Origin: a virus | Virus record (IMG/VR): IMGVR_UViG_3300037140_000126 | Location: 1-64,000 of that record | DNA: 64,000 nucleotides | Strand: one strand, 5' to 3' | Part shown: positions 1 to 64,000 of the stretch, in pieces | How the letters are laid out: every line of letters starts with the position of its first letter | Numbering within the stretch: position 1 is the first letter of the stretch | The notes under the pieces: model-generated | Told to the model about the DNA's origin: nothing | The model's input: only the letters and a program-made list of their open reading frames with translations | The model's database searches: none | Position numbers and translations under genes: made by a program

Positions 1-305
1 TCAAAGGAACTTCTTCTAATCGTGGACCATACCGAACCATTACTTGTACAAAATACAACTGTCGAACCACCACCCACCGTGCAGTCTAATAGAGACGTTC
101 CATCTGTTATCGTCGCAATTCCCCCCTTAACGGTGCTGGCGCTCGGCAGTCCGGACACAGTTGTTGGACTCAGGACAACTGGTTTAGTAAATGATTTAGT
201 TGCTGTGATCGTCTGATTATCCTCAACCGTAACTGTCGTGTGCGTCTGCGCAAACACACTCACCGCTGAAAGAGTCAATATAAAAAGCAAAATTAGTTTC
301 TTCAT
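1..305 (-). CDS. Secreted small virion-like protein, 3' end cut by the window
   Basis: About 101 codons are visible from ATG at 305, preceded by AGGGGG, and the frame is still open at base 1, so the C-terminus is missing. Residues 1-20 form a clear Sec signal peptide (two lysines, a hydrophobic stretch, VFAQ cleavage site). The mature part shares the pattern DCTVGGGS...CTSNGSVW with the N-terminal half of the secreted protein at 11944-12534 (DCTIGGGT...CKSNGSVW). It is therefore probably a third copy of the small member of the two-gene cassettes at 3.1 and 11.9 kb. It starts 7 bases after the stop of the gene at 313-672. Function unknown; by position a tail-fibre-associated or exported protein. 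Confidence 0.8.
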   Translation of the reverse strand, partial: MKKLILLFILTLSAVSVFAQTHTTVTVEDNQTITATKSFTKPVVLSPTTVSGLPSASTVKGGIATITDGTSLLDCTVGGGSTVVFCTSNGSVWSTIRRSSF

Positions 306-312
306 AAACCCC

Positions 313-672
313 CTACACTATAAATTCAGACCGCTGTCTGCGTCTTATCGTGCCCACCATGATGTTCGTGCTACCAGATACAGGCGGAGAAAACGGTATT
401 TGTTGCAGGACACCGCTCGTAAGAACTACCAACTGAAACGAAAATCCCCCCGGACTTTCCAATATGATCGAAGTGGAATAATTTCCGTTCGTGACTGGAT
501 TTTGTTGCAAGATTCCGCCTGTGCTAATCGTAACCGCCCAGGAGTTGCCGCCCGCATCATTCAAAGTCAGCGTAGTCGGCTGGCCACCGCTCGGCGTCTG
601 CGTAAGAATCCCTTGGTCGGTTACGCCAACAAGCCAGATTCCTGAACTACTGTCTGCAAGAAAAATATTCAT
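313..672 (-). CDS. Small tail-module protein built of a repeated beta module
   Basis: A 119-residue protein with no signal peptide. It consists largely of a repeated unit: SSGIWLVGVTDQGILTQTP, then GNSWAVTISTGGILQQNP, then FSFQLVVLTSGVLQQIP. Each unit has an aromatic/hydrophobic strand, a G-V-T or I-S-T turn, GxLxxxP and a loop. The same unit occurs inside the large tail protein at 48569-51691 and at the N-terminus of the tailspike at 42714-46382. This marks the protein as a virion component, most likely a fibre-attachment or decoration module. It ends RRRQRSEFIV. Structure and function beyond that are unknown; the name rests on the shared repeat. Confidence 0.75.
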   Translation of the reverse strand: MNIFLADSSSGIWLVGVTDQGILTQTPSGGQPTTLTLNDAGGNSWAVTISTGGILQQNPVTNGNYSTSIILESPGGFSFQLVVLTSGVLQQIPFSPPVSGSTNIMVGTIRRRQRSEFIV

Positions 673-703
673 AGATTACGGCACCATCTGCTGCGCTTAG
701 GCG

Positions 704-3136
704 TCATGGTAGTCCGAACCACACTGCGTTGTTGCCTGGAGTTAGATACGCTCCGATGTTCCATTTGCCACTCTGAGCACCTGTCAGCACTCTATTCGGC
801 CACACTGATACAGGAAGCAAAGCGTTCTGATATGTCGAGCCTAGATTGACTCCTGAATTGATGGCCGGAGAACCGGATTGCAGAGTAAGAACATCACTTG
901 CTGGGGTCGTAAACTTTGGATCACCGTCAATCCCATGTACTTCTTGCGCCGCCACGGCTGCGTGGAATGCTACACGGCTCCCGTAAAACGAGTTGTACCA
1001 ATCTACGCAGGGGGACGCCCCGTTGCAGAAATAATCATTGTAATCAAACACGTTCGAGGTTGGATCACTGTGGGCTGTGTTATCGGCCCAAACAAGATCG
1101 CCGCTGCTGGTCACGTTGGCAAAGATGTTATTCTTGACCAATGTGCTGACTGTCGTTCCGCCATCACTCGCCCAGCCCAGTTGAAGAGCAATGCCACCAG
1201 TCGGATTGTAGAGAGTATTCCCATAAACGACATTAGAAGCTGACGACTCGCTCACGTTAGCCCGAATCCAAATAACCTTGTTAATTGACGTAGCCTGTCG
1301 TCCGTTCACGACGTTGTACTCAATCACATTGTTAGATGCCGACTCCATAATGATTCCGTATTGTGGTGTTGCACTTGCGCCGGTTGAAAACTTATTGTAC
1401 CGAATCGTGTCATGCGCACAGGAGTCGTTTGTTCCATTACCCGACTCATCGCACCACACCCCAAATTTGTTTGCCGTTGCTGTGCTTACGTTGTAGGCAA
1501 TATCCAGATACCAGCTATCCTCGCTCATTAGTGCTGCTCCAGAGGAAACTGAAGAGGTCCCGCTAATCGTGTTGTAGCGAAGGTAAGACCCTGTGTTCGC
1601 GTGGGTGCTCGCGTGACTGAATTTTATTCCTCCCGTGTAATTGTTGCTCGCAAGATCGCTGAGCGTGATGGTGTTAGAAAAAATGTGAACTGAATCTCCC
1701 CAAAGAACTTGGATTCCGCGCCAATCATTCCCGGTGTCCCCGCCAACATCGGAAATAGTGTTGCTGTCAGCGTCGAAGCCATCGAAATGCGTTGCAGCGG
1801 ACCCGATAGCGCCAATTCCGTAATGCCAAGTTCCGTTCAGGGTATTCCCGGTGATTGTCCAATTCACAGAGGTTCCCGAGCTGCGCGTTGGAAAGATCAA
1901 AGCGATGTTTGTGTAACTGCACTGCAATCCGCTGATCGTGATGTTTGTTTTGTCTACAGAGGTGATCGCATAGTTCCTCTGAGCGACTTCGAAGGTATGA
2001 CTCCCAGTTGTGGGGTTGCTACTTCCAGCATAGGTATAGAATCTGGAGTTGACGGAATCCCACCACCACTCTGTCACCGAGGCATCAGAATTAAGAGTAG
2101 TCTTGCTGGTCGCAACCGTCATGCGCGAGCCGTCTCGCCAGCCGATGTACGGAGTCGCGGATTCAGATGTGTACCAGAGATTTGTTCCGCTTACCGTGCT
2201 TAAAGATATGTCGTCCAGATAGTATGAACCTGCCCAAGAGTCCATTTTTATTTCGTCTACCGTCATCGAATTTGTGGCTAGTCCTGTAATTGTTTGCTCG
2301 GTGGTTCCATCAACCTTTAGAACACACCCACCCGCCGCCGGGTCGGTCACCATCACTAAATCAACTTCATGCCAAACATCGAGAACGGCGGCGACGTTAT
2401 ACGCGGAGGTAGATGTCCCGACAACCGAATTGTTATAGCAGGTAGCTGTGACTTGCAGATTGCTGCTGGCGTAGGTAAAGTGCAGTTGAGCAACCGTATT
2501 CAATGCTGCATTATACAGCCATAGCTGCGAATCTGGATTGGTTGTCGAATGGTTCGCCACCCACAACGTCCATGTAGCGTTACTGAGACTTCCGATAGAT
2601 GTCTTCGTTAGAGCAGAATCCTTATTTGACGCCGCCTCCAATACGGAGTACGTCCCCGAATGTGTAAGGGCAGTTGAAACTGTCCATCCAGCAGGAGCGC
2701 CGTTGTTGGTTGCCACCCATTTGGACAAGTCTCCGGTTTCAAATCCATCCGAAAATATGACACTACTACTAAAGTCCTGCGTCCATGCTCCTGTCGTATT
2801 AGCAGACGCCGATCCAAGAATTTTAGGTAGTGCCCCGCTACCGTAAGCTCCGTAGGTTATGACGTTCCCCACGGTGCCAGTCACCCCTACCGTTTCCATA
2901 TCACGCCACGTATCTCCACGATTCAGCAAGATTGAGTCACCAGCATTTATCGTTGTAGACGTGCAGACTGATGAGCAACCTGCCATTCCAGGTGCAAATG
3001 CCCATGACGCCCCTGTTGAAGTTCCAGCGGCAGCGTTGCTCCCAGCATTTGAGACGTAGTATGTCGTAGCCGAAGCCGGAAGCGCGAAGACCAAGAGCGA
3101 GAAAATAATTATAAATTGTCTCATCGTTGTTCTCAT
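704..3136 (-). CDS. Secreted right-handed beta-helix protein
   Basis: About 810 residues. I chose the ATG at 3136 because it overlaps the TGA of the upstream gene (ATGA), and a Sec signal peptide follows directly (MRTTMRQFIIIF, cleaved near PASA-TTYYV). The mature N-terminus (TYYVSNAGSNAAAGTS...A, then W around residue 40 and LNRGDTW) is typical of secreted pectate-lyase-like parallel beta-helix proteins. Residues about 125-320 resemble an inserted concanavalin-like carbohydrate-binding domain (FSDGFETGDLSKW...W, YYLDDISL). The beta-helix coils resume after this. The protein ends NNAVWFGLP, almost identical to the end of the otherwise different protein at 9713-11947. Likely a polysaccharide-binding or -cleaving adhesin; catalytic residues were not assigned. 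Confidence 0.75.
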   Translation of the reverse strand: MRTTMRQFIIIFSLLVFALPASATTYYVSNAGSNAAAGTSTGASWAFAPGMAGCSSVCTSTTINAGDSILLNRGDTWRDMETVGVTGTVGNVITYGAYGSGALPKILGSASANTTGAWTQDFSSSVIFSDGFETGDLSKWVATNNGAPAGWTVSTALTHSGTYSVLEAASNKDSALTKTSIGSLSNATWTLWVANHSTTNPDSQLWLYNAALNTVAQLHFTYASSNLQVTATCYNNSVVGTSTSAYNVAAVLDVWHEVDLVMVTDPAAGGCVLKVDGTTEQTITGLATNSMTVDEIKMDSWAGSYYLDDISLSTVSGTNLWYTSESATPYIGWRDGSRMTVATSKTTLNSDASVTEWWWDSVNSRFYTYAGSSNPTTGSHTFEVAQRNYAITSVDKTNITISGLQCSYTNIALIFPTRSSGTSVNWTITGNTLNGTWHYGIGAIGSAATHFDGFDADSNTISDVGGDTGNDWRGIQVLWGDSVHIFSNTITLSDLASNNYTGGIKFSHASTHANTGSYLRYNTISGTSSVSSGAALMSEDSWYLDIAYNVSTATANKFGVWCDESGNGTNDSCAHDTIRYNKFSTGASATPQYGIIMESASNNVIEYNVVNGRQATSINKVIWIRANVSESSASNVVYGNTLYNPTGGIALQLGWASDGGTTVSTLVKNNIFANVTSSGDLVWADNTAHSDPTSNVFDYNDYFCNGASPCVDWYNSFYGSRVAFHAAVAAQEVHGIDGDPKFTTPASDVLTLQSGSPAINSGVNLGSTYQNALLPVSVWPNRVLTGAQSGKWNIGAYLTPGNNAVWFGLP

Positions 3137-3738
3137 TGGAAATCCTGACTCGGCACGCATTTCGCGGCGGTGCCGTTAAGATAGCAGGAAATTATATCGT
3201 TGGTCGCCAGCGCACCAGTTACACCCGTACCTACCGTAATAGTTGGTGTGCTGCCACCGGGCCACTCCACGACTCCCCCACCAGATGTGCTAATCATGCC
3301 GTCATAGGTTGAGCTAGTGGACTGGTATATAGTGAGTTGAAGTTTGAACGTACCAGTGCTCGGCTGCGTGAAGGTCAGAGCGCATGTATCACCCGCCGTG
3401 AGCGTAACATTTTGAATGTTCCCGTTCGCGGGTGCAATAGTCGCCGCCGTCGTGCAGGTGCCGTTTGAGTATTCGGCGTTTGTAGCTAACTGCGAAGTAT
3501 TAATCAGTCCAAAACTCTTCGTTCCAGTGATCGTCTGAACATCCTCTAGGGTGACATCCGTGTGCTGCGACTGTGGAGGATCGGGAGCAGCAACATCATC
3601 AACGATTAAGTCAGGCACTAGACCATGAGGCATATCCAAGCTGAAACTCATCTTTGCCACACACATCGGTGCTTGCGCTAGAAGAACAAGAAAGACGATC
3701 AAGAACATTCTGAATTTCGGAGTTATGATATGTCGCAT
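3133..3738 (-). CDS. Secreted small cassette protein, partner of the beta-helix gene
   Basis: About 201 residues from ATG at 3738, which overlaps the TAA of the upstream glycosyltransferase as TAATG behind a GGGG ribosome site. Signal peptide MRHIITPKFRMFLIVFLV...CVAK. The C-terminal half (NTxYSNGTCTTAATIAPANGN..., then AGDTCALTFTQP, WPGGSTP and DIISCYLNG) is nearly repeated in the protein at 11944-12534. It has the look of the short beta-sandwich modules seen at the ends of phage fibre proteins. It is translationally coupled to the 810-residue secreted protein downstream, a gene order repeated at 12.5-9.7 kb. Probably forms a complex with, or presents, its partner; that is inference from the repeated pairing. 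Confidence 0.75.
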   Translation of the reverse strand: MRHIITPKFRMFLIVFLVLLAQAPMCVAKMSFSLDMPHGLVPDLIVDDVAAPDPPQSQHTDVTLEDVQTITGTKSFGLINTSQLATNAEYSNGTCTTAATIAPANGNIQNVTLTAGDTCALTFTQPSTGTFKLQLTIYQSTSSTYDGMISTSGGGVVEWPGGSTPTITVGTGVTGALATNDIISCYLNGTAAKCVPSQDFQ

Positions 3739-5072
3739 TATTTCCCCTGTCGGATGCACTGTATTGCTTGAATCACTTGCTCCAACGCGTCATCAAGCCC
3801 AATACCACTGTTCCTAAATAATCGGAGCGATGGATAAAACGGAGAATCACAACGGTTCAGTAAAAATTTCCAATCGGAGAGGCCAGGAATCATCACCCAA
3901 CATTTCTTACCTAGTGCACCTGCTAAATGAGCAACTCCGGTATCTACGGTAACGACGAGATCAAGATGTTCAATGATGCTTGCCGTGTCCTTCCAATTAC
4001 GAATGATTGGTGCCCATATGTTTTCAGTGGGTGCGTCCATCCCAAATTGTAAATTTACCCAACGAACACAATCAACAGCCAACAATCGGGTGGCTTGACT
4101 GAGATCAAGCGAGCGGTGTCTGCGTGGGTCAAGTCTCTCAGCACCCATCCAGCAAATTCCAACTGCTGGCTTTGATTTGTTAAACCACGCACTAGAATGA
4201 TGCATTTTAATATAGGGACCCAGTTTACTATCCTGTTCCGTATTCTCTACCGTTGCACCACACCGTTTTGCAAGCCCCATAATAGGAGCGAAATAGTCAT
4301 ACTGCTTTACACCATCTTTCTGAATATTTAGATCAACTTCTGGAAGCTCATCAGTGTCCGCTCCTTCATGGGTTGGTAGAATTTCATCAATCCACGGGTG
4401 CCTGTGCAGCAGTGGCACCATCACATCAGGGCACGCATACGTAATATGTGCACCCATCGCTTTCAAATTGCGAAACCAGCGCATGAACATCAGGTTGTCG
4501 CCAAAGCCGCCACCCTGCAAAACCAAGATGCGTTTACCTTGTAGTGGCTCACCCTGCCACTGTGGAATATATTGTGCGAGCCCTTCTTCCCAGAGCTTGC
4601 CCCAACAGTATTTTTCAAACAGTGGCCACGCTTCCTGCCAATCGCCTTGCCGCAGCCGCCCTTGGGCGTACAACAATCCAACAAATTGGTTCGTAGGATC
4701 GAGTTGATTCCCTTCGCTGGAAAGTTTCAATGCTTCGTCAAATCGTCCGAAGGTTTCAAGGATAACAGCAAGATTCAACAGTGTGTAGGCAGATCGGTTT
4801 AGCTCGACAGCTTTGCGGGCGCAGCATAAACCGCCCTCAGTATCTCCGGCAATATGCAGCGCAGTACCCAAGTGCATCCAAGAAAGCCAGTCAGCAGGTG
4901 TCTTACCTTTAGCACGGTCCACAAGCTCAAAGGCGTCAGCCCTCGTCATGATATAGCCAACACCAACATCAGGCACCAGTTTTGGATCATCATTCCAAGG
5001 CATCGCCCCAGAAGTAATATGAATTGGGCGTCCGTCGTTTAGTTCCAATGCATTTCCCATTAAGTCACCCAT
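3738..5072 (-). CDS. TPR-glycosyltransferase family 9-like protein
   Basis: About 444 residues from ATG at 5072; ATG at 5060, 12 bases downstream, has better ribosome-site spacing and is an equal candidate. The upstream extension of the frame overlaps another gene and was discarded. Residues about 50-170 contain two to three TPR-like helical hairpins (LGTALHIAGDTEGG, NLAVILETFGRFDEAL, DPTNQFVGLLYAQGRLRQGD). The C-terminal part has the heptosyltransferase-like pattern: ILVLQGGGFGDNLMFMRW in the N-lobe and LVVTVDTGVAHLAGALGKK in the C-lobe, the nucleotide-sugar-binding segment of GT9 enzymes. Likely transfers a sugar to a surface glycan or protein. It sits next to a GT2 gene and a double methyltransferase, suggesting a glycan- or virion-modification set. 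Confidence 0.8.
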   Translation of the reverse strand: MGDLMGNALELNDGRPIHITSGAMPWNDDPKLVPDVGVGYIMTRADAFELVDRAKGKTPADWLSWMHLGTALHIAGDTEGGLCCARKAVELNRSAYTLLNLAVILETFGRFDEALKLSSEGNQLDPTNQFVGLLYAQGRLRQGDWQEAWPLFEKYCWGKLWEEGLAQYIPQWQGEPLQGKRILVLQGGGFGDNLMFMRWFRNLKAMGAHITYACPDVMVPLLHRHPWIDEILPTHEGADTDELPEVDLNIQKDGVKQYDYFAPIMGLAKRCGATVENTEQDSKLGPYIKMHHSSAWFNKSKPAVGICWMGAERLDPRRHRSLDLSQATRLLAVDCVRWVNLQFGMDAPTENIWAPIIRNWKDTASIIEHLDLVVTVDTGVAHLAGALGKKCWVMIPGLSDWKFLLNRCDSPFYPSLRLFRNSGIGLDDALEQVIQAIQCIRQGK

Positions 5073-5259
5073 CCCCGCCGAAAGCACTACGCATGTCGGC
5101 AGCCTTGCGTAGCTGAGTACGTTTTTCTGCCATCGCCCACTCAAATATTTTGCAGTTGCGTTCAGCCTCTTGACCGAAAAACCTAGCAATTTCCAAGCCG
5201 CCTTCTTTTGCGACCCAATAATCGTTTCCTGATTCCTCGGGACAGAATGTAATCATCAT
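5065..5259 (-). CDS. Small hypothetical protein between two glycosyltransferase genes
   Basis: A 64-residue protein (MMITFCPEESGNDYWVAKEG...SAFGGDG). Its ATG overlaps the TGA of the GT2 gene upstream (ATGA) and its stop overlaps the start region of the GT9-like gene, so it is part of a tightly coupled operon. The acidic/aromatic N-terminus is followed by a charged, probably helical segment (GQEAERNCKIFEWAMAEKRTQLRKAAD). No recognised domain, no signal peptide and no membrane segment. It may be a small regulatory or accessory subunit of the flanking glycosyltransferases, but that is only position-based. Confidence 0.65.
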   Translation of the reverse strand: MMITFCPEESGNDYWVAKEGGLEIARFFGQEAERNCKIFEWAMAEKRTQLRKAADMRSAFGGDG

Positions 5260-5948
5260 GACAGCACCTCACCCTTCAATGGATCGCCAACACGCAACGC
5301 ATCAATCTTCGGCATGTCTTGCACCCAGGATTTACCAGAATGATGTATCACATGACTCTTAAAACTCAGCAGTGTGGCATATCCAGCGTTGTTCAACTCG
5401 TATGACGCATACGTGTCCGAACGTACATGAATCGTATCGTTTCTTGTTTCGTCCAGATACAGTCCAGGTGTTCCACGCCGTAACGCCATCATCGAGAAAG
5501 CCTGCATCAAACAGAGCCACGCATGGCCAGTAACACCGTGCTTCCCGGATTCACACCAGCGCTGCGGCGCTTCTTCTGACCACACAGACCCAACGAGTGA
5601 CACCTTCAAGCCTTTCTTTTTCGCTTCAGCCCACACGCTATACAATTCTTCAAGCCATCCGGGATTGACCTCGCAATCCGAATTCAGCAAGACAGCTTCA
5701 TGTGTCCGCACTAAGCGCAATCCCAAGTTTGCGGCTCGCGTCCACCACCGCTGTTTTTCAGAACGGATATATAAGCTCGACGGGAAGGCCTGTAAAATAG
5801 CAAGCATGTAAGCAGTTGTCGCAGGTTCACTCGCGTCATCGACAAAGATAATTCGATTCAGGTCAGGCGTGTGCGCCAGAACACTAGCTACACACTTATG
5901 CAAGTAAGAAAGTGCATCGTGCACGGGGATGACTATATCGACGGGCAT
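5256..5948 (-). CDS. Family 2 glycosyltransferase
   Basis: A 230-residue GT-A fold enzyme. The N-terminal strand and loop VDIVIPVHDALSYLHKC, then FVDDAS (nucleotide-sugar contact) and LLNSDCEVNPGWLEEL match GT2. NSD is the metal-binding DxD-like position. The length is short for the family, covering little more than the catalytic domain. No membrane segment, so it should act in the cytoplasm on a nucleotide-sugar donor. The acceptor cannot be told. It is followed with ATGA overlap by the 64-residue gene and preceded by a secreted FN3/DUF4082 protein and a two-domain methyltransferase, so glycan or virion-protein decoration is plausible. Confidence 0.88.
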   Translation of the reverse strand: MPVDIVIPVHDALSYLHKCVASVLAHTPDLNRIIFVDDASEPATTAYMLAILQAFPSSLYIRSEKQRWWTRAANLGLRLVRTHEAVLLNSDCEVNPGWLEELYSVWAEAKKKGLKVSLVGSVWSEEAPQRWCESGKHGVTGHAWLCLMQAFSMMALRRGTPGLYLDETRNDTIHVRSDTYASYELNNAGYATLLSFKSHVIHHSGKSWVQDMPKIDALRVGDPLKGEVLS

Positions 5949-5955
5949 TACTCCC

Positions 5956-6900
5956 CTATTTCATTCCCGTACAGCTTGCCGTTGTCGTCCCGCTCGTTAC
6001 CGATATCGAATATGGCCCTGTTGGCAGGTTAACAACGCCTGTACTAGCCGAAGGGCAGGAAATTGTCATAGACGGCGGTGGAACAGTTCCAGCAACAAAC
6101 ACGACATCCCGGAAATAATTGGAACTAAGGTAATTGCCTGTCGGGAACTTCCCGGGCCCGCCATATGTTCCATTATTGCCAACCACAGACTTTAGATTGC
6201 CACTTACGATCTGAGATGAGAATCCCGTATTCGAGTCAACATAATAGGTCGCCCCTGTATTGACACTCACCGTATAAGTTGTAGAGGCCAAAATGGGAAG
6301 TGCTGTTGCGAGTGCCTGTTGTTGCCAGCCCGAAGCGGTTTCCCCGGTGAAGTTCACTGTTGCCAGCGACACTCCACTGCTAGACCAGATGTGTCCGGCG
6401 TGCGTCCCTGTTTCATTAGACGCCTTCCAGAATCGAATCGCGGTAATTTGACCAGCCGTGTTGCTCTGGAACTTAGTCCCTAGCTCATAGTTCACGTTCG
6501 TTCCGTCGCTGTTATTGTTCGCTACTGGAGTTTGCGTCGTTAACAAAGTTTGGTTAGCCTGTGGAGTAACTCCACCGGGAATCGTTACAGGTGCAGCCGT
6601 CACCGCAGCACTAAAAATTCCCTGAGAATCTGTATTTAAAATAGAGTAGGTAATTGTTTGCCCAGCCGTAACTGCGCTGTCCACATAACTAAGGGTAGTA
6701 GGCGGGACGGTCGCTATAACGGTGTTATTTCTACTGATTTGGGTCGATGCAACCGTTTCCCCAGCCGATTGCGATGGTTGTGTCCATCCGATAGTTACCG
6801 AATGCTGTGCCGAGGAATTAAACCCAAAAGCAAGGATACATCCCAATCCGACAAGTATGCGCAACGTGATACTGTGATAATCCAACATTTTTTGCATCAT
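5956..6900 (-). CDS. Secreted FN3-DUF4082 protein
   Basis: About 314 residues from ATG at 6900, which overlaps the TGA of the methyltransferase gene behind GAGGAAA; a frame extension upstream inside that gene was discarded. The signal peptide ends FGFNSSAQ. Residues about 32-105 form a fibronectin-III-like domain (VTIGWTQPSQS...STQISRNN...LSYVDSAVTAGQTITYSI). Residues about 130-255 match the DUF4082 pattern (LGTKFQSNTAGQITAIRFWK, ASGWQQQAL, STTYTVSVNT, YYVDSNTGF), a putative carbohydrate-binding beta-sandwich found in large secreted bacterial proteins. A short tail with two cysteines follows. Likely an exported sugar-binding protein; an enzymatic role is not indicated. Confidence 0.82.
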   Translation of the reverse strand: MMQKMLDYHSITLRILVGLGCILAFGFNSSAQHSVTIGWTQPSQSAGETVASTQISRNNTVIATVPPTTLSYVDSAVTAGQTITYSILNTDSQGIFSAAVTAAPVTIPGGVTPQANQTLLTTQTPVANNNSDGTNVNYELGTKFQSNTAGQITAIRFWKASNETGTHAGHIWSSSGVSLATVNFTGETASGWQQQALATALPILASTTYTVSVNTGATYYVDSNTGFSSQIVSGNLKSVVGNNGTYGGPGKFPTGNYLSSNYFRDVVFVAGTVPPPSMTISCPSASTGVVNLPTGPYSISVTSGTTTASCTGMK

Positions 6901-7958
6901 ATTTTCCTCGCAATCACTAGAGAAGAATATCTTGGACATCCTGGTGTTGATTCATTGTCCAGCTTCGTCATCAGAGTTTCACAACCCAGCTTACACAGCA
7001 TCCCAGTTAGTTCTTCGATTCGGAAACCAGGATGCTTGTGATCGGTATTCCCGCCGTGGTAAAAATCAGGGTGTGGCACGTAGAGACCGATAGTGCCTCC
7101 GGGCCTCAGCACACGCACCCATTCGGTGAGCACTGCATTTGTGTCTTCGAAGTCTTCCAAGGTATGACTCGACCAGAGCCAGTCAAACTTTTCGTTTTCA
7201 AACGGGAGCTTGTCCGCTTCGCCACGATGGGTCACCTCCGGATAATCTGATCTATCAAACGCTACACAGTACCTAGTCAGTGGATCACGCGAGCAGCCTA
7301 CGTCAATTCCATTCAAACTGGCCTTGAAATAGGGCATCACCATTGCACGGACTTTACTCGTTTCAAGTGCATTGGACTGCTTCTCTGCTACAGCTACACC
7401 AGTTTTCTTGTCGAGCCGCACGTAGGACGCCGCTATATCCGTGGCGGTCTTAAAGAAAGATTCATACAGCGCCATCATTTTCTGATCTTCACCGACATCA
7501 TCAAATACAAGATAACCACCAGGAGCAACCAAAGGCCAACAATTTTCCAGGTCAGAATTTGCGGAAGTAGGGGACTCAAAGTTGTGGTCACCGTCTACCA
7601 AGACAAGATCGAATGGCTCACGCTTGTCCAAGCTCGGAATTGTCTTCGCGGAGTCTCCGTCAAGATACATGACCTCGCCGTTCAGATAACCCATAGCCTT
7701 CAGCATTCGTTCAACATGCTTGTGAGAGCGATCAAATTGCGTGCCATTGTTGTTTGCACCAAAGTAGCTTTCGTGCCAAATGTCTGAGATTACAATGCGG
7801 TTCAGGTTTTTCTTACAGCCAGCGAGCACGCGCAGAAGACTGTCACAGTAGCGCGTGCCCACTTCAAGATAACTGGATGGCTGTTTTTCGAGGGCGATCT
7901 GGAGCAATGCGTCCCAAGCGGCGTATTCAAAGCCAACATCTTTTAGGATTAACCCCAT
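6897..7958 (-). CDS. Two-domain SAM-dependent methyltransferase
   Basis: A 353-residue fusion of two class I methyltransferase folds. Domain 1 (about 1-195) has YLEVGTRYCDSLLRVL as motif I and FDLVLVDGDHNFESP plus PGGYLVFDDV as later motifs, the Methyltransf_24-like pattern used by cephalosporin- or sugar-type methylases. Domain 2 (about 205-353) has GIDVGCSRDPL, LPFENEKFDWLWSSHTLEDF and LRPGGTIGLYVPHPD, the Methyltransf_11 pattern. Both SAM-binding loops look intact. The gene is in the glycosyltransferase cluster, so O-methylation of a sugar is the simplest guess; the substrate is unknown. It is coupled to the secreted gene downstream by an ATGA overlap. Confidence 0.85.
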   Translation of the reverse strand: MGLILKDVGFEYAAWDALLQIALEKQPSSYLEVGTRYCDSLLRVLAGCKKNLNRIVISDIWHESYFGANNNGTQFDRSHKHVERMLKAMGYLNGEVMYLDGDSAKTIPSLDKREPFDLVLVDGDHNFESPTSANSDLENCWPLVAPGGYLVFDDVGEDQKMMALYESFFKTATDIAASYVRLDKKTGVAVAEKQSNALETSKVRAMVMPYFKASLNGIDVGCSRDPLTRYCVAFDRSDYPEVTHRGEADKLPFENEKFDWLWSSHTLEDFEDTNAVLTEWVRVLRPGGTIGLYVPHPDFYHGGNTDHKHPGFRIEELTGMLCKLGCETLMTKLDNESTPGCPRYSSLVIARKI

Positions 7959-7974
7959 AGCTCACCTATACCTT

Positions 7975-8595
7975 TTAGAAATGCTCAAACAGGCCGAGTT
8001 TCAATTCAATCTCTGGATGACCTGCGGCCTTCGCTGCGCTATTAAAGGCCTTTTTGAATTGCCTGACTGTACGATGTACGGGTGTAAACGGGACAGTTAG
8101 GACACCAACCTTAAATTGCCCGTTCAGTTTTGCTTGCATGCGGGACTGCACCGCTGCGGGAAGTTGTTTGATAAACCCAGCAATTGTTTCGAATATGATT
8201 TTTCCTAAGCTCAATACAACATTGATGATCGGATTCGTCACTTGCAATTGTGCGAATAGGCTTTGAAGGTTTCCAACAATCAAGTTGAACACCTCTTCAA
8301 GCTTTGCAAGCGTGCCTGCCGGTGGCGGATTCACTGATCCATAGGCTTTCGCGTCTGCGATTAAATCCGTAAACGCCGTGTCGATTACAGGAATCAGCAA
8401 AGAGATTGCCGGACTAACAAGCCCAACACCTTGTAAGAGGCTGATAATACCGTCAAACGCTGATTGCCCTACTGGAGCCCAATTCTCAATATTCTGTGCT
8501 AAATTGCAACCTTCTAGGGTAAGCGAAACACCACTCGCTAGTACAAGCAATCCTGTACCAGCGTGCTTTGTAAACATTCTTCGTGAAAGCACCAT
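7975..8595 (-). CDS. Tat-exported putative lipoprotein
   Basis: About 206 residues. ATG at 8595 is 7 bases from GGAGG; a GTG two codons upstream is less well spaced. The N-terminus LSRRMFTKHAGTGLLVLASG fits the twin-arginine consensus (S-R-R-x-F-x-K plus a weakly hydrophobic stretch). It ends at LTLEGC, a cysteine in lipobox-like position although the -2 residue is glutamate. The body is mostly hydrophobic amphipathic helices (SLLQGVGLVSPAISLLIPVID, INVVLSLGKIIFETIAGFIK), then a basic C-terminus. This resembles Tat-leader proteins of soil bacteria more than usual phage genes. It may be an envelope-anchored accessory protein; function unknown. Confidence 0.75.
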   Translation of the reverse strand: MVLSRRMFTKHAGTGLLVLASGVSLTLEGCNLAQNIENWAPVGQSAFDGIISLLQGVGLVSPAISLLIPVIDTAFTDLIADAKAYGSVNPPPAGTLAKLEEVFNLIVGNLQSLFAQLQVTNPIINVVLSLGKIIFETIAGFIKQLPAAVQSRMQAKLNGQFKVGVLTVPFTPVHRTVRQFKKAFNSAAKAAGHPEIELKLGLFEHF

Positions 8596-8655
8596 GAACA
8601 CACCTCCGTAGATTATGCTAAAGCTGTAACAAACTCAAATACACTTCCATGGGCA

Positions 8656-8689
8656 TAGTGGACTGCTTCGGCAGACAAGCAGCCCACTA
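8656..8689 (-). terminator. Strong hairpin, possible terminator or RNA element
   Basis: TAGTGGGCTGCTT pairs with AAGCAGTCCACTA across an 8-base loop, broken only by a G-U pair. It lies in the 111-base gap between the genes at 8707 and 8595. No T-run follows on the minus strand, so a classic rho-independent terminator is not established; it could protect an mRNA end or be a processing site. Confidence 0.45.
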
Positions 8690-8706
8690 CAGACAGCAGG
8701 TCAGAA

Positions 8707-9171
8707 TTATTCGGTATGCGAGATGGTCGCATCCACTGCGACTGCAACCGAACCTGTCTGTGTTGAATCAAGTACCATCTGGCCGTTTGGAGCAGTCGCG
8801 CCAGTGATGCCCTTTGCTTCCTCTTCAATCGTAGCGAACCAAAGACCTGTTCCCCTCGTGTTAAACGCAAGCTGCACCGAGGGCACAGCACTACGTGATC
8901 CAGCAGTTGGCAGCGTGTTAGCAACAGCATTCGCTGAAGGCTGATCGTTCTGTGCTGGCATCGGCACAATCGCACCGCCAGCGGTTAATAGAGTGGTTGT
9001 ACGGACCAAACGCAAACGAATCTGTACGTCAGTCGCGTTCGTGTTCGGCCCGGCCTGCAGACGCCTGATTTGGGCGCGAAGCCCAGCAATCGCAACGAGA
9101 CTCAGTAGAGCGACGTTGGTACCGGCTGACGAGGACGTGCTTTGTTCCGAAACTGTATCGAACCAATACAT
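8707..9171 (-). CDS. Hypothetical protein, possible structural component
   Basis: 154 residues from ATG at 9171 behind GGAGTG. The N-terminus (MYWFDTVSEQSTSS...) is followed by a hydrophobic alanine/leucine stretch (NVALLSLVAIAGLRAQIRRL) that could be a short membrane-associated helix. The remainder is rich in T, A, V and S and resembles beta-structure (VQIRLRLVRTTTLLTAGGAIVP, QMVLDSTQTGSVAVAVDATI). No known family recognised. It lies between a zinc-ribbon gene and the Tat protein. A longer reading frame over its 3' half in another phase (8613-8975) has arginine-rich nonsense composition and was rejected. Confidence 0.65.
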   Translation of the reverse strand: MYWFDTVSEQSTSSSAGTNVALLSLVAIAGLRAQIRRLQAGPNTNATDVQIRLRLVRTTTLLTAGGAIVPMPAQNDQPSANAVANTLPTAGSRSAVPSVQLAFNTRGTGLWFATIEEEAKGITGATAPNGQMVLDSTQTGSVAVAVDATISHTE

Positions 9172-9177
9172 AAGGTT

Positions 9178-9471
9178 TCACTCCTTCGGTTTTGAAATAA
9201 GTTTCGCCTCGGGAATGATTCCGTAGGCGTCCAGCACACTCTGCGGAACCGGTGTCCCGCCCAGCATCATCATGTCAGCATCACACGCATCACAGGTAAC
9301 AACAATATGTTCAGGGGCAATAAACTTACTCGAATCCAAACTACAAAATCCGAGAGGTTTGCCGCACAAGAAACAATAAGTTTTCTCGGAGGCCAGCATA
9401 GGATGTGAGGTCTTCCCAAAATAGCCTTTCAATCGGCTATCGGCATCTTTGTAAAGCTTACCTTCACTCAC
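9178..9471 (-). CDS. Small zinc-ribbon protein
   Basis: 97 residues starting at a GTG that overlaps the TGA of the upstream gene (GTGA). Two cysteine knuckles, CFLCGKPLGFC and CDACDAD, spaced about 30 residues apart, suggest one zinc-ribbon in the centre. The C-terminus (VPQSVLDAYGIIPEAKLISKPKE) resembles small anti-termination or co-regulator-like phage proteins only loosely. No DNA-binding helix is obvious. Function unknown; it is probably co-translated with the 64-residue gene before it. Confidence 0.65.
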   Translation of the reverse strand: MSEGKLYKDADSRLKGYFGKTSHPMLASEKTYCFLCGKPLGFCSLDSSKFIAPEHIVVTCDACDADMMMLGGTPVPQSVLDAYGIIPEAKLISKPKE

Positions 9472-9662
9472 TCGCCACCGTCCTTGTAGCAGTTGATTCC
9501 ATTACCTAGCACATCAATTTCTACTTGATTGAACAAACTGCTGAGAATCCCTTTCAGCGTTGGGTCAGTTTCACGTTCTGCCAGCCTGCGAAAGCGCTCC
9601 TGCAAATTCTCCAAATCGTACAGTGCTACGCGAACGGAATCTTTCCTGTGTTTCATGGCCAT
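9468..9662 (-). CDS. Small hypothetical helical protein
   Basis: 64 residues (MAMKHRKDSVRVALYDLENL...CYKDGGE). Mostly one amphipathic helix with alternating charges (LENLQERFRRLAERETDP), suggesting dimerisation or a protein-protein contact. It overlaps the following zinc-ribbon gene by GTGA. No convincing ribosome site is visible upstream (AGTGAACTGAT), so its start is less certain. No family recognised. Confidence 0.5.
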   Translation of the reverse strand: MAMKHRKDSVRVALYDLENLQERFRRLAERETDPTLKGILSSLFNQVEIDVLGNGINCYKDGGE

Positions 9663-9712
9663 ATCAGTTCACTCCGAATACTTGCACTTCATCATCTACC
9701 ACACTGAGAGCA

Positions 9713-11947
9713 TCATGGCAGTCCGAACCAAAGCGCATTGCTTGCGCTTGATGGATAAGTCGGGATCACGTTCGCGTTGCCGCCAGCCCACGAACTGATT
9801 TGCACATTTGCTAAGGTTGGCGTGTAGATGTTCATTCCTGGGTATCCGCTGGTCAGATAGTTGTTGTAGTCTTCGACCTGTAGAATTAAAAAGCCATTCT
9901 GGAAGGCCGATAGAATCGGGAATCCATCACTGCCTGTAGTCACTTGCAACCGAAACTTATCTCCGATTTGAGAGGTGACCTGGGCGGCGGGGCCAATTAG
10001 ATGAGTTACGCCCGCGACGATTGTGGCTATTTGAAAGAACGTATCCGCCGTTCCCGTAGGCCCCGAGTTCGATATTATGTATTCGCTGTTAGCTCCCGTT
10101 TGCGTGCGGACAGCAGGACCGGCATACGATGCGGAGCCAAGCGTCGTAATGGTGATTTCTGAATACTGGTTAGCCGAAAAGGCAGCCCCTGTATAGGCCA
10201 TGGTGCTAGATGTGCTGGTTGCGGTGGCCTCAACGAGATTTCCAGAAACTATTTGCAGCTTTGTAGAGCCGGTTGGTGTCACCCAATTAGACGATAGATT
10301 TCCAGCGCCGCTAGTGAACGCATCAGCGGCGATCTGTGCTGCGGCATCTTCGTTAGTCGTCACAATCTGAGCAATAGAAGCCGGGCCGATAGCCAGCTCT
10401 ACCTGAGCGACTACTGGATTTACTGCATCCCCAACCCCTACATCCATTAAAAAATTCGCAACGCCCCCAATGTCCGTGATGTATGACGCAAACACTTGTC
10501 CGGTGGTGGCGTTCAATGACTCGAACATCTGCGTGTTGTGGACTGAGTGAGTAGGGTTGGTCCAGTTAATGAAGTCTGTGGTTTGATACCGTACAATTTC
10601 TGTCGGGTCCAAATCAGGGACGAGCGAGTTGCCTCTCCCCGGCTGGTTAGTCGCAGCCCACATATAGTACGTGCTGCCTACTGGCGTGACGCAAAACGGC
10701 AAAGTATTCGCGAGCACAGGGTTGCTTCCGGATTTCACCCAGTTGATGCCATCGGTAGAAGTCACGAGACCTGTGGAATACAACCCGGCCGTAGCGTTAG
10801 CGGCGCTGGTGCCTGCATACAGACCATACCAAGTTCCCGCTATAATTGCCGTAACCTGAATGCCGTACACGGAAGCGGCATCCCAAGTTCCGCTGGTGCC
10901 CAACCCGATGACTTGAGAAGGGCTTTGTAGCGTCCAAGTTATTCCGTCTGAACCGGGACTTCCTCCACCGAGCGCCCCCGTGAAAACAGCGATGTTGCCT
11001 GAACCAGATGCGCCATCCGCCTGAGCGTACAAATAGTAAGTGCTTCCGTTCTTAAAAACTGTAGCGTTCATGTATCCGGCAATGGCGGCAGACGAGGCAC
11101 GAGTCCATGTTTTCAAGTCTGTTGACTCTGCATAGTAGACACCGTTGCCGCTCGCCGGGCGACTGGTTAGCCACGCCTTATAGACGGTGCCAGATAAAAG
11201 CTGCGCGTTCCCTTCATGTAAAATACTGGTAGAAGTCTGAACCCCCTGCCCTGCGGGACTTCCACTCAAATCCGTTGCAATAGCCGGAATAACGACGCCT
11301 TGCTTCTGCCAGATGCCGTCTTGCTGAATGGCGGAATATCCCCGCCAGGAAAGAACCTGCGAATGAGATTCGCTTACATTGTTCGAGTTTTGCCGATATC
11401 CAGGGGATCCAGAGGAATAGGTGGAGTCGTAAAATACGAAAACGCGAGCGTTGTTTTGGTAAATGGTGATGCTCGATCCAGCCATAGAAAGCGCCCAAAC
11501 ATCTGCGGGCGCAAAAGTTAAGCCTGTAACTGTACTTCCCAACTGCACGATAGAAAGCCCTGGGTCTATCCGATACATTAGAATAGTGCCGTTGGTGATT
11601 TCGGCCAGATACCCGGTACCAGCTGCGTCAGTCCAGCGATCAATCAGTTGAAGATGAGTCCCAGGTTCACTGGTTAAATTCACAGAAACTTCTGAGATTT
11701 GATCTGACGGCCAAGTGAGCCCGCTCCAATACTGAGCGCCCCATGTGTTTAGAACTAATCCGCCCTCGGATACATTGGGGCTGCCAGACACCACTACAGA
11801 TTTGAGAGGGCCGAGGCTGCTAATCGCAGACCATCCTGCAGCCATGCTGCCGGAAGCGAAATTATCCGAAGCGAGAAGCTGGTTGTTTGCGGCGCGCAGC
11901 GGCAGCGCCAGCAGGAACAGAAACGCGAATAGAATTAGCCGTCTCAT
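9713..11947 (-). CDS. Secreted five-bladed beta-propeller protein (GH43/32-like)
   Basis: About 744 residues from ATG at 11947, which overlaps the TGA of its small partner (ATGA); the extension upstream of it lies in the partner gene. Signal peptide MRRLILFAFLFLLALPLRA. Residues about 20-190 look like a LamG/concanavalin sugar-binding domain (DNFASGSMAAGWSAI, SEVSVNL). The middle (about 215-480) has blade repeats such as YYAESTDLKTWTRAS, DGITWTLQSPSQVI, TSTDGINWVKSGSNPV and YQTTDFINWTNPT, the TDxxxW signature of GH43/GH32/GH62-type propellers. A second jelly-roll domain (about 560-720) follows, and the end is SNALWFGLP. Probably binds or trims host surface polysaccharide; the catalytic Asp/Glu residues were not assigned. 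Confidence 0.78.
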   Translation of the reverse strand: MRRLILFAFLFLLALPLRAANNQLLASDNFASGSMAAGWSAISSLGPLKSVVVSGSPNVSEGGLVLNTWGAQYWSGLTWPSDQISEVSVNLTSEPGTHLQLIDRWTDAAGTGYLAEITNGTILMYRIDPGLSIVQLGSTVTGLTFAPADVWALSMAGSSITIYQNNARVFVFYDSTYSSGSPGYRQNSNNVSESHSQVLSWRGYSAIQQDGIWQKQGVVIPAIATDLSGSPAGQGVQTSTSILHEGNAQLLSGTVYKAWLTSRPASGNGVYYAESTDLKTWTRASSAAIAGYMNATVFKNGSTYYLYAQADGASGSGNIAVFTGALGGGSPGSDGITWTLQSPSQVIGLGTSGTWDAASVYGIQVTAIIAGTWYGLYAGTSAANATAGLYSTGLVTSTDGINWVKSGSNPVLANTLPFCVTPVGSTYYMWAATNQPGRGNSLVPDLDPTEIVRYQTTDFINWTNPTHSVHNTQMFESLNATTGQVFASYITDIGGVANFLMDVGVGDAVNPVVAQVELAIGPASIAQIVTTNEDAAAQIAADAFTSGAGNLSSNWVTPTGSTKLQIVSGNLVEATATSTSSTMAYTGAAFSANQYSEITITTLGSASYAGPAVRTQTGANSEYIISNSGPTGTADTFFQIATIVAGVTHLIGPAAQVTSQIGDKFRLQVTTGSDGFPILSAFQNGFLILQVEDYNNYLTSGYPGMNIYTPTLANVQISSWAGGNANVIPTYPSSASNALWFGLP

Positions 11948-12534
11948 TGGAAGTTCTGACTCGCTACGCAGTAAGTGTTCGTGCCATCGAGATAGCAACT
12001 AATGAAATCAACCGCTCCGGTCGTGGCCGTGATTACGGGGACGGTGCCACCAGGCCATTTGCCGCCAGAGATCAGACCGTTATAGCTCACGCTCGCGGAC
12101 TGAATGATCTTGAGTTGAAGTTTGAACGTACCTGAACTTGGTTGCGTGAAGGTTAGTGCACATGTATCACCAGCCGTAAGAGTGATCTTCTGCACGTTCC
12201 CGTTGGCGGGAGCGATGGTGGCTGCGGTCGTGCAGGTGCCGTTTGAGTATTCGGTGTTCGTGACCAGCATTGGAAAGGGAGAGGCGGGATTGAAACCGGT
12301 AACTGCCCATACAGAGCCGTTTGATTTACAGTGGACCAGATTTGTTCCACCGCCAATTGTGCAGTCGGTCGCACTCAAACCATCGAGAACGATAATAACC
12401 TTGCCACTCGCAAGGCTAGCAGCTGGCAGGCCACTCACAGTCGTTTGTGCCGTAAACGTAAGCGTCTGCGCGAATGAATTTGTTGTAATACAAAACAACA
12501 ACATCAGCATCAAACTGAGTAGAAACGTTCTCAC
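11944..12534 (-). CDS. Secreted small cassette protein, partner of the propeller gene
   Basis: 196 residues from a GTG start overlapping the upstream TGA (GTGA) with GGAGG in position. Signal peptide MRTFLLSLMLMLLF...NSFAQ. N-terminal half: SGLPAASLASGK...DCTIGGGT...CKSNGSVW, shared with the truncated gene at 1-305. C-terminal half: NTEYSNGTCTTAATIAPANG, AGDTCALTFTQP, WPGGTVP, DFISCYLDG, shared with the protein at 3133-3738. It thus links the three small secreted paralogues. The reading frame is coupled to the propeller protein downstream. A virion-surface or exported adaptor is likely; biochemical role unknown. Confidence 0.78.
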   Translation of the reverse strand: MRTFLLSLMLMLLFCITTNSFAQTLTFTAQTTVSGLPAASLASGKVIIVLDGLSATDCTIGGGTNLVHCKSNGSVWAVTGFNPASPFPMLVTNTEYSNGTCTTAATIAPANGNVQKITLTAGDTCALTFTQPSSGTFKLQLKIIQSASVSYNGLISGGKWPGGTVPVITATTGAVDFISCYLDGTNTYCVASQNFQ

Positions 12535-13328
12535 TTAACCTCCACGGCGGACTGTAACGCAAGCGCGTCATGTATAAACGCAGTCGCCTGCCCTGCCGCA
12601 TTCATTGGATCAATCGAAGCAAGAGGAAATTCTTTGCCATACGGGCAACCGAATATTTTACCGAAACGCCCCTGTGCCCTGCGGTTCGGATGCGGTTCAT
12701 ACGTGATCGTCTGTACACCAAGGCCCATAGCAATCACCCAACACGCCGAGCGGCAACCAAAGTAAACAACCGCTTGCTTGATAACAGCAGCGGCGAACGA
12801 GAATGGTAAATCTGTTACGTCCTCCAGATTTACAGCTTCACCAAGACTCAGTGCCATATACCCCAAGAATTTACTCTTTTCCTCCGCATACAGTTCGTTG
12901 AATCCATAAGCAACGACAGGCCGCTCATCGAAGCGTATTTCCACGTCGTCCATTTTCAGGAACGGGACAACCGGCTGTTGCAGTACAAGCTCCTGCTGAT
13001 AAGCAATGAAATCGGCAAGTGGGAGTGCAACAGCACCAATCCCAGGGTGGGCTTTGTAAGTAAGATTATAAACATGCTCATAGCCGTATATCTCAACAGG
13101 CGCTTCCCACGGTTGATCGCCATGCGGGCTGCCCCAGCATATCCACTCTGGAATGACAAACGCCTTGTCGATATAGTCTTGAGCTTCTAGCAGCGGTAGC
13201 AGACTTTCATACTGCGGCATCACAGCGAAATCCACAGACCCATGGCGCTTGCTGAGTTCACGCACGGTGGGCAACGACCAAAGTATGTCGCCAATCTTCC
13301 CCGAAAATGTGGCTAATACGTTGCTCAT
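12531..13328 (-). CDS. Glycosyltransferase family 9-like protein
   Basis: 265 residues. The N-terminal segment FSGKIGDILWSLPTVRELSK is the GT9/heptosyltransferase nucleotide loop (GDxxxxLP). The C-terminal part VVYFGCRSACWVIAMGLGVQTI corresponds to the donor-side segment where a serine or threonine follows the strand. Shorter than typical heptosyltransferases (about 320-350), so parts of the C-lobe are reduced. It overlaps the endolysin gene upstream (ATGA) and the secreted cassette downstream (GTGA), tying glycan modification to the secreted protein pair in one transcript. The acceptor is unknown. Confidence 0.72.
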   Translation of the reverse strand: MSNVLATFSGKIGDILWSLPTVRELSKRHGSVDFAVMPQYESLLPLLEAQDYIDKAFVIPEWICWGSPHGDQPWEAPVEIYGYEHVYNLTYKAHPGIGAVALPLADFIAYQQELVLQQPVVPFLKMDDVEIRFDERPVVAYGFNELYAEEKSKFLGYMALSLGEAVNLEDVTDLPFSFAAAVIKQAVVYFGCRSACWVIAMGLGVQTITYEPHPNRRAQGRFGKIFGCPYGKEFPLASIDPMNAAGQATAFIHDALALQSAVEVK

Positions 13329-13753
13329 GCGCTGACCGCCATCGGCAGTTTGTAAAACCTGATTCTATCGAACTGTACTGTAAAAACCAGTTCGGCCGTC
13401 CATGAGGGCGGGTCAATCGAAACATCATAATAGCTACTCGCCCCGTCTGTCAGGTCACGGTCTGTTCCAGCCAACACAGCAGTAGCGATATGCAACACTG
13501 CGAGCCACTGCACGTTTTCATCCTCAGGCCAGCGTGATTCGTTCGGGTCGCCATGATCGAAACAGGAAAATTGCCAAGGTTTCAAAACCACAGTTTGGAC
13601 AGACACACCCCACCATCTTGGAAGCTTTACACGGTTATTGACAACATGCGCCACGCCAGCCATTGCGGCAACACTTTGATCGTCCGCTTCCCGCCATGTA
13701 CATAGTGCGAGCAATTCTTGGTCTGACAACTCGGAATAGGGTTGTGCAATCAT
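13325..13753 (-). CDS. SleB-type cell-wall hydrolase (endolysin candidate)
   Basis: 142 residues matching the cell-wall hydrolase SleB/Hydrolase_2 domain over its whole length: LCTWREADDQSVAAMAGVAHVVNNRV, then WQFSCF and a late DGASSYYDVSIDPPSW. Glu22 sits at the family's catalytic position. Such lytic transglycosylase-like enzymes cut the peptidoglycan glycan strand. There is no signal peptide or membrane segment, so release needs a holin. Two membrane-protein genes lie directly upstream (13754-14161 and 14166-14582), making a credible lysis cassette. The gene begins immediately after the stop of the preceding gene (TGAATG). Confidence 0.88.
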   Translation of the reverse strand: MIAQPYSELSDQELLALCTWREADDQSVAAMAGVAHVVNNRVKLPRWWGVSVQTVVLKPWQFSCFDHGDPNESRWPEDENVQWLAVLHIATAVLAGTDRDLTDGASSYYDVSIDPPSWTAELVFTVQFDRIRFYKLPMAVSA

Positions 13754-14161
13754 TCAGGTATTATCTTTATTCCTCTCACTATCGGAACCTTCTTTTGCGC
13801 CTTCTAACCGAGCAGTCCGCTGCCTGCTTTCCGACAGTTCCGTTGTTCTAGTCACCAGCTTTTCATCCTTCCCACTGAGAATACCATCCACCTTAGCAGC
13901 AGTATCTGTGCCGATTGTATGAAGCACATTGAACTGCCGTGTTGCTTCTTCACGGTCCAGCGCCCTTTCGCGTCTGCTCTCTTTTTTGTCTGAAATCCTA
14001 AAAAAGATAAGGCCGATTCCAGTGATCGCCCCAGGTATCATCGCAATGAGAGCGACCTTCTCGGTCGGGTCCATCACATACAGAAGAGCCGCACCCAATC
14101 CAAATATCCAGGTCGCTGTTTTCAGCGCTGCATAGTGATGCAGTGTCATGAAAGCCTTCAT
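13754..14161 (-). CDS. Membrane protein with coiled-coil tail, holin/spanin candidate
   Basis: 135 residues. Two closely spaced hydrophobic segments (about 14-30, TATWIFGLGAALLYVM, and about 36-55, VALIAMIPGAITGIGLIFF) are followed by a charged helical tail of about 75 residues (SDKKESRRERALDREEATRQ...). Two membrane helices with a charged cytoplasmic tail next to the endolysin fit a class II holin. The long tail would also allow an i-spanin-like role. The assignment is positional; no family motif was seen. Confidence 0.6.
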   Translation of the reverse strand: MKAFMTLHHYAALKTATWIFGLGAALLYVMDPTEKVALIAMIPGAITGIGLIFFRISDKKESRRERALDREEATRQFNVLHTIGTDTAAKVDGILSGKDEKLVTRTTELSESRQRTARLEGAKEGSDSERNKDNT

Positions 14162-14165
14162 ATTT

Positions 14166-14582
14166 TCAGTACGACCGAACTTCTGGCGTAACGATTTTCC
14201 CTTCTGCCGTTACCTGCGCCGGAAGAGTAGGCCCTGACGCATGCGAAGATGTTGTCATCCCCAGGCGATTGTAAATCACCTGAAACCAGCTCTCCTGCAT
14301 GACGTACTGCCCTAAAACGTGCCACATTGTCACGACAAGCACGGCGGCTGATGGAATAGCCAAATCCAAATGCCGATAACCGTTTGCATCGAATTTAGGA
14401 TCCCAAACATAACCAATTCCGCCATGAATCAGAAAGGCCCCAGCAACACTGATGATCCGCTTGAAGACTATCTGACCTTTCTGAATGAGTACGGGAAACC
14501 AGGGTGCGTTCTTCAACTGCTGGAAACCCCACACAAACATGGCTGTTGAACTAAATTGTGTTACGACCAGATTAGCGTCCAT
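14166..14582 (-). CDS. Membrane protein, second holin candidate
   Basis: 138 residues with a hydrophobic segment near residues 42-58 (IISVAGAFLIHGGIGYVW) and another near 75-95 (LAIPSAAVLVVTMWHVLGQYV), plus an amphipathic start. The tail is polar (SSHASGPTLPAQVTAEGK). Two to three membrane passes and its position two genes before the SleB hydrolase support a role in lysis. The TGA is 5 bases from the next ATG. Confidence 0.6.
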   Translation of the reverse strand: MDANLVVTQFSSTAMFVWGFQQLKNAPWFPVLIQKGQIVFKRIISVAGAFLIHGGIGYVWDPKFDANGYRHLDLAIPSAAVLVVTMWHVLGQYVMQESWFQVIYNRLGMTTSSHASGPTLPAQVTAEGKIVTPEVRSY

Positions 14583-14594
14583 AAATCCCCTTGA

Positions 14595-14831
14595 TTACGT
14601 TGTAGTGCTGCCTGCACCGCCGAGCCATCTACCCACCCGTTTCCAGAAACCAGATTTTTCGGTCTCGGTAACATAAGGCGCAGGTGGCTCATAGGGCGAG
14701 TGCTCAATCTCCAACGGTGACAGCTCAACCTCAACAGGCTCGTAGCGTACTTTTGCCCGGTGATGCTTCAGGGGCACGGCTTCCCTTGCAACTTTTATTT
14801 TTGCTTTCTTGTGAGATTTACGTTTCACCAC
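14595..14831 (-). CDS. Small basic hypothetical protein
   Basis: 78 residues from a GTG start behind GGAGGG (two adjacent GTG codons; either could be used). The first 25 residues are lysine/histidine-rich (VKRKSHKKAKIKVAREAVPL), the middle is acidic/proline-rich (YEPVEVELSPLEIEHSPYEP) and a tryptophan-containing segment ends it (GFWKRVGRWLGGAGS). No domain recognised. The basic head may bind nucleic acid or membrane. It lies in the lysis operon just before the holin candidate. Confidence 0.55.
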   Translation of the reverse strand: MVKRKSHKKAKIKVAREAVPLKHHRAKVRYEPVEVELSPLEIEHSPYEPPAPYVTETEKSGFWKRVGRWLGGAGSTTT

Positions 14832-14842
14832 AATCCCTCCTG

Positions 14843-15700
14843 TTACTCGTCACGCTGTCGCACTGTTTCTGCTTCTAGCTCTTCCGCCAATTTCACATCA
14901 ACAACTTTAGGCATCCCCAACTTAAAAATTCTATTTTTCTCAACAATCGCCCCGCTTAATAAGTGTGTCGCACGGCTGATGTCAGGTGCATCGGGCAACC
15001 CGGCAGCCGTAAGCACACCCGCAAGGGCTGCTTTCGCGGAGCTATTTCCTGCCGCCATAATTAAGCGGCAGAGATCGTTCACGCCGTCATTGCTGATTCC
15101 ATGACACGCAAGATACTGCTGCAACATCTTAATTTCGGCATCCATAATCTCGCGCTTCAATTTGAAGAAGAAATTTGCACGCTGCTGCTGCTTCATCGGA
15201 TTGATGCCTGCTATCAAAGGCTCGTTTCCAAACGCGGTATCAACAGAACGGCTGTATGTGTGCCACTCGGCAATCATATCAAGCAAAAGAGTCGCAGAGC
15301 TGCGTCCTGCCTCTAGTGAGTCCAGCCGCGTAGCGATGGACTGCTTCATGCTCTCAAGTGATTTGTCATCGTAGAAATAGGCTTGCGCACGGATTTGCTG
15401 CCAATCACCGAGATATGGCATTTCTAACTTTGGCGTCTTTGCAAACCTACCATCTTCTGCAAAGGCTTTTAGCTCAACAGGTTTCGGACCAATCGCTTTA
15501 TAGATCAAACGTAATTGCCTAGTATCTTTCGCCTTCGCTTGAGCAAACTCCCAAGAAGTTAAATACAGCAAGCGGCCGTCTTCCCGCCTGTCGGCGGCAA
15601 ACTCCTGCCACCATGCTTTCCACGGGCAGGAGTTAAAAAACTTCAGCGCATGTGCCTGTGCTTGGCGATGAAGTTTGACGGGTTTATATTTATTTACCAT
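14843..15700 (-). CDS. Hypothetical protein in lysis-proximal operon
   Basis: About 285 residues starting at ATG 15700 (MVNKYKPVKLHRQAQAHALK), which overlaps the stop of the 69-residue gene by 11 bases; the longer frame to 15799 lies wholly inside that gene. Mainly helical, charged, soluble, with several tryptophans early (CPWKAWWQEFAADRRE). No signal peptide or membrane segment. The C-terminal third (NDLCRLIMAAGNSSAKAALAG) is alanine-rich. No family recognised. It could be a structural or inside-virion protein, but the sequence gives no clear sign. Confidence 0.65.
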   Translation of the reverse strand: MVNKYKPVKLHRQAQAHALKFFNSCPWKAWWQEFAADRREDGRLLYLTSWEFAQAKAKDTRQLRLIYKAIGPKPVELKAFAEDGRFAKTPKLEMPYLGDWQQIRAQAYFYDDKSLESMKQSIATRLDSLEAGRSSATLLLDMIAEWHTYSRSVDTAFGNEPLIAGINPMKQQQRANFFFKLKREIMDAEIKMLQQYLACHGISNDGVNDLCRLIMAAGNSSAKAALAGVLTAAGLPDAPDISRATHLLSGAIVEKNRIFKLGMPKVVDVKLAEELEAETVRQRDE

Positions 15701-15899
15701 TCGTTGCTCGTGCTTGTTTCCTCTGTACGTAACGATTGATATGTCGGAAATAAGCATGACCGTACTTCGCAAGCGTAGCGCTGCCGCCTTGCCTACCAAT
15801 TTCTTCCATGCGATCTTGTGTCAGATTGCGAGCACGCGCTTTACCGCCGAGCGAACCAATACGCTTTCGATCCGCGAGCGTATGACAAGAATGTCCCAT
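15690..15899 (-). CDS. Small GGKAR-motif protein
   Basis: 69 residues. It contains two copies of a glycine/basic turn: RIGSLGGKARARNLTQ and EIGRQGGSATLAKYGHAYF, reminiscent of stress-induced KGG-type or ribbon-like small basic proteins. Cys/His near the N-terminus (GHSCHT). It probably binds nucleic acid, judging by charge only. The frame overlaps the following gene, so the two are likely co-translated. Confidence 0.6.
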   Translation of the reverse strand: MGHSCHTLADRKRIGSLGGKARARNLTQDRMEEIGRQGGSATLAKYGHAYFRHINRYVQRKQARATNGK

Positions 15900-15904
15900 A
15901 GAAC

Positions 15905-16090
15905 TTATTCTTTACCGCCCGTCGGTACGGGCTTGCGGACTGTGTTCTTGTCGTTTGAAAGCGCTTCGGCGGGAGTTTTATTGCCATGCTGATTCCATGA
16001 GTCCCAAGCAATGTCGTTGCCACGCTGGATGTTCTTGCTTGGAGAAGTACCTTTTGGCGGGCTTACTGGTTGCGCAGGTGTCTTTGCCAT
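15905..16090 (-). CDS. Small hydrophilic protein, first gene of the 16-kb transcript
   Basis: 61 residues (MAKTPAQPVSPPKGTSPSKNIQ...PTGGKE), proline/lysine-rich and probably disordered. ATG is behind CGGAGG with good spacing. It is the first gene after the promoter at 16177-16205, and its ribosome site touches a 5'-UTR hairpin (16103-16139). Composition resembles scaffold- or decoration-like peptides, but there is no recognisable family. Confidence 0.6.
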   Translation of the reverse strand: MAKTPAQPVSPPKGTSPSKNIQRGNDIAWDSWNQHGNKTPAEALSNDKNTVRKPVPTGGKE

Positions 16091-16102
16091 GTGCGTCGGC
16101 CT

Positions 16103-16139
16103 CCGTGAGTTTATGTTTCTAGTACCATATTCCTCACGG
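16103..16139 (-). promoter_or_regulatory. 5'-UTR hairpin next to the ribosome site
   Basis: On the minus strand CCGTGAG (16133-16139) pairs perfectly with CTCACGG (16103-16109) across a 23-base loop. The downstream arm runs into the GGAGG-like ribosome site of the gene at 16090. This could modulate translation; no ligand or protein is indicated. Confidence 0.4.
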
Positions 16140-16176
16140 GGGCCAACTTCACAACATCATTGTACTCTTGCACTAA

Positions 16177-16205
16177 TTTATAAACTTTATCGCCATAAGT
16201 GTCAA
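16177..16205 (-). promoter_or_regulatory. Consensus sigma-70-type promoter
   Basis: TTGACA (16200-16205) is a perfect -35 box, followed after exactly 17 bases by TATAAA (16177-16182), five of six matches to the -10 box. It lies in the 128-base gap after the metallophosphoesterase gene. The start site would be near 16170, giving an approximately 80-base leader. It should drive the 16.1-kb gene and probably the lysis and left-arm genes using the host RNA polymerase. Confidence 0.75.
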
Positions 16206-16218
16206 CAAGAAAAGCTTC

Positions 16219-17478
16219 TCACAGGGCCGTCCTCGCTGTTACAGCTACACTATCAGCAAGCTTGTAGGTTTCAAATGCATTCGGCCCATCAAATTCTAAA
16301 AGAACAAATCCATGTGGGCTATACTTCTGCGGGTCTTCTGTAATCCAGGGATTAGGACCATCAAGAACTTTTGCTGCTGGAACTTCAAGCGCTTGCTGTT
16401 TGAGATTCACGAATTCGTAGGAAGCACTGGGAGAAGTATCGAGCTTGTCTCTGAAATTAGGAAATCCTCCATTACCTATACAGCGACCTTTGAAACCCCA
16501 TCGTGAATGCGGCTCGTATAACACTAACCTGTGCTCGTGTCCCCAAAACCATGCATGAATCCGCTGTGTGTTCAAAAGATTCGACAGGGCCTTCTGTAGT
16601 TTCGGCCCCTGCGATTCAAAATATGAAAATGGCTGGTAGTGTGAAAACAAAATCAGCTTGCGTGTTCCTGCCGCTTGAACAATGGATGTAAGCCATGCCA
16701 CCTGACTTCCAAATAAATCAGCGTCCTTGTACGCCGTATCAAGGCACACAAGAATCCAGTTTGCGTTCTGCATTGCAAAGCAGCTTGCCGACTGCTTGAA
16801 GAATGTTTCAAGAGCGTCAAAATAACCTTGCCCTCCGGAATACATATCGTGATTACCATTTAACGTACGATTGACTGTCCCTGCACGCTTCGGCCAATCG
16901 GCAATCAACCGAGTAGCAATTTCATCAGGTGCACCAGAATAATAAGTGTCACCTAAATGTAAAGATACATCGCAGCGTGGAAGCGCTTCAATCGAACGGG
17001 AAATTACAGGTGCACCGTACAGTCCTGTCCCCCAATCTGCGAATAGAGCAACAACAGCCTGGTCGCTAATTATTTCTGGGGCAGGAGAAGGGAATACCCA
17101 CGGATGTAGGTCAGGTCTGAAAAGCCGCCGCCACTCTAACTTGATCCAGCCTGCTAGATCGTGTGAGTCGAATTGGACTTCATATCTGCCTGGCGTTGAA
17201 ACTTCATTTGCATGTAACGAGAGTATAGACTGCAAACGTGCCGCTATAGCATTTCGTGGTGATGACATCACATTAGGATTCAGGTCATCTTTACGCAGTG
17301 CATCGAGGGCTTCATTCCAATCTCTCAAGAGGCCCGCACTTATCGTTGCTAGGTCATACAGGTCTGCCGACGCACTAGCGGCCGCATTGTCCGTGGCATC
17401 ATAGACAGCCTGCTTGAATTCTTCGGGATTCGTCTCGAAAGCTTCTTGAATGGCTGCGTATTTAACTAACTTTGGCAT
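16219..17478 (-). CDS. Calcineurin-like metallophosphoesterase
   Basis: 419 residues. The C-terminal two thirds carry the full set of metallophosphoesterase motifs: ALFADWGTG (first metal aspartate; the usual DxH has W here), SLHLGDTYYSG, TLNGNHDMYSG, ILFSHYQPF and WFWGHEHRLVLYE. The N-terminal 130 residues are helical and unassigned (AIQEAFETNPEEFKQAVYDA). The organisation resembles secreted or cytosolic purple-acid-phosphatase-like/PhoD-like soluble phosphoesterases rather than the Mre11 type. No signal peptide. The substrate is unknown (phosphomonoester, cyclic nucleotide or nucleic acid). It is monocistronic-looking: 128 bases separate it from the next gene and the 16.2-kb promoter follows. 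Confidence 0.85.
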   Translation of the reverse strand: MPKLVKYAAIQEAFETNPEEFKQAVYDATDNAAASASADLYDLATISAGLLRDWNEALDALRKDDLNPNVMSSPRNAIAARLQSILSLHANEVSTPGRYEVQFDSHDLAGWIKLEWRRLFRPDLHPWVFPSPAPEIISDQAVVALFADWGTGLYGAPVISRSIEALPRCDVSLHLGDTYYSGAPDEIATRLIADWPKRAGTVNRTLNGNHDMYSGGQGYFDALETFFKQSASCFAMQNANWILVCLDTAYKDADLFGSQVAWLTSIVQAAGTRKLILFSHYQPFSYFESQGPKLQKALSNLLNTQRIHAWFWGHEHRLVLYEPHSRWGFKGRCIGNGGFPNFRDKLDTSPSASYEFVNLKQQALEVPAAKVLDGPNPWITEDPQKYSPHGFVLLEFDGPNAFETYKLADSVAVTARTAL

Positions 17479-17657
17479 AAACCCTCAACGCTGCATTGGT
17501 TTTAAGTCTTACCTACTTTATCAATAATTTCCCGCACGTCCCGCCCAAGTAACGACACGCTATTACAATAGAAGCCCAATCATAATTTTGTACTCGCACT
17601 AAGTTGTTTTTATGGTTTTTTAATCTTCCACACTCAACAGTTCCAGTATCCCCAGCA
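17479..17657. other. AT-rich gap without a recognised gene
   Basis: No convincing open frame longer than 12 codons. The minus strand holds A-rich segments (GATTAAAAAACC, ACAAAATTATG) and a TTGATA without a matching -10 box at 17 bases. It may contain an unidentified promoter for the metallophosphoesterase. Confidence 0.4.
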
Positions 17658-17771
17658 TCACCGTACCTCCCTTATAATCACCCACACAACTCTCCATCCA
17701 AGCGCGATCACGCTGGCGCACACGACCGCAACGATTGCGATCATCCCGACAGCAGTCCAGTTGATTCGCAT
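17658..17771 (-). CDS. Tiny single-span membrane protein (37 aa)
   Basis: ATG at 17771 follows GAGG by 5 bases. The product MRINWTAVGMIAIVAVVCAS...WVIIREVR is a short cytoplasmic-type head, one hydrophobic helix of about 20 residues and a basic end, a textbook small membrane protein. Such peptides often act as lysis regulators or host-membrane modulators; nothing specific can be said here. Confidence 0.55.
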   Translation of the reverse strand: MRINWTAVGMIAIVAVVCASVIALGWRVVWVIIREVR

Positions 17772-17805
17772 GTCGTCCTCATTTCATTCCATCCGTAACA
17801 GGGTC

Positions 17806-17849
17806 GTGGTGCTAGTCGGGACCCTCGGGTAGTGTGCAACCAGCACCAC
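17806..17849 (-). other. Stem-loop in intergenic region
   Basis: GTGGTGCT (minus 17849-17842) pairs with AGCACCAC (17813-17806), with a second small stem inside the loop (CCCGAGGGTCCCG). It lies in the gap between the zinc-ribbon gene and the tiny membrane protein. No T-run follows. Possible processing or termination element; otherwise this 165-base gap holds only a weak 22-codon frame. Confidence 0.35.
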
Positions 17850-17936
17850 GTTTCCCCTGCTTATGCCGAGTTAGAGCCATCCTCGATCCGACGATGCCTC
17901 ACTGTCGGCAATTTCAATCTCGCTTCGGTTCCGGCT

Positions 17937-18254
17937 TCACCGTGCCCGGCTCCCGTGTCGGACGATGTATTCATACCATCCCCAAAGTCCCCGCACTTCC
18001 TCGGCCATTTCCCCCATAACATCGTGCCGGCTTCGTACTTCCTCGCAGACGGTGCAGCGCATTTGAAGCTCGTCTCCCTCGTCTGGCTGAACTAATGCCG
18101 TCTTGCTAGTATCGACCATAGATAGACACGCCTTCGGATGCCCACACGCCATGACTTCTCGCTGCGATGCTGTTCCGGCATCATATCCATCGGGAACAGT
18201 AGTTTTAATCCCTTTGCGGGATTCATACCACTTCTCCGCAGCTTCACTCGCCAT
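17937..18254 (-). CDS. Zinc-knuckle protein, tandem copy 2
   Basis: 105 residues from ATG 18254 behind GGGAGGCGACA. Starts MASEAAEKWYE and contains the block DAGTASQREVMACGHPKAC, both shared with the gene immediately upstream. Pairs of Cys/His (CGHPKAC and CTVCEEVRSRHD) should bind one zinc ion. The central region between the knuckles differs from the paralogue. Small zinc proteins of this type in phages are often host-takeover factors, but no direct evidence exists here. Confidence 0.7.
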   Translation of the reverse strand: MASEAAEKWYESRKGIKTTVPDGYDAGTASQREVMACGHPKACLSMVDTSKTALVQPDEGDELQMRCTVCEEVRSRHDVMGEMAEEVRGLWGWYEYIVRHGSRAR

Positions 18255-18293
18255 TGTCGCCTCCCTTCGGCATTGACCATATCCTCGAAAAGT

Positions 18294-18590
18294 TTATACC
18301 GCTTCAATTCGTTCACCCGCCCAATAATACCTTCCCGCACGCAACTGGCGCACTTCCTCGCAGGCGGTGCAAATCACCTTACAGTCATGTGGCAACTTCC
18401 CATTTGACTCCTGAAACTGACAGCAATGATGGCAGTCGTGATCGAGACACGCCTTCGGATGCCCACACGCCATGACTTCTCGCTGCGATGCTGTTCCGGC
18501 GTCGAAGCCCTGCAATATCTCGTCTCGGTTATTCAGAACTGTGGGACCAAATTGCTCCTCGTACCACTTCTCCGCAGCTTCACTCGCCAT
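18294..18590 (-). CDS. Zinc-knuckle protein, tandem copy 1
   Basis: 98 residues from ATG 18590 (ribosome site GGGAGGTGACA, nearly the same leader as its neighbour); the frame extends upstream but without a usable site. MASEAAEKWYE...GFDAGTASQREVMACGHPKACL is followed by an extra Cys/His cluster (HDCHHCCQF) and CTACEEVRQL. It is clearly a tandem duplicate of the 105-residue gene downstream, with an added metal-binding loop. Function unknown. Confidence 0.72.
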   Translation of the reverse strand: MASEAAEKWYEEQFGPTVLNNRDEILQGFDAGTASQREVMACGHPKACLDHDCHHCCQFQESNGKLPHDCKVICTACEEVRQLRAGRYYWAGERIEAV

Positions 18591-18672
18591 TGTCACCTCC
18601 CTTCCTGATAGCCCGATATTCTTGGATAAACCAGAGTGCGAATGCATACCACGTCAGCAGTAACCAAGGCAT
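18580..18672 (-). CDS. Tiny membrane peptide (30 aa)
   Basis: ATG at 18672 overlaps the upstream TGA as TGATG. The product MPWLLLTWYAFALWFIQEYR continues with AIRKGGDNGE: one aromatic hydrophobic helix and a basic tail. Its stop lies within the first codons of the next gene, whose ribosome site it contains, so it could act as a leader for translational coupling. Too short for automatic gene callers; moderate support only. Confidence 0.5.
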   Translation of the reverse strand: MPWLLLTWYAFALWFIQEYRAIRKGGDNGE

Positions 18673-19178
18673 CACTCGCCTCCCTTCGGCCAGAACTTGT
18701 TGACGATTTCCTCTACTTCAGTGACCGCAAAATATCCTCTTGCTCGCCCTTTCTCAAGACACTCTTCAATCTCCTTGCGCCGCTCGTCGGACACAGGCGG
18801 CGTATCCAGTTTTGTCTGAGCCTTGATAGTATCCGGTGACAATTTGTTCTTAGTTTCTTCGTCCTTAAATACCAATTTACCTTCCATGCCCAATTGAGAT
18901 AGGCGCAATCCCTGACGAAGCACGGCAAGTCTGCTTATATCAAACTCGACCATCAACTCGGATAGAACTGCTTCTTCGCGTTCCGTAAAATGAGCCTCGT
19001 CGGACACAGGCGAGGGAAGCGGGATGGCGTTGGCGATCAGCGCGCGCATGTTCTCCAGCTTCTGATCGCGGTTGTTGGATGGATCGAGAGCTTTCATCAC
19101 GGCAGATAGCTTCACCCATCTTTCGGTCACGACGTTTGCACCGATGCTATCGGAATACGAATATTCGTTTTCGGTCAT
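18672..19178 (-). CDS. Hypothetical helical protein
   Basis: 168 residues, soluble and acidic. It opens MTENEYSYSDSIGANVVTER and has two short helices with possible ribbon-helix-helix-like spacing in the middle (EREEAVLSELMVEFDISRLAVLRQGLRL), a pattern of VLxxL-xxFDxxRxxVLRxGL that could bind DNA. The C-terminal third is charged (DERRKEIEECLEKGRARGYF). The stop overlaps the 30-residue gene and the start overlaps the 111-residue gene. If the middle helices are a ribbon-helix-helix, it would be a regulator; unproven. Confidence 0.6.
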   Translation of the reverse strand: MTENEYSYSDSIGANVVTERWVKLSAVMKALDPSNNRDQKLENMRALIANAIPLPSPVSDEAHFTEREEAVLSELMVEFDISRLAVLRQGLRLSQLGMEGKLVFKDEETKNKLSPDTIKAQTKLDTPPVSDERRKEIEECLEKGRARGYFAVTEVEEIVNKFWPKGGE

Positions 19179-19510
19179 GATTTCTCCTTCGTCCTGGCGA
19201 CGGCTGCGCGTTCGGCCTTGAGACGCTCAATGCGTCCATACAGATCGGGCCAGCGTTCAGGAAAATTTACCTGAGTCAGTGTCGAGGATCGCTCTAGCTC
19301 CTCGATGCGCCCATCCAACTCCGCCTCGGCTACCTTGGCCTCTGCCGCTTTGACGAGGGACGATTCGCGGGCATAGAAGGCCATCTTCATAAGTTTGAGT
19401 ACACCAACAGCTGTGAACGAGTCTTTACCTATTGCAGCTAATACCTCTGGCTCATTCAAGAAGTCTGCAAATTCCCGCTGTTCGGCTGTCGGTTTCAGCG
19501 CTGGATTCAT
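19175..19510 (-). CDS. Small coiled-coil protein
   Basis: 111 residues. After an N-terminal helical part (EQREFADFLNEPEVLAAIG) it becomes a long charged helix (SSLVKAAEAKVAEAELDGRI and later YGRIERLKAERAAVARTKEK), a likely coiled coil. ATGA overlap with both neighbours shows it is in the 19.8-kb transcript. No known family. Confidence 0.6.
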   Translation of the reverse strand: MNPALKPTAEQREFADFLNEPEVLAAIGKDSFTAVGVLKLMKMAFYARESSLVKAAEAKVAEAELDGRIEELERSSTLTQVNFPERWPDLYGRIERLKAERAAVARTKEKS

Positions 19511-19770
19511 TGTGATCCTCCCCCCGTATCCTGCACCTGTTTCAGCCTAATCTCTGTCTGTTCACCACAAAATTGCAACAGTTCGTTTCGGGTGACTTCC
19601 TGCTGCGTAATCTTCATCATCTTCCCATTCGTATTCGGAAAATAGTCGAACGCCTTTTTACTCTCGGACCAAGCGACATGACCAAGAATAAAATAGCTGT
19701 CCTTTGCGTAGACAGCCCATCTCTCGGGTTCAGGCGTCCCAATAAAATCGAGTTCTTTTGTATCGTTCAT
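19507..19770 (-). CDS. Small hypothetical protein, first gene of the 19.8-kb transcript
   Basis: 87 residues from ATG 19770 (MNDTKELDFIGTPEPERWAV). An alternative ATG 18 bases upstream lies in the -10 box of the promoter at 19780-19808, so it cannot be transcribed and is rejected. The true ATG would be only a few bases from the mRNA start, suggesting a leaderless or near-leaderless message. The protein is small, aromatic and acidic, with no recognised family. Confidence 0.65.
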   Translation of the reverse strand: MNDTKELDFIGTPEPERWAVYAKDSYFILGHVAWSESKKAFDYFPNTNGKMMKITQQEVTRNELLQFCGEQTEIRLKQVQDTGGGSQ

Positions 19771-19779
19771 GTTAGAGTA

Positions 19780-19808
19780 AATATACAATATTCACACAAA
19801 ACTGTCAA
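19780..19808 (-). promoter_or_regulatory. Consensus sigma-70-type promoter
   Basis: TTGACA (19803-19808), a 17-base spacer and TATATT (19780-19785; five of six) form a near-ideal housekeeping promoter in the 39-base gap after the gene at 19810. The first downstream ATG is 9 bases from the -10 box. It should start the early accessory transcript that runs toward 16.2 kb. Confidence 0.78.
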
Positions 19809-19809
19809 A

Positions 19810-20205
19810 TCAGTCTTGCCACAAGTGCTCATACAACGGCCGCTGGTGCTCTGCGGCGTGCAGCTTTTCAATCAGGTCCTCGAATGCACCTTTACGGTTG
19901 TGGTCCACAAATACATGAAACTCTTCTCCTAGTTCAGCAAGAGCCGCATTTCTGGCAAAGAATACTTGGGCCAGTTTCGCCCGTGGTAACTGGGCAAACA
20001 CCCGCACATGAATATCCACAAGCTGAAAACGCTCTTTATCCTTCAAGCAGCGCATGCGTACGATGCCGCCTACACCCTTGTCTGTGCTGGACGTAACAAT
20101 CACAGCACCTGAATATTTATCGCTGAGTTCGTCAAGCAGGCTGTTTACTTGCAATTCCGCCTGCTCGCCCTGCCACTCACGGCTTCCTACGACGACTACA
20201 TACAT
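19810..20205 (-). CDS. SLOG-like nucleotide-binding protein
   Basis: 131 residues. The start MYVVVVGSREWQGEQAELQVN and the following GAVIVTSSTDKGVGGIVRM, then FFARNAALAELGEEFHVFVD, resemble the small SLOG/YspA-like Rossmannoid domain (GSR at the first strand; Gly-rich second loop; RNxxLAE late). Such domains bind nucleotides or nucleotide-derived signals. Strong ribosome site GGAGGTCATAGT. A putative phage promoter element lies just upstream (20228-20238). The ligand is unknown. Confidence 0.65.
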   Translation of the reverse strand: MYVVVVGSREWQGEQAELQVNSLLDELSDKYSGAVIVTSSTDKGVGGIVRMRCLKDKERFQLVDIHVRVFAQLPRAKLAQVFFARNAALAELGEEFHVFVDHNRKGAFEDLIEKLHAAEHQRPLYEHLWQD

Positions 20206-20226
20206 ACTATGACCTCCAATACCATT

Positions 20227-23031
20227 TTACAGGATTCGACTGATACCCTCATGCTTTTCCACAATGATGCTTGATTCGCCAGATAGCTCACCAACAATAA
20301 TTGGGTTATGTGAGGTCAACAAAACCGTACCTAACTGGTCTTTCAATTTCTTAAGCCCTGACGCAAAAGCCTTTGCATTCACAGAATCTAGTCCGTCAGC
20401 AGGCTCGTCCAGCACAAGCAGATTACACTTAGGTGCAATCGCCCGCAATGCGAAACTAGCAATAAGCGCGGCCATTTTCTTCTCTCCTGTAGACTGATCG
20501 CCAAGCCCCTGACCGCCATGCACGTTGATTACCTCAACATTAAAATCGGACTCATGCATAGAAAAACGCACTTGAATCTCTTTCCCTGTAAAAATATCGG
20601 CATAGTGCTCCGCCGCTCGGTTCAGCGCAGGACAAATCTGTGCATTCAAGAAAGCGGGCACGCCGTCCCTGGAAAATGTTGTCACACAGTAGTCAAGCAG
20701 CGCTTTCTCTTCGGTGAGTATCTCCATTTGCCTCGTCCAAAACTTTACGTTGCGCTTCGCATGCTTGATCTTACGTTCGAGCTTGCGTCTGCGACCAACA
20801 CTTTCTTGCTCGTGCAGCTTGTCGGAAAGCATCACCCTTTTCCATCTATCGAGTTCGGACTTAGCCGTGTCACGCTCAGAATCATACATTGCAATCGTAT
20901 TCTCAGTTCGCCGCATGGCTTTATTGTTAAACAACAACGCATCGTCAGCATCGCTACACAGTTTTTGCCCAATACTAATCTTCCGGTTCGCATTGCCAAG
21001 TTCAAGTTCCGCCTCTTTGATATGGGCAATGAGGCTCCCCGCATCGACCTCTTGCAAGCACATTGGGCATTTAGTTTTACCCTCTACTTTGCGAATCTGC
21101 ATGAGCTTGGAAGAAATGACTGTCCGCTGTGCGAATGCGTCCGCCAAGTTTTGCTGTGCAGCTTTCGCACGCTCAACAATTCCAATAGCTTGTGTTTCAT
21201 AAGATTCATGTTCCCGCTTTAAGCGCGTAAGGTCTTTTGCCGCAAGAACCTCGTACCGCGCTTTCGCTTTATGAAACTCTTTCCGGGAGGATTCATACGC
21301 ACTGTTGTCAGCAGGTTCCTGCTCCAACATCCCCTCGAATGCATTAAGAGATGCAATAACAGATGATTTCTCACTTTCCGCCTCAACGAGTGCGGAGGAT
21401 TTCTCCTTGGTATCACGCGTGACCTCTTCCAGCGCTTTTGTGAAGCGTTCTAGGTTCTGGAAACGCTCCAAGATGCGTTTCTGCTCGGATGCCGTTCCCG
21501 ATAAAAATGTATTCACTTGCTGCTGGTCGATATAAACAGCATTCGCAAGGGTCTGCCACGTAAATCCAGACAACCGTTCGATCATCCCCTGTGTTGCTGT
21601 CTGCGCGGACGATTGCATTCCGCTGGACTGCTCTTTGCCATCGACAAATAAGCGTAATGCGGCAGGCCGTCTCGTACGCACGACTTTAATTACCCGCCCA
21701 CGGGAGTCTTCAAATCGCACTTCTACAGAGGCAGTCTTCGTTGACGACCACAATGCCCAACTATCGTGCTTCTGCCCTTTGAATGTCATGCCAAACATAG
21801 CTACGGGAATGAGCTGAATGGAATTTGTCTTACCACTTCCATTGCTCCTCCCAAGCCAATCTTTGTTCTGGCCCACGATTGACCTTAAACCTGGTTGTGC
21901 GAAATCAAACTCCAATTTTTCAAAACTAAGAAATCGCTCCCCTCTTGCAGAAAGAAACCTGGCACCCCCGTCCGTACGCAGTCCTAATCCTTCTGTTGCT
22001 TTAGCGAGCTTGTAGAGCAAGTAAGTGACGATTGCTCTATGGTGCCGCTCAAGTTGTTCTGGGAGGGTTTCTTGGACGTAGTGCTCGATTTTGACGGCAT
22101 CGGAGTCGGACAACTTGACCTTGATCGCTGCTGTTTCACTCTCTTTGAATTCTGCGACCGTGTAAACAAGGGCACCCGCATATTTGTGCTCCGCCTCCCG
22201 TTTCGCTTTGTCTAATGCAGTCACATAATTTTTGCCGATCTCGATAGGAACATGCACGCGAATCCTACAACCCTTCCAGTTCTTATTGTTTTTTGGGAAG
22301 CGCGGCCACGAAGGATCGTACCAACCAGGTATTGCCGATGGAACTAAATCCAACTTTTTGCCCTCAAGAACTAGGTAGCCCTTATGTTGGTTCGCCTCGC
22401 CCCAGTCGGAACAGAATGGATTGCCGATGTACCAAACATTATCGGCAAGTTTCTGCCGCAAATGCACATGGCCGCCGAGACAGTAGTTGTAGCTCGATGG
22501 AAACAGATCATGCACTTTGAGCTTACCTTCAGATTGTTGACCTAGCACATTGTATGCACAGCCTGAAATATCTTGGTGAAAGACAAGCACACAATTCGCA
22601 TCGCTATACGTCAAGTCCTTCAACTCACTCGACCATTTTCTTGTTGTCTCTGCGCTGGACGTAAACGGAAGGCAGTACAGCTCTCCATTTTTGACATTGA
22701 TACGCTTCGGCCCTTTGTGGACAATCTCGGCACCAGCTTCGCGCAAGATCGGAAACCAATTCTGAGCTTCAACATACATCCCGATACGATCATGATTACC
22801 TAGCACAAGAATTACCCGCAGATCGGCCCGCTTCGCACGACTGATAAAGTTCATCCAGAAATGGACAACACGAAGGTCTGCGGGATTGTAAACACGCTTG
22901 AGGTCTCCAGCTACTACGAACCCTTCCAGCGAACGCTCACGGCAGATTTCCAACACTTCCTCGGCCATTTGTTCGCACAAATCTAGGGATTCAAAATCCG
23001 CCTGCACATCCGATAGGAATAATAGCCTCAT
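20227..23031 (-). CDS. Fused Mre11-Rad50 (SbcD-SbcC) nuclease-ATPase
   Basis: 934 residues. N-terminal 1-230 is an Mre11-type phosphoesterase: LSDVQAD (D8, with Q10 in place of the usual His), VVAGDLKR (D43), LVLGNHDR (79-81), H152 in FHQDISG and GGHVH (186-190). From about 345 the Rad50-like ATPase begins: Walker A GRSNGSGKT (about 394-402), two helical arms, a zinc hook CPMC near residue 655, signature STGEKKM near 846 and Walker B LLVLDEPADGLD near 875. The coiled coil is short, as in phage gp46. T4 makes the two as separate gp47 and gp46; here they are one polypeptide. Role: DNA end resection for recombination-dependent replication. ATGA overlap with the upstream gene. Confidence 0.9.
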   Translation of the reverse strand: MRLLFLSDVQADFESLDLCEQMAEEVLEICRERSLEGFVVAGDLKRVYNPADLRVVHFWMNFISRAKRADLRVILVLGNHDRIGMYVEAQNWFPILREAGAEIVHKGPKRINVKNGELYCLPFTSSAETTRKWSSELKDLTYSDANCVLVFHQDISGCAYNVLGQQSEGKLKVHDLFPSSYNYCLGGHVHLRQKLADNVWYIGNPFCSDWGEANQHKGYLVLEGKKLDLVPSAIPGWYDPSWPRFPKNNKNWKGCRIRVHVPIEIGKNYVTALDKAKREAEHKYAGALVYTVAEFKESETAAIKVKLSDSDAVKIEHYVQETLPEQLERHHRAIVTYLLYKLAKATEGLGLRTDGGARFLSARGERFLSFEKLEFDFAQPGLRSIVGQNKDWLGRSNGSGKTNSIQLIPVAMFGMTFKGQKHDSWALWSSTKTASVEVRFEDSRGRVIKVVRTRRPAALRLFVDGKEQSSGMQSSAQTATQGMIERLSGFTWQTLANAVYIDQQQVNTFLSGTASEQKRILERFQNLERFTKALEEVTRDTKEKSSALVEAESEKSSVIASLNAFEGMLEQEPADNSAYESSRKEFHKAKARYEVLAAKDLTRLKREHESYETQAIGIVERAKAAQQNLADAFAQRTVISSKLMQIRKVEGKTKCPMCLQEVDAGSLIAHIKEAELELGNANRKISIGQKLCSDADDALLFNNKAMRRTENTIAMYDSERDTAKSELDRWKRVMLSDKLHEQESVGRRRKLERKIKHAKRNVKFWTRQMEILTEEKALLDYCVTTFSRDGVPAFLNAQICPALNRAAEHYADIFTGKEIQVRFSMHESDFNVEVINVHGGQGLGDQSTGEKKMAALIASFALRAIAPKCNLLVLDEPADGLDSVNAKAFASGLKKLKDQLGTVLLTSHNPIIVGELSGESSIIVEKHEGISRIL
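20228..20238 (-). promoter_or_regulatory. Recurring CGAATCCTGTA element, site A
   Basis: The minus strand reads CGAATCCTGTA followed by AAATGG. It is 23 bases before the ATG at 20205 and overlaps the stop of the Mre11-Rad50 gene. The same core occurs at 28438, 34737, 40348 and 42699. Confidence 0.5.
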
Positions 23032-23276
23032 TCGTCGGTTTCATCTTCAGATAAGGCCTTCGTAAGATTAAACCATTGGCACGAATAGCAGCGGGCGTGT
23101 CCGTTGAATCCTTTGCGCTTGCCACATTGACGGCACTCTCTATGCGTCAAACCATAGAAAAAGTTCCCAGCAATGAAGTATGTAAATTTCCTGTTGCCAC
23201 GTAGAAGCTGGTGGAGAAAAACTCGTCCTCTCATAAAACCCCACTTTTCGATTTCCCGTGCTTTTGGCTCGTCCAT
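23028..23276 (-). CDS. Small zinc-ribbon protein
   Basis: 82 residues. C-terminal half has CRQCGKRKGFNGHARCYSC, a four-cysteine treble-clef/ribbon with basic loop, followed by an acidic end (ALSEDETDE). The N-terminal part is basic/aromatic (EIEKWGFMRGRVFLHQLLRG). Overlaps the Mre11-Rad50 start by ATGA, so it may be an accessory of recombination, though only context suggests it. The 88-base gap upstream has no clear promoter. Confidence 0.65.
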   Translation of the reverse strand: MDEPKAREIEKWGFMRGRVFLHQLLRGNRKFTYFIAGNFFYGLTHRECRQCGKRKGFNGHARCYSCQWFNLTKALSEDETDE

Positions 23277-23364
23277 GCTATCAAACCACTAGAAACACTA
23301 GATCGTGTCTTAAATCAACGGGAAACACACTCAAAACGGCATCCTAGAGCATTGTTTCTCATGT

Positions 23365-23727
23365 TCAATCGCTTCCGCCGGGCACTTCTGTGTAGTAACT
23401 GCCGTACTCCTCAATAAAGAGCACACGCTTACCAAGTTCCACAGCAATCTTAATCTCGGCCTGAACGCCCAATGATTCACGCCAGCCTTGCATTGTTACG
23501 ACCACTAATTTATGAGAAACTGAAATAAATTCTTCGTCGAATCGTTTCCAGTAATCAAAGCCCCGTGAAAGTCCACACGCCAGCGCTATTGGATGCGTGT
23601 GGGCAATAGGAGAAAACACAATTTCCCCAATTTCCATCAATCTTCCCGCCACAACACAGACCCTCCGAAAACGATCCAACATCACTTCTGGGTCTTTGTG
23701 CGAGTAGGGACTAGCAAGGTAAATCAT
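23365..23727 (-). CDS. DUF1937 / nucleoside deoxyribosyltransferase-like protein
   Basis: 120 residues from ATG 23727, overlapping the clamp-loader stop (ATGA). MIYLASPYSHKDPEVMLDRF, then SPIAHTHPIA, FDYWKRFDEEFI and EIKIAVELGKRVLFI match DUF1937, a compact Rossmannoid family related to nucleoside 2-deoxyribosyltransferases. Family members probably act on nucleotides, and phages often carry them in replication blocks. A catalytic glutamate could be in WRESLGVQAEIKIA. Function is inferred from fold only. Confidence 0.78.
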   Translation of the reverse strand: MIYLASPYSHKDPEVMLDRFRRVCVVAGRLMEIGEIVFSPIAHTHPIALACGLSRGFDYWKRFDEEFISVSHKLVVVTMQGWRESLGVQAEIKIAVELGKRVLFIEEYGSYYTEVPGGSD

Positions 23728-24728
23728 TTCGCACCATTGAAATGTCTGCATAACTGATAGAGCGTAGCAACTGTACCTGAAAGCTGTAATCCTTCTTCAC
23801 GGGTAGACAATAAAGCAAGCTCTCGTATGCCGTCAGCTACAACTTTTGCTCGATTGCCCGAACTAGAACCTAAAAGCATTGCTTTGAGGTAACCACCAAC
23901 CGCCGCTCGCACAACAATCGCATCTTCTGGACTCGCAGCAAACATTGTGTGACGCACACTATCCCAGTCACCTTTGACGACCGCCCTGCAAATGCTCAGA
24001 GTATCGAGTGCTGAATCTTGACCAATCTGTGCGGCGCGTTCTGGTTCTTCTCCAGCAAGATACTTTTCCACAGCCATCACAACAAAACCAGGACTGCATA
24101 CACCTGCTTCGAGCAGCGCTTCTACCAAAGGTTCTGCGGCCTTGTCTTTCACCCCGGCAAACTCCATTGAACGCACAACTAGACGCGCTAATCCTTTCAT
24201 GCTCAGGTCGGGAATTGCATAAGCCAAACACCGTCTGCGCAGCGTTCGCAATATCTTTCCCGGCTCAGTCGTACAGATGATCCAGACAGTGCTTTTTGGA
24301 CTATCCTCGAAATACTTAAGCAATGCCGACTGTGAGGCTTTGCTGAGGTTTTGCGCTTCATCAAAGATATACACTCGGCATAGTGAGGGTGGTTTTGGAT
24401 TGTAAAATGCCCCAGCAATCGCTGCCTCAGTCTCATCTACACCAGACGCTTCGGCGGAATTGATTTCAATAATGTCATACTGCGGGCGTAACTCTTGACA
24501 CCGCTCGCACAATGCACCAAACACTTCTTGATGCTTGCATTGCAATGCGAGTGCTAGGATTCTCGCAGTTGTGGTTTTCCCCGCTCCAGAACTACCACTA
24601 AAAAGCCATGCGGCCGGCACACGACCAGATTGTATGTGTGAGCGAATCAGCCGCACCATGTGGCGTTGACCAATAAGCTCGTCAAGAGACTTCGGACGAA
24701 AACTGAGGGACAAAACTTGGTTAGGCAT
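23724..24728 (-). CDS. Clamp-loader AAA+ ATPase (DnaX/RFC-like)
   Basis: About 334 residues from ATG 24728 behind GGGAGG, 5 bases inside the preceding gene. FRPKSLDELIGQRHMV is the conserved N-terminal DnaX/RFC segment; Walker A GSSGAGKT (45-52); zinc-module-like cysteines C64, C74, C77; Walker B IFDEAQNLSK (DEAQ 123-126); sensor 1 ICTTEP (151-156); and an RRRC segment as the SRC-like arginine finger. The remaining 150 residues form the helical collar. It loads the phage sliding clamp (31862-32992). No separate small subunit was identified, so it may work as a homo-oligomer or with host proteins. Confidence 0.88.
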   Translation of the reverse strand: MPNQVLSLSFRPKSLDELIGQRHMVRLIRSHIQSGRVPAAWLFSGSSGAGKTTTARILALALQCKHQEVFGALCERCQELRPQYDIIEINSAEASGVDETEAAIAGAFYNPKPPSLCRVYIFDEAQNLSKASQSALLKYFEDSPKSTVWIICTTEPGKILRTLRRRCLAYAIPDLSMKGLARLVVRSMEFAGVKDKAAEPLVEALLEAGVCSPGFVVMAVEKYLAGEEPERAAQIGQDSALDTLSICRAVVKGDWDSVRHTMFAASPEDAIVVRAAVGGYLKAMLLGSSSGNRAKVVADGIRELALLSTREEGLQLSGTVATLYQLCRHFNGAK

Positions 24729-24936
24729 TTTCCTCCCAGTGCACAAATCCTCTTGATTCCAAAGCGTGACATTCCACGTCAAGGCTAATTTCACTTGCAT
24801 GGACAGTTTCTAATACCAGTTTGCCATGTTCGTAACTACGGATCATGTACTTCCAAGTTTGAAAGCGCTCTGATGTAGTGGACGACAAAGTAGTTACAAC
24901 ATAATATTTAGGCATGGGAAAATCTGTGTCTATCAT
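24721..24936 (-). CDS. Small hypothetical protein
   Basis: 71 residues from ATG 24936, which overlaps the TGA of the 150-residue gene (ATGA); the longer upstream frame lies inside that gene. MIDTDFPMPKYYVVTTLSST...ESRGFVHWEENA, a mixed alpha/beta composition, no domain known. It contains the ribosome site of the clamp-loader gene within its last codons. Confidence 0.6.
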   Translation of the reverse strand: MIDTDFPMPKYYVVTTLSSTTSERFQTWKYMIRSYEHGKLVLETVHASEISLDVECHALESRGFVHWEENA

Positions 24937-25385
24937 GGCTGGGCCCCCAACAAAGTCGAAAACTCCTCGGCAATTGCATCCGAAATCTGCTTGAGCCTGC
25001 GGATTCGCACACGGCCAGGCTCTTTGATTTGTGGCCAAGCTTGCCCATGAAACCATCTGCCTATTTCTGCGCGTGCTTGTGGCATCGTCATGCGGTCGCA
25101 ATCGACTTCCCGAAGCAGGAAACTTAGGATGCTAAGGTCCCTTGGAATAAATGGAGCTTCCTGATCTTCGGCCACATCAGGTTGCACATTGTCTTCAGTT
25201 GGCAGCAATTCAGTAACCTTCGCGGCCCAGTGGTTGTGTGTCTCGTTATTACAAGCAGCACGTGATTCAAGCACTTTATCTTGGCCACACGCACACGTCC
25301 ACTTCCAATCTTTCTCTATCGCACGCTGCTGATACTTTGTTTCGTGGGTTTTGAATACTTGCTGGATATCACCATTACCGATCAT
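24933..25385 (-). CDS. Hypothetical protein with cysteine pair
   Basis: 150 residues. CACGQDKVLESRAACNNETHNHW near residues 31-53 could be a zinc site (C, C, C, H, H). The C-terminal half has an acidic stretch then helices (SILSFLLREVDCDRMTMPQA; IRRLKQISDAIAEEFSTLL). Starts with ATGA overlap on the 53-residue zinc gene. It lies between the recombinase and the clamp loader. Possibly a replication accessory, but no family was recognised. Confidence 0.6.
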   Translation of the reverse strand: MIGNGDIQQVFKTHETKYQQRAIEKDWKWTCACGQDKVLESRAACNNETHNHWAAKVTELLPTEDNVQPDVAEDQEAPFIPRDLSILSFLLREVDCDRMTMPQARAEIGRWFHGQAWPQIKEPGRVRIRRLKQISDAIAEEFSTLLGAQP

Positions 25386-25543
25386 TTTGGTCCCTCTTTT
25401 CTTTTCTGCTGTGCGTAGAGAAGTAAAGAAATATTAAGGCATCCAAGGCACAATTGACATTTCTCCCCAACGTAACCACTCTGACCGCAGCGAACACACC
25501 GGGCATCAGGATTGAGACGAATCAGAAGCTTTGGAAGCTTCAT
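25382..25543 (-). CDS. Small four-cysteine zinc protein (53 aa)
   Basis: ATG at 25543 overlaps the TGA of the RecA-like gene (ATGA) behind AGAGGG, and its TGA overlaps the next ATG (ATGA). The product has CVRCGQSGYVGEKCQLCLGC, two CxxC-type knuckles forming a zinc ribbon, a hydrophobic middle and a basic end (AQQKRKEGPK). Both overlaps are exactly in phase, so the gene is real despite its size. Confidence 0.75.
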   Translation of the reverse strand: MKLPKLLIRLNPDARCVRCGQSGYVGEKCQLCLGCLNISLLLYAQQKRKEGPK

Positions 25544-26472
25544 CCCTCTTCGCCCCCTTCCTCAGAATCCTTTTTCAGTTTCTTGGCATTCAAAAAGCGC
25601 CAGTCATTACGAAGAAAATAAGCCTTGAATCCACACTCGTAGCCTTCAAGTGAACCTTCCCCTGCCTTATTCTTCATATTTTTAATGATACCTTTAAGAC
25701 CAATCATGCGACCCTTTTGCAATAACTTGCCCCCCTTAACTCTGCGAACGCTGGCACGGATCGAACAGTAAAATTTCAGTGCTTTACCGCCAGGAGTGAC
25801 TTCGGGATTTCCCCATGCAATAGGTGACAATCGAATTTGGTTGATGAAAAGAATCGCTGCCGAATACACCTGCGCGAGTGCTACCCAACGGCGGCACAAC
25901 CTAGAAAGAAACGAGGAAAGGCCCATCTTTGATCGCATGTTCGCTTCCGTGTTCCCGGCAACAGCTTCGTCTTCGACAAGCATCGCAGTCACGGAATCTA
26001 TAATGATGAAGAGCTTATTCAGCCCTTCTGCATGACGGCGTTCCATCCACAATTCGACTTCATCGCACAGCTCTTCTGCGGTCTGCAAGCGGGGCTTTTC
26101 TTTTTTACTTTTCTGTATAAGTTTAGGGTAGAAATGGAACAGCCTTGACCAGTCGATACCTTGGCTTTCTGCCCAAGGCCTGTCAAGGCTGTTCTCAATG
26201 TCTACCCATGCGACTTGTGCATCGTCAGCTTGTGCTAAACCCGCCAACAACAAACCAAAAAGCGTTTTGCCATTGGACTCTGGCCCGAACAGTTCAATCA
26301 TTTTACCGTACGCAATACCTTTTTCTTCCGAACCAAGCACTGCGTTCAGCATACGGCTGCCTGTGTCAAGCCATTCCCGAGGTTGAGCGTCGAATGTCAA
26401 AAACCCGAGCTTACGCCGGATTTCTTTCATCTCAGCATCGGTACTTTTCGGTTTTGTGGCTGGTTTTACCAT
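25540..26472 (-). CDS. RecA/UvsX-type recombinase
   Basis: 310 residues. Walker A GPESNGKT (63-70), VAWVDIENSLDRPWAESQGID, Walker B KLFIIIDSVTAML (about 155-167), loop-1 region SKMGLSSFLSRLCRRW and loop 2/motif LFINQIRLSPIAWGNPEVTPGGKAL follow the RecA/UvsX order; the TPGGxALKFY pattern is the RecA signature. The C-terminal acidic tail (KKDSEEGGEEG) is typical as well. It catalyses strand exchange in recombination-dependent replication with the Mre11-Rad50 protein, SSB and UvsW-like helicase of this window. Confidence 0.9.
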   Translation of the reverse strand: MVKPATKPKSTDAEMKEIRRKLGFLTFDAQPREWLDTGSRMLNAVLGSEEKGIAYGKMIELFGPESNGKTLFGLLLAGLAQADDAQVAWVDIENSLDRPWAESQGIDWSRLFHFYPKLIQKSKKEKPRLQTAEELCDEVELWMERRHAEGLNKLFIIIDSVTAMLVEDEAVAGNTEANMRSKMGLSSFLSRLCRRWVALAQVYSAAILFINQIRLSPIAWGNPEVTPGGKALKFYCSIRASVRRVKGGKLLQKGRMIGLKGIIKNMKNKAGEGSLEGYECGFKAYFLRNDWRFLNAKKLKKDSEEGGEEG

Positions 26473-26540
26473 CGCTCAACTAGTCCAGAGTCCTTTCATC
26501 TAAATCTTCAGGGTCAAACAGAAAGCCCAGTTGATCCTCG

Positions 26541-27683
26541 TTAGTCGTCGTCGTCTTCAACGGGCTTTTTCTTACTTTTGGGGCGCTCTTCTTCGTCGTC
26601 TTCTTCGACTTTCTTTTTACCTTTTTTACTGGGTGCTGGCTCATCTTCTTCTGGTTCATCCTCGTCCTCCGTAGGCTTCTTTTTGCCCTTACTCTTTGGA
26701 ACTTCCTCTTCGTCCTCTTCCACAGGTTCAGTTTCGTCTTCGTCCTCGACAGGTTTCTTCTTGCCCTTCGGCCGTTCGTCCTCCTCGGGTTCATCATCTT
26801 CGTCAACGGGCTTCTTCTTACCCTTACTCTTTGGAGTTTCTTCTTCATCCTCGTCGGGTTCTGGCTCGTCTTCATCAACTGGTTTCTTCTTACCCTTAGG
26901 TTTTGGTGTTTCTTCTTCGTCCTCATCCTCGACAGGTTTCTTCTTACCCTTGGGCGCTTCATCCTCCTCGGTTTCGTCTTCCTCGGCGGGACGGGTTTCA
27001 TCTTCCTCGGCCTCAGCTTCCTCGTCACGCCCGAAATACGCGGCCTTCTGCTGTTCTTCTGAATACGAAGGCACATATTCAGAAAATGGCTTTGCCCTCT
27101 TCAGCACTTTATCGGAAATCGCCGAGGACTCTTCATCGGGAGTAGGTTGGCCGTAGACCGTATCTGTCATAGTCATCCCTGTGCGCTCAATCGTAAGATT
27201 GTAGCCCTTTTCAGGATCGACATAATCGCGCTTCGTGCTCTTCAGCACACCAAGCAAACGTGCGGACAGCGAACGTGCACCACCGGTGGGAACGGCCCAC
27301 AGAAAAGGGCCCTGCATCTTGCCAGAATCGGGATCGACAGTAGCAACCTGCACGACAAATTGTTCTTTCGCTTGCAACGCAGCTGCCCGCTTTTGCTTTG
27401 CCGAGTCACCGCCTTGCAAATCAGGAATCTTCTTGTCGCACAGCCAACAGTCACCGTCTTGGTGCATCGTCTTGCCACAGCGCACGAAACGCTTGTTTGG
27501 GCCGACTTCCCTGTGCACGAGATACTCAAAAAAAGGCGTCTGACTTTTCTTGCTGCCAATACGTGGCAGTATGCGAATCGTCGTTTCCCCTTCAGGGAGC
27601 TTGAATCTCCCCTTTGACTGTTTCTCTTTCAAACGTCTTCCCGCTTCTTCCCGCCAATCCTGCTCAACTTCATTTTTTGCCAT
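26541..27683 (-). CDS. gp32-like ssDNA-binding protein with repeat tail
   Basis: About 380 residues; two adjacent ATG codons, the second (27683) better spaced to GGAGG. Residues 1-200 resemble phage gp32-type SSB: RFKLPEGETTIRILP opens the OB core, C69-H74-C79-C82 form its zinc site, and FLWAVPTGGARSLSARLL continues the barrel. From about residue 225 a 155-residue tail repeats the unit PKGKKKPVEDEDEE roughly eight times, alternating lysine clusters with acid runs. Acidic SSB tails recruit partner enzymes; this one is far longer than gp32's and is a low-complexity expansion. It coats ssDNA at replication forks. Confidence 0.82.
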   Translation of the reverse strand: MAKNEVEQDWREEAGRRLKEKQSKGRFKLPEGETTIRILPRIGSKKSQTPFFEYLVHREVGPNKRFVRCGKTMHQDGDCWLCDKKIPDLQGGDSAKQKRAAALQAKEQFVVQVATVDPDSGKMQGPFLWAVPTGGARSLSARLLGVLKSTKRDYVDPEKGYNLTIERTGMTMTDTVYGQPTPDEESSAISDKVLKRAKPFSEYVPSYSEEQQKAAYFGRDEEAEAEEDETRPAEEDETEEDEAPKGKKKPVEDEDEEETPKPKGKKKPVDEDEPEPDEDEEETPKSKGKKKPVDEDDEPEEDERPKGKKKPVEDEDETEPVEEDEEEVPKSKGKKKPTEDEDEPEEDEPAPSKKGKKKVEEDDEEERPKSKKKPVEDDDD

Positions 27684-27699
27684 CATCGCCTCCGGTAGG

Positions 27700-27897
27700 T
27701 TAGTTGAACTTGCTTACCCCAATGGGAACATCGAGTTTCGACATTTCCATTAGATATTGCTTTTTAGATTCGAAATACCTCTCTACAAAAACGCACAGCA
27801 CCACAGCCACTTGCTTGCTGAGAGACTGTACGACAAAACTGAACAGCACCATAAACAACAGCAAATTGATGGCGATAAAACCTTCGAGTTTCAACAT
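27700..27897 (-). CDS. Small membrane protein
   Basis: 65 residues behind GGAGGAA. One long hydrophobic helix (about 7-37, FIAINLLLFMVLFSFVVQSL) with a charged C-terminus (ERYFESKKQYLMEM). Located between the SSB gene and a helical protein. Could anchor replication proteins to the membrane or act on the host; no family evidence. Confidence 0.6.
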   Translation of the reverse strand: MLKLEGFIAINLLLFMVLFSFVVQSLSKQVAVVLCVFVERYFESKKQYLMEMSKLDVPIGVSKFN

Positions 27898-27901
27898 AGC
27901 C

Positions 27902-28426
27902 CTATTCCTCCTTGCGCCCTGGGTAGCGTTTTCTTACTTGCTCTTTCAAATTCTCGAAACCAACGACTTCTAACTCTTTGCGGGCGAGCCTAGCTTGCGC
28001 GTTCGCTTCCGCACCGAGCAATTCAGCTAGAGTCTTGATTGCATGACCACGTTGGCGGTAGGCTTCTAGGAATAATTTCGACCATTCTTCATGCACCAGA
28101 GATTTCTCATATTTCATGCGGGCTTCCTGCACACCTTTGTCCGTTGCCACCCTGTCCTTGATATAGCCCTCGGTAATGCCACTCTTGGCCGCTCTCTTGA
28201 TACGGAAAAATAAAGATGCTTTAGCTTTCTCAGCATCTAGGCTGGATTCTGCCTGAATTCGGCCGCGCATTTTCTTGACACGGTAGCGTGAAGCCTCAAG
28301 AAACAAAGCGGCCTGTTCGCGGTTCGCCGCAATGATATTCTCTTCGCTGAAGTCCAGCTTCTCAATCAGCGCGGAGACATCCACAGGCTCGTTCAGAATT
28401 TCGTCAAGATTAGATTTGTTTTTCAT
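27902..28426 (-). CDS. Hypothetical helical protein in replication operon
   Basis: 174 residues, almost entirely charged helix (NREQAALFLEASRYRVKKMR; RMKYEKSLVHEEWSKLFLEA), no cysteine pairs, no Walker motif. It lies between the methyltransferase and SSB genes, directly after a copy of the recurring promoter-like element (28438-28453). A recombination mediator or loader is conceivable (T4 has UvsY here), but no sequence motif supports it. Confidence 0.65.
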   Translation of the reverse strand: MKNKSNLDEILNEPVDVSALIEKLDFSEENIIAANREQAALFLEASRYRVKKMRGRIQAESSLDAEKAKASLFFRIKRAAKSGITEGYIKDRVATDKGVQEARMKYEKSLVHEEWSKLFLEAYRQRGHAIKTLAELLGAEANAQARLARKELEVVGFENLKEQVRKRYPGRKEE

Positions 28427-28437
28427 GTCTCAATAAA

Positions 28438-28453
28438 CATGATACAGGATTCG
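28438..28453 (-). promoter_or_regulatory. Recurring CGAATCCTGTATCATG element, site B
   Basis: Full 16-base form in the 32-base gap between the methyltransferase and the 174-residue gene. TATCAT would act as a -10 box, with an mRNA start a few bases before the ATG at 28426. No -35 box is seen 17 bases upstream. Confidence 0.55.
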
Positions 28454-28458
28454 TATTA

Positions 28459-29145
28459 CTAGAAAAGTCCACTAAACTGTTTGTGTCTCCGCGTTTCTTC
28501 TGAATGATCTAATCGAGCAATTGCTACTTTGCAATATTTCTCTTCAAGCTCGATACCGATTGCCTTACGACCCAACTTCTTAGCAGCAACCAAAGTTGTA
28601 CCACTACCCATGAAAGGATCACAAAGCAATTGTCCTTCTAAAGTAAAAATAGAAATTAGGTATTGTGTCAACTCCATCGGTTTGGCAGATGGATGCTCAA
28701 TCTTTAGACGGTTAGCACCAAATGGTGCAAGCTTCTGCACGAAGTAATCCTTACGGCGTGTGTCCGGCTTCCCAGGACAATCCCCCCACCAAACAATCGG
28801 GTCCCAGCTCCACTGGACAGCGGTCGGTCGGAACTGCACAAAACCTTTGCATGCGGAAAAAATTCTATAGTCATGCGGAGAAAACCAACGGTGCCACTTT
28901 GTACAATTTGGTAGAGCCTGCCAAAACGCTTTAACTCCCGTTGGACACAACTTCTCGCAAAGAGATATTACACTAAGCATAAAAGCTTCATACTGTTCTG
29001 GTGAGTCCGTCCATGTTGCACGGTCGAAGGAGATCCCAAACGGTGGGTCCGTAAGCACACAATCCACAGAACCAATCTGCTGCAACACTTTCCTACAATC
29101 ACCCAAGAATATCTGAATACCATTCTTGTTGTAGTAGGGCTTCAC
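28459..29145 (-). CDS. DNA methyltransferase (DPPF type)
   Basis: About 228 residues from GTG 29145, which overlaps the polymerase stop (GTGA). That start aligns VKPYYNKNGIQIFLGDCRKV with LKPYYGPKNGITIYGGDCRK of the second methyltransferase; the longer frame lies in the polymerase gene. Motif IV VLTDPPFGISF near residue 29-37 and motif I CDPFMGSGTTLVAAKKLGRK near 172-190 place it in the N6-adenine/N4-cytosine beta-type class. It has no recognisable restriction partner, so it is an orphan enzyme, probably for anti-restriction or regulation of phage DNA. Confidence 0.85.
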   Translation of the reverse strand: MKPYYNKNGIQIFLGDCRKVLQQIGSVDCVLTDPPFGISFDRATWTDSPEQYEAFMLSVISLCEKLCPTGVKAFWQALPNCTKWHRWFSPHDYRIFSACKGFVQFRPTAVQWSWDPIVWWGDCPGKPDTRRKDYFVQKLAPFGANRLKIEHPSAKPMELTQYLISIFTLEGQLLCDPFMGSGTTLVAAKKLGRKAIGIELEEKYCKVAIARLDHSEETRRHKQFSGLF

Positions 29146-31859
29146 TGGGCACCACGCACGGAGCGGATTTCTTTCCACAACTCACGCTGGCACTTCTGGT
29201 TCTCGACACACCAGTTTTCAAGAAACTGACCTAACTGCATACCCTCTTCTATGTCCACCATCACGCCGTAACGGAAACCAGCTTTAATATCAGCCTTGAA
29301 CGGCACGCGCCAGTCCAGCTTGAAATCTTTTTTGAGCGTGTCGATTACGTCGTGCTCCGCAAGCTGCTTGATAACAGCACGCCCTTCAAACAACCGGCGC
29401 AGACGAACACGAATAGACACAGCATCATGATTCTCGGATTCAGGCGTACGGATCAACTTGTATTTCTCGGGCTCTCTGTGCAGCAACGCAAGACAGATTA
29501 GTAATACCTGATGTGCCCCACCTTGGATAGGGGCATTTACTGCAAGATTTTCCCAGTAGCCACCTGTGTCCGCATTCACATCAATAGGACAACGGAAGCC
29601 TAGAATATTCTCGACGTAGCTTTTCTCTTCGGCCATTCTCCGCATACGGTCGATGAACGCTTTCACCCTCGCATAACGCTTGAAGTAACGAGCAAGCATT
29701 TCTGAAACCGCCTTGACGTTTGCAATCGTTTTACTCACGCCCTCACGCAACAGCCGCGTGACAATACCCTCAGCAGTAAGCCCATAAATCAGTCCAAAAT
29801 GAAAGCCCTTAATCGTTGTACGCTTGTCGCGGTCTTTCGCAATCAGTTCCCTCGGCCAGCCGGTCAACTCATGCCCGACTTCACAGTGAATGTCTTTGCC
29901 GCTACGAAACGTCTCAATCAGCGATTCATCTCCTGATGTCTGTGCGAGGAAGCGCAACTCGTTCTGCGCATAGTCGAATTTCAGATAGACGTAATAATCA
30001 AGAAAAGGTTTGTACCATTCGTCTGAGGTATGTTCTTTCCAGGCGTCATACAGTTCCCGCCAGTGCAAATCACTCACGAGCATATTTTCCACATGCTGGT
30101 CGCCTACGATGTTCTGCAAATTCACGGTCAGGAATTCTTCTCCTTCACGACTACCACCAGAGGACAATCTACCTGTCTTAGTGCCTGTGAGCCAGAATTT
30201 TGTAAAGAGCCTACCACCATGTGCAGCTGCACAATTCTTGAACGCCATTCGATATGTCGATTCCAGTTTACTATCAGACCGATATGCAATAATTTTCTTG
30301 GGCATTTCGTGGTAGTGGTCTAATGCTTCCAACGTGGCATGGCCAGTCGTTACTTTTTTACCTAGAACAGGCAGCTTTAACTTCCCATACAAAACCTTAG
30401 ATACTTGCAGAGGCGACCCTGGATTGAAATTTGGATCACCCGCCATTATTTGTAACTCTTCTTTTTGGCGTTTCAGGCGTGCCGGATAAATCTCACCCAA
30501 CAAGTCACATTGCTTCGCATCGAACCACGGACCGTTCTTCTCCATACGGTCCAGCGTAAACGCGGCATCCATGTAGACGTGCAACAGTGGCAGACTAATC
30601 TCTTTCTTCGTGCTAACTTCAATGCGCTTCGTCAAGTCAGCATCGGCTGCATTTCTCAGCACCAACCGTTTCCACGGGACTTTCGAGAAATCAAGTTTCC
30701 CTGCTTTCGTTGCAGCGTCGTATGTCATCCCTTCTGGTGCTGCCTCAGGCATGACAACTTCCTTGAAGCCTGTAAATTCAGGGAAGCGGACAGCGGCTAT
30801 CTCAGCAAGAGCATACGAACGGCGACCAGGATAGCGAAAGTATTCCGCATAGTTCGTATCGTAGTCGTAGCCCTCAATCTCATAGCCAAGCAAACTAGGG
30901 TTCTTATTCAAATCATAGGAACCGTGCTGCAAAGACTTCCTAATATTCTTGTCTGTAAGCAGTTCCTTGACATCGCTACGAAGTGCAGCACGGGTAATTG
31001 GGTCCAGTTTTTTGCGTTCTTCATGGTCGGCCAGATATACCCTAGCCCAACCTGGTCGAATCGAGAACGCCCAAGAAAGTGCAACACGCTTGCCATCTAC
31101 TTCGCCGTCCTCAAGATCAACCGCTACACGCACTTTCTTCGCAGCCTCCTGAATCTCATGCTTTGTTTCTATCGAGTCGTGAACCGTCGTGATACCCTTG
31201 TAGTCCTGCTCCTCTAGGTAACTGAATTTCCCACCTTTTTCTTTTGCAAATCTTGCGGCAGCTTTCAGACCCGCATCGAACGCATGATACTTAGCTTGTG
31301 GTGCCACACCCCTAAGGAAGTAGGCAGGATGGTCGAGCACAACCACACGGCCATTCAGCTTATCGGACCAGAATATCTTGTCACCATGATATTTATTCCC
31401 AAACAATTGCTTTGCGGCAACCTTTCCGAGAACGATATGAACTTTCGCTTTGGACTTCGCTATTGCTCGGTCAGTGTAGAGCGAACAGCAAAACAGTTCT
31501 TCCTTTGACGGATCACGCATGTGCAACTGGCCGTCTTTACGGTCAGCCGGAAAACAGCGTTGAACATTTTGTATGTCACACTGCTCACGCCTCAAACCCA
31601 CCTGTTTCATACGTGCCCAAAACCACTGTCCACTTTTGCCCCAGAGTTCTATGCCCTCTAGGTTCTCTTGAGGACCGGGAGATTGCGCCCACACGAATAT
31701 ATCTTTACCTTCTACTGTACCCTTGATTTTCTGGATGCCCTTGACTTCATTCAGCGGGCAGTATTTGCAACCGCGCAGATGCAATCGTGGGTTCTTCGAT
31801 TTCTTGCCGCGTTCGATTGGCCCCGCATCTGGCCACAATAAAGAGTGATGCTCAGCCAT
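29142..31859 (-). CDS. Uracil-DNA-glycosylase-like / family A DNA polymerase fusion
   Basis: 905 residues. Residues about 28-215 look like a family 4/5 UDG-superfamily domain: GCKYCPLNEVKG, IFVWAQSPGPQENLEG, ELWGKSGQW, VHIVLGKVAAKQLFG and VVVLDHPAYFLRG. About 235-430 is a 3'-5' exonuclease-like region (VAVDLEDGEV, LQHGSYDLNK). The polymerase domain has motif A YLKFDYAQNELRFL (near 628), motif B RTTIKGFHFGLIYG (near 685) and motif C NHDAVSIRV (near 810). The usual motif C Glu after the catalytic Asp is Ala here. The 5' nuclease is a separate gene (35444-36415). Replicative polymerase, probably with uracil sensing or repair. Confidence 0.85.
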   Translation of the reverse strand: MAEHHSLLWPDAGPIERGKKSKNPRLHLRGCKYCPLNEVKGIQKIKGTVEGKDIFVWAQSPGPQENLEGIELWGKSGQWFWARMKQVGLRREQCDIQNVQRCFPADRKDGQLHMRDPSKEELFCCSLYTDRAIAKSKAKVHIVLGKVAAKQLFGNKYHGDKIFWSDKLNGRVVVLDHPAYFLRGVAPQAKYHAFDAGLKAAARFAKEKGGKFSYLEEQDYKGITTVHDSIETKHEIQEAAKKVRVAVDLEDGEVDGKRVALSWAFSIRPGWARVYLADHEERKKLDPITRAALRSDVKELLTDKNIRKSLQHGSYDLNKNPSLLGYEIEGYDYDTNYAEYFRYPGRRSYALAEIAAVRFPEFTGFKEVVMPEAAPEGMTYDAATKAGKLDFSKVPWKRLVLRNAADADLTKRIEVSTKKEISLPLLHVYMDAAFTLDRMEKNGPWFDAKQCDLLGEIYPARLKRQKEELQIMAGDPNFNPGSPLQVSKVLYGKLKLPVLGKKVTTGHATLEALDHYHEMPKKIIAYRSDSKLESTYRMAFKNCAAAHGGRLFTKFWLTGTKTGRLSSGGSREGEEFLTVNLQNIVGDQHVENMLVSDLHWRELYDAWKEHTSDEWYKPFLDYYVYLKFDYAQNELRFLAQTSGDESLIETFRSGKDIHCEVGHELTGWPRELIAKDRDKRTTIKGFHFGLIYGLTAEGIVTRLLREGVSKTIANVKAVSEMLARYFKRYARVKAFIDRMRRMAEEKSYVENILGFRCPIDVNADTGGYWENLAVNAPIQGGAHQVLLICLALLHREPEKYKLIRTPESENHDAVSIRVRLRRLFEGRAVIKQLAEHDVIDTLKKDFKLDWRVPFKADIKAGFRYGVMVDIEEGMQLGQFLENWCVENQKCQRELWKEIRSVRGAQ

Positions 31860-31861
31860 TG

Positions 31862-32992
31862 CTACTTTCGTCGATCTACGACAATGGAAAGTTTGCCGGT
31901 TGTCAGCAAGTACGGCGTGTCGTCACCAAAATGCACATCGAGCACACAGTCTTTCTGCTTGCCAAGATATGTAAACAGCGGCAGCAACAAGTCTAGCGGC
32001 CAGTCGAGCACGAACGCTTTCTTTACAGGCTCTTCTACACGAAGGCGGTCACGAAATACGCCTTGGGGCAGCTTCGCTTCCATTTGAATCTCCGTAGCAC
32101 CCTCGTCAGCTTTGATTGCTACGAGCCATTCGTCTTTCTTCGCGGACGCAAGATACAGGCCGAATCTATCGGCTATCGTGCTAAAACGCTTTGCCTGAAC
32201 ACTAAAACGCTTTTCACACTTCAGGCCAGTCTTAATCAGTACGTCGATTTTCTCATGTGGAAAACCCTTCTGTGCTTTAATAGAAATAGGCTGCCAGATA
32301 GTGCCACAGGAAAACTTAAGCGCGAACGTTTTCTCGTATAAGAGGATTTCCTTGATGCCTTCGGCAGCAAGATGTGGCACAAGGGATAACGGGACGGCAA
32401 GCGTGTCAGGCATCTGTGCTTTGACTTTCTCACTCATGCGGATTGCCAGTAGTTGGTTCGAACCGTAAAACTCTACACCCGATCCATTGCGCCGCAAGTA
32501 GACACAGTTGAGTTCCGGTACTGTTGTATCGGCGGTCGCACAACTCGACACAACTTTCATTGCTTCAAGCACACCCTCAGACAGTTCAAGCACAGTATGC
32601 TTGCCCTCAAGTGACCCAGCGGCATGATATCCAACACCAGTATCGGCACAGTCGAATACCGCTTTTCTTCTCCCTTGCTGCACACGCAACTGGCCCTTGT
32701 TAATCGTAAACACAAAGGGCTTCTCCGACTTCGTTACAGCCGCAACATTCAGAAACGGAAATAATAGACTACGGGCGCAGAACAACACGGGTCCGCCTAT
32801 TTCGCCGACATCAAGTTTTACATGCACATCGCCACACACTTCCGCCGCCAACGCAAGGCCCAACCTATAATTTATCGAGAGGTCCAAGCGGATGAATGTG
32901 GAGCTAGGAAATCCAGTCACACTTGGCACTAAATCGACAACGCGCACGATCTCCAGCAGTTTCTTGCTGTCAACAGAAAACTCTCGCATCAT
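31862..32992 (-). CDS. DNA polymerase sliding clamp (beta-like)
   Basis: 376 residues, the usual length for a three-domain bacterial-type beta clamp; two adjacent ATG codons, GAGGTGA upstream. Opening FSVDSKKLLEIVRVVDLVPS, the middle VLEAMKVVSSCATADTTVPELNCVYL with FYGSNQLLAIRM, and the end FTYLGKQKDCVLDVHFGDDTPYLL follow the domain rhythm of DnaN (including the NQLLAIR strand). Divergent from host DnaN. It encircles DNA and tethers the polymerase encoded by the next gene; loaded by the AAA+ protein at 23724-24728. Confidence 0.8.
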   Translation of the reverse strand: MMREFSVDSKKLLEIVRVVDLVPSVTGFPSSTFIRLDLSINYRLGLALAAEVCGDVHVKLDVGEIGGPVLFCARSLLFPFLNVAAVTKSEKPFVFTINKGQLRVQQGRRKAVFDCADTGVGYHAAGSLEGKHTVLELSEGVLEAMKVVSSCATADTTVPELNCVYLRRNGSGVEFYGSNQLLAIRMSEKVKAQMPDTLAVPLSLVPHLAAEGIKEILLYEKTFALKFSCGTIWQPISIKAQKGFPHEKIDVLIKTGLKCEKRFSVQAKRFSTIADRFGLYLASAKKDEWLVAIKADEGATEIQMEAKLPQGVFRDRLRVEEPVKKAFVLDWPLDLLLPLFTYLGKQKDCVLDVHFGDDTPYLLTTGKLSIVVDRRK

Positions 32993-33001
32993 TCACCTCG
33001 A

Positions 33002-34360
33002 TCACAATTCAAATAGGCCCTTAAATCCCTTTGACACCAGCTTGCGGGCAGTCTTGCAGCGGGCAAAACGCGACACGGCCATCTCACAGTAACTAGGTGC
33101 AAGATCAATACCAATAGCGTCGCGGGATAAGGCTTTGGCCACACGGCAAACTGTGCCACTTCCCACAAATGGATCAAGAACTATGCAAGGTACTGCATGC
33201 TGGCCTCGACATGAACAGGTCGGCCGCCAGCCGATTGTCTCAGAACCGCGTACCACTCCCGGGCCTAGCTGGTTTCCTTCAACAACATACATCGCCGCGT
33301 TTTTCGTATCTCCGACATGAGACAGTGGATTTCCAGACCGGGATGTTTTTGTCACACGCTCCCAAGGTGTGCCACATTTCGCACAGGCACCTTTCTCGCT
33401 AGTTGCAGCCAAAATGCATAATCTCGGTAATTTCTCCGGGAATCCTGCGAAGTGGGCTTCGGAATACGGCTGCGTGGGGAACGTCCAGACATTGCGGACA
33501 TTGCGAACATCTCTAGTCCTGTTGTTCATGCTCGCGCCAGTTGCTTTCTCTCTACCAAATGATTGCTTATCTTTTTCAGACGTTGGCATAAAATCTATGC
33601 CACGATAGCCAACGCTAGCCGGTTCGCACACAGAATCCGCGTCCCAAAAGTATTTGGAACTCTTCGTGAGCATGATGATGTGCTCATAGGCGTCGGTCGG
33701 GCGGTCGGTTACGCTTTCTGGCATGGGATTGGGCTTCGACCAAATTATCATCGAGCGCACATACCAGCCATCTGATTGCGCCGCGATTGCCACACGAGAA
33801 GGAATCAGGCAGAGGTCTTTGGGTTTTATCTCATCCGTTACGTTTGGACGCATTGCCGTTGAATCTTTAGCGTTATTATTTCGGAGTGAATCCTTAACCG
33901 TTGAATTTCTACCACCACTAGAGTACGAGTCACCCACATTCCAAAATAAAACTCCATCCTTCCGCAGCACACGCCGTAATTCACGCAGGATCGTGACGGT
34001 GTGCTCGATGTACATGCTAATTTTCGGCTCAAGGCCGAATGCGCCGCGCCAAGCACCACAAGTGCCACAAGTACCACAAGTGCCGGGATCAAAATGGCTC
34101 CCACGGACAGATCGTTGTTTGGCCGATCCGCCCCCACTCATTGATTTAGAATCTTCATTTTTCCAGTTATGCTCGCATCCCTTAACACCACCCCACACCA
34201 ATTCCTGCTCGCCAGCATATTTCCGCAATCCCCAATAAGGCGGCGACGTGATAATACATTGAACGCTTTCAGGTTCAAGTCCCCGCAGAACTTTTCTGCA
34301 ATCGCCGCCATAAATAGTTATGCCGTTCTTCGGGCCATAATAGGGTTTCAATTTACTCAT
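33002..34360 (-). CDS. DNA methyltransferase (TSPPYW type)
   Basis: 452 residues. Motif IV IITSPPYWGLRKY near residue 38 and motif I IVLDPFVGSGTVCRVAKAL near 390 place it in the beta-type N4-cytosine/N6-adenine group; the TSPPY form is most frequent in N4-cytosine enzymes. Two cysteine pairs (GTCGTCGTCGAW and CAKCGTPW) suggest zinc-stabilised insertions; CGTCGTCG is a small internal repeat. The large middle (about 120-380) is the target-recognition region. No endonuclease partner. ATGA overlap with the gene upstream. Probably protects phage DNA from host restriction. Confidence 0.87.
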   Translation of the reverse strand: MSKLKPYYGPKNGITIYGGDCRKVLRGLEPESVQCIITSPPYWGLRKYAGEQELVWGGVKGCEHNWKNEDSKSMSGGGSAKQRSVRGSHFDPGTCGTCGTCGAWRGAFGLEPKISMYIEHTVTILRELRRVLRKDGVLFWNVGDSYSSGGRNSTVKDSLRNNNAKDSTAMRPNVTDEIKPKDLCLIPSRVAIAAQSDGWYVRSMIIWSKPNPMPESVTDRPTDAYEHIIMLTKSSKYFWDADSVCEPASVGYRGIDFMPTSEKDKQSFGREKATGASMNNRTRDVRNVRNVWTFPTQPYSEAHFAGFPEKLPRLCILAATSEKGACAKCGTPWERVTKTSRSGNPLSHVGDTKNAAMYVVEGNQLGPGVVRGSETIGWRPTCSCRGQHAVPCIVLDPFVGSGTVCRVAKALSRDAIGIDLAPSYCEMAVSRFARCKTARKLVSKGFKGLFEL

Positions 34361-34731
34361 CTGGCCAGCACCACATGCTTTTCAATCCAGCTACGGGCAC
34401 TCGTGCTGTGCGTCTGACTAAACGGTGATTCTATTTGCGTCACAGAAACTCCAAACTTCTCTGCAAGAAATATAGGACAGATTTTTCTATCCGGACACTC
34501 TTCCCGGCATTCTCGTGCTTTCTCGTTATACCCGTATTCGAGTACTCGGCCGTTCGGCCCTACAATGACAGGCTTGCCAAAGCACCAAGCACTATAAGGA
34601 GCGTCTTGGCCACGCTTGTAGCAAGAACGGCACACCCGCGTCGAAGGGAAGTAACTCAACGTCCGCACATCGGACTCCCGAAAGCGGTTCCGGCACAAAA
34701 CGCATTCGAGCACTGGACTATTGGAAGTCAC
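34357..34731 (-). CDS. Cysteine-rich zinc-binding protein
   Basis: About 124 residues from GTG 34731, 4 bases after the stop of the sigma-like gene; the upstream frame lies inside that gene. CVLCRNRFRESDV, CRSCYKRGQ and a second cluster CREECPDRKICPIF give about eight cysteines, so probably two zinc sites. The end SARSWIEKHVVLAR overlaps the methyltransferase ATG. No family recognised; candidate transcription cofactor because of its link to the sigma-like gene. Confidence 0.65.
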   Translation of the reverse strand: MTSNSPVLECVLCRNRFRESDVRTLSYFPSTRVCRSCYKRGQDAPYSAWCFGKPVIVGPNGRVLEYGYNEKARECREECPDRKICPIFLAEKFGVSVTQIESPFSQTHSTSARSWIEKHVVLAR

Positions 34732-34735
34732 ATAA

Positions 34736-35314
34736 TCATGATACAGGATCGCAATACTTCTTGCGTATCGGCTCGAAGCTTCTCCGCCAAGTTTCCCGTC
34801 GCAATAGGTATGCAAAGTCGTCACGCTCAAAACGATACTTCGTGGCAATCTTTAGCAACTCTTTTCGGGCAACGCGAAATCGTGGGCCAGTGGAAACAAT
34901 AGCATCTCTCGTAAAAATCCATTGATGCAGACACTTCAAAAGATGGGGGGACGCTTCGGCAAGAATATGGTGCAAACTCGACACGGCGTGCAAGGCCTTT
35001 TCAGTTTCGTCGTTCTCAATCAGCTTGTGCTCGACATCCGCAATAGGAACAATCTCGGCAGTGCGCTTCTGATAAAACTTGTCATGCACGATGCTGTAAT
35101 AGAAATGGTCAAGTGCTGCGTATAGGTAGGTCGTAAACTTTCCACCGGATGGTTTGTAGCGCGGGAACACATGAAAGCGAGTGAACAAAACACCCTCTTG
35201 AATCAGGTCGTCTACGTCGAGCCAAACTTTGTACTGTGAGGGAAGTTTACACCATGTCTGGAACGCTTTCTGCGCAATCATCGGCAGGTAGCTTTCAAGT
35301 TCAGGGCATTGCAT
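34736..35314 (-). CDS. Sigma-factor-like protein (region 2)
   Basis: 192 residues behind GGAGGAAAT. The block VWLDVDDLIQEGVLFTRF followed by YKPSGGKFTTYLYAALDHFY matches sigma-70 region 2 (the DLIQEG core-binding motif and the helix with aromatic residues that melts the -10 box). C-terminal residues 150-190 (ARKELLKIATKYRFERDDFAYLLRRE) could form a helix-turn-helix like region 4. Shorter than host alternative sigma factors. It may redirect RNA polymerase to phage promoters. It is the best candidate reader of the recurring element, but that link is inferred. Confidence 0.75.
   Translation of the reverse strand: MQCPELESYLPMIAQKAFQTWCKLPSQYKVWLDVDDLIQEGVLFTRFHVFPRYKPSGGKFTTYLYAALDHFYYSIVHDKFYQKRTAEIVPIADVEHKLIENDETEKALHAVSSLHHILAEASPHLLKCLHQWIFTRDAIVSTGPRFRVARKELLKIATKYRFERDDFAYLLRRETWRRSFEPIRKKYCDPVS
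34737..34751 (-). promoter_or_regulatory. Recurring CGATCCTGTATCATG element, site C
   Basis: Spans the stop codon of the sigma-like gene; the GTG start of the cysteine-rich gene is only 5 bases downstream. If TATCAT is the -10 box, the message would be leaderless. Confidence 0.5.
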
Positions 35315-35443
35315 GTATTTCCTCCACGATCTGAATTTAACAGCGTCAAAATACGCAGCATCTTGAAACAGTGTTTATGCAAATTGCAAGCACTTCTTTC
35401 GGAGGAAATTCACAGCTGTTAAAATCCTGTGCAAATCCAGTTC
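35315..35443. other. Intergenic gap with possible regulatory sequence
   Basis: 129 bases without a gene. It contains CACAGCTGTT, a partial palindrome, and on the plus strand AATCCTGTG, similar to the recurring element but in opposite orientation. A TTGACG on the minus strand has no fitting -10 box. It holds the ribosome site of the sigma-like gene. Confidence 0.4.
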
Positions 35444-36415
35444 TTATGGTAACCTCCACAACTCTTGACGCATCCCAATCAGTTCGTTCAACTCGTACTC
35501 AGCGAGCCATTCCGTAAAAGTGGCAAACGATTCGTCAGTCAATTTCCTTTTTTCTCGCAGAAAGGATTCACGGGTCAAGTCTGCCGCAACCCAACTAAGA
35601 TTTTTCCGCACATCTTCAGGAAGCCGCACATCGTCCACCGAGCATACGATCTGCGACAACGAATAATTGCGGCGGACCTTTCCCCACATATTGCCGAGGG
35701 TCTGAAAGTTCTGCTTGACGATCCACTGGTGCTTTTTGAAGTCCTCAAATGACGGATCAAGTCCAGCCTGAATCATTTTGATTGCCGTCTTCGGCCCTAG
35801 CCCTGTGGCAATCTTCGGTATGTTGTCGGTCGGATCGCCAGTCAGTGCTTTTACTTTGACCCATTCTTGCGGGCGAATGCCTATTTCTTCTCCTACTTCG
35901 TCTTCGAACATGACATGCTCGGGTGCATCCTTATCGTAACCGCGCAGAACGCCCACCTTATCCGTAACAAGCTGGTAGAAGTCTTTGTCCGTCGAATAGA
36001 TCACAACATTCTCAAATAGCTTTTTCTTGATTGCAACTTCCGCGAGAATGCCGATCAAATCGTCCGCTTCGAGGCAGTCACATTCAAACTCCCGAAAACC
36101 TGCTTCGCATAATGCTTTTCGCAGAATAGGAATCTGTGGAAATGCAGGGGCCATGTCTTCATTCGGGGGACCCTGACGGTGGCCCTTGTACGTGCCATTC
36201 GTAATTGCGTGCCGCCATGTTTCACCACGGCCGTCCCAGACGAACACGAACGCACTTTGCGGCATATGCTTTGCTAGAGCAGCAATCATTTTCAGAGCAC
36301 CATACAACACGCTCGTACATCGCCCTCGGCTGGACAAATGCCGGTGCACCCAATGTGCCCTGTAAATTAAATTCCTCGCATCAGTTAAAACTAGGGTATC
36401 AACTTTGTCAGTCAT
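35444..36415 (-). CDS. 5'-3' exonuclease / flap endonuclease (PolI N-domain type)
   Basis: 323 residues. Acidic metal ligands in the FEN order: VLTDARNLIYR, FVFVWDGRGETWR, DCLEADDLIGILAE, VIYSTDKDFYQL and ALTGDPTDNIPKIATGLGPKTA (helix-hairpin-helix). It supplies the 5' nuclease missing from the phage polymerase and removes RNA primers and flaps. Overlaps the primase stop by 8 bases. The length and order equal those of the N-terminal domain of bacterial PolI or T5/T7-like exonucleases. Confidence 0.92.
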   Translation of the reverse strand: MTDKVDTLVLTDARNLIYRAHWVHRHLSSRGRCTSVLYGALKMIAALAKHMPQSAFVFVWDGRGETWRHAITNGTYKGHRQGPPNEDMAPAFPQIPILRKALCEAGFREFECDCLEADDLIGILAEVAIKKKLFENVVIYSTDKDFYQLVTDKVGVLRGYDKDAPEHVMFEDEVGEEIGIRPQEWVKVKALTGDPTDNIPKIATGLGPKTAIKMIQAGLDPSFEDFKKHQWIVKQNFQTLGNMWGKVRRNYSLSQIVCSVDDVRLPEDVRKNLSWVAADLTRESFLREKRKLTDESFATFTEWLAEYELNELIGMRQELWRLP

Positions 36416-37343
36416 TCAAAGACACTCCCACACGCAGTCGTAACTCTAAACTCTCAGTCAACGGAGCCCTTTGTATCCACAAATCCTCACGCATCGCAGG
36501 AGTCATGTCAGCGGCGTCTTTCACAATCCTAGAGGGAGGCACAACCCATACGTTGTGATGCAGCGCAAGCTGCTTGCCGACAGAAAAGAATCCCAGCAAT
36601 CCAACCAAGTCCGCGTCGGGCCACAAAATTATACTCTCGTAGGGGTCAAGACGGTGCTCTTGCTCCTCCGTCATGCTGTGCCCTAACAGTGCGAGCACAT
36701 CGTAGTTCTCCGGCAAGCTACGTTCTAGTGCGAGACAATCAAACACACCCTCGCACAATACAGCTTTCTTGTTCCTGTTCTTCGGCAGATTGTAAATTGC
36801 TTTCATTCCAACCGAGTTGAGGTACTTCGGCTCCTGCTTGCCCGTGCAATCCCGAGCCACAAGCCCTTTCAGCGTCTTACCATAGTAAACAGGAAAAATA
36901 ATCCGGTAGGCATAGCGCCCGACAAACGACACGCCAATTTTCTTTTCTTTAATCTGCCCATACGAAACGCCTCGGTTTAGCAAATAACTGCGGGCGCGGA
37001 GAAACAGTGTGTCACTGTGAGGGTCTGTAAGGAACATAAAATCGTCGGGGAGGGAAGGTGGCCCTGACACCCTCCGCTCCTCGACACTTGGTGTGTTCGC
37101 GTCCTTCCCAGACAGAACACCCAAATCCAATACTTCTGCAAGGTCAGTGAGTGCATCGTTGCTGCCGGTATCGCAGTTGAAGCAGTGGTATTTATTTTTT
37201 CTGGTATTGAAGCCAAAACGAAAGCGTGTCTCAAAACAGAACGGGCAGCAAATAGCATATTCATCTGGGTCCGAAAGGTTGCGCCGATAGCGTACGCCTC
37301 GGCTGTCCAGCAAGTGCAACAATTCTTGGAAGCCTTCAATCAT
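36408..37343 (-). CDS. DNA primase (zinc and TOPRIM)
   Basis: 311 residues. N-terminal zinc-binding CHC2-like domain: CCPFC (33-36) and YHCFNC (54-57). Then the RNA-polymerase-like basic segment with IGVSFVGRYAYRIIFPVYYGKTLKGLVARD, the TOPRIM glutamate loop VLCEGVFDCLAL (about 193-205) and LWPDAD (about 243-248). No helicase domain; shorter than DnaG, similar to T4 gp61-sized primases. Primes lagging strands with the DnaB-like helicase at 37998-39362. A 56-codon gene overlaps the start. Confidence 0.88.
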   Translation of the reverse strand: MIEGFQELLHLLDSRGVRYRRNLSDPDEYAICCPFCFETRFRFGFNTRKNKYHCFNCDTGSNDALTDLAEVLDLGVLSGKDANTPSVEERRVSGPPSLPDDFMFLTDPHSDTLFLRARSYLLNRGVSYGQIKEKKIGVSFVGRYAYRIIFPVYYGKTLKGLVARDCTGKQEPKYLNSVGMKAIYNLPKNRNKKAVLCEGVFDCLALERSLPENYDVLALLGHSMTEEQEHRLDPYESIILWPDADLVGLLGFFSVGKQLALHHNVWVVPPSRIVKDAADMTPAMREDLWIQRAPLTESLELRLRVGVSLND

Positions 37344-37506
37344 CTTTCCGTGACTCCGCGATTATAGGTAACAGTTCTTTCCGTACAGCTTGAATACAGT
37401 CCTCGCAGACTTCACCCTCTTCCCACGGAGAGTTTTGGGCGGCGCTTAGCCAATGGTGAAGCCACTGCGCCATCTTCAGTATTGTCGCTTCATCAGGCGT
37501 TTTCAT
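37336..37506 (-). CDS. Small acidic protein (56 aa)
   Basis: ATG 37506 overlaps the TGA of the preceding gene (ATGA), and its TGA lies just inside the primase start. MKTPDEATILKMAQWLHHWL...AESRKDD; two cysteines (CEDC), mostly helical, acidic. The precise double overlap supports it. Possibly a primase accessory peptide, from position only. Confidence 0.7.
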   Translation of the reverse strand: MKTPDEATILKMAQWLHHWLSAAQNSPWEEGEVCEDCIQAVRKELLPIIAESRKDD

Positions 37507-37748
37507 CGAACGATGTTTGCCCTCGTGAGCACAGAGTTAATCAAACCAGTTTCGATTTCCAAAGCCTCTAGCCCGGCGCGAATCAGTGCAACGAATTCAT
37601 GGGGCTTCAATACAGGAACGTGATGCCTCACGTCTAGTGAAATATGCCGAATCTGGTAACCGTAATCATGCGAGTGCTTGTCATTCTCATAGATCAGGTC
37701 GATCTTTTCTCTCGGTGTGTTCCGCAGCGTTGCTACGATCTTTTCCAA
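37503..37748 (-). CDS. Small hypothetical protein with TTG start
   Basis: 81 residues. AGGAGG in the end of the preceding gene is 6 bases from TTG 37748, giving MEKIVATLRNTPREKIDLIY; the nominal GTG start 18 bases upstream would place the ribosome site inside the coding region. Mixed alpha/beta, ends TRANIVR. No family known. Adjacent to helicase and primase, so possibly a helicase-primase accessory. Confidence 0.65.
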   Translation of the reverse strand: MEKIVATLRNTPREKIDLIYENDKHSHDYGYQIRHISLDVRHHVPVLKPHEFVALIRAGLEALEIETGLINSVLTRANIVR

Positions 37749-37749
37749 T

Positions 37750-37995
37750 TCAAACCTCCTTCGCACCCACGAAGATACGAAGATTGCAAAACCTACAGTA
37801 GGTACAACGACCGCTATGGATCAGCTTGTCACCATCCATACAGCCATCATTCTGATCGAATCCGTGCTTGTTGTTTTCTAATGAATGGCCACAGTCAGGA
37901 CACATCTGAAGATTAATACCGGCCGGGTCCAATACCAAATCCAAGTCTTCCACGATATGCTGTGGAATCTTGGGATCAACAGGTTTCTCGCTCAT
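37750..37995 (-). CDS. Small zinc-ribbon protein
   Basis: About 81 residues from ATG 37995 behind GAGGAGG, three bases after the helicase stop (TGAATATG). Two knuckles, CPDCGHSLENN and CTYCRFCNLRIF, form a zinc ribbon; a third cysteine sits in DGCMDGD. It lies between helicase and primase, a place where phages encode helicase loaders or primase cofactors. The precise function is unknown. Confidence 0.65.
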   Translation of the reverse strand: MSEKPVDPKIPQHIVEDLDLVLDPAGINLQMCPDCGHSLENNKHGFDQNDGCMDGDKLIHSGRCTYCRFCNLRIFVGAKEV

Positions 37996-37997
37996 AT

Positions 37998-39362
37998 TCA
38001 AACCTCCTCACCTAACTCTTCCTGCCGTGCCGCCGCTTCACTGTCCAGCTCGCGCATTGTCGCTTCACGGTCGTAAAAAATACCACTACCAAAATCACCC
38101 ATGATATTGCAACCAACATGCATCTTGTCGAATTTGTGGGCAGCAACGTACAAGTAGCGGGAGTTCTCGCCCCAATCGCCTTTTCCGATACCGATAGCAA
38201 GTGTCGCTTTACGAATCTTTGAAATATCCTCCGCAGTCGCGGCAGCTGTAATGACTTTCATGTTCTCCGTCTTGCGTCCAGTCTGCGCGGCCGTCCATAC
38301 AATGACTTGCTTCTGTGCAGCGAAGGTCCTCAGTGACCTATAAATATCCGCAAACTCGAACCGGCGCTCTTCTTGCTTCCGTGGCGGCTTGATTTCATCA
38401 TCGTAGTCGATCACAACTACGTCGGCGGTGAATCCACGGTTGCGCTCACGCTCCCAGATTTCTTCGATCCGTAAAACAGAAATTCCGCCTTCTGTCCCGT
38501 CGATAATTTTCAACCTGCTTCGCACAAGCCGCAAGAACCGCTCGAAACGCAACCGTATTTTATCGGACTGCTCGATAAGTGACTTAATCGGCAAGCTTGT
38601 AATTGCACTGTCAAAACGGTTTTCTACTTCGTCGATTGGGTCCTCTAGCGTGAAATGCAGTACATTCAGGCCCTGCAAAATATAGGCAAGCGACGTGTGA
38701 TTCAGGGCAATCGACTTACCACGCTTCAGATACGCAAGCCACAAACCAACATGCCCACGGCCTACAATCCGGATCAGCTCATCCAGCGGGTCAATCATCA
38801 AGTAGGGAAACCTACGCCCACGCGCCATTCGTCGCCGCAGGATACGATCTTCCAAACCCTCGAAATAATCATGCGCTTCATAGCCTAGTCTTCCAAAGTT
38901 CACAATTGCCGCATAGCACTGTTCAAGCCAGCGCTCGTCTGTGAGCTTACCTTGCTCGTGCAATTCAACAAGCGTCTGAATCGACTGTGCTTTCATGCGT
39001 TCTTTCTTGTAGTCGATTACTTTCTCTGCGAGTGCATCTACGGCAACTAAGCGGTGATTCCGCTGTACGTTCTCGACGACTTCCAGCAAACGCTCTTTCT
39101 GATGTGTGCCCGCATTCGTCTTGCGGCAGTAGTCCAGCATCTCGGTGCGCAACATACCACCAACTGGCTCGTGATAGCGCCGCCAGTATTCAAGCGCCTT
39201 GGACGCAATGATCCAGTTCTCCAAGGGCTCGCCCTGTTTGCGTGGTTTAAAATCATCCGCCTCAAGCAAGTGTGCACACTCTCTGAGAAAGTTTCGATCC
39301 CTACACAGAAACGCAACCAGCTTTTCCTGAAACGCGTCGTCCCGCCAGTATGACGAACTCAT
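37998..39362 (-). CDS. DnaB-like replicative helicase with degenerate P-loop
   Basis: 454 residues. Helical N-terminal domain (FQEKLVAFLCRDRNFLRECA...) then a RecA-type core: LAYLKRGKSIALNHTSLAYI in place of GxxxxGKT (the first glycine is replaced by A/Y; the GKS is kept), FTLEDPIDEVENRF, Walker B-like VVVIDYDDEIKP and WTAAQTGR as the later Q-box. It fits the DnaB/gp41 group that unwinds at the fork. The missing first P-loop glycine is unusual but occurs in some phage helicases. Overlaps the gene upstream (ATGA). Confidence 0.8.
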   Translation of the reverse strand: MSSSYWRDDAFQEKLVAFLCRDRNFLRECAHLLEADDFKPRKQGEPLENWIIASKALEYWRRYHEPVGGMLRTEMLDYCRKTNAGTHQKERLLEVVENVQRNHRLVAVDALAEKVIDYKKERMKAQSIQTLVELHEQGKLTDERWLEQCYAAIVNFGRLGYEAHDYFEGLEDRILRRRMARGRRFPYLMIDPLDELIRIVGRGHVGLWLAYLKRGKSIALNHTSLAYILQGLNVLHFTLEDPIDEVENRFDSAITSLPIKSLIEQSDKIRLRFERFLRLVRSRLKIIDGTEGGISVLRIEEIWERERNRGFTADVVVIDYDDEIKPPRKQEERRFEFADIYRSLRTFAAQKQVIVWTAAQTGRKTENMKVITAAATAEDISKIRKATLAIGIGKGDWGENSRYLYVAAHKFDKMHVGCNIMGDFGSGIFYDREATMRELDSEAAARQEELGEEV

Positions 39363-39640
39363 CCAGATAACCGACTAGTTTCTTTTGCTGAACGCTTCTC
39401 GGCCCGAAACTCTTTTGTCTTCTCCTCACAAAATTGCGCTATGTCCCTCAAACAGTCTTGTTCGTAAATAGTAGACGGTTCGGCAAAGAAGCAATACTTT
39501 CTCCACCGCCCGTACCAACGCACTTCTCCCAATGGATTTCCGGCATCTGCTACTGGCCGGACCTCCCACTGCAAGGTCTTTCTTGGCGGCAGAACAGAAT
39601 TTACCCGTAGCACAAACTCAATCCAAATCCATTTTGCCAT
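39359..39640 (-). CDS. Small hypothetical protein
   Basis: 93 residues from ATG 39640, which touches the TGA of the upstream gene (TGATGG); a GTG one codon earlier is possible. MAKWIWIEFVLRVNSVLPPR...KETSRLSG; early tryptophans, basic C-terminus. The stop overlaps the helicase start (ATGA), so it is coupled to it and could be a loader or chaperone. No motif seen. Confidence 0.6.
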   Translation of the reverse strand: MAKWIWIEFVLRVNSVLPPRKTLQWEVRPVADAGNPLGEVRWYGRWRKYCFFAEPSTIYEQDCLRDIAQFCEEKTKEFRAEKRSAKETSRLSG

Positions 39641-40071
39641 CACTGCACCTTACGACCTTCCGCGACACGTTCTAAATCTTCCTGGCCCGCAACGAGTGTT
39701 TCCAGCAGTAATGCAATTTGCGCGAACGTCAAATCGGTTGGGTAAGCAATCGCTGTCGGCTGCTCATACAGTTGCTTTTTATTATTCGCAAGCCATTGCT
39801 CGCATGCGGTCCGCAGCATCTTGCCTGTATCATAGGCAGCACTCTGAGGTCCCACAAATGGTGAATTTGGAGACATAACCTCCATACGAGTATCACGCTC
39901 AGCAAGTATATTAAACATATACTTTGCCAAGTAACCATGGTACAGCAGCAACGTCAGCACAAACACACGGCCGCCGAGCGTCAACAAGACGGCTCCGTTT
40001 GGCAACTGTTCAATCAGCGGCCCATGCTTGCAGAGAAAAACATATGCTTTGCTGTCACCTACGATTGGCAC
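39640..40071 (-). CDS. Hypothetical protein in replication operon
   Basis: 143 residues, starting at GTG 40071 behind GAGGTAAAA and overlapping the preceding gene by 17 bases. It has a strand-rich N-terminus (AYVFLCKHGPLIEQLPNGAV), a hydrophobic stretch (VLTLLLYHGYLAKYMFNIL) too polar to be a membrane span, and a helical end. No family recognised. Confidence 0.6.
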   Translation of the reverse strand: MPIVGDSKAYVFLCKHGPLIEQLPNGAVLLTLGGRVFVLTLLLYHGYLAKYMFNILAERDTRMEVMSPNSPFVGPQSAAYDTGKMLRTACEQWLANNKKQLYEQPTAIAYPTDLTFAQIALLLETLVAGQEDLERVAEGRKVQ

Positions 40072-40273
40072 GTTTTGTTTTTACCTCATGATCGGTAAAT
40101 GCGGCATCGAATACTTCAATCTTCACATCGGACGGAAACGGCGCTTCATATTTCAATATGCCAACAATGTCATTCTTTTTTAGGAAGCCTTTTTCCCCGC
40201 TACCGTCGTCTATGATGGACACCAGCATTGACCACCGACGCTCCTTTTTCACAGCCATGGATTTCCTCGCCAT
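40055..40273 (-). CDS. Small basic protein
   Basis: 72 residues behind AGGAGG in the end of the preceding gene. MARKSMAVKKERRWSMLVSI, then DDGSGEKGFLKKNDIVGILK, and a basic end (EVKTKRANRR). Likely nucleic-acid binding by charge only. The recurring element at 40348 lies 75 bases upstream within the preceding gene and may provide its promoter. Confidence 0.62.
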   Translation of the reverse strand: MARKSMAVKKERRWSMLVSIIDDGSGEKGFLKKNDIVGILKYEAPFPSDVKIEVFDAAFTDHEVKTKRANRR

Positions 40274-40809
40274 TTGCGCCTCCTGCGCGACTCGCTCGCT
40301 TCTGCATTCGAAAGCTTCGTTTGTCTGCGTTCGATCCTTGACGCATACATGATACAGGATTCGTCTGGAGTCTTTTCATTGATGAGACTTCTTGCACGTC
40401 CCCGCAGCCCATCGAGCCCAAGCAAATGCAATCGTGCACGCTGCCTAAATTCAGAAACATTCTGGCCGTCCGGAAAGTCCCGCAAGATTGCCTGTTCGAG
40501 AATAACTTCTGATTTCGGCGATGTAAGCGAAGCGACTGTCACGCCGAGCAAACCTTTTTTCTTTTTCTTTCGCATGAACGGGCGGGAGCGCCAGAAGGCA
40601 AGCACTGTGCGGATCGTGTAGTCAAGCGTAACGTGGTGACGCTCGGCCCAAACTTGCAGAATGTCCAGCCGAATCCTATCGGTCGGTTTCAAGCGCAGCA
40701 CAAAGTCTGTTTTTATTTCTTCCCGCAGAACGCGCACAACAACCTTATAGACCTGCCGAGAAGTCTTGCGCATCTCCCGTAACTCTTGCTTTGCAAAAAG
40801 ATCATCCAT
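40249..40809 (-). CDS. Hypothetical basic protein
   Basis: 186 residues behind AAGGTGAGGTG, the first gene after the hairpin-rich region. Strongly basic with a lysine run (FMRKKKKKGLLGV) and arginine-rich end (ASESRRRRKWRGNPWL). Several helices resemble winged or ribbon DNA-binding folds (DRIRLDILQVWAERHHVTLD), not assignable. As the first gene beside the putative origin it could be an origin-binding protein; that is inference. Confidence 0.6.
   Translation of the reverse strand: MDDLFAKQELREMRKTSRQVYKVVVRVLREEIKTDFVLRLKPTDRIRLDILQVWAERHHVTLDYTIRTVLAFWRSRPFMRKKKKKGLLGVTVASLTSPKSEVILEQAILRDFPDGQNVSEFRQRARLHLLGLDGLRGRARSLINEKTPDESCIMYASRIERRQTKLSNAEASESRRRRKWRGNPWL
40348..40363 (-). promoter_or_regulatory. 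Recurring CGAATCCTGTATCATG element, site D
   Basis: Identical over 16 bases to site B although here it is inside a coding region (codons for DESCIM). It precedes the 72-residue gene at 40273. Confidence 0.5.
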
Positions 40810-40885
40810 CTCTCACACCTCACCTTTTCGAATTCGCTATATCTAACACCCTTATTAAGTAATCCATATTCCCCTACGCCTTTAC

Positions 40886-40957
40886 GCTAACCGCTATATC
40901 TTACCCCCTTACACTATAGGCCTTTGACCTTAAGGGGTATAGGTCTTTGGCGTTAGC
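40886..40957. repeat. Long imperfect inverted repeat
   Basis: GCTAACCGC at the left end faces GCGTTAGC at the right; inside, TACCCC faces GGGGTA. It is adjacent to the two-tier hairpin, so the two could form a double cruciform. Confidence 0.6.
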
Positions 40958-40958
40958 C

Positions 40959-41007
40959 GCATTACGTTACATCCCTTATGCCGGTAGGCATAAGGGATAA
41001 GTAATGC
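40959..41007. repeat. Two-tier perfect inverted repeat
   Basis: GCATTAC (40959-40965) pairs with GTAATGC (41001-41007), and ATCCCTTATGCC (40971-40982) pairs with GGCATAAGGGAT (40987-40998): 19 paired bases in all with a small internal loop. It can fold on either strand. Confidence 0.85.
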
Positions 41008-41076
41008 AGTACAACTACCCCTTACTATATTAAATACTAGTAGCGCTATAGTGCTATACGAAACTTGCTAGGTACT

Positions 41077-41092
41077 TTGATAGTCGTATCAA
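41077..41092. promoter_or_regulatory. 16-bp palindrome, possible operator or iteron
   Basis: TTGATA and TATCAA arranged around GTCG. The symmetric half-sites suit a dimeric DNA-binding protein. Located between the two helicase-flanked genes. Confidence 0.45.
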
Positions 41093-41195
41093 ATCCCCGT
41101 ATTAAAACGCACATTCCGACTAAGAAATGAGAACATTTAATACCGATCTATACGGATTAGCGTATTAAATGAGCTGCTCAATTTATGTGCAATTT

Positions 41196-42689
41196 TCATG
41201 GTTTCATCGAAAAACTCAATGATAGTTGCTTTATTTTTGGCTGTTTTTCACCAATAATTCTGCGTAGAAACCAATCTCCCTGCTTAAAAAGCTCTTTCGC
41301 ACCTCGATCAGAAGAGAACTTTTTGACAGGAATCCCCCTTTTCATCAGGGCCGAGCGACGGCTTTTCGATGCTTTTTCAAAGCGTCCACCTACATCCGAG
41401 ATGTCGAAGTGCAGCAAACCAAGTTTACCTTCGGAAAGCCTGATTCCACGACCAAATATCTGCACCGCCCTGTTCTTACTCTTCATTGCTCCGGCATCTA
41501 TGACTACATCTAGCTTTTTGATGTCTACACCTTTCTGAAAAACCTTGTTTGCGAGCAACAACTTGATCGTTCCTGCCTCAAACTTACGCTTCGCTAGAAG
41601 CCTGTCTTCGGCCTTTACATCCCCACAAACCACACGATGAGGAATGTCTTTCAGCATCTCAGAGAGCAACTGTAAATGCTTGATTCGTTCTACTAGAACA
41701 ATCGGAAATTTCCCCTGGTAAACAGCTTCCCTTACGAGGTCACAAATGAGTTCATTCCTAGAAGCATTGTAGACGATGTGATCGGAGTATTCCTGGGCAT
41801 ACTGTTTATTGGTGTAGACCTCAGTATCATAATCGTTTTCGGTCAGAACCTGAACCACAACACCCTGAGAAAGATGTCCTTCTTCTTGGCCTTGTGTCAA
41901 AGGATATTCATAGCAAACAGGACCAGCTAAAGCGTACGCTCTTACCCGAATATGTTGTTTTTGTAGTTCTAAGGTAGCCGTCAGCCCAAACACAACAGGT
42001 GGTGCAATTGCTTCTACAATAGCTACGTTCCTGCGGTTCAGGCAGACATGAATTTCATCTATAATATTCACCTGAAGTGATCGAACCCAATCTTCAAACT
42101 TCGGATCGTCCTGATGCAAATGTAAGGTCTGAGAAGTGGCCACAGTAATTCTTTTCGGTAGGAACTTGCTGTCTCCTACTTCACCGACTTCTTCATTCAG
42201 CACATCGGAGAGTTCCTTCTGAGCCTGCTTCAGGAGAGTTAGTTCGTCAACGATGAAACAACCGTTCCCCTTCAGGCGGCTGAAAAATTGGCCGGAAAGA
42301 TAGGTTTTGCCACTTCCGGTTGCTGAAAGTACGAGCCCTCCACCACAATTGTTTCCAGCTTCTATCATGCTTTCCACGCACTCATTCTGGTAGGCTCTAT
42401 CAGAGACAACGCCGTTAGGTTTGAACTGGACCTGAACCATATGGTTCTTAATGTCGAATTTCACGTTCAGGTCCCGCTCGATGTCTGCTTTCATGGCTAG
42501 AAACAACCCTGTAGGTACACGGTTTCTTTTCAACAGGGAAATCCAGCCATCCCAGTGGCCTGCTCGAAAGGCGGGCATGAACTGATAACCATTGGGGTGG
42601 AAATGGAAATATGGGAGCAAATCGTCGAGCGGGTAGGGTTTTACAAACTCAACGAAGCGGTTCGTCTGGACGATGGAGATTTTCTGCAT
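41196..42689 (-). CDS. UvsW-like SF2 DNA helicase
   Basis: 497 residues. N-terminal 90 residues contain the UvsW-like accessory domain with FRAGHWDGWISLLKRNRVPTG. Motif I LSATGSGKTY (122-129), motif II DEIH (211-214), motif III GLTATL, motif IV-V LVERIKHLQLL and KVFQKGVDI, and motif VI AVQIFGRGIRLSEGK. The order and length match T4 UvsW, which unwinds R-loops and branched DNA and controls the switch from origin-dependent to recombination-dependent replication. It lies right beside the putative origin. The recurring element (site E) is just upstream of its ATG. Confidence 0.88.
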   Translation of the reverse strand: MQKISIVQTNRFVEFVKPYPLDDLLPYFHFHPNGYQFMPAFRAGHWDGWISLLKRNRVPTGLFLAMKADIERDLNVKFDIKNHMVQVQFKPNGVVSDRAYQNECVESMIEAGNNCGGGLVLSATGSGKTYLSGQFFSRLKGNGCFIVDELTLLKQAQKELSDVLNEEVGEVGDSKFLPKRITVATSQTLHLHQDDPKFEDWVRSLQVNIIDEIHVCLNRRNVAIVEAIAPPVVFGLTATLELQKQHIRVRAYALAGPVCYEYPLTQGQEEGHLSQGVVVQVLTENDYDTEVYTNKQYAQEYSDHIVYNASRNELICDLVREAVYQGKFPIVLVERIKHLQLLSEMLKDIPHRVVCGDVKAEDRLLAKRKFEAGTIKLLLANKVFQKGVDIKKLDVVIDAGAMKSKNRAVQIFGRGIRLSEGKLGLLHFDISDVGGRFEKASKSRRSALMKRGIPVKKFSSDRGAKELFKQGDWFLRRIIGEKQPKIKQLSLSFSMKP

Positions 42690-42698
42690 GATGTAAAT

Positions 42699-42710
42699 AT
42701 AATACAGGAA
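42699..42710 (-). promoter_or_regulatory. Recurring TTCCTGTATTAT element, site E
   Basis: A diverged copy of the element in the 24-base gap between the tailspike and UvsW genes. TATTAT is a better -10 box than in the other copies; the ATG at 42689 is 10 bases downstream, so the leader would be only a few bases. Confidence 0.5.
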
Positions 42711-42713
42711 AAG

Positions 42714-45700
42714 CTAGTAGGAGTAGTCACAAATAACACTCGTCGTGGGGGCGGTCGTGAAGGTAATTACGGACCCAACTAAGGTGTATGCCATCGTACG
42801 CAATCCATTTTTATAAACCACTAGTGTTGAGGGAACAGGTGTATTGGCCAGAGTAAATACTGTATTCGTTCCATTTATCGTTCCACTAGGAACCTCATTC
42901 GTAGACTGATTGTAGAAACTTTGTGTCGCCCCACCACGGATTATCGTGACTGGATCGACCTCTGGATTGTCTACGGTCCAAGCTGTTCCGGGTGTGAAAT
43001 TCAACTCCGGTCCGGTGTCACCATTGGCGTAATTCTGCGCTATCGTCATACCTACAGAAGCAAGAAATGCACAAGCTGTAGTTCCTAGATCAATGATTCC
43101 GGAACCGGTATTGTTTAGTATCTGCCATCGTGAGATAAGTCCATGGTCCAGCCCTTCGAAGCCAACACCATCCATATAATTATTCAAAATCTGATTGTCC
43201 CAAGTTCGGTATCCCAACATAGTTTGGACGTTGCCATAGCCACCATTAATAAAGAAAGTTGGCGGTACGGCGGGATAGCTCGTATATGCGGGACCGACAT
43301 CTACCCACATGATTTGGGTGTTCATGTTCACAGTTATAACGTCGTCATCGGCGGCGACAAAGGAGGCAGCGAATTGAATGAAATCGCTAAGATACTGGCC
43401 GTTCAAACCTGGGAACCAATCGACGCCTTGTGTTAGGGCAGCGCCGTTTCTAAATGCGGTGACACTAGAGGACCCAGAGGCAAAGTTTTGATTGGCAAAG
43501 TTATTATCCCAATTTGGATCGCTCGCAGGCAATGAGAAGTAATCCCCTGAAGCACCACCGTTGCTCCTCTGACACCAAAACCCTACAAGAGTATTTGTTA
43601 CCGGCACGACTGCATCTAAAACATACGGCCACGGACCGGCCCCATAAGCGCCAAAACTGAAATCTGCGGACAGTGTGCCATCTGGGCTGCTCCAGTCTGG
43701 CTCTGTAGGCCCAGTCACACCTGTGTAATATGGATAATTCAGACCACCCAGTTGCACGCCTGGTGTCAATGACTGGCCTTTTGCCAAAGCTACCCAAATG
43801 TCATTTCCGGCCTGGTAGTTCGTAGGAGTTACGGTCCTACGGTTCACCGACGCCGGTATCCACATATTTGGGTCCCAAATCTGTCCTCTGTTATTCGAGT
43901 AAAGATTCCCATAGCGCTTTCCGCTGGAATTCAACTCACCCTGAAATGTCCAGTGATAAAGCATAGATATATCTGTTGCGTAGTGGAGCCCATAGGGAGG
44001 CATGCCTCCCTGACTAGCTTGGTTGTTGTTGATATTGATATTCGAGCATGCAAACTCGCCGATTGCGGAGTTGACATCCAAAAACTGGTTTTCTGCTACC
44101 GTCGCGTTTCGTAGAACATCGAGCGCTATACCAAAAAACTTGTAGTCCGCTTCCATTGCACTTTGCGTTGGATTTGATCCAGCAGTCTGCGCAGACATTG
44201 CGGTAAATGAAAAAACACCCGCCCACGATGCAGTATACCCTGTGCCAGTCCAGACCGGGGTGTATGTATTAGGTGAAGCTAAGTTTCCGTATGAACCCCC
44301 CTTGTATCCTGGGGTATTAAGATTATTAAATACTGGTGCCCCCACGCCAGAAGGGAACGGTGTATATATATCGAGGTCGTCCATCGTTGTAAACGTAACA
44401 ACCGGTTCAGCAACCGACGTGGTTATGGACGCCGTGCCCGTTGAGGTTCCAATGTTAGTGTCGATCTGATCTATGGAAGCACAATTGCGTGCAAATACGA
44501 ATTCGAAGATGCCACCACCCGCGTAACCTGTACCTGGACCAGCATAATTCGCTGTTAGAGTAAGTTCATAGCCCTCGGGGATGCCATCAGGCAACACCAA
44601 TGAGTATATCCAAAACCGATCCTGTTCGTGAGTAGGACCAAAAGGGAAAAAATTGACAGGTCCTCCTACAAGTTCTGCGGTGTGGCCCTGGTTATCGACC
44701 AGGGATACGGGCGCTTGTGGGACCCCGGGATGGCCGGAGCCTCCAATCCAATGGCTTGCACAAAGAAACATCAGTACATAAGGATGTGGGTCGGCGGTAA
44801 AGCCGCCGTAGGTAGAAAATGATCCGGTGCTCCAACCACCACCTGTAAAATAAGGAAGGAAATCGGCCACAGATATTTCTGGTTGAAGGGCTACAAAGAA
44901 TGGAGGTGTGCAATCTACGCCGTTCTGGGCAAACACGGACCCGCCGTAAGAGTGCTGTACCCGTGTGTTCAAGATAGAAATATTCTGACTATGCCCCCAG
45001 TAGATGCCTTGCGCGGAGTTGAAATTCTGCACGGTAATCGCGTCGATTTGCGATTGGTCACATTTGAGAAACCGGATGGCTCCGCCGCGCATTTCGTTAT
45101 CCCAACCCCCACTTTGGGCTATCGTAGAGTTAAGCCCTGCACCACAATCGAAAAAACCTTGTCCTGTCACGCGGATATTTGTATTGCGGGGACCTAATTC
45201 CCAAGATGCGATGGCTTGTACAAGTGAAGGCTGTGGCGACAACACTCCACCAGATGGTCCATAGGAACCGCCTGCAAATGCATTTGCATTTTCGAGAATC
45301 CATGCGGTGCTGACATTAAAACCACTAGAACTTCCCATAGAACAGTTTAGACTTGCCTTCTCTCTCAACACGGAGAGGTCGTAACCTAATATTAGGCCAC
45401 CGTCTACTTGCAGTGTAACCCCATCATTGATGGATAATGCGTACATTCCTATTTGATTGTCCGCTGGAAGGAACACAGGATTTTCAAAGGTTCTCGGATA
45501 AACCTTACAGATAACGCCCGAGGGGATGCAAACAATTGTGGGCCCGAATGTGCCACCAGCACCTGAAATTGCTGTATTGATTAAATTTCCAGTGATTCCT
45601 AGTGTCGCGTTTGTATTTACCAAACCAGCGGCTACTTGGGCAAGGTAGTTTTGATAGGCTTGATTTAGTGCAGCCTGAACCGCCGCTGTGTCATCGGCAA

Positions 45701-46382
45701 TGCCATTGCCAAGTGCCCCGAATGAGCGCACATCTATGCATTCGGGCAGTAACCCCCCAGACGCCCCAGTTGTAGGGGGTACGGGTGGCAGACCAACATC
45801 CAAGAACAACGGGTCCGAGTATTCATCCAGCAGGTTAAAGAATCTTGCAGCAAGCGTCTTGTGTAGTAGCTTGTCCGTGTTCTGATACGTGTACAGAAGT
45901 CCCGGATCGTTTGGAGAAAATGGCAAGTCGAGGTTCGCGTACTGATAGATCGGTGTCGCCAGCAAAACAGGCGACCCGGTAGCCGATACGTCTATCGGTA
46001 TGATGGTTAGCAATTGTTCAGGGCCTTGCACTGTTACGTTGCCGGGAATCCCACAAGGAAAACCGGGCACACTTGGCACAGGTGCCAAACTTGTGAAAAG
46101 CGTGCCGTCAGCGTAAATTTTTAAGTTCCAAAAATAACCTCCCGAAGATTCGAGTGTAATAAAGTTAGGCTGTGTTGGGTTAAACGTTTCCGGCGTAACG
46201 TCCGGTGCACCCAGTAAAGTAATTCCAAGCAACCACGTAGTTGTACCGGTATCCACATCATCTAGATAAAGTAGGGCTGGCGACTGCGGAGCCACGGGCA
46301 CAGGGTCAAGCGTTCCGTCATCGAACACACCAAGCTGCCATGTGTTGCTGCCCGAGTCATTCAGATAAATATAAGTTGGCAT
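42714..46382 (-). CDS. Tailspike with pectate-lyase-like beta-helix
   Basis: 1222 residues. N-terminus carries the shared virion repeat: IYLNDSGSNTWQLGVFDDGTL, LLYLDDVDTGTTTWLLGIT and ITLESSGGYFWNLKIYADGT (about 1-120). Near residue 215 the Pectate_lyase_3 entry motif CIDVRSFGALGNGIADDTAA appears, followed by a long right-handed beta-helix (SAQGIYWGHSQNISILNT; FEGLDHGLISRWQILNNTG). The end (EVPSGTINGTNTVFTLANTP then VVYKNGLRTMAYTLVGS) is the short C-terminal domain common on phage receptor-binding proteins. Probably binds and cuts host polysaccharide. No signal peptide, unlike its neighbours. The last structural gene before the replication block. Confidence 0.87.
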   Translation of the reverse strand: MPTYIYLNDSGSNTWQLGVFDDGTLDPVPVAPQSPALLYLDDVDTGTTTWLLGITLLGAPDVTPETFNPTQPNFITLESSGGYFWNLKIYADGTLFTSLAPVPSVPGFPCGIPGNVTVQGPEQLLTIIPIDVSATGSPVLLATPIYQYANLDLPFSPNDPGLLYTYQNTDKLLHKTLAARFFNLLDEYSDPLFLDVGLPPVPPTTGASGGLLPECIDVRSFGALGNGIADDTAAVQAALNQAYQNYLAQVAAGLVNTNATLGITGNLINTAISGAGGTFGPTIVCIPSGVICKVYPRTFENPVFLPADNQIGMYALSINDGVTLQVDGGLILGYDLSVLREKASLNCSMGSSSGFNVSTAWILENANAFAGGSYGPSGGVLSPQPSLVQAIASWELGPRNTNIRVTGQGFFDCGAGLNSTIAQSGGWDNEMRGGAIRFLKCDQSQIDAITVQNFNSAQGIYWGHSQNISILNTRVQHSYGGSVFAQNGVDCTPPFFVALQPEISVADFLPYFTGGGWSTGSFSTYGGFTADPHPYVLMFLCASHWIGGSGHPGVPQAPVSLVDNQGHTAELVGGPVNFFPFGPTHEQDRFWIYSLVLPDGIPEGYELTLTANYAGPGTGYAGGGIFEFVFARNCASIDQIDTNIGTSTGTASITTSVAEPVVTFTTMDDLDIYTPFPSGVGAPVFNNLNTPGYKGGSYGNLASPNTYTPVWTGTGYTASWAGVFSFTAMSAQTAGSNPTQSAMEADYKFFGIALDVLRNATVAENQFLDVNSAIGEFACSNININNNQASQGGMPPYGLHYATDISMLYHWTFQGELNSSGKRYGNLYSNNRGQIWDPNMWIPASVNRRTVTPTNYQAGNDIWVALAKGQSLTPGVQLGGLNYPYYTGVTGPTEPDWSSPDGTLSADFSFGAYGAGPWPYVLDAVVPVTNTLVGFWCQRSNGGASGDYFSLPASDPNWDNNFANQNFASGSSSVTAFRNGAALTQGVDWFPGLNGQYLSDFIQFAASFVAADDDVITVNMNTQIMWVDVGPAYTSYPAVPPTFFINGGYGNVQTMLGYRTWDNQILNNYMDGVGFEGLDHGLISRWQILNNTGSGIIDLGTTACAFLASVGMTIAQNYANGDTGPELNFTPGTAWTVDNPEVDPVTIIRGGATQSFYNQSTNEVPSGTINGTNTVFTLANTPVPSTLVVYKNGLRTMAYTLVGSVITFTTAPTTSVICDYSY

Positions 46383-46386
46383 CGTC

Positions 46387-47274
46387 CTATGGGATCACCG
46401 CACATGCCTCCGTCGAATAGCCACCCTCAGATGCGCTTGATACCGATGTCACGACATAACAATAAGTCTGTCCATTGCTCACTGCATTGTCTGTATACGC
46501 GAGGCCAGCAATAATAGGAGTGTTGAGTAAAGTGTAAGGTCCTCCGGATTGCGTACCTCGATATACGTTGTATCCCAAAACACCTGTGGAGCTAGACGCA
46601 ACCCACGTAAGCACAACTGAATGCACTACAGGGGCCGTTGTACCGGTGCCTACAAGTGAAACAAGCTGCGGACTGCCCGAAGCATTGTCGGCGATACTTA
46701 ACGTACCTGAGTAACTGGTCACTGCAACTGGAGTAAATGTAATTGTAATGTTACAGGTAGCGCCTGCATCGAGTGTCGAGCCACAAGTGCTCGACTTGGC
46801 AAAAGTCGCAGAACCGGTAAGCGTAATACTACTAAACGTCAATTGGGCATTGCCGGAATTAGCCACAACGATAGCCAGATTTCCACTCGTAGTGGTTTGC
46901 ACACTACCGAAGTTCAAAGGGTTCCGAATCGACCTAGAAGGTGTAGTCGTAACCACGGGTGCAGTGCTCCCGGATGGCCCGCAGTAAGTCCACGTTCCAG
47001 CCGTGCTTCCTATACAGACATAGAAACCAGCCACTCCGCCCGATCCGGGGAGTACAAGGTTGTAATTGCTAACCACCGGCGGCGCGGTCAAGATTGTAGA
47101 AGAGTTGCTATTCGTATCCAACAAAGCGATTCCTTGGTTAAATGTCTGCACCTGCTGAAAGTAGTTCGTCAGTTCAAGCCCGGCAGTTTCTCTCGCTTGT
47201 GAAACCGTATCACGTGCAACGATCAGCACCAGCATGGCTAAAAATAAAAGGAAACTTAGTATCTTATTTCTCAT
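46387..47274 (-). CDS. Secreted choice-of-anchor-D/FN3 protein, paralogue 3
   Basis: 295 residues; ATG 47274 overlaps the upstream TGA (ATGA). Signal peptide MRNKILSFLLFLAMLVLIVA. After it comes an N-terminal module shared with the next two genes (QQVQTFNQGIALL...YNLVLPGSGG, YVCIGSTAGTWTYC). A choice-of-anchor-D-like Ig domain follows (NFGSVQTTTSGNLAIVVANS, CGSTLDAGATCNITITFTP, SGSPQLVSLVGTGT). A fibronectin-III domain ends it (VVLTWVASSSTGVLGYNVYR...YCYVVTSVSS). The composition is that of an exported cell-surface adhesin and is rarely seen in virions. It may bind host or virion surfaces. Confidence 0.8.
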   Translation of the reverse strand: MRNKILSFLLFLAMLVLIVARDTVSQARETAGLELTNYFQQVQTFNQGIALLDTNSNSSTILTAPPVVSNYNLVLPGSGGVAGFYVCIGSTAGTWTYCGPSGSTAPVVTTTPSRSIRNPLNFGSVQTTTSGNLAIVVANSGNAQLTFSSITLTGSATFAKSSTCGSTLDAGATCNITITFTPVAVTSYSGTLSIADNASGSPQLVSLVGTGTTAPVVHSVVLTWVASSSTGVLGYNVYRGTQSGGPYTLLNTPIIAGLAYTDNAVSNGQTYCYVVTSVSSASEGGYSTEACAVIP

Positions 47275-47933
47275 ATTCCTGTTCCCGACAGCGATACGGT
47301 TTGGGGGCTTCCTGTCACATTATCCGCAATGCTAAGCGTGGCACTGCGGCTGCCTGTACTCCCCGGAGTGAAAGTCACCCATAAGCTGCAAGTTGCACCA
47401 CCATCCAAGGAACCGGAATTTACGCAGGTGCTTGCTGGCGTAGTGGCCACCGTAAAGTCAGCACTGTTGGTTCCGCTGAATGTAAACGCCGTACCTGAAA
47501 ACGTAAATTGTGCATTGCCGGTATTTGTGATAAGAAAACCACCTGTTTTGGCAGAACCAACATAAGTATTAAAACCATAATCCATACTGGCAGGTGTGAT
47601 GCTTGCCAGTGGTGCGCCACTACCACTCGCTGGACAATGTGCAAGGGGCATAAGTGTGCCCAGCACAGAACCTACACAGATATAATATCCAGTCTGCCCT
47701 GCACTGCTTGGCAGCACGAGAGTATAATTGTTTATATTTGTCGGTGCTGTTAGCGTGATGACACCACTAGACGATCCAGCAAGAGCTAACCCCTGCTGAA
47801 AGGTTTGTGATGGCACAAATCCGTTAGCAGCATCGAGATAAGCGACGGTTACAGTACGCTGTTGTGAATGTGAAACGCACACGAGCAAGAGCATGCACAA
47901 AAGAACCGCTATTCCTAACCTAAGTATCCACAT
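47271..47933 (-). CDS. Secreted choice-of-anchor-D protein, paralogue 2
   Basis: 220 residues: signal peptide MWILRLGIAVLLCMLLLVCV..., shared N-terminal module (SQTFQQGLALAGSSSGVITL, YTLVLPSSAGQTGYYICIGS-like), then an anchor-D Ig domain ending SGSPQTVSLSGTGI. It lacks the FN3 domain of paralogue 3. Starts 4 bases after the stop of paralogue 1. The CxxxGSxDGGATCSLWVTFTP pattern is very close to domains repeated in Acidobacteriota secretome proteins. Exported; function unknown. Confidence 0.8.
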   Translation of the reverse strand: MWILRLGIAVLLCMLLLVCVSHSQQRTVTVAYLDAANGFVPSQTFQQGLALAGSSSGVITLTAPTNINNYTLVLPSSAGQTGYYICVGSVLGTLMPLAHCPASGSGAPLASITPASMDYGFNTYVGSAKTGGFLITNTGNAQFTFSGTAFTFSGTNSADFTVATTPASTCVNSGSLDGGATCSLWVTFTPGSTGSRSATLSIADNVTGSPQTVSLSGTGI

Positions 47934-47937
47934 TGTT

Positions 47938-48567
47938 TTATGTCCCCGTCCCGCTGAGTGTTACTAACTGCGGACTGCCCGTGGCGCTGTCGCTGATATT
48001 CAATGTCGCAGACTTTGCACCTGTGCTCGTAGGGCTAAATGTTACGGCGATTACGCATGCCCAACCTGCATCCAGAGTTGAACTGCAATTGTTGGTCTGT
48101 GAAAACATCGAAGCGTTTGTGCCTGTAAACGTAAGAGCGGGCGACCCTGTAAAGTTCAGCAATGCTGTTCCTGTATTTCCAACCAATATAGTTTGGGCAC
48201 TGGATGAAGTTCCGTGAACAACTGACCCAAAACTCAATGATGTAGGTGACCGATTGACGGTTGCCGTGCCCGATCCCGCACCGGGTGGTATACAATAGGC
48301 CAAATGGCCGGCAACACTTCCGATGCATAATGCATATCCCGGACTCCCTGCTAGACCGGGCAGGGTAAAGGTTTCACCTAGTGAAATAGCCGGAACCGCT
48401 ACATGTACGACACCTGTAGTTCCCGGCAGATTGACACCGCCAGCAAACGAGTTGACTTGCGCAAATGTGTTCGCCAGATTGACAAGTGCAACTATGCGTG
48501 TCTGTGCCTTTGTCCAAATGCCTGCACTAAGTAAGATAAACAATATGATTAAGCTTGAGCGCTTCAT
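47938..48567 (-). CDS. Secreted choice-of-anchor-D protein, paralogue 1
   Basis: About 209 residues from ATG 48567 (MKRSSLIILFILLSAGIW, GGAG ribosome site inside the end of the tail gene); a longer frame begins inside that gene and was rejected. Same architecture as paralogue 2: signal peptide, shared module (NTFAQVNSFAGGVNLPGTTG; YALCIGSVAGHLAYC), anchor-D domain (LSFGSVVHGTSSSAQTILVG; SGSPQLVTLSGTGT-like end). First of three tandem copies between the tip protein and the tailspike. Confidence 0.8.
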   Translation of the reverse strand: MKRSSLIILFILLSAGIWTKAQTRIVALVNLANTFAQVNSFAGGVNLPGTTGVVHVAVPAISLGETFTLPGLAGSPGYALCIGSVAGHLAYCIPPGAGSGTATVNRSPTSLSFGSVVHGTSSSAQTILVGNTGTALLNFTGSPALTFTGTNASMFSQTNNCSSTLDAGWACVIAVTFSPTSTGAKSATLNISDSATGSPQLVTLSGTGT

Positions 48568-48568
48568 G

Positions 48569-51500
48569 TTAGCTGCTCCCGGCACAGCAAAGTTGGATTT
48601 GCACAGATTCAACTAATGTAAAAGAGAGTGACGTTGCTACGGGTGTAACTCCATTCAGAGTCACAGAATCTTGAATAAGGTTTCCGACACCATCATATCC
48701 CACGACTGTCGCTATACGCGTATCTGTTGGTGAATCAGACACAAGCGATACTGGTCCCGGCGGCGTCAGAAGCGTGCCGCCGTCGTCGATCTGCACGCCA
48801 TAGATATTCCTGTCCGTGTTCAACGGCAGTATAACTTGAATCACCGGTGCTAGAGGCACGCTGAAATCAATCAGCACATAAGGCGGTGGGTGTGGCACAA
48901 GTGGATAAACTAAGCGCAGCACTTTGCTGAAGCGTGAATACAGGCCGCCATTTACTTGTCTGAGATAATAAACTTCTTCGTTTGCTTTCCTGGGCAAACA
49001 GAAATAGCGGCTTGTCGTTCTAAACAACAATAGGGCATTGTCTTGTGTCCAACCAAAATCAGCTTTTCTCACTTCACAGGCTGATACAGGAAGTTGGCCT
49101 AGATCAACGACGCACGTATAGCCGTTAATCATGCCTATAATTCGGCAGTTGTCGAGTGTCGGTAAATAAAATTCTCCTACCTCTAGTAATTGCTGTGGCG
49201 TAGGTGCGATAGCCGTGTCTTTCGGCGTCAGTACGTTTTGCCGGAATTCGACAAAGTTGGCGAGTGTCTTGTCGAGGTAATAGTCAGGCCCATAGTCAAC
49301 GACGAGCTGCAGCTTTTCTTGCCGGAGTTCGACACCAGTGATTGTCACACGTCGAACGAGCAATTTCAGGCCTGATATGCCTCTTTGCGGTGAAGTGACG
49401 ATTAGATAGCGTCCAGGTGTCGGATAGCCACTGGTGGGCAGTGCGCCCCCCATGCCCGACGGAGTGACCAGTAAACGATATGGAATTCCATACAGGCTTG
49501 TAAGGGTAATTGATGCAGGGTAGCTGGAATTTGGCACCGGAGTGGTTGTTAGTATCCCCCCTGTAGTAATTCCAAGCTGCCAAGAATTACCATTGGTATC
49601 ATTTAGGAATACGGTGACCGGCGTTCCACTGCTTGGTGTGCATGTCAGCAATCCAGCATCGGTAACGCCTATTAACCAAATTCCAGAACTACTGTCTTGC
49701 AATAAAATTGAATTGGTTGCAACATTGCTATCCAAGAAATAGTCGTCAAATGTGTAGGTGCCTTCGTACTGAACACCTTCCCGATCCATAATGATCGCAG
49801 CACCTGCGGCGTCACACTCACTGCTCGTGCGTGGTATCGGGTTTAGACTCGAAAATACCGCTGTGCGGTGTCCATCGTCACCTACGATCTTTGATTCAGC
49901 GGCAATATAAATAGGGTCCTGCACACGGGCCATTGCGTAGCCAGCTTCCCAAGTCTGCAAACGGATGCGTGAACCCACTGCGGGCAGTGTTGCGCCTGCG
50001 AGAGTCTGATAAGACGACGCGTAAAACTGCAATTGCTGTATGTCATTCGTAGACGCAATTGTGGCAACTTGATTTTGGAAGCCGAAACCTAGTAGGTATT
50101 GCAATTCAGGACCGGGTGGAAACACCGGGAACTGATTTGCCGTTGGCCCATAAAGCGAGCGCACGTATAGCCCGCCCTGTGGCGGGAAGCCTAAAAGCGT
50201 GTTCGCCACGGCAAAATTGAATACACCACCATTTACTTCCGCATAGACGGCAAATTCAGGCAGATTGACGCCCGAGATGCTGAATAAAGTGACGTTTGGA
50301 TTATTCGGGAAATCTACCGAGGTATCGGCAACGAGCCAAGTAATCGTTCCGACACCTGCGTAGTTTACATCGCCAAAGACATTCCCAGTCAACGTGCGGT
50401 AGGCTCGGTCATATCGTGAGTAGGTCTGACACGAGAAATACATCTGCAAAAAATAGGAGTGGTTCTGTTGTGAAATTACTGTTGGCCCTAACGCATTTCC
50501 AAATAAGAACGGCTGCATCGTCACGCCAATAGCACCTGAGGCAGTTGGAACGACTGTCCCGTGAGAGCCTAACTGGAAGGCGGCTACGCAATTTGCGCCA
50601 CCAGGCAACGTATCGTCTGCCGCAAGCGTTCGATATAGGCCACCTACTAGTCCGTTGTTTACATCTGTAAATTGAAAATCACCAAGTTGAATGTTTACCG
50701 CGCCACCAAGTTCTATACCCTGATTCGCAAGGACGTACGTTTCACCAAGCGGCGTTCCTACGTTATCGGTAGTATCTTTTGCATCGAGTTGCAGCCCACC
50801 ACCTTGTTCGGACACCATAAACGTCGGATCAAGCACGGTCCACAGACTGTTGTTGACTGTATCGCTCGACCAAGGCTCGTTGACAACGATGGACGACGCA
50901 CCTTCGAACATTTCATGCCGCAACGGGAAATTACCTGTGATGCCGTCACCAACAAAATAATCATCGTGATTGTTTTGCGCTTCAATGTCACCGATGACGA
51001 TTGCATCGTTACACGGCGGGACCGACTGCACGGGGGTCTGCAACAGCGTCGGGTAGAACGTCCGCTCACCTTTTGTTTCATCGTAGCTTACGCCAAGCGG
51101 CTGATCACCGTAGGGCTGGAAATAAAGTTTCTTGTCGATGCACTTGTAATGAAAGCGTGAACCGTCGGCAAACTGCTTTGCCAGGTCCGACCAATTCACA
51201 GTTGGATCATACGGCCAGTACGGGACAAGATCACCGGAAGCGACAAACGAAGTTGTATCGAAAAAATTGGGTACAAGAATTTGCGCGAGACGGGCAAGAA
51301 TCTGTCCTTGTCCAAGATTCACAAACGGCGGCATGAACGGGACCGTCTTGACGTTCAACAGCCATTCATCAGAGCTAACTTGAATGTCGTACGTGTAGCG
51401 CTGAAAGTTAAACTTGGGGATGTTATTACCCAGTCCCAGATATGTTAGGCTCGGTGCGGCCGTAACGAATCCTGTAGCGATTGGAACGCCAAACTTTCCC

Positions 51501-51691
51501 GAGAACAAACGACAGTACGCGGAACGAACTGGGGGAATAAACGCATCGTTATTATTTGCCAGTGTGAACGTCAGCAGCGTTGGGACGTTGAGGGAGTCCT
51601 GCACAGAAATCGACTCGGGCAAAACATAGCTCGTGTAATCCGTCACACCTCCATTATCGGGTCCGTTGTCTATCGTGAGCTTAATCGGCAC
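48569..51691 (-). CDS. Large tail tip / baseplate hub protein
   Basis: 1040 residues, GTG start at 51691. N-terminal 250 residues (VLPESISVQDSLNVPTLLTF, FSGKFGVPIATGFVTAAPSL, QRYTYDIQVSSDEWLLNVK) resemble the distal-tail/tail-hub domain with a beta-barrel of long-tailed siphoviruses. The middle is beta-rich. Residues about 650-730 contain the shared repeat SSGIWLIGVTDAGLLTCTPS, GNSWQLGITTGGILTTTP and YGIPYRLLVTPSGMG. The C-terminal part (FSKVLRLVYPLVPHPPPYVL; DTRIATVVGYDGVGNL) is Ig-like. It follows the tape measure, the usual position for the tail-tip organiser. Exact counterpart (gpL or gpJ-like) unresolved. Confidence 0.78.
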   Translation of the reverse strand: MPIKLTIDNGPDNGGVTDYTSYVLPESISVQDSLNVPTLLTFTLANNNDAFIPPVRSAYCRLFSGKFGVPIATGFVTAAPSLTYLGLGNNIPKFNFQRYTYDIQVSSDEWLLNVKTVPFMPPFVNLGQGQILARLAQILVPNFFDTTSFVASGDLVPYWPYDPTVNWSDLAKQFADGSRFHYKCIDKKLYFQPYGDQPLGVSYDETKGERTFYPTLLQTPVQSVPPCNDAIVIGDIEAQNNHDDYFVGDGITGNFPLRHEMFEGASSIVVNEPWSSDTVNNSLWTVLDPTFMVSEQGGGLQLDAKDTTDNVGTPLGETYVLANQGIELGGAVNIQLGDFQFTDVNNGLVGGLYRTLAADDTLPGGANCVAAFQLGSHGTVVPTASGAIGVTMQPFLFGNALGPTVISQQNHSYFLQMYFSCQTYSRYDRAYRTLTGNVFGDVNYAGVGTITWLVADTSVDFPNNPNVTLFSISGVNLPEFAVYAEVNGGVFNFAVANTLLGFPPQGGLYVRSLYGPTANQFPVFPPGPELQYLLGFGFQNQVATIASTNDIQQLQFYASSYQTLAGATLPAVGSRIRLQTWEAGYAMARVQDPIYIAAESKIVGDDGHRTAVFSSLNPIPRTSSECDAAGAAIIMDREGVQYEGTYTFDDYFLDSNVATNSILLQDSSSGIWLIGVTDAGLLTCTPSSGTPVTVFLNDTNGNSWQLGITTGGILTTTPVPNSSYPASITLTSLYGIPYRLLVTPSGMGGALPTSGYPTPGRYLIVTSPQRGISGLKLLVRRVTITGVELRQEKLQLVVDYGPDYYLDKTLANFVEFRQNVLTPKDTAIAPTPQQLLEVGEFYLPTLDNCRIIGMINGYTCVVDLGQLPVSACEVRKADFGWTQDNALLLFRTTSRYFCLPRKANEEVYYLRQVNGGLYSRFSKVLRLVYPLVPHPPPYVLIDFSVPLAPVIQVILPLNTDRNIYGVQIDDGGTLLTPPGPVSLVSDSPTDTRIATVVGYDGVGNLIQDSVTLNGVTPVATSLSFTLVESVQIQLCCAGSS

Positions 51692-51825
51692 TCAGAGCGC
51701 TCCCAGAACTAGCCTTTAGTGCTATTTCCCGTCGATTTGGCGCATTAAAACGTCTCGAATAGTGCTAAGTAGCATAGCTTCCTGTAAAGTCTTTAGAATC
51801 AACAAAACCAAATTTTATGGCAATC
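51692..51825. other. Gap after the tape-measure gene
   Basis: 134 bases. Holds two direct copies of TAGTGCTA (51717-51724 and 51760-51767; a third copy is in the putative origin at 41049-41056) and a weak 17-codon frame with AGGA before it. No terminator or strong promoter was seen. Confidence 0.35.
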
Positions 51826-54800
51826 TCAGGGGTACTGTCCGGCAATTCCGCCTTCCCCGTAGCGTCCGCGCTGCTGGTACAGATTGTAAAGTGAATCCTC
51901 GATGCTGTTATTGGCAGAACTGCTGCTTGCTCCTCCGATTAGGCCACTGACGCCGCTAAAATTCCCGCTTGAAATTGCACTCATCACTTGCTGATATTTG
52001 TTGAGCACATCCAAATCGTTTTGATTTTGCTGTTGTTTCATTTGCAGCAATTTCATTTCCATGCCAATGCGGTTCGATGCGATGCTGCTCACTTGTTGTT
52101 CCGTGGAAACCTTTGCTGCGTTCAGTGTAACTGTCGCTTGATTCGTCGCAGATGCACCGACTGAGCCACTTGGAGGAATGACGGTCTCGCCAGATTCAAC
52201 GACGGCTAATCCTGTTTGGGAAATCGCACCACCTGTTTGCAATACCGGGGTAGCCGCTAGAGCCGTAGCTATTTGGGCTATGATTGGACTTACCGCTGTT
52301 ATGCCCGAGAGTGTACTGTGCACTCGTCCCGATGAAGACCCAGTTGTACTTGTGCTGCCCGATCCAAGCAAATTGCCATACAACGCTTGTTGCGCCGTTG
52401 TTGTTTGCCAAGCCGTACCACTTGCGTCAACGTAAGGAGGATTGCCGTTGCCGAATGGATTCGAGCTGCCGACTGGTATGATAGGTCCGCTTGGACCACT
52501 TGAAGGCCCGGAACCAGCAGGCAAGGGTGCCGTCCCCGCAGCAAGACTTGTCCCAGGAGCTTGGCCCGGAACAGAAACACCTGAAAGAGTAGGTGCAGCA
52601 CTTGTTGGAGCTGTGCCGTTTGTAGCTATACTCCCGATTTGCTGCCCATACGCATTGAAAAGATCACCATTGCTGACATCGACATAAATAGGGTTTCCAC
52701 TGCTATCCGTGCCATACATTATTAGGCCAGAAGGTAGCGAGGGTGCGGATGTTGTCGCCGTCCCAGTCGTTGTGGCGGCACTATTTGTGCCAATTCCAGC
52801 AAGCAGTCCAGGGTTATTCTGTAATGCCGAGGCGGCAAACGCCTGCATCTTGGAAGGTATTGCTTGTGCGATATAGCCAGGAACATTTTGGTTGATAATG
52901 TTCTCTGCCATGGCTTGTAAAGCACCTGGACTACCCACCGTCGCCAGCCCAAGTATTGGATTCTTTTGTACAAGTCTCTGTACAACCGTATCAATGTCCG
53001 TTTGTGAATAGTCTACCTGTGGTGTTGCAGGCGCTGTGGCAGTTGATGAACTTGTACCAGTACCAGAAAAAATTACTGGCGGCGTTGTTGAAGCCGGACC
53101 GCTCGGCAGCGTAACGGAGGCCTGTCCCCCTAAACCTGGATATTGCAAGAGGTCTTGCAAAGTCGTTGTCGCACCCGACTGACTTCCAAGCCCAGTAGAT
53201 GAAGCCGTCGAAGGAATAACATTTGTAGGAGTCGTAACTGTCGGCGTGTTGTAATAGCCCGCTGTTGACGGCTGGCCGAATGTGGCTGTCGTTGCGCTTA
53301 CGTTGCCTACTTGCTGTCCTGCGGCGCTGTACAGAACCCCATTTTGATCGACGTAGACAGGATTACTATTGCTGTCTGTTCCATAGAGCGTCAGATTTGG
53401 TTGACCACCAAGAATTGTTGGTGCTGCTGTCAAGTTTGCGGCTTGTTGGGCGGCTGTTAGTGGTGCTGCCGGAAGCAAATTTTCTGCCGGAAGCAAACTT
53501 GTCGCGGTAGCCGCTACAGAAGAATTTAACATGCCAATTTCTGTTTGCATCTGTTGTAACAGTTGTTGTGAACCAGCACTACCGACGGGAATTTGGGCAA
53601 TCAAAGCACTTATTGTAGATAAAGTAGTTTGGGCACTTGCAGTACCGGAATTAAATGCGGCAACAATAGCATTCGTTTGTTTGCCTATACTCTTAAACAA
53701 ATCTTCTAACGCGCCAGCCTGTGAAACGTCCGCAGCAATACCCGGCAAACCGCCGGGAGAAACCACTTGAGATGTGGCTGTCCCAGCAAAAGAAGTCGGC
53801 GTATTATAAACCGCTGTAAGATTTCCAGTTGTGGGATCGGTTAAATAGTAAATTGGGCTAGTGCCCGCCGTTTGCGCGGTTTGAAGAGTAGAAATTCCAC
53901 CGGTAGTTGCTGGCGCTGTTCCTGTTGCGGACCCTCCGCTTGAATAGTCCCATGGCACAGTCGGACTTGAACCCACAGTCGGATATAAAGGTGCTATTGG
54001 ATAGTCCGCGTTTCCGGCCACATATGGCCCAGTCATTGGGCCAATTTGCGGTCCCACCTGCGCGGAAGTAGGACCTGAATAGGGCAGCCCCAAAGCCGAC
54101 ATCAATTGAGGTGTCGTTGTTAGCTGGGAGGCGGGAGTGCTGCGAATCACATTGACAATATTGAGCAACGCCGCGTTCGATGCATTTTGCTGGTCCGTCT
54201 GGCTCATTTGCAGCGTCAGTAATTGTGTTTCAAGGCCGACACGGGTTGTCGCAAGCCCATAGATTTGCTGCTGGGTTTCATACTGGTATTGGGCTGTAGC
54301 AATCTGCATGTTCATCTGGTCCATTTGCAGGTTGTACTGAATTTGCAGTTGCTGTAATTGAGCGGCCTTTGAAGCCGATGCGCTTACTTCGCGGGTTGCC
54401 ACGCCACCCGACATGATGCCCTGTTCTTGTTGGGCGAATTGCTCCATCATTTGCTGGCGCTGTAGGTACAGGTTATTCAGGTTGATGCCATTTTGAATTG
54501 CCGCTTCTTCCGCAGACTGTACTTGCGTTGCTTCGGTGATCGCGTATTGCTGCATCGCGGTCGTTAGATATTGCTGTGCCTGTGTGAGTTGCTGGGTAGA
54601 CTGCGCGGCCTCGGCGAACTGCTTATACTGAGCAAGAATTTGTTCGATGGAACTCATCCATTGTTGGTAGCCAGTCGGCACGACCAGGTTGTTAAGTGTT
54701 TCCTGCATTGTTTGCATGACTTTGTTTTGCTGGTCCTGCAATTGCTGTAGCGTCTGCGCGGCCTGTTGTTGCGCTTGCTGCTTTGCCTGATCTCCGGCAC

Positions 54801-57800
54801 CCTTCTTTCCAGTTGATTGATTATTTATTTGTACGGCGGCCAGCTCTGCCTGCTGAATCGCTTGGTTCAGACCGATAACGCCTTGACTTAAATTCTGTGA
54901 AATACTGTCCAGCTTGTCTACATCGGCTTGAATCTGTTTCATGATTTGCGAGTTCTTCCAACCCGAAATTGCACCCATGATGCCGCCGATTAGTGTACCC
55001 CCAATAGCTCCGATTATGGCTCCCGCTGGTCCAGCCATTCCTCCGATACCCTGGCCTAGAGACTCACCGCTCATAGCGCCACCGACAGCGCCACTGGTCG
55101 CATTCTTGGCGCCCAGTGTGGATTGCAAAAAGCTGCCTACGGCCCCGACCGCGCTCGTCATCGTACCGATAAAACTTGAGACTGCACCGACTCCTTGATC
55201 CTTGCCCCCACCACTTAATAGTTGAAAGAATTTCTGAACGCCGGAAAGCATCCCTCCCGACGATGATGACGTATCGCCATAAACCGACGACATATTTGTG
55301 CCACTGCCAAATCCTGGCCCAAGCGGAATATCACCTGATCCTATAAGCCCACCGACCGCACTTGTCTGTAATAAAGGTGCCGTCGCTCCCGGTGCCGTGC
55401 CTGTGGAAAGTGCGCTAAACCGAGTTGCTAAAGAACCAACAGAATCGCTTAATTGCGTAAATGTTCTTGTCAGCGTGTTTACGACTGTCGAGAGCGCCTG
55501 TATCACACCTGACGGTAGAACGGCTTCACCAGCATGCAGGAACGCGAGTCCAGACTGCGGGACGAACGGCGTCCCGGCTGCGTGGTGTGGGAATTGGCTA
55601 ATGTTGAGAGAACCGTATGGGTCATATTCAGTCGGTCCGGCGTGGCTTTCAAGACCAGTCCATGTCTCTGGAGCATGCCAGTCGCTTTTTCCAGTTAGTT
55701 TCGCTAATAGCCCATCAAGTGCATCTGCCAGACCATGCGAAGCTGACTGGACCTCGTTTAAGCCGCCAGCAGCACCAGTGCTCTGTTTTAACAGGGATTC
55801 AAGTTCTGGAGACTGCGTAATCTTTGGGGCTTTCCCGTAATTCTTTGCAAACGTCTCTCGAAACGAAGCTACCGACTTCATCGTCTGAGCGCCCGCTTGC
55901 AGCCCTTCACCTACTTCCCTAATGCCGCGCATGGGGCCTGCGCTGTAAAGGGAATTTATCGTATTGGCGACTCCTTCGAACAGTCCGGCAATGGGTGTCA
56001 GCAGGTCGCGTGCTTGGATCAAACGCTGATTAAGTTGCTGCTGCTTTTCTTCGGCACCGGCAATGGCGTCAAGAATTTCTTCTTGTGCTTTGCCGCCCTC
56101 CTTCGCCGCAGACAAGGATCGTATCTGCTCATTTATAAATTTCTGAGTTTCCAGTACCTCAGCTTCGATGACGCTGACTTCGGATGCACCTAATAGAGCA
56201 GCACCACGAGGAGTTGCCGCAATCTTTTCCTGCGCGGAACGCATCTTGGAAATTCTGTCGTACTTATTTTGAGCGGACTTGATAGTGATTTCGTCCCGTT
56301 GAAGTTCAAGATCGGAACTCTTTTTGGATGCATCCGCGTTGGCTTCAAATCGTTTTATTTCTAAGGCCGCTATTTCTGAAGTTTTAAGTTCTGTATTCTG
56401 TTCCTCGTCGTTGATCGCATCGTTAGCGTAGATACGCTCTTGCTCGATTTGAGTCTTGCGCTTTTGCAGGTATTCATCGGCGGAAATAAGCCCTTCGTCG
56501 AAATGATTCTTTGTCTCATCTGTTTCTTCCGCGAGGGCATCCGTCTGAATTTTCAGTCTCGCTTGGGCTATCTTGCGGGCGGCGGCTGTTACATCCTTTT
56601 CTGGTTCCCTTGATAGCTGTGACTGCTCACGAGCAGCCGCCGTATTGATATTGGCAACTTGGTCCTCGTAGGTCTTATTGAATTGCTTTTGGTCTTGGCG
56701 ATATTGCTCCCCAGCAAGATTAAGATTGCGTTTAGCGTCAGCGGCCGAATTGGCTGCATCTTGAAGCCCTTTGGCGGCTGCCTCATCTCCTGGCTTTGCC
56801 TGTGACTGAGCTTTGGCTTCATCTAAGGCATCCGCTGCCGCCTTGCTTTGCTTCGTAAAGTCCGCTCCAGCTATGTCTTCTGCATACTTCGATTCCGACA
56901 GCTTTGCATCCAGCTCCTGCTTGGCCTCTAGCAGAGCTGCTTGGCGGTCCTCTTCACGCAACCGTTTCTTTTCGGCAATGTACTGCCCAAACGTCTCTTG
57001 GATGGATGCATAGGCATCTTCGTTGGCGTCTTTTTCGTCCTGCAAATTCTGTTTTGTCTGGTCCAGATGCTCCTTGTCGGCAAGCTCCTGGGTTTTCATT
57101 CTTATCCGGGCCATTTTTATTAAATATGCTGGATCGAGTTCTGCGGTGGGTTCTGCTTCCGCACTTGTACCTCGACCACCTCCTTCTAAGGCTTCTGATG
57201 GAGGCCCGGGAGGTTTTGGTGTGGCAGGAGGTTTTTCCCCACCAAATGTCCTATCCCTTTCTTTGATCCAAGCTTTGTCCGCTTCCTCTTTGCTTGGTCC
57301 TAACAGACTAAATGCAAGTCCCGGATGTTCTTCCCGATGTGCCTGAAGTATAAGAATTCCAGCTATAGCCGCCGTTATGAGATTTGCCTTACTTAGAACA
57401 GCGAGCATTCCCTCCATTGAGAGTGCGCCAAGGGCCACGTCTAGTCTTGTCGTAGCCGCTGTTAATAGGTCCACAGCAACCGCAACCCCAGCTAGTTTTA
57501 AGCCGTCGGTAACTATTTCACCGAATACGTTTGCATGATCGGATATAAAACCTACAGCTTTTGCCACACCACCGAATGCCGACCCAATCATGTCAGCAAA
57601 GCCGTGTGTGGATTCTTCAAACTTGCGAAGCTTCTGTATCCCCTCATCGAGTAAACCTAGAAACGAACGAAAGCCCTCACTCTTGACGAGTTCTAACGCA
57701 AAAGCTTGTCTCGTGCGATTCCATTCTTCACCTAGAACAGTCAACCGATCGGTAAGCGTGGTTGCCGGATCGCCTACCTCTATGAACTTCCTGTGTGTGA

Positions 57801-59136
57801 CATCAAGCAGTTTATTGAATGCCTCTTCACGCATGATGACTTGCGGAAGAATCGCACCATAAGACTGCAACATCAATTCGGCTGGTTGGATTCCTGTAAT
57901 ACGGCCCAGTTGTGCAAACGCCCCGGCTCCTACAGTCCTACCACGACCGATAAAGGCCCGCTGCAAGCTGCTCATTGCTTCTTCGGCGGTGTTGCCCTGT
58001 GCTCTGGCAAGTGCGACAACATCATGGGTCAATTGAACGATTTGGTCGTTCGTAACCCTCATGTTCGACTGCCAAGCGGTATTCACAAAACGCAGAAGAG
58101 GAATGTCCCCCACAAGGTCATGTGTCGCTGTGTGCATCTGGGCCAGGAACTGGGTTGTGTCTGTGCCTTTGATCCTGCCTAGCGCCTCATAGGTAGTCTG
58201 CAAGTGCTGCAACGGCCCAATATTTGTAACGAGTTCAGTAGTAGACTGAATGGCGCTGCGAATCGTGCTGCCTATCATTTCGGCGGCAATAACACCTGTA
58301 AATACACCACCCGCGAGTTCCCGGAAACCTAAGCCACCTACCAAGCTGCGTTCTAACTTTCCAAAGAAACCTTGTTCAACGCCGCCTTGACCGGCTACTC
58401 CACTCATATCACCGGCCAACAGCTTAACCTTGGCTTGCGCCGAATAGAGCCGGTTCAGTGTTGCAATATCGGCGTTATCCAGCTTCTCTTTGATTGCGGT
58501 AGCTTTGATCTGTTCCTGAATCGTGGTTAGAATGCCTTCTTCGACTTCCCTGATTTTTGTTTTGCTTCTTAATTCGCCAGTCGCAATCTGCGCTTGTAGG
58601 CGGGCAGTTTCTTGCGCATAGAGAGGGACAACTTGTTTCGCCTGACGTGCACTTAATAGTTCCGCACGCTGCCGTCTAGTAGCTTCGGCAGCCGTAAGCC
58701 GGGTTTGTCCAGCAATCTGCGAGTTAATCTCACGAGTTTCTTTTTCACTTAGGGTGAGTAGAGCAGCTCTCTGGGAACGCTGGGCTACATTGAGAGGCCC
58801 TATTTTTTGTAGCTCCGCAATTTCCTGCTTCGTGATGGCTAAGTTTTTCTGGCGCAATGCAAGCAGTGCATCATTGCTCAGCTTCTCTTCTTGACTTAAC
58901 TTGACCCGCAAAGCGGTGTATGCGGCTTGTGATTTGCTTGCATCCTGCTGAGCTTGTGCCTGTTTCTTTATGGACTCTAAATTTTGCACAGCTACTTGTT
59001 TCTGTCTTTGATCTTCCTTTAGTAGCCGTTGCTGTATCTCGACAAGCTGGGCCTGGACCTTTTTAATACCCTGAGTAAATTGGGTATCGTCCAGAACCAG
59101 CTTGGCGAGTAGTTTTTTGGTTTCGCTGTCAGCCAT
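51826..59136 (-). CDS. Tail tape-measure protein
   Basis: 2436 residues, by far the largest gene. N-terminal 200 residues are helical coiled coil (KKLLAKLVLDDTQFTQGIKK; LLALRQKNLAITKQEIAELQ). Then hydrophobic segments (FRELAGGVFTGVIAAEMIGS; a glycine-rich stretch near 1365-1390, IIGAIGGTLIGGIMGAISGW), long coiled coil with QQQ-rich repeats (about 1400-1580), and a C-terminal low-complexity S/T/P/G region. The last holds two copies of a module reading YGTDSxxNPxYVD...GQQxG (near 1912 and 2140). Length scales with tail length; at the usual ~0.15 nm per residue this would be a tail of about 350 nm. TAATG overlap with the upstream gene. Confidence 0.92.
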   Translation of the reverse strand: MADSETKKLLAKLVLDDTQFTQGIKKVQAQLVEIQQRLLKEDQRQKQVAVQNLESIKKQAQAQQDASKSQAAYTALRVKLSQEEKLSNDALLALRQKNLAITKQEIAELQKIGPLNVAQRSQRAALLTLSEKETREINSQIAGQTRLTAAEATRRQRAELLSARQAKQVVPLYAQETARLQAQIATGELRSKTKIREVEEGILTTIQEQIKATAIKEKLDNADIATLNRLYSAQAKVKLLAGDMSGVAGQGGVEQGFFGKLERSLVGGLGFRELAGGVFTGVIAAEMIGSTIRSAIQSTTELVTNIGPLQHLQTTYEALGRIKGTDTTQFLAQMHTATHDLVGDIPLLRFVNTAWQSNMRVTNDQIVQLTHDVVALARAQGNTAEEAMSSLQRAFIGRGRTVGAGAFAQLGRITGIQPAELMLQSYGAILPQVIMREEAFNKLLDVTHRKFIEVGDPATTLTDRLTVLGEEWNRTRQAFALELVKSEGFRSFLGLLDEGIQKLRKFEESTHGFADMIGSAFGGVAKAVGFISDHANVFGEIVTDGLKLAGVAVAVDLLTAATTRLDVALGALSMEGMLAVLSKANLITAAIAGILILQAHREEHPGLAFSLLGPSKEEADKAWIKERDRTFGGEKPPATPKPPGPPSEALEGGGRGTSAEAEPTAELDPAYLIKMARIRMKTQELADKEHLDQTKQNLQDEKDANEDAYASIQETFGQYIAEKKRLREEDRQAALLEAKQELDAKLSESKYAEDIAGADFTKQSKAAADALDEAKAQSQAKPGDEAAAKGLQDAANSAADAKRNLNLAGEQYRQDQKQFNKTYEDQVANINTAAAREQSQLSREPEKDVTAAARKIAQARLKIQTDALAEETDETKNHFDEGLISADEYLQKRKTQIEQERIYANDAINDEEQNTELKTSEIAALEIKRFEANADASKKSSDLELQRDEITIKSAQNKYDRISKMRSAQEKIAATPRGAALLGASEVSVIEAEVLETQKFINEQIRSLSAAKEGGKAQEEILDAIAGAEEKQQQLNQRLIQARDLLTPIAGLFEGVANTINSLYSAGPMRGIREVGEGLQAGAQTMKSVASFRETFAKNYGKAPKITQSPELESLLKQSTGAAGGLNEVQSASHGLADALDGLLAKLTGKSDWHAPETWTGLESHAGPTEYDPYGSLNISQFPHHAAGTPFVPQSGLAFLHAGEAVLPSGVIQALSTVVNTLTRTFTQLSDSVGSLATRFSALSTGTAPGATAPLLQTSAVGGLIGSGDIPLGPGFGSGTNMSSVYGDTSSSSGGMLSGVQKFFQLLSGGGKDQGVGAVSSFIGTMTSAVGAVGSFLQSTLGAKNATSGAVGGAMSGESLGQGIGGMAGPAGAIIGAIGGTLIGGIMGAISGWKNSQIMKQIQADVDKLDSISQNLSQGVIGLNQAIQQAELAAVQINNQSTGKKGAGDQAKQQAQQQAAQTLQQLQDQQNKVMQTMQETLNNLVVPTGYQQWMSSIEQILAQYKQFAEAAQSTQQLTQAQQYLTTAMQQYAITEATQVQSAEEAAIQNGINLNNLYLQRQQMMEQFAQQEQGIMSGGVATREVSASASKAAQLQQLQIQYNLQMDQMNMQIATAQYQYETQQQIYGLATTRVGLETQLLTLQMSQTDQQNASNAALLNIVNVIRSTPASQLTTTPQLMSALGLPYSGPTSAQVGPQIGPMTGPYVAGNADYPIAPLYPTVGSSPTVPWDYSSGGSATGTAPATTGGISTLQTAQTAGTSPIYYLTDPTTGNLTAVYNTPTSFAGTATSQVVSPGGLPGIAADVSQAGALEDLFKSIGKQTNAIVAAFNSGTASAQTTLSTISALIAQIPVGSAGSQQLLQQMQTEIGMLNSSVAATATSLLPAENLLPAAPLTAAQQAANLTAAPTILGGQPNLTLYGTDSNSNPVYVDQNGVLYSAAGQQVGNVSATTATFGQPSTAGYYNTPTVTTPTNVIPSTASSTGLGSQSGATTTLQDLLQYPGLGGQASVTLPSGPASTTPPVIFSGTGTSSSTATAPATPQVDYSQTDIDTVVQRLVQKNPILGLATVGSPGALQAMAENIINQNVPGYIAQAIPSKMQAFAASALQNNPGLLAGIGTNSAATTTGTATTSAPSLPSGLIMYGTDSSGNPIYVDVSNGDLFNAYGQQIGSIATNGTAPTSAAPTLSGVSVPGQAPGTSLAAGTAPLPAGSGPSSGPSGPIIPVGSSNPFGNGNPPYVDASGTAWQTTTAQQALYGNLLGSGSTSTTGSSSGRVHSTLSGITAVSPIIAQIATALAATPVLQTGGAISQTGLAVVESGETVIPPSGSVGASATNQATVTLNAAKVSTEQQVSSIASNRIGMEMKLLQMKQQQNQNDLDVLNKYQQVMSAISSGNFSGVSGLIGGASSSSANNSIEDSLYNLYQQRGRYGEGGIAGQYP

Positions 59137-59567
59137 TAGCTGTCACCTTCGGTTTCTTTACTTCGTGCTTGTGCACTGTAAGGAACGAACGGCACGTTGA
59201 CGCCCTGCATCTTGAGAAACTTCAAAGCATCATCCCCAGTTACGCCGCGTAAATCGAGTTCACCTTCTTTATTGAAAAATCTACCGGGCATTCCTGTCGG
59301 TAAATTCGGATCGTTGAAGTAGTCGCGTGCCTCTTCTCCGGGACCGACAGCCGCACTACCCCGCTTCGTCTTCTTGTCCATCAAGTAGGAAGTCTCTTGT
59401 GAACGCCAGCCCACGACGGCCAAGTCTGACTTCGTGAAGCGCTCTTCTATTTCAGTTAGTGGCATCTGAAACGTCTCCACCCAGCTTGCAGCAGCGGCTA
59501 TCTCTGGGTACGCGCTCCCGAAATCGTTGTCAGTCCGCTCGAACCTCGGGAGATTTGCGAGAAAAAA
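59136..59567 (-). CDS. Tail-assembly chaperone T extension (read by -1 frameshift)
   Basis: The frame is open from the slippery heptamer at 59561-59567 down to the TAA that overlaps the tape-measure start, giving about 142 residues. It continues as LANLPRFERTDNDFGSAYPE, then AAASWVETFQMPLTEIEERF, and ends SKETEGDS. A GTG at 59480 could give a free 114-residue protein, but no ribosome site supports it. In lambda the gpT domain recruits tail-tube subunits around the tape measure. Product: GT fusion starting at 60196. Confidence 0.8.
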   Translation of the reverse strand, partial: FFLANLPRFERTDNDFGSAYPEIAAAASWVETFQMPLTEIEERFTKSDLAVVGWRSQETSYLMDKKTKRGSAAVGPGEEARDYFNDPNLPTGMPGRFFNKEGELDLRGVTGDDALKFLKMQGVNVPFVPYSAQARSKETEGDS

Positions 59568-60196
59568 TCGCGCAACCGGTTAATTTGAATTTGCGCATTG
59601 ATGATGTTCCATTGCCGGTAGCTGCTGAGATTGTCCTGTACCCATTCCTGTGTGACTTCTTTTTCTTTACCACGAGGATTGAGAATCATCACGACTGCAT
59701 CCGCCATCAGGTCGAAACCCGGATCGAGCGTTTCAAGCAACTGCTTGATTTTAAGCCCGACATCGCCCTCCATCATGTTGAACGCGAGTGCACCGAGATC
59801 GGATGCACGCGGCAGAATCGTCTCTTTGAAGTTCCTGTAGAATTTCTTTTCAACGGATTGTGGAAGTTCCTTGATCGTGAACTTACGGATTGTTTCTGTG
59901 GATGTCTCCGAGGCCCAAGGCACCTCGACATCGAACGTCAGATACTCTTGCGAAAGCAGCAAGCGGATTTCTTCTTGCGAAGGCGGTGTCTGATTCTTCT
60001 TAAACTCCTTAATGACTTCTTGCAGTGCCGCGTCGTTCTCGACCTGCATCTTCAGTTTGAACGCTTCAATGTCGCGGACAAACTTGGCGTCGTAGCGGCC
60101 TTTTACCTCCGTCTCGATTTGCGAGCGAAGATACTCGACCGCCTGCACGTTCTTGACTTCAAACTCACGCGGTTGCACTTCCTGTTCTATGTCCAT
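59498..60196 (-). CDS. Tail-assembly chaperone G
   Basis: 232 residues, helical and acidic (FEVKNVQAVEYLRSQIETEV...; SVEKKFYRNFKETILPRASD), directly before the tape measure, as in many siphoviruses. Near residue 211 the codons GAT TTT TTC TCG contain T TTT TTC; ribosomes that slip by -1 there make a longer G-T fusion. The normal product ends GARTQR. No GGAGG is close to the ATG at 60196, but GGAGAGAGG is 7 bases upstream. It sits after the tail-tube terminator. Confidence 0.82.
   Translation of the reverse strand: MDIEQEVQPREFEVKNVQAVEYLRSQIETEVKGRYDAKFVRDIEAFKLKMQVENDAALQEVIKEFKKNQTPPSQEEIRLLLSQEYLTFDVEVPWASETSTETIRKFTIKELPQSVEKKFYRNFKETILPRASDLGALAFNMMEGDVGLKIKQLLETLDPGFDLMADAVVMILNPRGKEKEVTQEWVQDNLSSYRQWNIINAQIQINRLRDFFSQISRGSSGLTTISGARTQR
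59561..59567 (-). promoter_or_regulatory. Programmed -1 frameshift site T TTT TTC
   Basis: The minus-strand sequence GCGCGATTTTTTCTC is read in frame as CGC GAT TTT TTC, so T TTT TTC has the X XXY YYZ form. The -1 frame is open for 144 codons from here. This gene position is the classic place for tail-chaperone frameshifting. Confidence 0.8.
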
Positions 60197-60270
60197 GTTC
60201 GTTTTCCTCTCTCCAGTGTGATTTCATCTCTTTATTCGTGTATCGCATTATCAGCCCCAATTCTCAAGTT

Positions 60271-60315
60271 AAAAGGTCCCCGGCATTCCCTCCCCTAGAA
60301 GCAACACCGGGGACC
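60271..60315 (-). terminator. Rho-independent terminator after the tail-tube gene
   Basis: GGTCCCCGG and CCGGGGACC form a perfect 9-bp stem around a 23-base loop; TTTTAA follows on the minus strand. It lies in the 143-base gap between the tail tube and chaperone genes, so it separates high tail-tube expression from lower tape-measure expression. The rest of the gap carries the chaperone ribosome site. Confidence 0.85.
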
Positions 60316-60339
60316 CTTGTTTACTGCAAACTATACTAA

Positions 60340-61628
60340 CTAAATTGCAATATCCTGGCCAGGTTTGGCATAATATGCCGTGTAGCCCACCACGGTCTCG
60401 CCGTCGAGCGGATCATCGAAGGCCAATGCCTCCATGACACAATCCAGCTCGTAGCCCGTCAAGTCGGTTGTCCCGACGTTTTCAATCGCCCAAGCCGCTA
60501 CGTCGCGGAACTGATTGATTGAAACGTGCGGGTAGTACAGTGCAATCTGGGCTTGGTCAATCGTGTCGAGTATGAATAACCCGGACCATTCTGTGATGAA
60601 CGTGCCGCCTTCTCTCGCTGCCCAACCAGAAATCAACTGCACGTTCGACCCGGCTGGCGGTGTACCTTGTGGTGTGTTCGCAGGAACGGCAGTTGTGCCC
60701 CCGCCGCCGCCTACAAACGGTGCGTTGAGTGTGAGCACGTTACCATTGACGGCAATGATTCTCGCAACGAAGTCACTTGTCTTACGGATGTAATCCACAT
60801 CTGTGACGGCGTTTGGAAAGACAGGAACACCCGCCTCACCGATAAGCCCGTATGTTCCAAGCGTATAGTCGATATCGGCTACGATGAAGTCCCCAGCCGA
60901 GGCGCTGATCGCCGCCGCGCTAGTGACAGTGATTGACGGTGTAGCGGCCGAATAGCTGACCATTGCTGTCTTAGGGGCTCCTGAAGCAGACAGCGGGCCA
61001 GCGGTAGTTGCTGTTGAGCCATCCAGCAGGTTGATAGGATTAGTGCCCGTTGCGATCTTGAAGGCCATGCGCGACGCTTCGCGGAACTTGAATTCGAACG
61101 ACTCGCCGACTTGCCCTCTGTATTGCGCCCGGACTGCACCGCGATAACCGGAACGTACTTGGCCGATCTTTGATGCAGGCGTGATCTTGAAATCCTTGAT
61201 CCAGCCCAAATCTGTAAAGCCCGCCGGTGGGGAATACGTATTGAACGGACCACCAGTCTGCAAATCCAGCATCGTCGGGCCTACAGAAGTATTGGCGACC
61301 GACGATCCTAAGGCGGCGTTATAGGGCGCAAAGAATGCCCTATATCCGGCCCCGATCATGAGCATGTTCTTAAGCTTTGTTACAAATCAGGTTTTCTGAT
61401 TTGGGTTGGTCATTTCTGCCAACCTCTTACGGTTCTTATTCCCGTAAGCCCCGACTATTGCATCACCATTCTTGCACTCTCGGTGCCTTCTCGCTTAGTC
61501 TGTCAGCGTCCCTTTAGGGTTCGCCCTCGTTGCCATTCTCAGGGTTCGAGTCAATCAGAGAAGGTTTTACTTCCGCAAGAACGCTACGTGATACGGAAGG
61601 GCTGAACTAATGCCTTTGAGAGTGCCAT
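60340..61628 (-). CDS. Major tail (tube) protein, split by a group I intron
   Basis: Exon 1 is 61593-61628, only 12 codons (MALSKALVQPFR) behind TAAGGAGA. In its frame translation would stop three codons into the intron. Exon 2 runs from about 61374 (or 61368) to 60340 and begins LKN-MLMIGAGYRAFF. Both exon junctions are in phase 0. The joined protein is about 356 residues. Its body (DLGWIKDFKITPASKIGQVR, GESFEFKFREASRMAFKIAT, Gly-rich GGGGGTT insert) matches siphovirus major tail-tube proteins, and it stands before a strong terminator and the tape-measure chaperones. The last 240 residues contain an Ig-like insertion. Splicing of the transcript would be essential for virion assembly. Confidence 0.85.
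61375..61592 (-). other. Small ORF-less group I intron
   Basis: About 218 bases. P1: exon CUUCCGU pairs with GCGGAAG, with the required U-G at the 5' splice site. P10: GUUCUU directly before that guide pairs with AAGAAC in exon 2. P7: R strand GACUA and S strand UAGUC (within GCAAUAGUCGGGG). P8-like hairpin GCAC/GUGC; P9 CUUACGG/CCGUAAG; P9.1 GUUGG/CCAAC; P9.2 CAAAUCAG/CUGAUUUG. The 3' end is a G at 61375 or, alternatively, 61369, both in phase 0. No ORF inside; the endonuclease gene lies upstream at 61722. Confidence 0.83.
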
Positions 61629-61633
61629 TTTAG

Positions 61634-61680
61634 TTAAGTCTCCTTATAGTTACGTTTGGGGCCACTTCCGGTAGACTTAA
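61634..61680 (-). promoter_or_regulatory. Inverted repeat around the tail-tube ribosome site
   Basis: TTAAGTCT (minus 61680-61673) can pair with AGACTTAA (61641-61634). The second arm overlaps AAGGAGA, the ribosome site of exon 1, so pairing would block translation initiation. Confidence 0.45.
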
Positions 61681-61721
61681 CCGAATTGCCCCATGACCAA
61701 CTGTCCTGGCCATCAGCTTAA

Positions 61722-62447
61722 CTATTGGCACTCTTCTTCACATGCTTCCAACGAAGTCAGAATTCTAAACTCAATGTCCGCAGATTTACAAAACGCTCTT
61801 GCGGCCCTAAACTTGGCTTGATTCTTTGGGTCCTTGAGAAAGGCGACTGGTTTGATTTCTTCCAGTATATGCGTGCCATCTGCGTAGCAAATCAGCAAAT
61901 CGGGAAGGTAATAATGCGCCTTGCCATTCAAACTGTATGGAATCCGTACAGGTGTGCGTCTATAACTTGACACTTCGTTAGAAAGTTCAAGCACACGCAT
62001 ACGAGCTAACTCCCAAGAACAGTCGTAATGCATAGTCCTGTGATTCTTTTTGGAGTAGAAGTCACCGTGCTTACCACGGTTTACACGAGTTTTCCAGTAA
62101 CGCTCTGTTCCATCAGCGTCCTTAATAAAGTTACGAATGTTTTGTGCGGGGTCTAAACGCCCGTCGGCAATCGCTTCACGGACACCAGCACTATTCCTCT
62201 CTCGGTGAACGTGGCACACCTTCTTGCCCTTAGGCCATCCCATGTGTATATTATGCTCAAGATTATATGCACGTAGCCGCTTACCATTCTCGACTTTAGC
62301 TTTTGCACCTTCCGCCGTGAAAAGACGAGGGCCACACGAATCTTTCACACCTTTCGGTCGTCCAGCAGCGCTCATATCACGCTTCGCGTAACGCCCATCG
62401 CGCCACGCTTTGCGGAGCTTTGCTTTCTTTTGTTCAGGGCATTTCAT
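61722..62447 (-). CDS. Free-standing PD-(D/E)XK homing endonuclease
   Basis: 241 residues. The N-terminal half has two basic DNA-reading modules (SAAGRPKGVKDSCGP near 28-40 and HMGWPKGKKVCHVH near 68-81, of NUMOD type) and other basic loops. The C-terminal half is a PD-(D/E)XK nuclease fold: E146 in CSWELARM, P182-D183 in YLPDLLICYADG and E197-x-K199 in LEEIKP. The closest fold group is the TnsA/I-Ssp6803I-like homing enzymes. It ends 93 bases before exon 1 of the tail-tube gene and outside the intron. That arrangement suits 'collaborative homing', with the enzyme cutting the intron-less site. It has a GAGGAG ribosome site. Confidence 0.8.
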   Translation of the reverse strand: MKCPEQKKAKLRKAWRDGRYAKRDMSAAGRPKGVKDSCGPRLFTAEGAKAKVENGKRLRAYNLEHNIHMGWPKGKKVCHVHRERNSAGVREAIADGRLDPAQNIRNFIKDADGTERYWKTRVNRGKHGDFYSKKNHRTMHYDCSWELARMRVLELSNEVSSYRRTPVRIPYSLNGKAHYYLPDLLICYADGTHILEEIKPVAFLKDPKNQAKFRAARAFCKSADIEFRILTSLEACEEECQ

Positions 62448-62467
62448 AGTCGAAAGTATAACACTCC

Positions 62468-62986
62468 TCAGAAAATCTGATCCGTAAAGTCAGTTATTCT
62501 TACGGTGCCCGTCCCGTACGTCACACCGCTATTTTTCTCGTTGCGGTCCACGATACTGACAGGCGACCAGATGATAAATTCTGCCGGATCAACTGGAATA
62601 GCGACGAGCGCTCCAGCGGCACTCACAACGACATTTTGCTTTTGTGCAAATCTTGGGTACACACCGTTCTCCAGCTCGCCCTTCATCGTGAAGTGTGTAC
62701 GATAGCGGTCGCCTCTGCCACGCATTTGAATTCCCGTCTGAATGTCCGTACCGACAATCATCCATGTCCATTGCACTGTATGCACCTTAACAGGAATCGA
62801 CGCCGAATCCGCTTGCTTTCCCAAGGGCACTTCCCCGAGCACGAGCAGATAGAAAGACTCTGTTTCTACGTTCTTCGGTGGCCAGTCCTGTGCACTCATC
62901 ACACCGATTACTTTACGGCTTGCATTCAGAGCTTGAATGCGCGTCTTGACCCACAAATAATGCGAATCCACACTAGCCGCATACAC
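62468..62986 (-). CDS. Tail-terminator-like protein
   Basis: 172 residues from GTG 62986, one base after the upstream stop. The sequence is beta-rich with LWVKTRIQALNASRKVIGVM and ESFYLLVLGEVPLGK, then GGA-poor loops and SVVSIVDRNEKNSGVTYGTG-like end. In gene order (tail completion, terminator, tube) it occupies the terminator (gpU/gp17) slot. Function is assigned by order and fold impression only; not certain. Confidence 0.62.
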   Translation of the reverse strand: MYAASVDSHYLWVKTRIQALNASRKVIGVMSAQDWPPKNVETESFYLLVLGEVPLGKQADSASIPVKVHTVQWTWMIVGTDIQTGIQMRGRGDRYRTHFTMKGELENGVYPRFAQKQNVVVSAAGALVAIPVDPAEFIIWSPVSIVDRNEKNSGVTYGTGTVRITDFTDQIF

Positions 62987-62987
62987 G

Positions 62988-63458
62988 TCAGTAAATCCTT
63001 CTTACCATGAGTTGCTGCAAGCCCGCATATCGCTCTGCACCGATAATCTTGATAACGTCAAGCTCCATGTCTTCCTCGGGTGCTTTCATACGCAGCAGCA
63101 TCATCAGCCACATGTACCACCACAACTTTGCAGGCTGCATACTGTCGAACGATTCACACGCAAACGTGAACGTAGCGCCGAATGCGTCTTTCGGTTCAAA
63201 CTTGGCCATCGACAGGCACGCGTCCTTGAAGTTTGTTCTGTAGCAACGCGTCCCAACAAGAGATGCATTGCGTAGATTCGCACCTTCAAAGTTCGCATAG
63301 CTCAAATCCGCATCATCGAAGTTCGCCCCAATTAAACTGGCACAGCGAAAATCAGCATGATCGAGTTTCTGTCCGGAGAAATTGCGGTTCGCCAGTTTCT
63401 TATTATAAAAGTCTTTCCCCACCCTGTCGGCACGTACAGTTGGCATCGTGTTCCCCAT
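62988..63458 (-). CDS. Pentapeptide-repeat protein in the tail operon
   Basis: 156 residues. Residues about 22-85 show pentapeptide rows A(D/N)LXX: ANRNF-SGQKL-DHADF, GANFD-DADLS-YANFE-GANLR-NASLV, ending TNFKD-ACLSM-AKFEP. A right-handed quadrilateral beta-helix is expected. The C-terminal third is a hydrophobic/tryptophan-rich helix (LWWYMWLMMLLRM). Pentapeptide proteins often mimic DNA and inhibit gyrase (Qnr/MfpA type), but placed between two tail genes it may instead be a tail component. Unusual gene for this place. Confidence 0.78.
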   Translation of the reverse strand: MGNTMPTVRADRVGKDFYNKKLANRNFSGQKLDHADFRCASLIGANFDDADLSYANFEGANLRNASLVGTRCYRTNFKDACLSMAKFEPKDAFGATFTFACESFDSMQPAKLWWYMWLMMLLRMKAPEEDMELDVIKIIGAERYAGLQQLMVRRIY

Positions 63459-63461
63459 GTC

Positions 63462-63977
63462 CTATACCTCTCTCGTCAACATTAAAGCGTTTGAATCCTC
63501 GTCTTCGTCCAGCAGATCATCTCCTGCACTAATCACGCGGATATCATCGTAGAGTTGTCCTGTATCGACTGGGACATGCTCTCTGATGATGTCCCTTACG
63601 CGTGATGCCGTTCGTTCGACTACCTGTTGAAACTCCTCGTGAATCCCCTCGGCCGTTGTACTGGTGAACTTGAGTCTCCCTATCTCTTGCTCGAATGCGG
63701 CCCAGTACAACGGTGTATTCACGCGGATGTACCCGTGTGGTGCTTGAATCGACAAGAACACCCGCTCGCCGTCAGGATTCGTTCCGATAGTTGTCTTAGG
63801 GCCAATTTTTGTCTGCCGTATATTCCCCCATTCCCAAACGAGGGCATACGCAGCAGCGGGCCCTTCGACGCCGACACCCGCTTCGATTGGCGTTCTATCC
63901 GCCTGTGCAAACTCAGACAAGAATTTCTTCGTGTCGAGTTGCAACAACGGATAAAGTGCTGTGAATAAGGTAGCCAT
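63462..63977 (-). CDS. HK97 gp10-like tail-completion protein
   Basis: 171 residues behind GAGGTAGG. The C-terminal block VRDIIREHVPVDTGQLYDDIRV is the hallmark VPVDTGxL pattern of the HK97 gp10-like head-tail/tail-completion family. N-terminal half beta-rich (AGVGVEGPAAAYALVWEWGN, VFLSIQAPHGYIRVNTPLYW). Acts at the head-tail interface or tail end. The bases 63978-64000 contain only its leader and possibly the end of a head-joining gene outside the window. Confidence 0.85.
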   Translation of the reverse strand: MATLFTALYPLLQLDTKKFLSEFAQADRTPIEAGVGVEGPAAAYALVWEWGNIRQTKIGPKTTIGTNPDGERVFLSIQAPHGYIRVNTPLYWAAFEQEIGRLKFTSTTAEGIHEEFQQVVERTASRVRDIIREHVPVDTGQLYDDIRVISAGDDLLDEDEDSNALMLTREV

Positions 63978-64000
63978 GTGACCTACCTCACTGAAGATCG

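Follow-up and report, generated by a model that had tools for sequence, protein, structure and literature searches.

Two gene pairs in a phage genome as a candidate Sec-exported version of the two-gene tail-fibre arrangement

The host range of a phage is set by its tail fibres, and the assembly of tailed phages takes place in the cytoplasm. To our knowledge, every tail fibre described so far is made there, and none is exported through Sec; the literature searched contained no description of one, which by itself does not prove novelty. Among the closest described systems is the two-gene tail-fibre arrangement (SPN3US gp143/gp142, Curtobacterium phage Shrew 43/44 and Cyanophage SS120-1), in which a small or medium fibre gene with the same end module as in our locus is followed directly, or with an overlap, by a variable tail protein. 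However, these known pairs have no signal peptides and no hairpin cysteine pair, and their shared terminal peptide, where it is seen (marine-type pairs), is N-terminal (MPLGA[F/S]RLN), whereas it is C-terminal in our cassettes. The P22 tailspike, which cuts glycans and can be added at a late stage to a particle that is otherwise complete, even in a lysate, is like the fibres proposed below in these respects, but it is made in the cytoplasm without a signal peptide and docks by its N-terminus. Llp, a lipoprotein of phage T5, and further superinfection-exclusion proteins are phage-encoded, exported and active at the host surface, as the cassette proteins might be, but they are neither tail-fibre modules nor members of a two-gene fibre pair. 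Enzymes with a GH43/GH32-type propeller (PDB 4qqs) resemble one of our large proteins by a family-profile match over its middle, and differ from it in that it has concanavalin-like flanks and is phage-borne.

The DNA analysed here (the window) comprises 64,000 bases of a 124,954-base IMG/VR virus record. The two ends of the record overlap by 243 bases with one mismatch (242/243 identical), so the record is almost certainly a circular phage genome of about 124.7 kb. We found two operon-like gene pairs, both on the minus strand, and in each pair the small gene is joined to the large gene by an ATGA overlap (Table 1). All four proteins start with a Sec-type signal peptide, called here and throughout by eye together with a simple heuristic, which confirmed the secreted two-gene cassette design of the original prediction. 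The modules of the two small proteins are 73-75% identical, and small protein 2 matches phrog_19200 (virion structural protein) at 9.9e-06. The bodies of the two large proteins are unrelated in sequence, and had been described as unrelated folds, a beta-helix and a beta-propeller. A profile match supported the propeller of large protein 2; the beta-helix of large protein 1 is plausible from its repeats, although no profile searched confirmed it. We regard large protein 1 as a probable beta-helix with an inserted lectin-like domain.

Table 1. Positions of the features discussed in the text (rows marked L010 and L012 belong to two other phages)
Feature	Position	Strand	Remark
Start of 465-aa exported fibre	1-305	-	continues across record join
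Non-exported 119-aa protein	313-672	-	beta-domain copy, read from sequence
Large protein 1 (704)	704-3136	-	810 aa, Cys-rich, ends NAVWFGLP
C-terminal peptide NAVWFGLP, large protein 1	707-730	-	
Large protein 1 signal peptide	about 3068-3136	-	
Small protein 1	3133-3738	-	201 aa, ATG start; fibre modules, C-terminal Cys-type module
Small protein 1 C-terminal Cys-type module	3136-3480	-	
Small protein 1 signal peptide	about 3655-3738	-	
Exported DUF4082 protein	5956-6939	-	true start inside ORF
Large protein 2 (9713)	9713-11947	-	744 aa, ends NALWFGLP
C-terminal peptide NALWFGLP, large protein 2	9716-9739	-	
Large protein 2 signal peptide	11891-11947	-	joined directly to ANNQLLASDNF
Small protein 2	11944-12534	-	196 aa, GTG start; mosaic tail-fibre modules and C-terminal Cys-type tail-fibre module
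Small protein 2 tail-fibre C-terminal module	11947-12258	-	hairpin pair SCYLDGTNTYC
Small protein 2 signal peptide	12469-12534	-	
Non-exported tail spike (beta-helix)	42714-46382	-	
Three consecutive exported proteins	46387-48612	-	ASH/HYDIN-type Ig domains; adjoin tail genes
L010 exported large protein	5507-7354		ends WGLSFGL
L012 exported large protein	7723-10341		ends WGLGFGM

The last ~100 residues of the small partner form a module found across phages. Among 16 module relatives, eleven match phrog_19200 (virion structural) and six to nine match the tail fiber families phrog_3904, 7760, 9017 and 22179. Noxifer, PhiEaH1, SPN3US, Shrew and Mel-JY34 have genes that end in the module and bear the annotation tail fibre or minor tail protein, and the module genes sit among virion genes. 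In the named phages a second gene often follows directly after the module gene, so that other phages share the two-gene design. Judged by these matches, the C-terminal end of the small protein is a phage tail-fibre C-terminal module, and the whole pair would be an exported form of a gene pair common in phages, a relation missed by the first reading of the locus.

A virion tail fibre is expected to be assembled in the cytoplasm and to have no export signal, and both small and both large proteins carry one; tail-fibre relatives without signals exist in IMG/VR loci and in named phages. A hairpin cysteine pair (SCYxDGTxxYC or close) was present in 12 of the 13 modules whose protein bears a signal peptide or a lipoprotein signal (LAGC in L052), the exception being L064 with a different cysteine pair, and in none of 30 modules without a signal peptide from IMG/VR loci and named phages. 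Five of the loci (L051-L055) had been picked by the cysteine pattern and not by the signal, which was present in all of them whose gene start lies in the sequence. Through a module tree built without the cysteine-pair columns, we found that the two traits switch about four times, two of the switches being well supported; therefore the row-wise test (8e-10) overstates independence. Switching of one trait without the other was supported only for L064. Phages with an exported fibre contain one strong copy of the module each, the exported one, and a search for additional non-exported copies in them gave only a weak match (G002). A single scan of bacterial genomes for a source of the Cys-type module gave one truncated match, in an Omnitrophica MAG (L049, MHHG01000030.1); in this bacterial bin the module is followed by a very large secreted protein.

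Export is shared across the pair. Of 12 exported module proteins, 11 are followed by a gene that likewise has a signal peptide, with the window counted twice, the near-copies L054 and L055 counted once and the next gene of L021 truncated at the end of the contig; for non-exported module proteins the count is 0 of 15. The exception is L015, in which the small protein is exported and the next one is not. Signal peptides called on the next gene in L047 and L043 were rejected as false positives, both proteins starting with the shared MPLG peptide. The exported proteins include a 1071-aa tail-fibre protein in L055 (phrog_24210 at 7e-41) and a 335-aa virion structural/tail spike protein in L064, both with a signal peptide, and an LtfC-like small protein with a signal in L012. 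The Mu-like phage of L012 has the gene order gp45, gp46, the baseplate genes gp47 and gp48, a short depolymerase-C-like gene and a 709-residue signal-peptide protein, an order that places an exported protein in the tail-fibre slot.

Considering these features, we propose, tentatively and with a probability of about 0.45, that the cassettes are a Sec-exported version of the ordinary two-gene tail-fibre arrangement, disulfide-locked and docking by a C-terminal tag, which joins the particle as an accessory fibre. Against this, assembly of tailed phages is cytoplasmic, the phage also encodes a normal non-exported spike, the signal peptides were called by eye and heuristic, the link between signal and cysteine pair goes back to about four switches in the tree, L015 breaks the shared export of the pair, and the aromatic C-terminal tails were a post hoc observation. 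The pairs may instead be exported but never joined to the virion. They would then work from the infected cell, free or bound to the surface, as adhesins and enzymes that cut glycans, and would mask receptors, against superinfection and loss of progeny on debris, or loosen extracellular polysaccharide before release. Signal peptides on several tail-region proteins, the lipoprotein signal of L052, the separate spike kept by the window phage and the GH43/GH32-like propeller, suited to polysaccharide cutting, all agree with such free action, but in several phages the exported fibre is the only module copy, sometimes in the canonical fibre slot, and no obvious virion fibre is left. We hold free action to be possible but doubtful. 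We give a slight preference to attachment as an accessory fibre over free action, since without it some phages would have no fibre; in the window phage, which has a separate ordinary spike, both are possible.

Large protein 2 has six relatives at 43-54% identity. Five of them (L063 and L065-L068) lack both a signal and a small partner and start with MANNQLL or a similar sequence, and the sixth, L064, is the sole exported relative, with a small exported fibre protein just upstream. The signal is placed exactly before ANNQLL in the window and before VNNQLL in L064, and a short aromatic C-terminal tail together with a small partner was found only in these two exported members. We rejected a cytoplasmic twin translated from an internal start, there being no start codon near the mature end. 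The middle of the protein matches the PDB 4qqs family profile (1.8e-07 over 180 residues) as a five-bladed propeller of GH43/GH32 type flanked by concanavalin-like domains. The Pfam families GH32N/GH43 were matched in some members of the family only, and several acidic residues are invariant across it. We consider the protein a putative GH43/GH32-type propeller enzyme.

The last eight residues of the two large proteins, NAVWFGLP and NALWFGLP, agree with the shared C-terminus first described. Among the 152 ORFs of the record no other pair has as many C-terminal residues in common, WFGLP is found at a C-terminal end only twice in the 125-kb record, and 0.01 occurrences of the back-translated tag pattern are expected in the window. 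Recombination could have left such a peptide behind if the large gene were exchanged by homology at the conserved 3' ends of the small and large genes, which would act as arms: over their last 18 bases the two large genes differ at one position, and the upstream arms (the small modules) are about 73% identical in DNA. However, four of the eight tag codons differ, three of them synonymously, and the identity stops at the tag, upstream of which the two proteins diverge at once; this points to a peptide, not DNA, kept by selection. The common C-terminal end of L010 and L012, which are different phages, also argues against recombination, and we regard it as unlikely. WFGLP might be read by a host factor, without involvement of the small partner, as a signal for envelope sorting or for a chaperone, since the peptide is short, aromatic and C-terminal on exported proteins. 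Such a signal seems very unlikely to us: the large proteins stop at WFGLP, without the membrane segment and basic tail typical of PEP-CTERM and LPXTG-type signals, and WFGLP is absent from the exported relatives in other phages and from the other exported proteins of this phage.

After a conserved ...NANVIPTY, the tails of large protein 2 and its relatives differ (SSASNALWFGLP in the window, SSTFFIFGR in L064 and other tails in the unexported relatives), so WFGLP is specific to this phage. The absence of the exact tag from homologues in other phages had been named beforehand as evidence against a shared tag, and this went against the original prediction. The second refuting observation named beforehand did not turn up: neither the IMG/VR scan nor the record yielded a WFGLP end lacking a small partner. 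The scan for NAxWFGLP followed by a stop gave just two antisense chance matches, of one unrelated phage type. The proposed role as a sorting, docking or assembly tag is therefore retained in part: conservation at the peptide level, on unrelated bodies and with parallels elsewhere, speaks for it, and the phage-specific form of the exact tag speaks against it. It is still the best reading of the C-terminal end, and the shared eight residues are probably a docking tag.

The parallels come from other phages. The exported large partners of L010 and L012 have unrelated bodies and share their last 40 residues at 53% identity, ending in WGLxFG[LM]; in the module tree, the small partners of these two group as sisters. 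A tryptophan lies within the last eleven residues of seven of the ten exported large proteins, a post hoc count in which some of the seven are related. The varied second proteins of the non-exported pairs (L014, L024, L028, L030, L040, L042, L045, L047, L105 and others) share an N-terminal peptide, MPLGA[F/S]RLNxL, which looks like an N-terminal docking tag. A terminal peptide plugging different bodies onto a fibre thus seems to be general, and we infer that this docking peptide moves to the C-terminal end when the N-terminal end serves export.

From the observed sequence features, gene order and co-occurrences we infer export, disulfide, docking and virion attachment, the last with the least certainty. 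Late in infection the pairs would be made alongside the other tail proteins, and both proteins would pass via Sec into the periplasm. The small protein would bring the fibre C-terminal module, locked there by a disulfide across its last beta hairpin, and the large protein would be a glycan-binding or glycan-cutting spike. The peptide NAxWFGLP would dock the large protein onto its small partner, replacing the N-terminal MPLGAFRLNxL-type docking of non-exported second proteins, whose N-terminus is signal-free. At lysis the folded pair would meet the particle and most likely attach as an accessory adsorption fibre. In a broader form, we suggest with some hesitation that some tailed phages build adsorption parts via Sec, as disulfide-bonded two-protein fibres that fold outside the cytoplasm, are kept together by a short, phage-specific terminal peptide and attach to particles at lysis or afterwards.

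If the export is real, part of the cell-binding apparatus of a virus would be made outside the cytoplasm, unlike in known tailed viruses. A class of exported, disulfide-bonded fibres, if true, would change the annotation of such genes and be a source of stable fibres and glycan enzymes; it would also make testable the completion of particles outside the cell or the use of secreted fibre-like weapons or shields. That terminal peptides are shared suggests a simple rule for plugging unrelated spikes onto one and the same fibre.

The truncated gene at the left end of the window had been taken as a hint of another cassette. A third WFGLP cassette was rejected there, considering that the record is circular and the gene continues over its join without a tagged partner. 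The next gene encodes an exported 261-residue protein ending in GGKAGIGD. The 465-residue fibre shares N-terminal modules with both small proteins (VSGLPxAS...DGTSLLDCTxGGG...CxSNGSVW and DNQTITxTKSF type) and is kin to the two cassettes, but has no WFGLP.

In the window phage, about ten exported proteins are grouped in the tail region, from the tape measure to the record join, a stretch that also includes genes for glycosyltransferases and methyltransferases. Lying between the two cassettes, at 3738-5948 and 6897-7958 on the minus strand, are glycosyltransferases (GT9-like with TPR, and GT2) and a methyltransferase, which might modify the fibres or the host surface. At 7975-8601 (minus strand), among the tail genes, a protein has SRRMFTKHAG...LEGC near its start, with the look of a Tat-type lipoprotein signal. 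A beta domain, DSSSGIWLIGVTD...GNSWQLxITTGGIL, recurs in the free 119-aa protein, in the non-exported spike and in a tail protein at 48569-51691 (minus strand), and may be an adaptor. The minus-strand gene at 29142-31859 encodes a family A DNA polymerase with a uracil-DNA glycosylase domain fused to its N-terminal end.

Follow-up and report, generated by a model that had tools for sequence, protein, structure and literature searches.

Collaborative homing is known from only a few pairs, whose origin is debated. One is the psbA intron of cyanophage S-PM2 with the nuclease F-CphI (PMC6083498; Zeng et al. 2009 cited there). It has been demonstrated there both that F-CphI is specific for the gene without the intron and that the intron gives protection (PMC6083498). 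The same layout is described for T3-like phages (Bonocora and Shub 2009) and for a terminase case, both in PMC10448857. The T4 nrdB gene and mobE are an example of trans homing (PMC2988022). The tail tube gene orf142 of phage Twort is also split by an intron (PMC11878797), and I-Ssp6803I is a PD-(D/E)XK homing endonuclease (Zhao et al. 2007, cited in PMC10448857). Here we consider a viral locus in which these elements come together. The window is the first 64,000 nucleotides of IMG/VR record IMGVR_UViG_3300037140_000126. On its minus strand a compact group I intron splits what appears to be a tail tube gene, and a PD-(D/E)XK nuclease gene lies next to it (Table 1).

The first-pass annotation had proposed that an intron without an ORF cuts the tube gene after 12 codons, and it suggested looking for intron-less relatives with a contiguous start. 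The long tube frame, MLMIGAGYRAFF..., begins at 61365. Reading on past exon 1 (MALSKALVQPFR) gives ATC ACG TAG and so runs into a stop. In IMG/VR the tube protein has relatives at 10 distinct loci. Nine are intron-less, and the tenth (L185) is split as well. The contiguous start is encoded in 9/9 intron-less relatives, for example as MALSKALVQPFRKN; others read MALSSSLVQPFRKNMM, MALSKALVQPFRKNVL and MPLSKGIVQPFRRNQL. The exons of the window fit all nine without a gap when ...PFR is joined to KNMLMIGAGYR. Since these relatives encode the start contiguously, the 12-codon exon is confirmed, and with it the split gene.

That the product is a tail tube we infer from gene order, which is the sole basis of the name. 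The order is a connector-like gene, two short genes, the tube gene, two small genes and a gene of 2436 aa that is probably the tape measure. The tube protein matched none of the known families, nor anything in phage GenBank records and GTDB genomes, and its AlphaFold model is of too low quality for a fold search. Two other features of this gene block can be mentioned. The head-tail connector genes include one for a pentapeptide-repeat protein (window 62988-63458), which is also found in the relatives L001, L002 and L185. The two consecutive small genes between the tube gene and the probable tape measure (59136-60196) have counterparts in L001 and L002 that overlap, like frameshifted tail-assembly chaperones.

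The pairings named in the first-pass annotation (P1 with a U-G at the 5' splice site, P7, P9, P9.1, P9.2 and P10) are present exactly as it gave them. P1 is 7 bp long. We also identified P3, P4, P5, P6/P6a and P8, and these complete the core. With P7 and the pseudoknot of P3 and P7, the P3-P8 core, which covariation shows to be conserved, marks this as a group I intron. The letters of P9 and P9.1 are common to the window and the relatives L084, L103 and L185. The intron stretch folds better than 200 shuffles (MFE z = -3.8), and on its own strand it holds no ORF of at least 40 aa. P10 alone is not significant: when the A-rich 3' region is shuffled, a run of 6 turns up somewhere in 33% of cases. 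Since such runs are common there, P10 was dropped as independent proof.

Table 1. Features of the intron-split tube gene and its neighbour in the window, with the corresponding features of two related loci
Feature	Position	Strand	Details
PD-(D/E)XK (TnsA-like) nuclease gene, free-standing	61722..62447	-	241 aa; PF08722
Ribosome site, ahead of exon 1	61645-61640	-	AAGGAG
Exon 1, inferred tail-tube gene	61593..61628	-	12 codons, MALSKALVQPFR, ends ...PFR
ORF-less group I intron	61372..61592	-	221 nt if junction CGU/AAGAAC (homology-predicted)
Intron, alternative extent	61375-61592	-	218 nt if last base is G at 61375
P1	61570..61599	-	5' exon CUUCCGU 61599-61593 / internal guide GCGGAAG 61576-61570
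P10	guide GUUCUU 61582-61577 / 3' exon AAGAAC 61371-61366	-	6 bp
Catalytic core	61450..61563	-	P3, P4, P5, P6/P6a, P7, P8
P3	CUUCUC 61563-61558 / GAGAAG 61492-61487	-	
P4	61550-61547 / 61529-61526	-	
P6	61525-61522 / 61508-61505	-	carries P6a; P5 also present
P7	61500-61496 / 61457-61453	-	
P8	61485-61482 / 61467-61464	-	
P9	61448-61442 / 61432-61426	-	
P9.1	61424-61419 / 61409-61404	-	
P9.2	61402-61396 / 61390-61384	-	
Tail motif common to relatives	61378..61383	-	GUAACA
Exon 2, tube gene	60340..61371	-	KNMLMIGAGYRAFF...
L185 intron-split tube gene locus	L185:2258-2490		
L185 nuclease	L185:3623-4393		256 aa; PD..ExK pattern (TPDFYLP...IEVKG); endonuclease/resolvase PHROGs
L186 nuclease	L186:3659-4465		PD-(D/E)XK-type; PF05367 4.6e-7; NUMOD3-like repeats; after intron-less tube gene

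Stronger evidence comes from a family of related introns. A P7-motif search of IMG/VR returned 102 stretches, most of which look like group I introns by eye. A covariance model, R1, was built from 6 other viral introns with the window excluded. The P5/P6 loops were trimmed beforehand because a full-loop MAFFT alignment of the six sequences was out of structural register. In the R1 alignment 99.4% of cells are paired and 18/29 pairs have two-sided changes. None of 500 shuffles was as good, and sliding controls were far lower. P7 is invariant among the six training sequences and is therefore uninformative alone. The R1 match in the window spans 61563-61450 and scores 89.1 bits (E=6.3e-18), against E=0.68 for the next-best match there; it is the sole significant match in the 124,954-base virus record. 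Across 29 R1 matches 89.5% of cells are paired and 24/24 modelled pairs are double-changed, in an alignment that is fitted to the model. This confirms the ORF-less group I intron of the first-pass annotation; its splicing is predicted.

The check that had been proposed for this intron, Rfam RF00028, came out negative. Neither the window nor a narrow slice of it gave a match at any threshold tried. We do not consider this a valid test, since the Rfam model misses the family. Its cut-off (50) is reached by 0/15 relative loci, and the T4 nrdB intron scores 35.7. The negative is thus a limit of the model; that RF00028 detects some intron subgroups poorly is already on record (PMC11878797). The relative L148 matches RF00028 end to end with 18.4 bits (E=0.015) and is the bridge from the family to Rfam; another relative, L133, gives no match at all. 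A search of IMG/VR for the pattern TGGCAACG..CAGACTAAG gave 39 matches, none with the downstream P7 strand TAGTC at the right spacing. It must be noted that RF00028 also leaves many other viral group I introns in IMG/VR (L052-L171) unreported, and these often lie within or close to genes for major head proteins.

The 3' splice site is less clear. Group I introns are expected to end in G. Where the site can be fixed in relatives, it lies 5-6 nt past GUAACA and follows a G. Cyanophage capsid homologues set the L148 junction without a gap at 6 nt past the motif, following a G, and the sites of L133 and L084, read by eye, agree with it. Homology places the L185 junction 5 nt past the motif, also following a G. 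In the window, homology places the junction 6 nt past GUAACA (GCUU/AAGAAC), where P10 can form. However, the intron would then end in U (61372), and both positions +5 and +6 past the motif are U. The nearest upstream G is at 61375, 3 nt earlier, and its use would add one Leu codon. The site is therefore uncertain by 3 nt (61375 or 61372). Splicing may be imprecise or slow because the terminal G is missing from the junction that homology predicts. A literature search for introns with a terminal base other than G returned nothing useful.

The neighbour had been called a PD-(D/E)XK enzyme encoded outside the intron, 93 bases upstream of exon 1, and this holds. The 241-aa ORF at that distance matches PF08722 (E=5e-16) as well as PHROG endonuclease families, with weak matches to TnsA-like solved structures. 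E146, P182-D183 and E197-x-K199 are invariant in a three-sequence alignment. The domain together with the PD...ExK residues identifies it as a TnsA-like PD-(D/E)XK nuclease. The closest annotated relatives examined, phiXF1_158 and Moonbeam gp26, are about 30% identical, and among IMG/VR and GTDB genomes only Moonbeam matched. The AlphaFold model has a mean pLDDT of 36, too low for a fold search. A gene of this type is absent from the same place in the intron-less tube relatives. Elsewhere in the virus record, outside the window, there is a match to an HNH homing-type nuclease (phrog_374; G000:C1:89352-89849).

The second intron-bearing locus, L185, lies in a 119-kb virus record. Its intron is the only R1-family member there (77 bits, E=3e-15) and has the same compact ORF-less form. 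It sits in the same tube gene, between QP and FRKN, 6 nt from the window site. A nuclease gene follows 39 nt downstream of the tube gene. This nuclease and that of the window are not recognisably related, and the tube gene has the one downstream and the other upstream of it. A PD-(D/E)XK gene therefore accompanies both tube-gene introns. The intron of L185 is also the closest to that of the window within the family, sharing 80% of aligned core columns (next 72%). Core DNA identity between the two is 84%; measured in the same way, their exon DNA does not exceed the baseline set by shuffling. The intron tree is weakly supported (47-57%), and the two loci fall in different clades of the tube tree. 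Because the closest introns sit in different tube clades with exon DNA at baseline, the sequences suggest that this intron lineage moved laterally between tube genes. The insertion points are 6 nt apart, so this was not simple homing into one site.

L186 is the exception among the intron-less relatives. Its nuclease is 51% identical to that of L185 and occupies the same place, next to a tube gene without an intron. Nuclease and intron therefore do separate. The site in L186 reads QTFR and not QPFR. This might protect it from the nuclease, but L181 also reads QTFR and has no nuclease. The other eight intron-less relatives have no genes in either tube-gene gap. A flanking nuclease is thus found in 2/2 intron-bearing and 1/9 intron-less loci (P=0.055).

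We argue that the best explanation of the whole (intron, split gene, homing nuclease and joint transfer) is collaborative homing, to which we give a probability of roughly 55%. In this scenario the compact intron cuts the tube gene after codon 12 and would have to self-splice before any protein could be made. On an evolutionary scale the intron would be mobile. The nuclease would cut the intron-less tube alleles of co-infecting relatives, its predicted target being the conserved LVQPFRKN codons or a site close by. Repair templated by this genome would then transfer intron and nuclease gene together by co-conversion, and the intron would shield its own copy of the tube gene from cutting. It is plausible that the intron relies on the neighbouring enzyme to spread. 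An ORF-less intron beside a free-standing nuclease, with both absent from related alleles, is what was found, L186 excepted. The layout that the first-pass annotation had read as collaborative homing is consistent with this and strengthened by L185, but the nuclease without an intron in L186 speaks against it. So do the 6 nt between the two introns and the missing terminal G at the predicted junction. A further point against it is that the cut sites of free-standing homing nucleases are often distant from the genes that encode them (PMC2988022).

One can imagine instead that the two elements are independent. The nuclease would then home intronlessly and cut elsewhere in neighbouring conserved genes, and the intron would have arrived separately, by reverse splicing or through another enzyme, and hitch-hike. 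L186 fits this, as do the nucleases of the window and L185, not recognisably related and on opposite sides of the gene. The enzymes near or inside 20 related intron loci fit it too, being LAGLIDADG (7 members) and several HNH families; 13 proteins around these loci match a major head protein. Among 105 proteins scanned there 0 match PF08722, so the family is not usually partnered by a PD-(D/E)XK enzyme. However, independence does not explain why a PD-(D/E)XK gene flanks the tube gene at both loci with the intron and is missing at eight of the nine without it. Apart from this gene, one homing-type nuclease of the record was followed up, the HNH match; it is 27 kb away, and by our own estimate chance adjacency within ~130 nt is roughly 0.4%. 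We regard independence as unlikely, though a serious competitor.

It is considerably less probable that a mobile intron once carried its own endonuclease gene and lost it, and that a free-standing nuclease then settled beside it, with no present cooperation needed. HEG turnover has been proposed for a terminase case (PMC10448857). The related introns L166-L168 and L171 do have long insertions around P9, with an HNH-like ORF after the core in L167. However, an intron of 218-221 nt has no remnant of an ORF, and that of L185 is equally compact and ORF-less. The reading without any intron has the tube protein starting at MLMIGAGYR, with the upstream codons and the foldable RNA a coincidence. Apart from the failed RF00028 match it has nothing in its favour and is hardly credible. 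It is refuted by the nine contiguous relatives, the held-out covariance match (E=6e-18) and the same arrangement in L185.

Going further than collaborative homing at a single locus, we tentatively suggest that the start of the tube gene could be a recurrent target of PD-(D/E)XK homing, with two unrelated subfamilies each paired with the same ORF-less intron lineage. We hold this somewhat less probable than not. If true it would be a repeated collaborative homing system with two insertion points 6 nt apart. Alleles of one gene with intron and nuclease, with nuclease and no intron, and with neither coexist naturally, so the model is directly testable by cutting assays. The intron family, often found in head-protein genes, is unreported by the standard Rfam model. 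Many split capsid and tail genes have therefore probably been missed in phage annotations.

The first-pass annotation called an intron-split tail-tube gene unusual. This is overstated, since Twort orf142 is split too (PMC11878797) and related introns occur in phage head-protein genes. By description, Twort orf142 is likewise a phage tail tube gene with group I introns; it is not known to have an adjacent PD-(D/E)XK partner. S-PM2 with F-CphI is similar in that a conserved phage gene carries a group I intron and is adjoined by a free-standing nuclease gene. However, F-CphI has an Endo VII motif and the gene is psbA, whereas ours is a PD-(D/E)XK enzyme beside a structural gene. In the T3-like phages and the terminase case a free-standing homing gene likewise adjoins the intron-split gene from outside the intron; the terminase case has a different host gene. 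T4 nrdB also has a group I intron and a free-standing nuclease beside it, but MobE is an HNH enzyme and the nrdB intron retains a defective ORF. I-Ssp6803I is evidence that the PD-(D/E)XK class serves homing. It is bacterial and intron-encoded, whereas by description the nuclease of the window is free-standing, TnsA-like and from a phage. Bacillus phage Moonbeam gp26 has a TnsA-like domain (28% identity) and also carries a NUMOD3 motif, typical of homing enzymes, but it adjoins an RNase H gene and not an intron-split tail gene. We know of no description of the PD-(D/E)XK class in a collaborative homing role. The layout is already known from T3-like phages, S-PM2 and others, and it is the PD-(D/E)XK partner that seems to be new.
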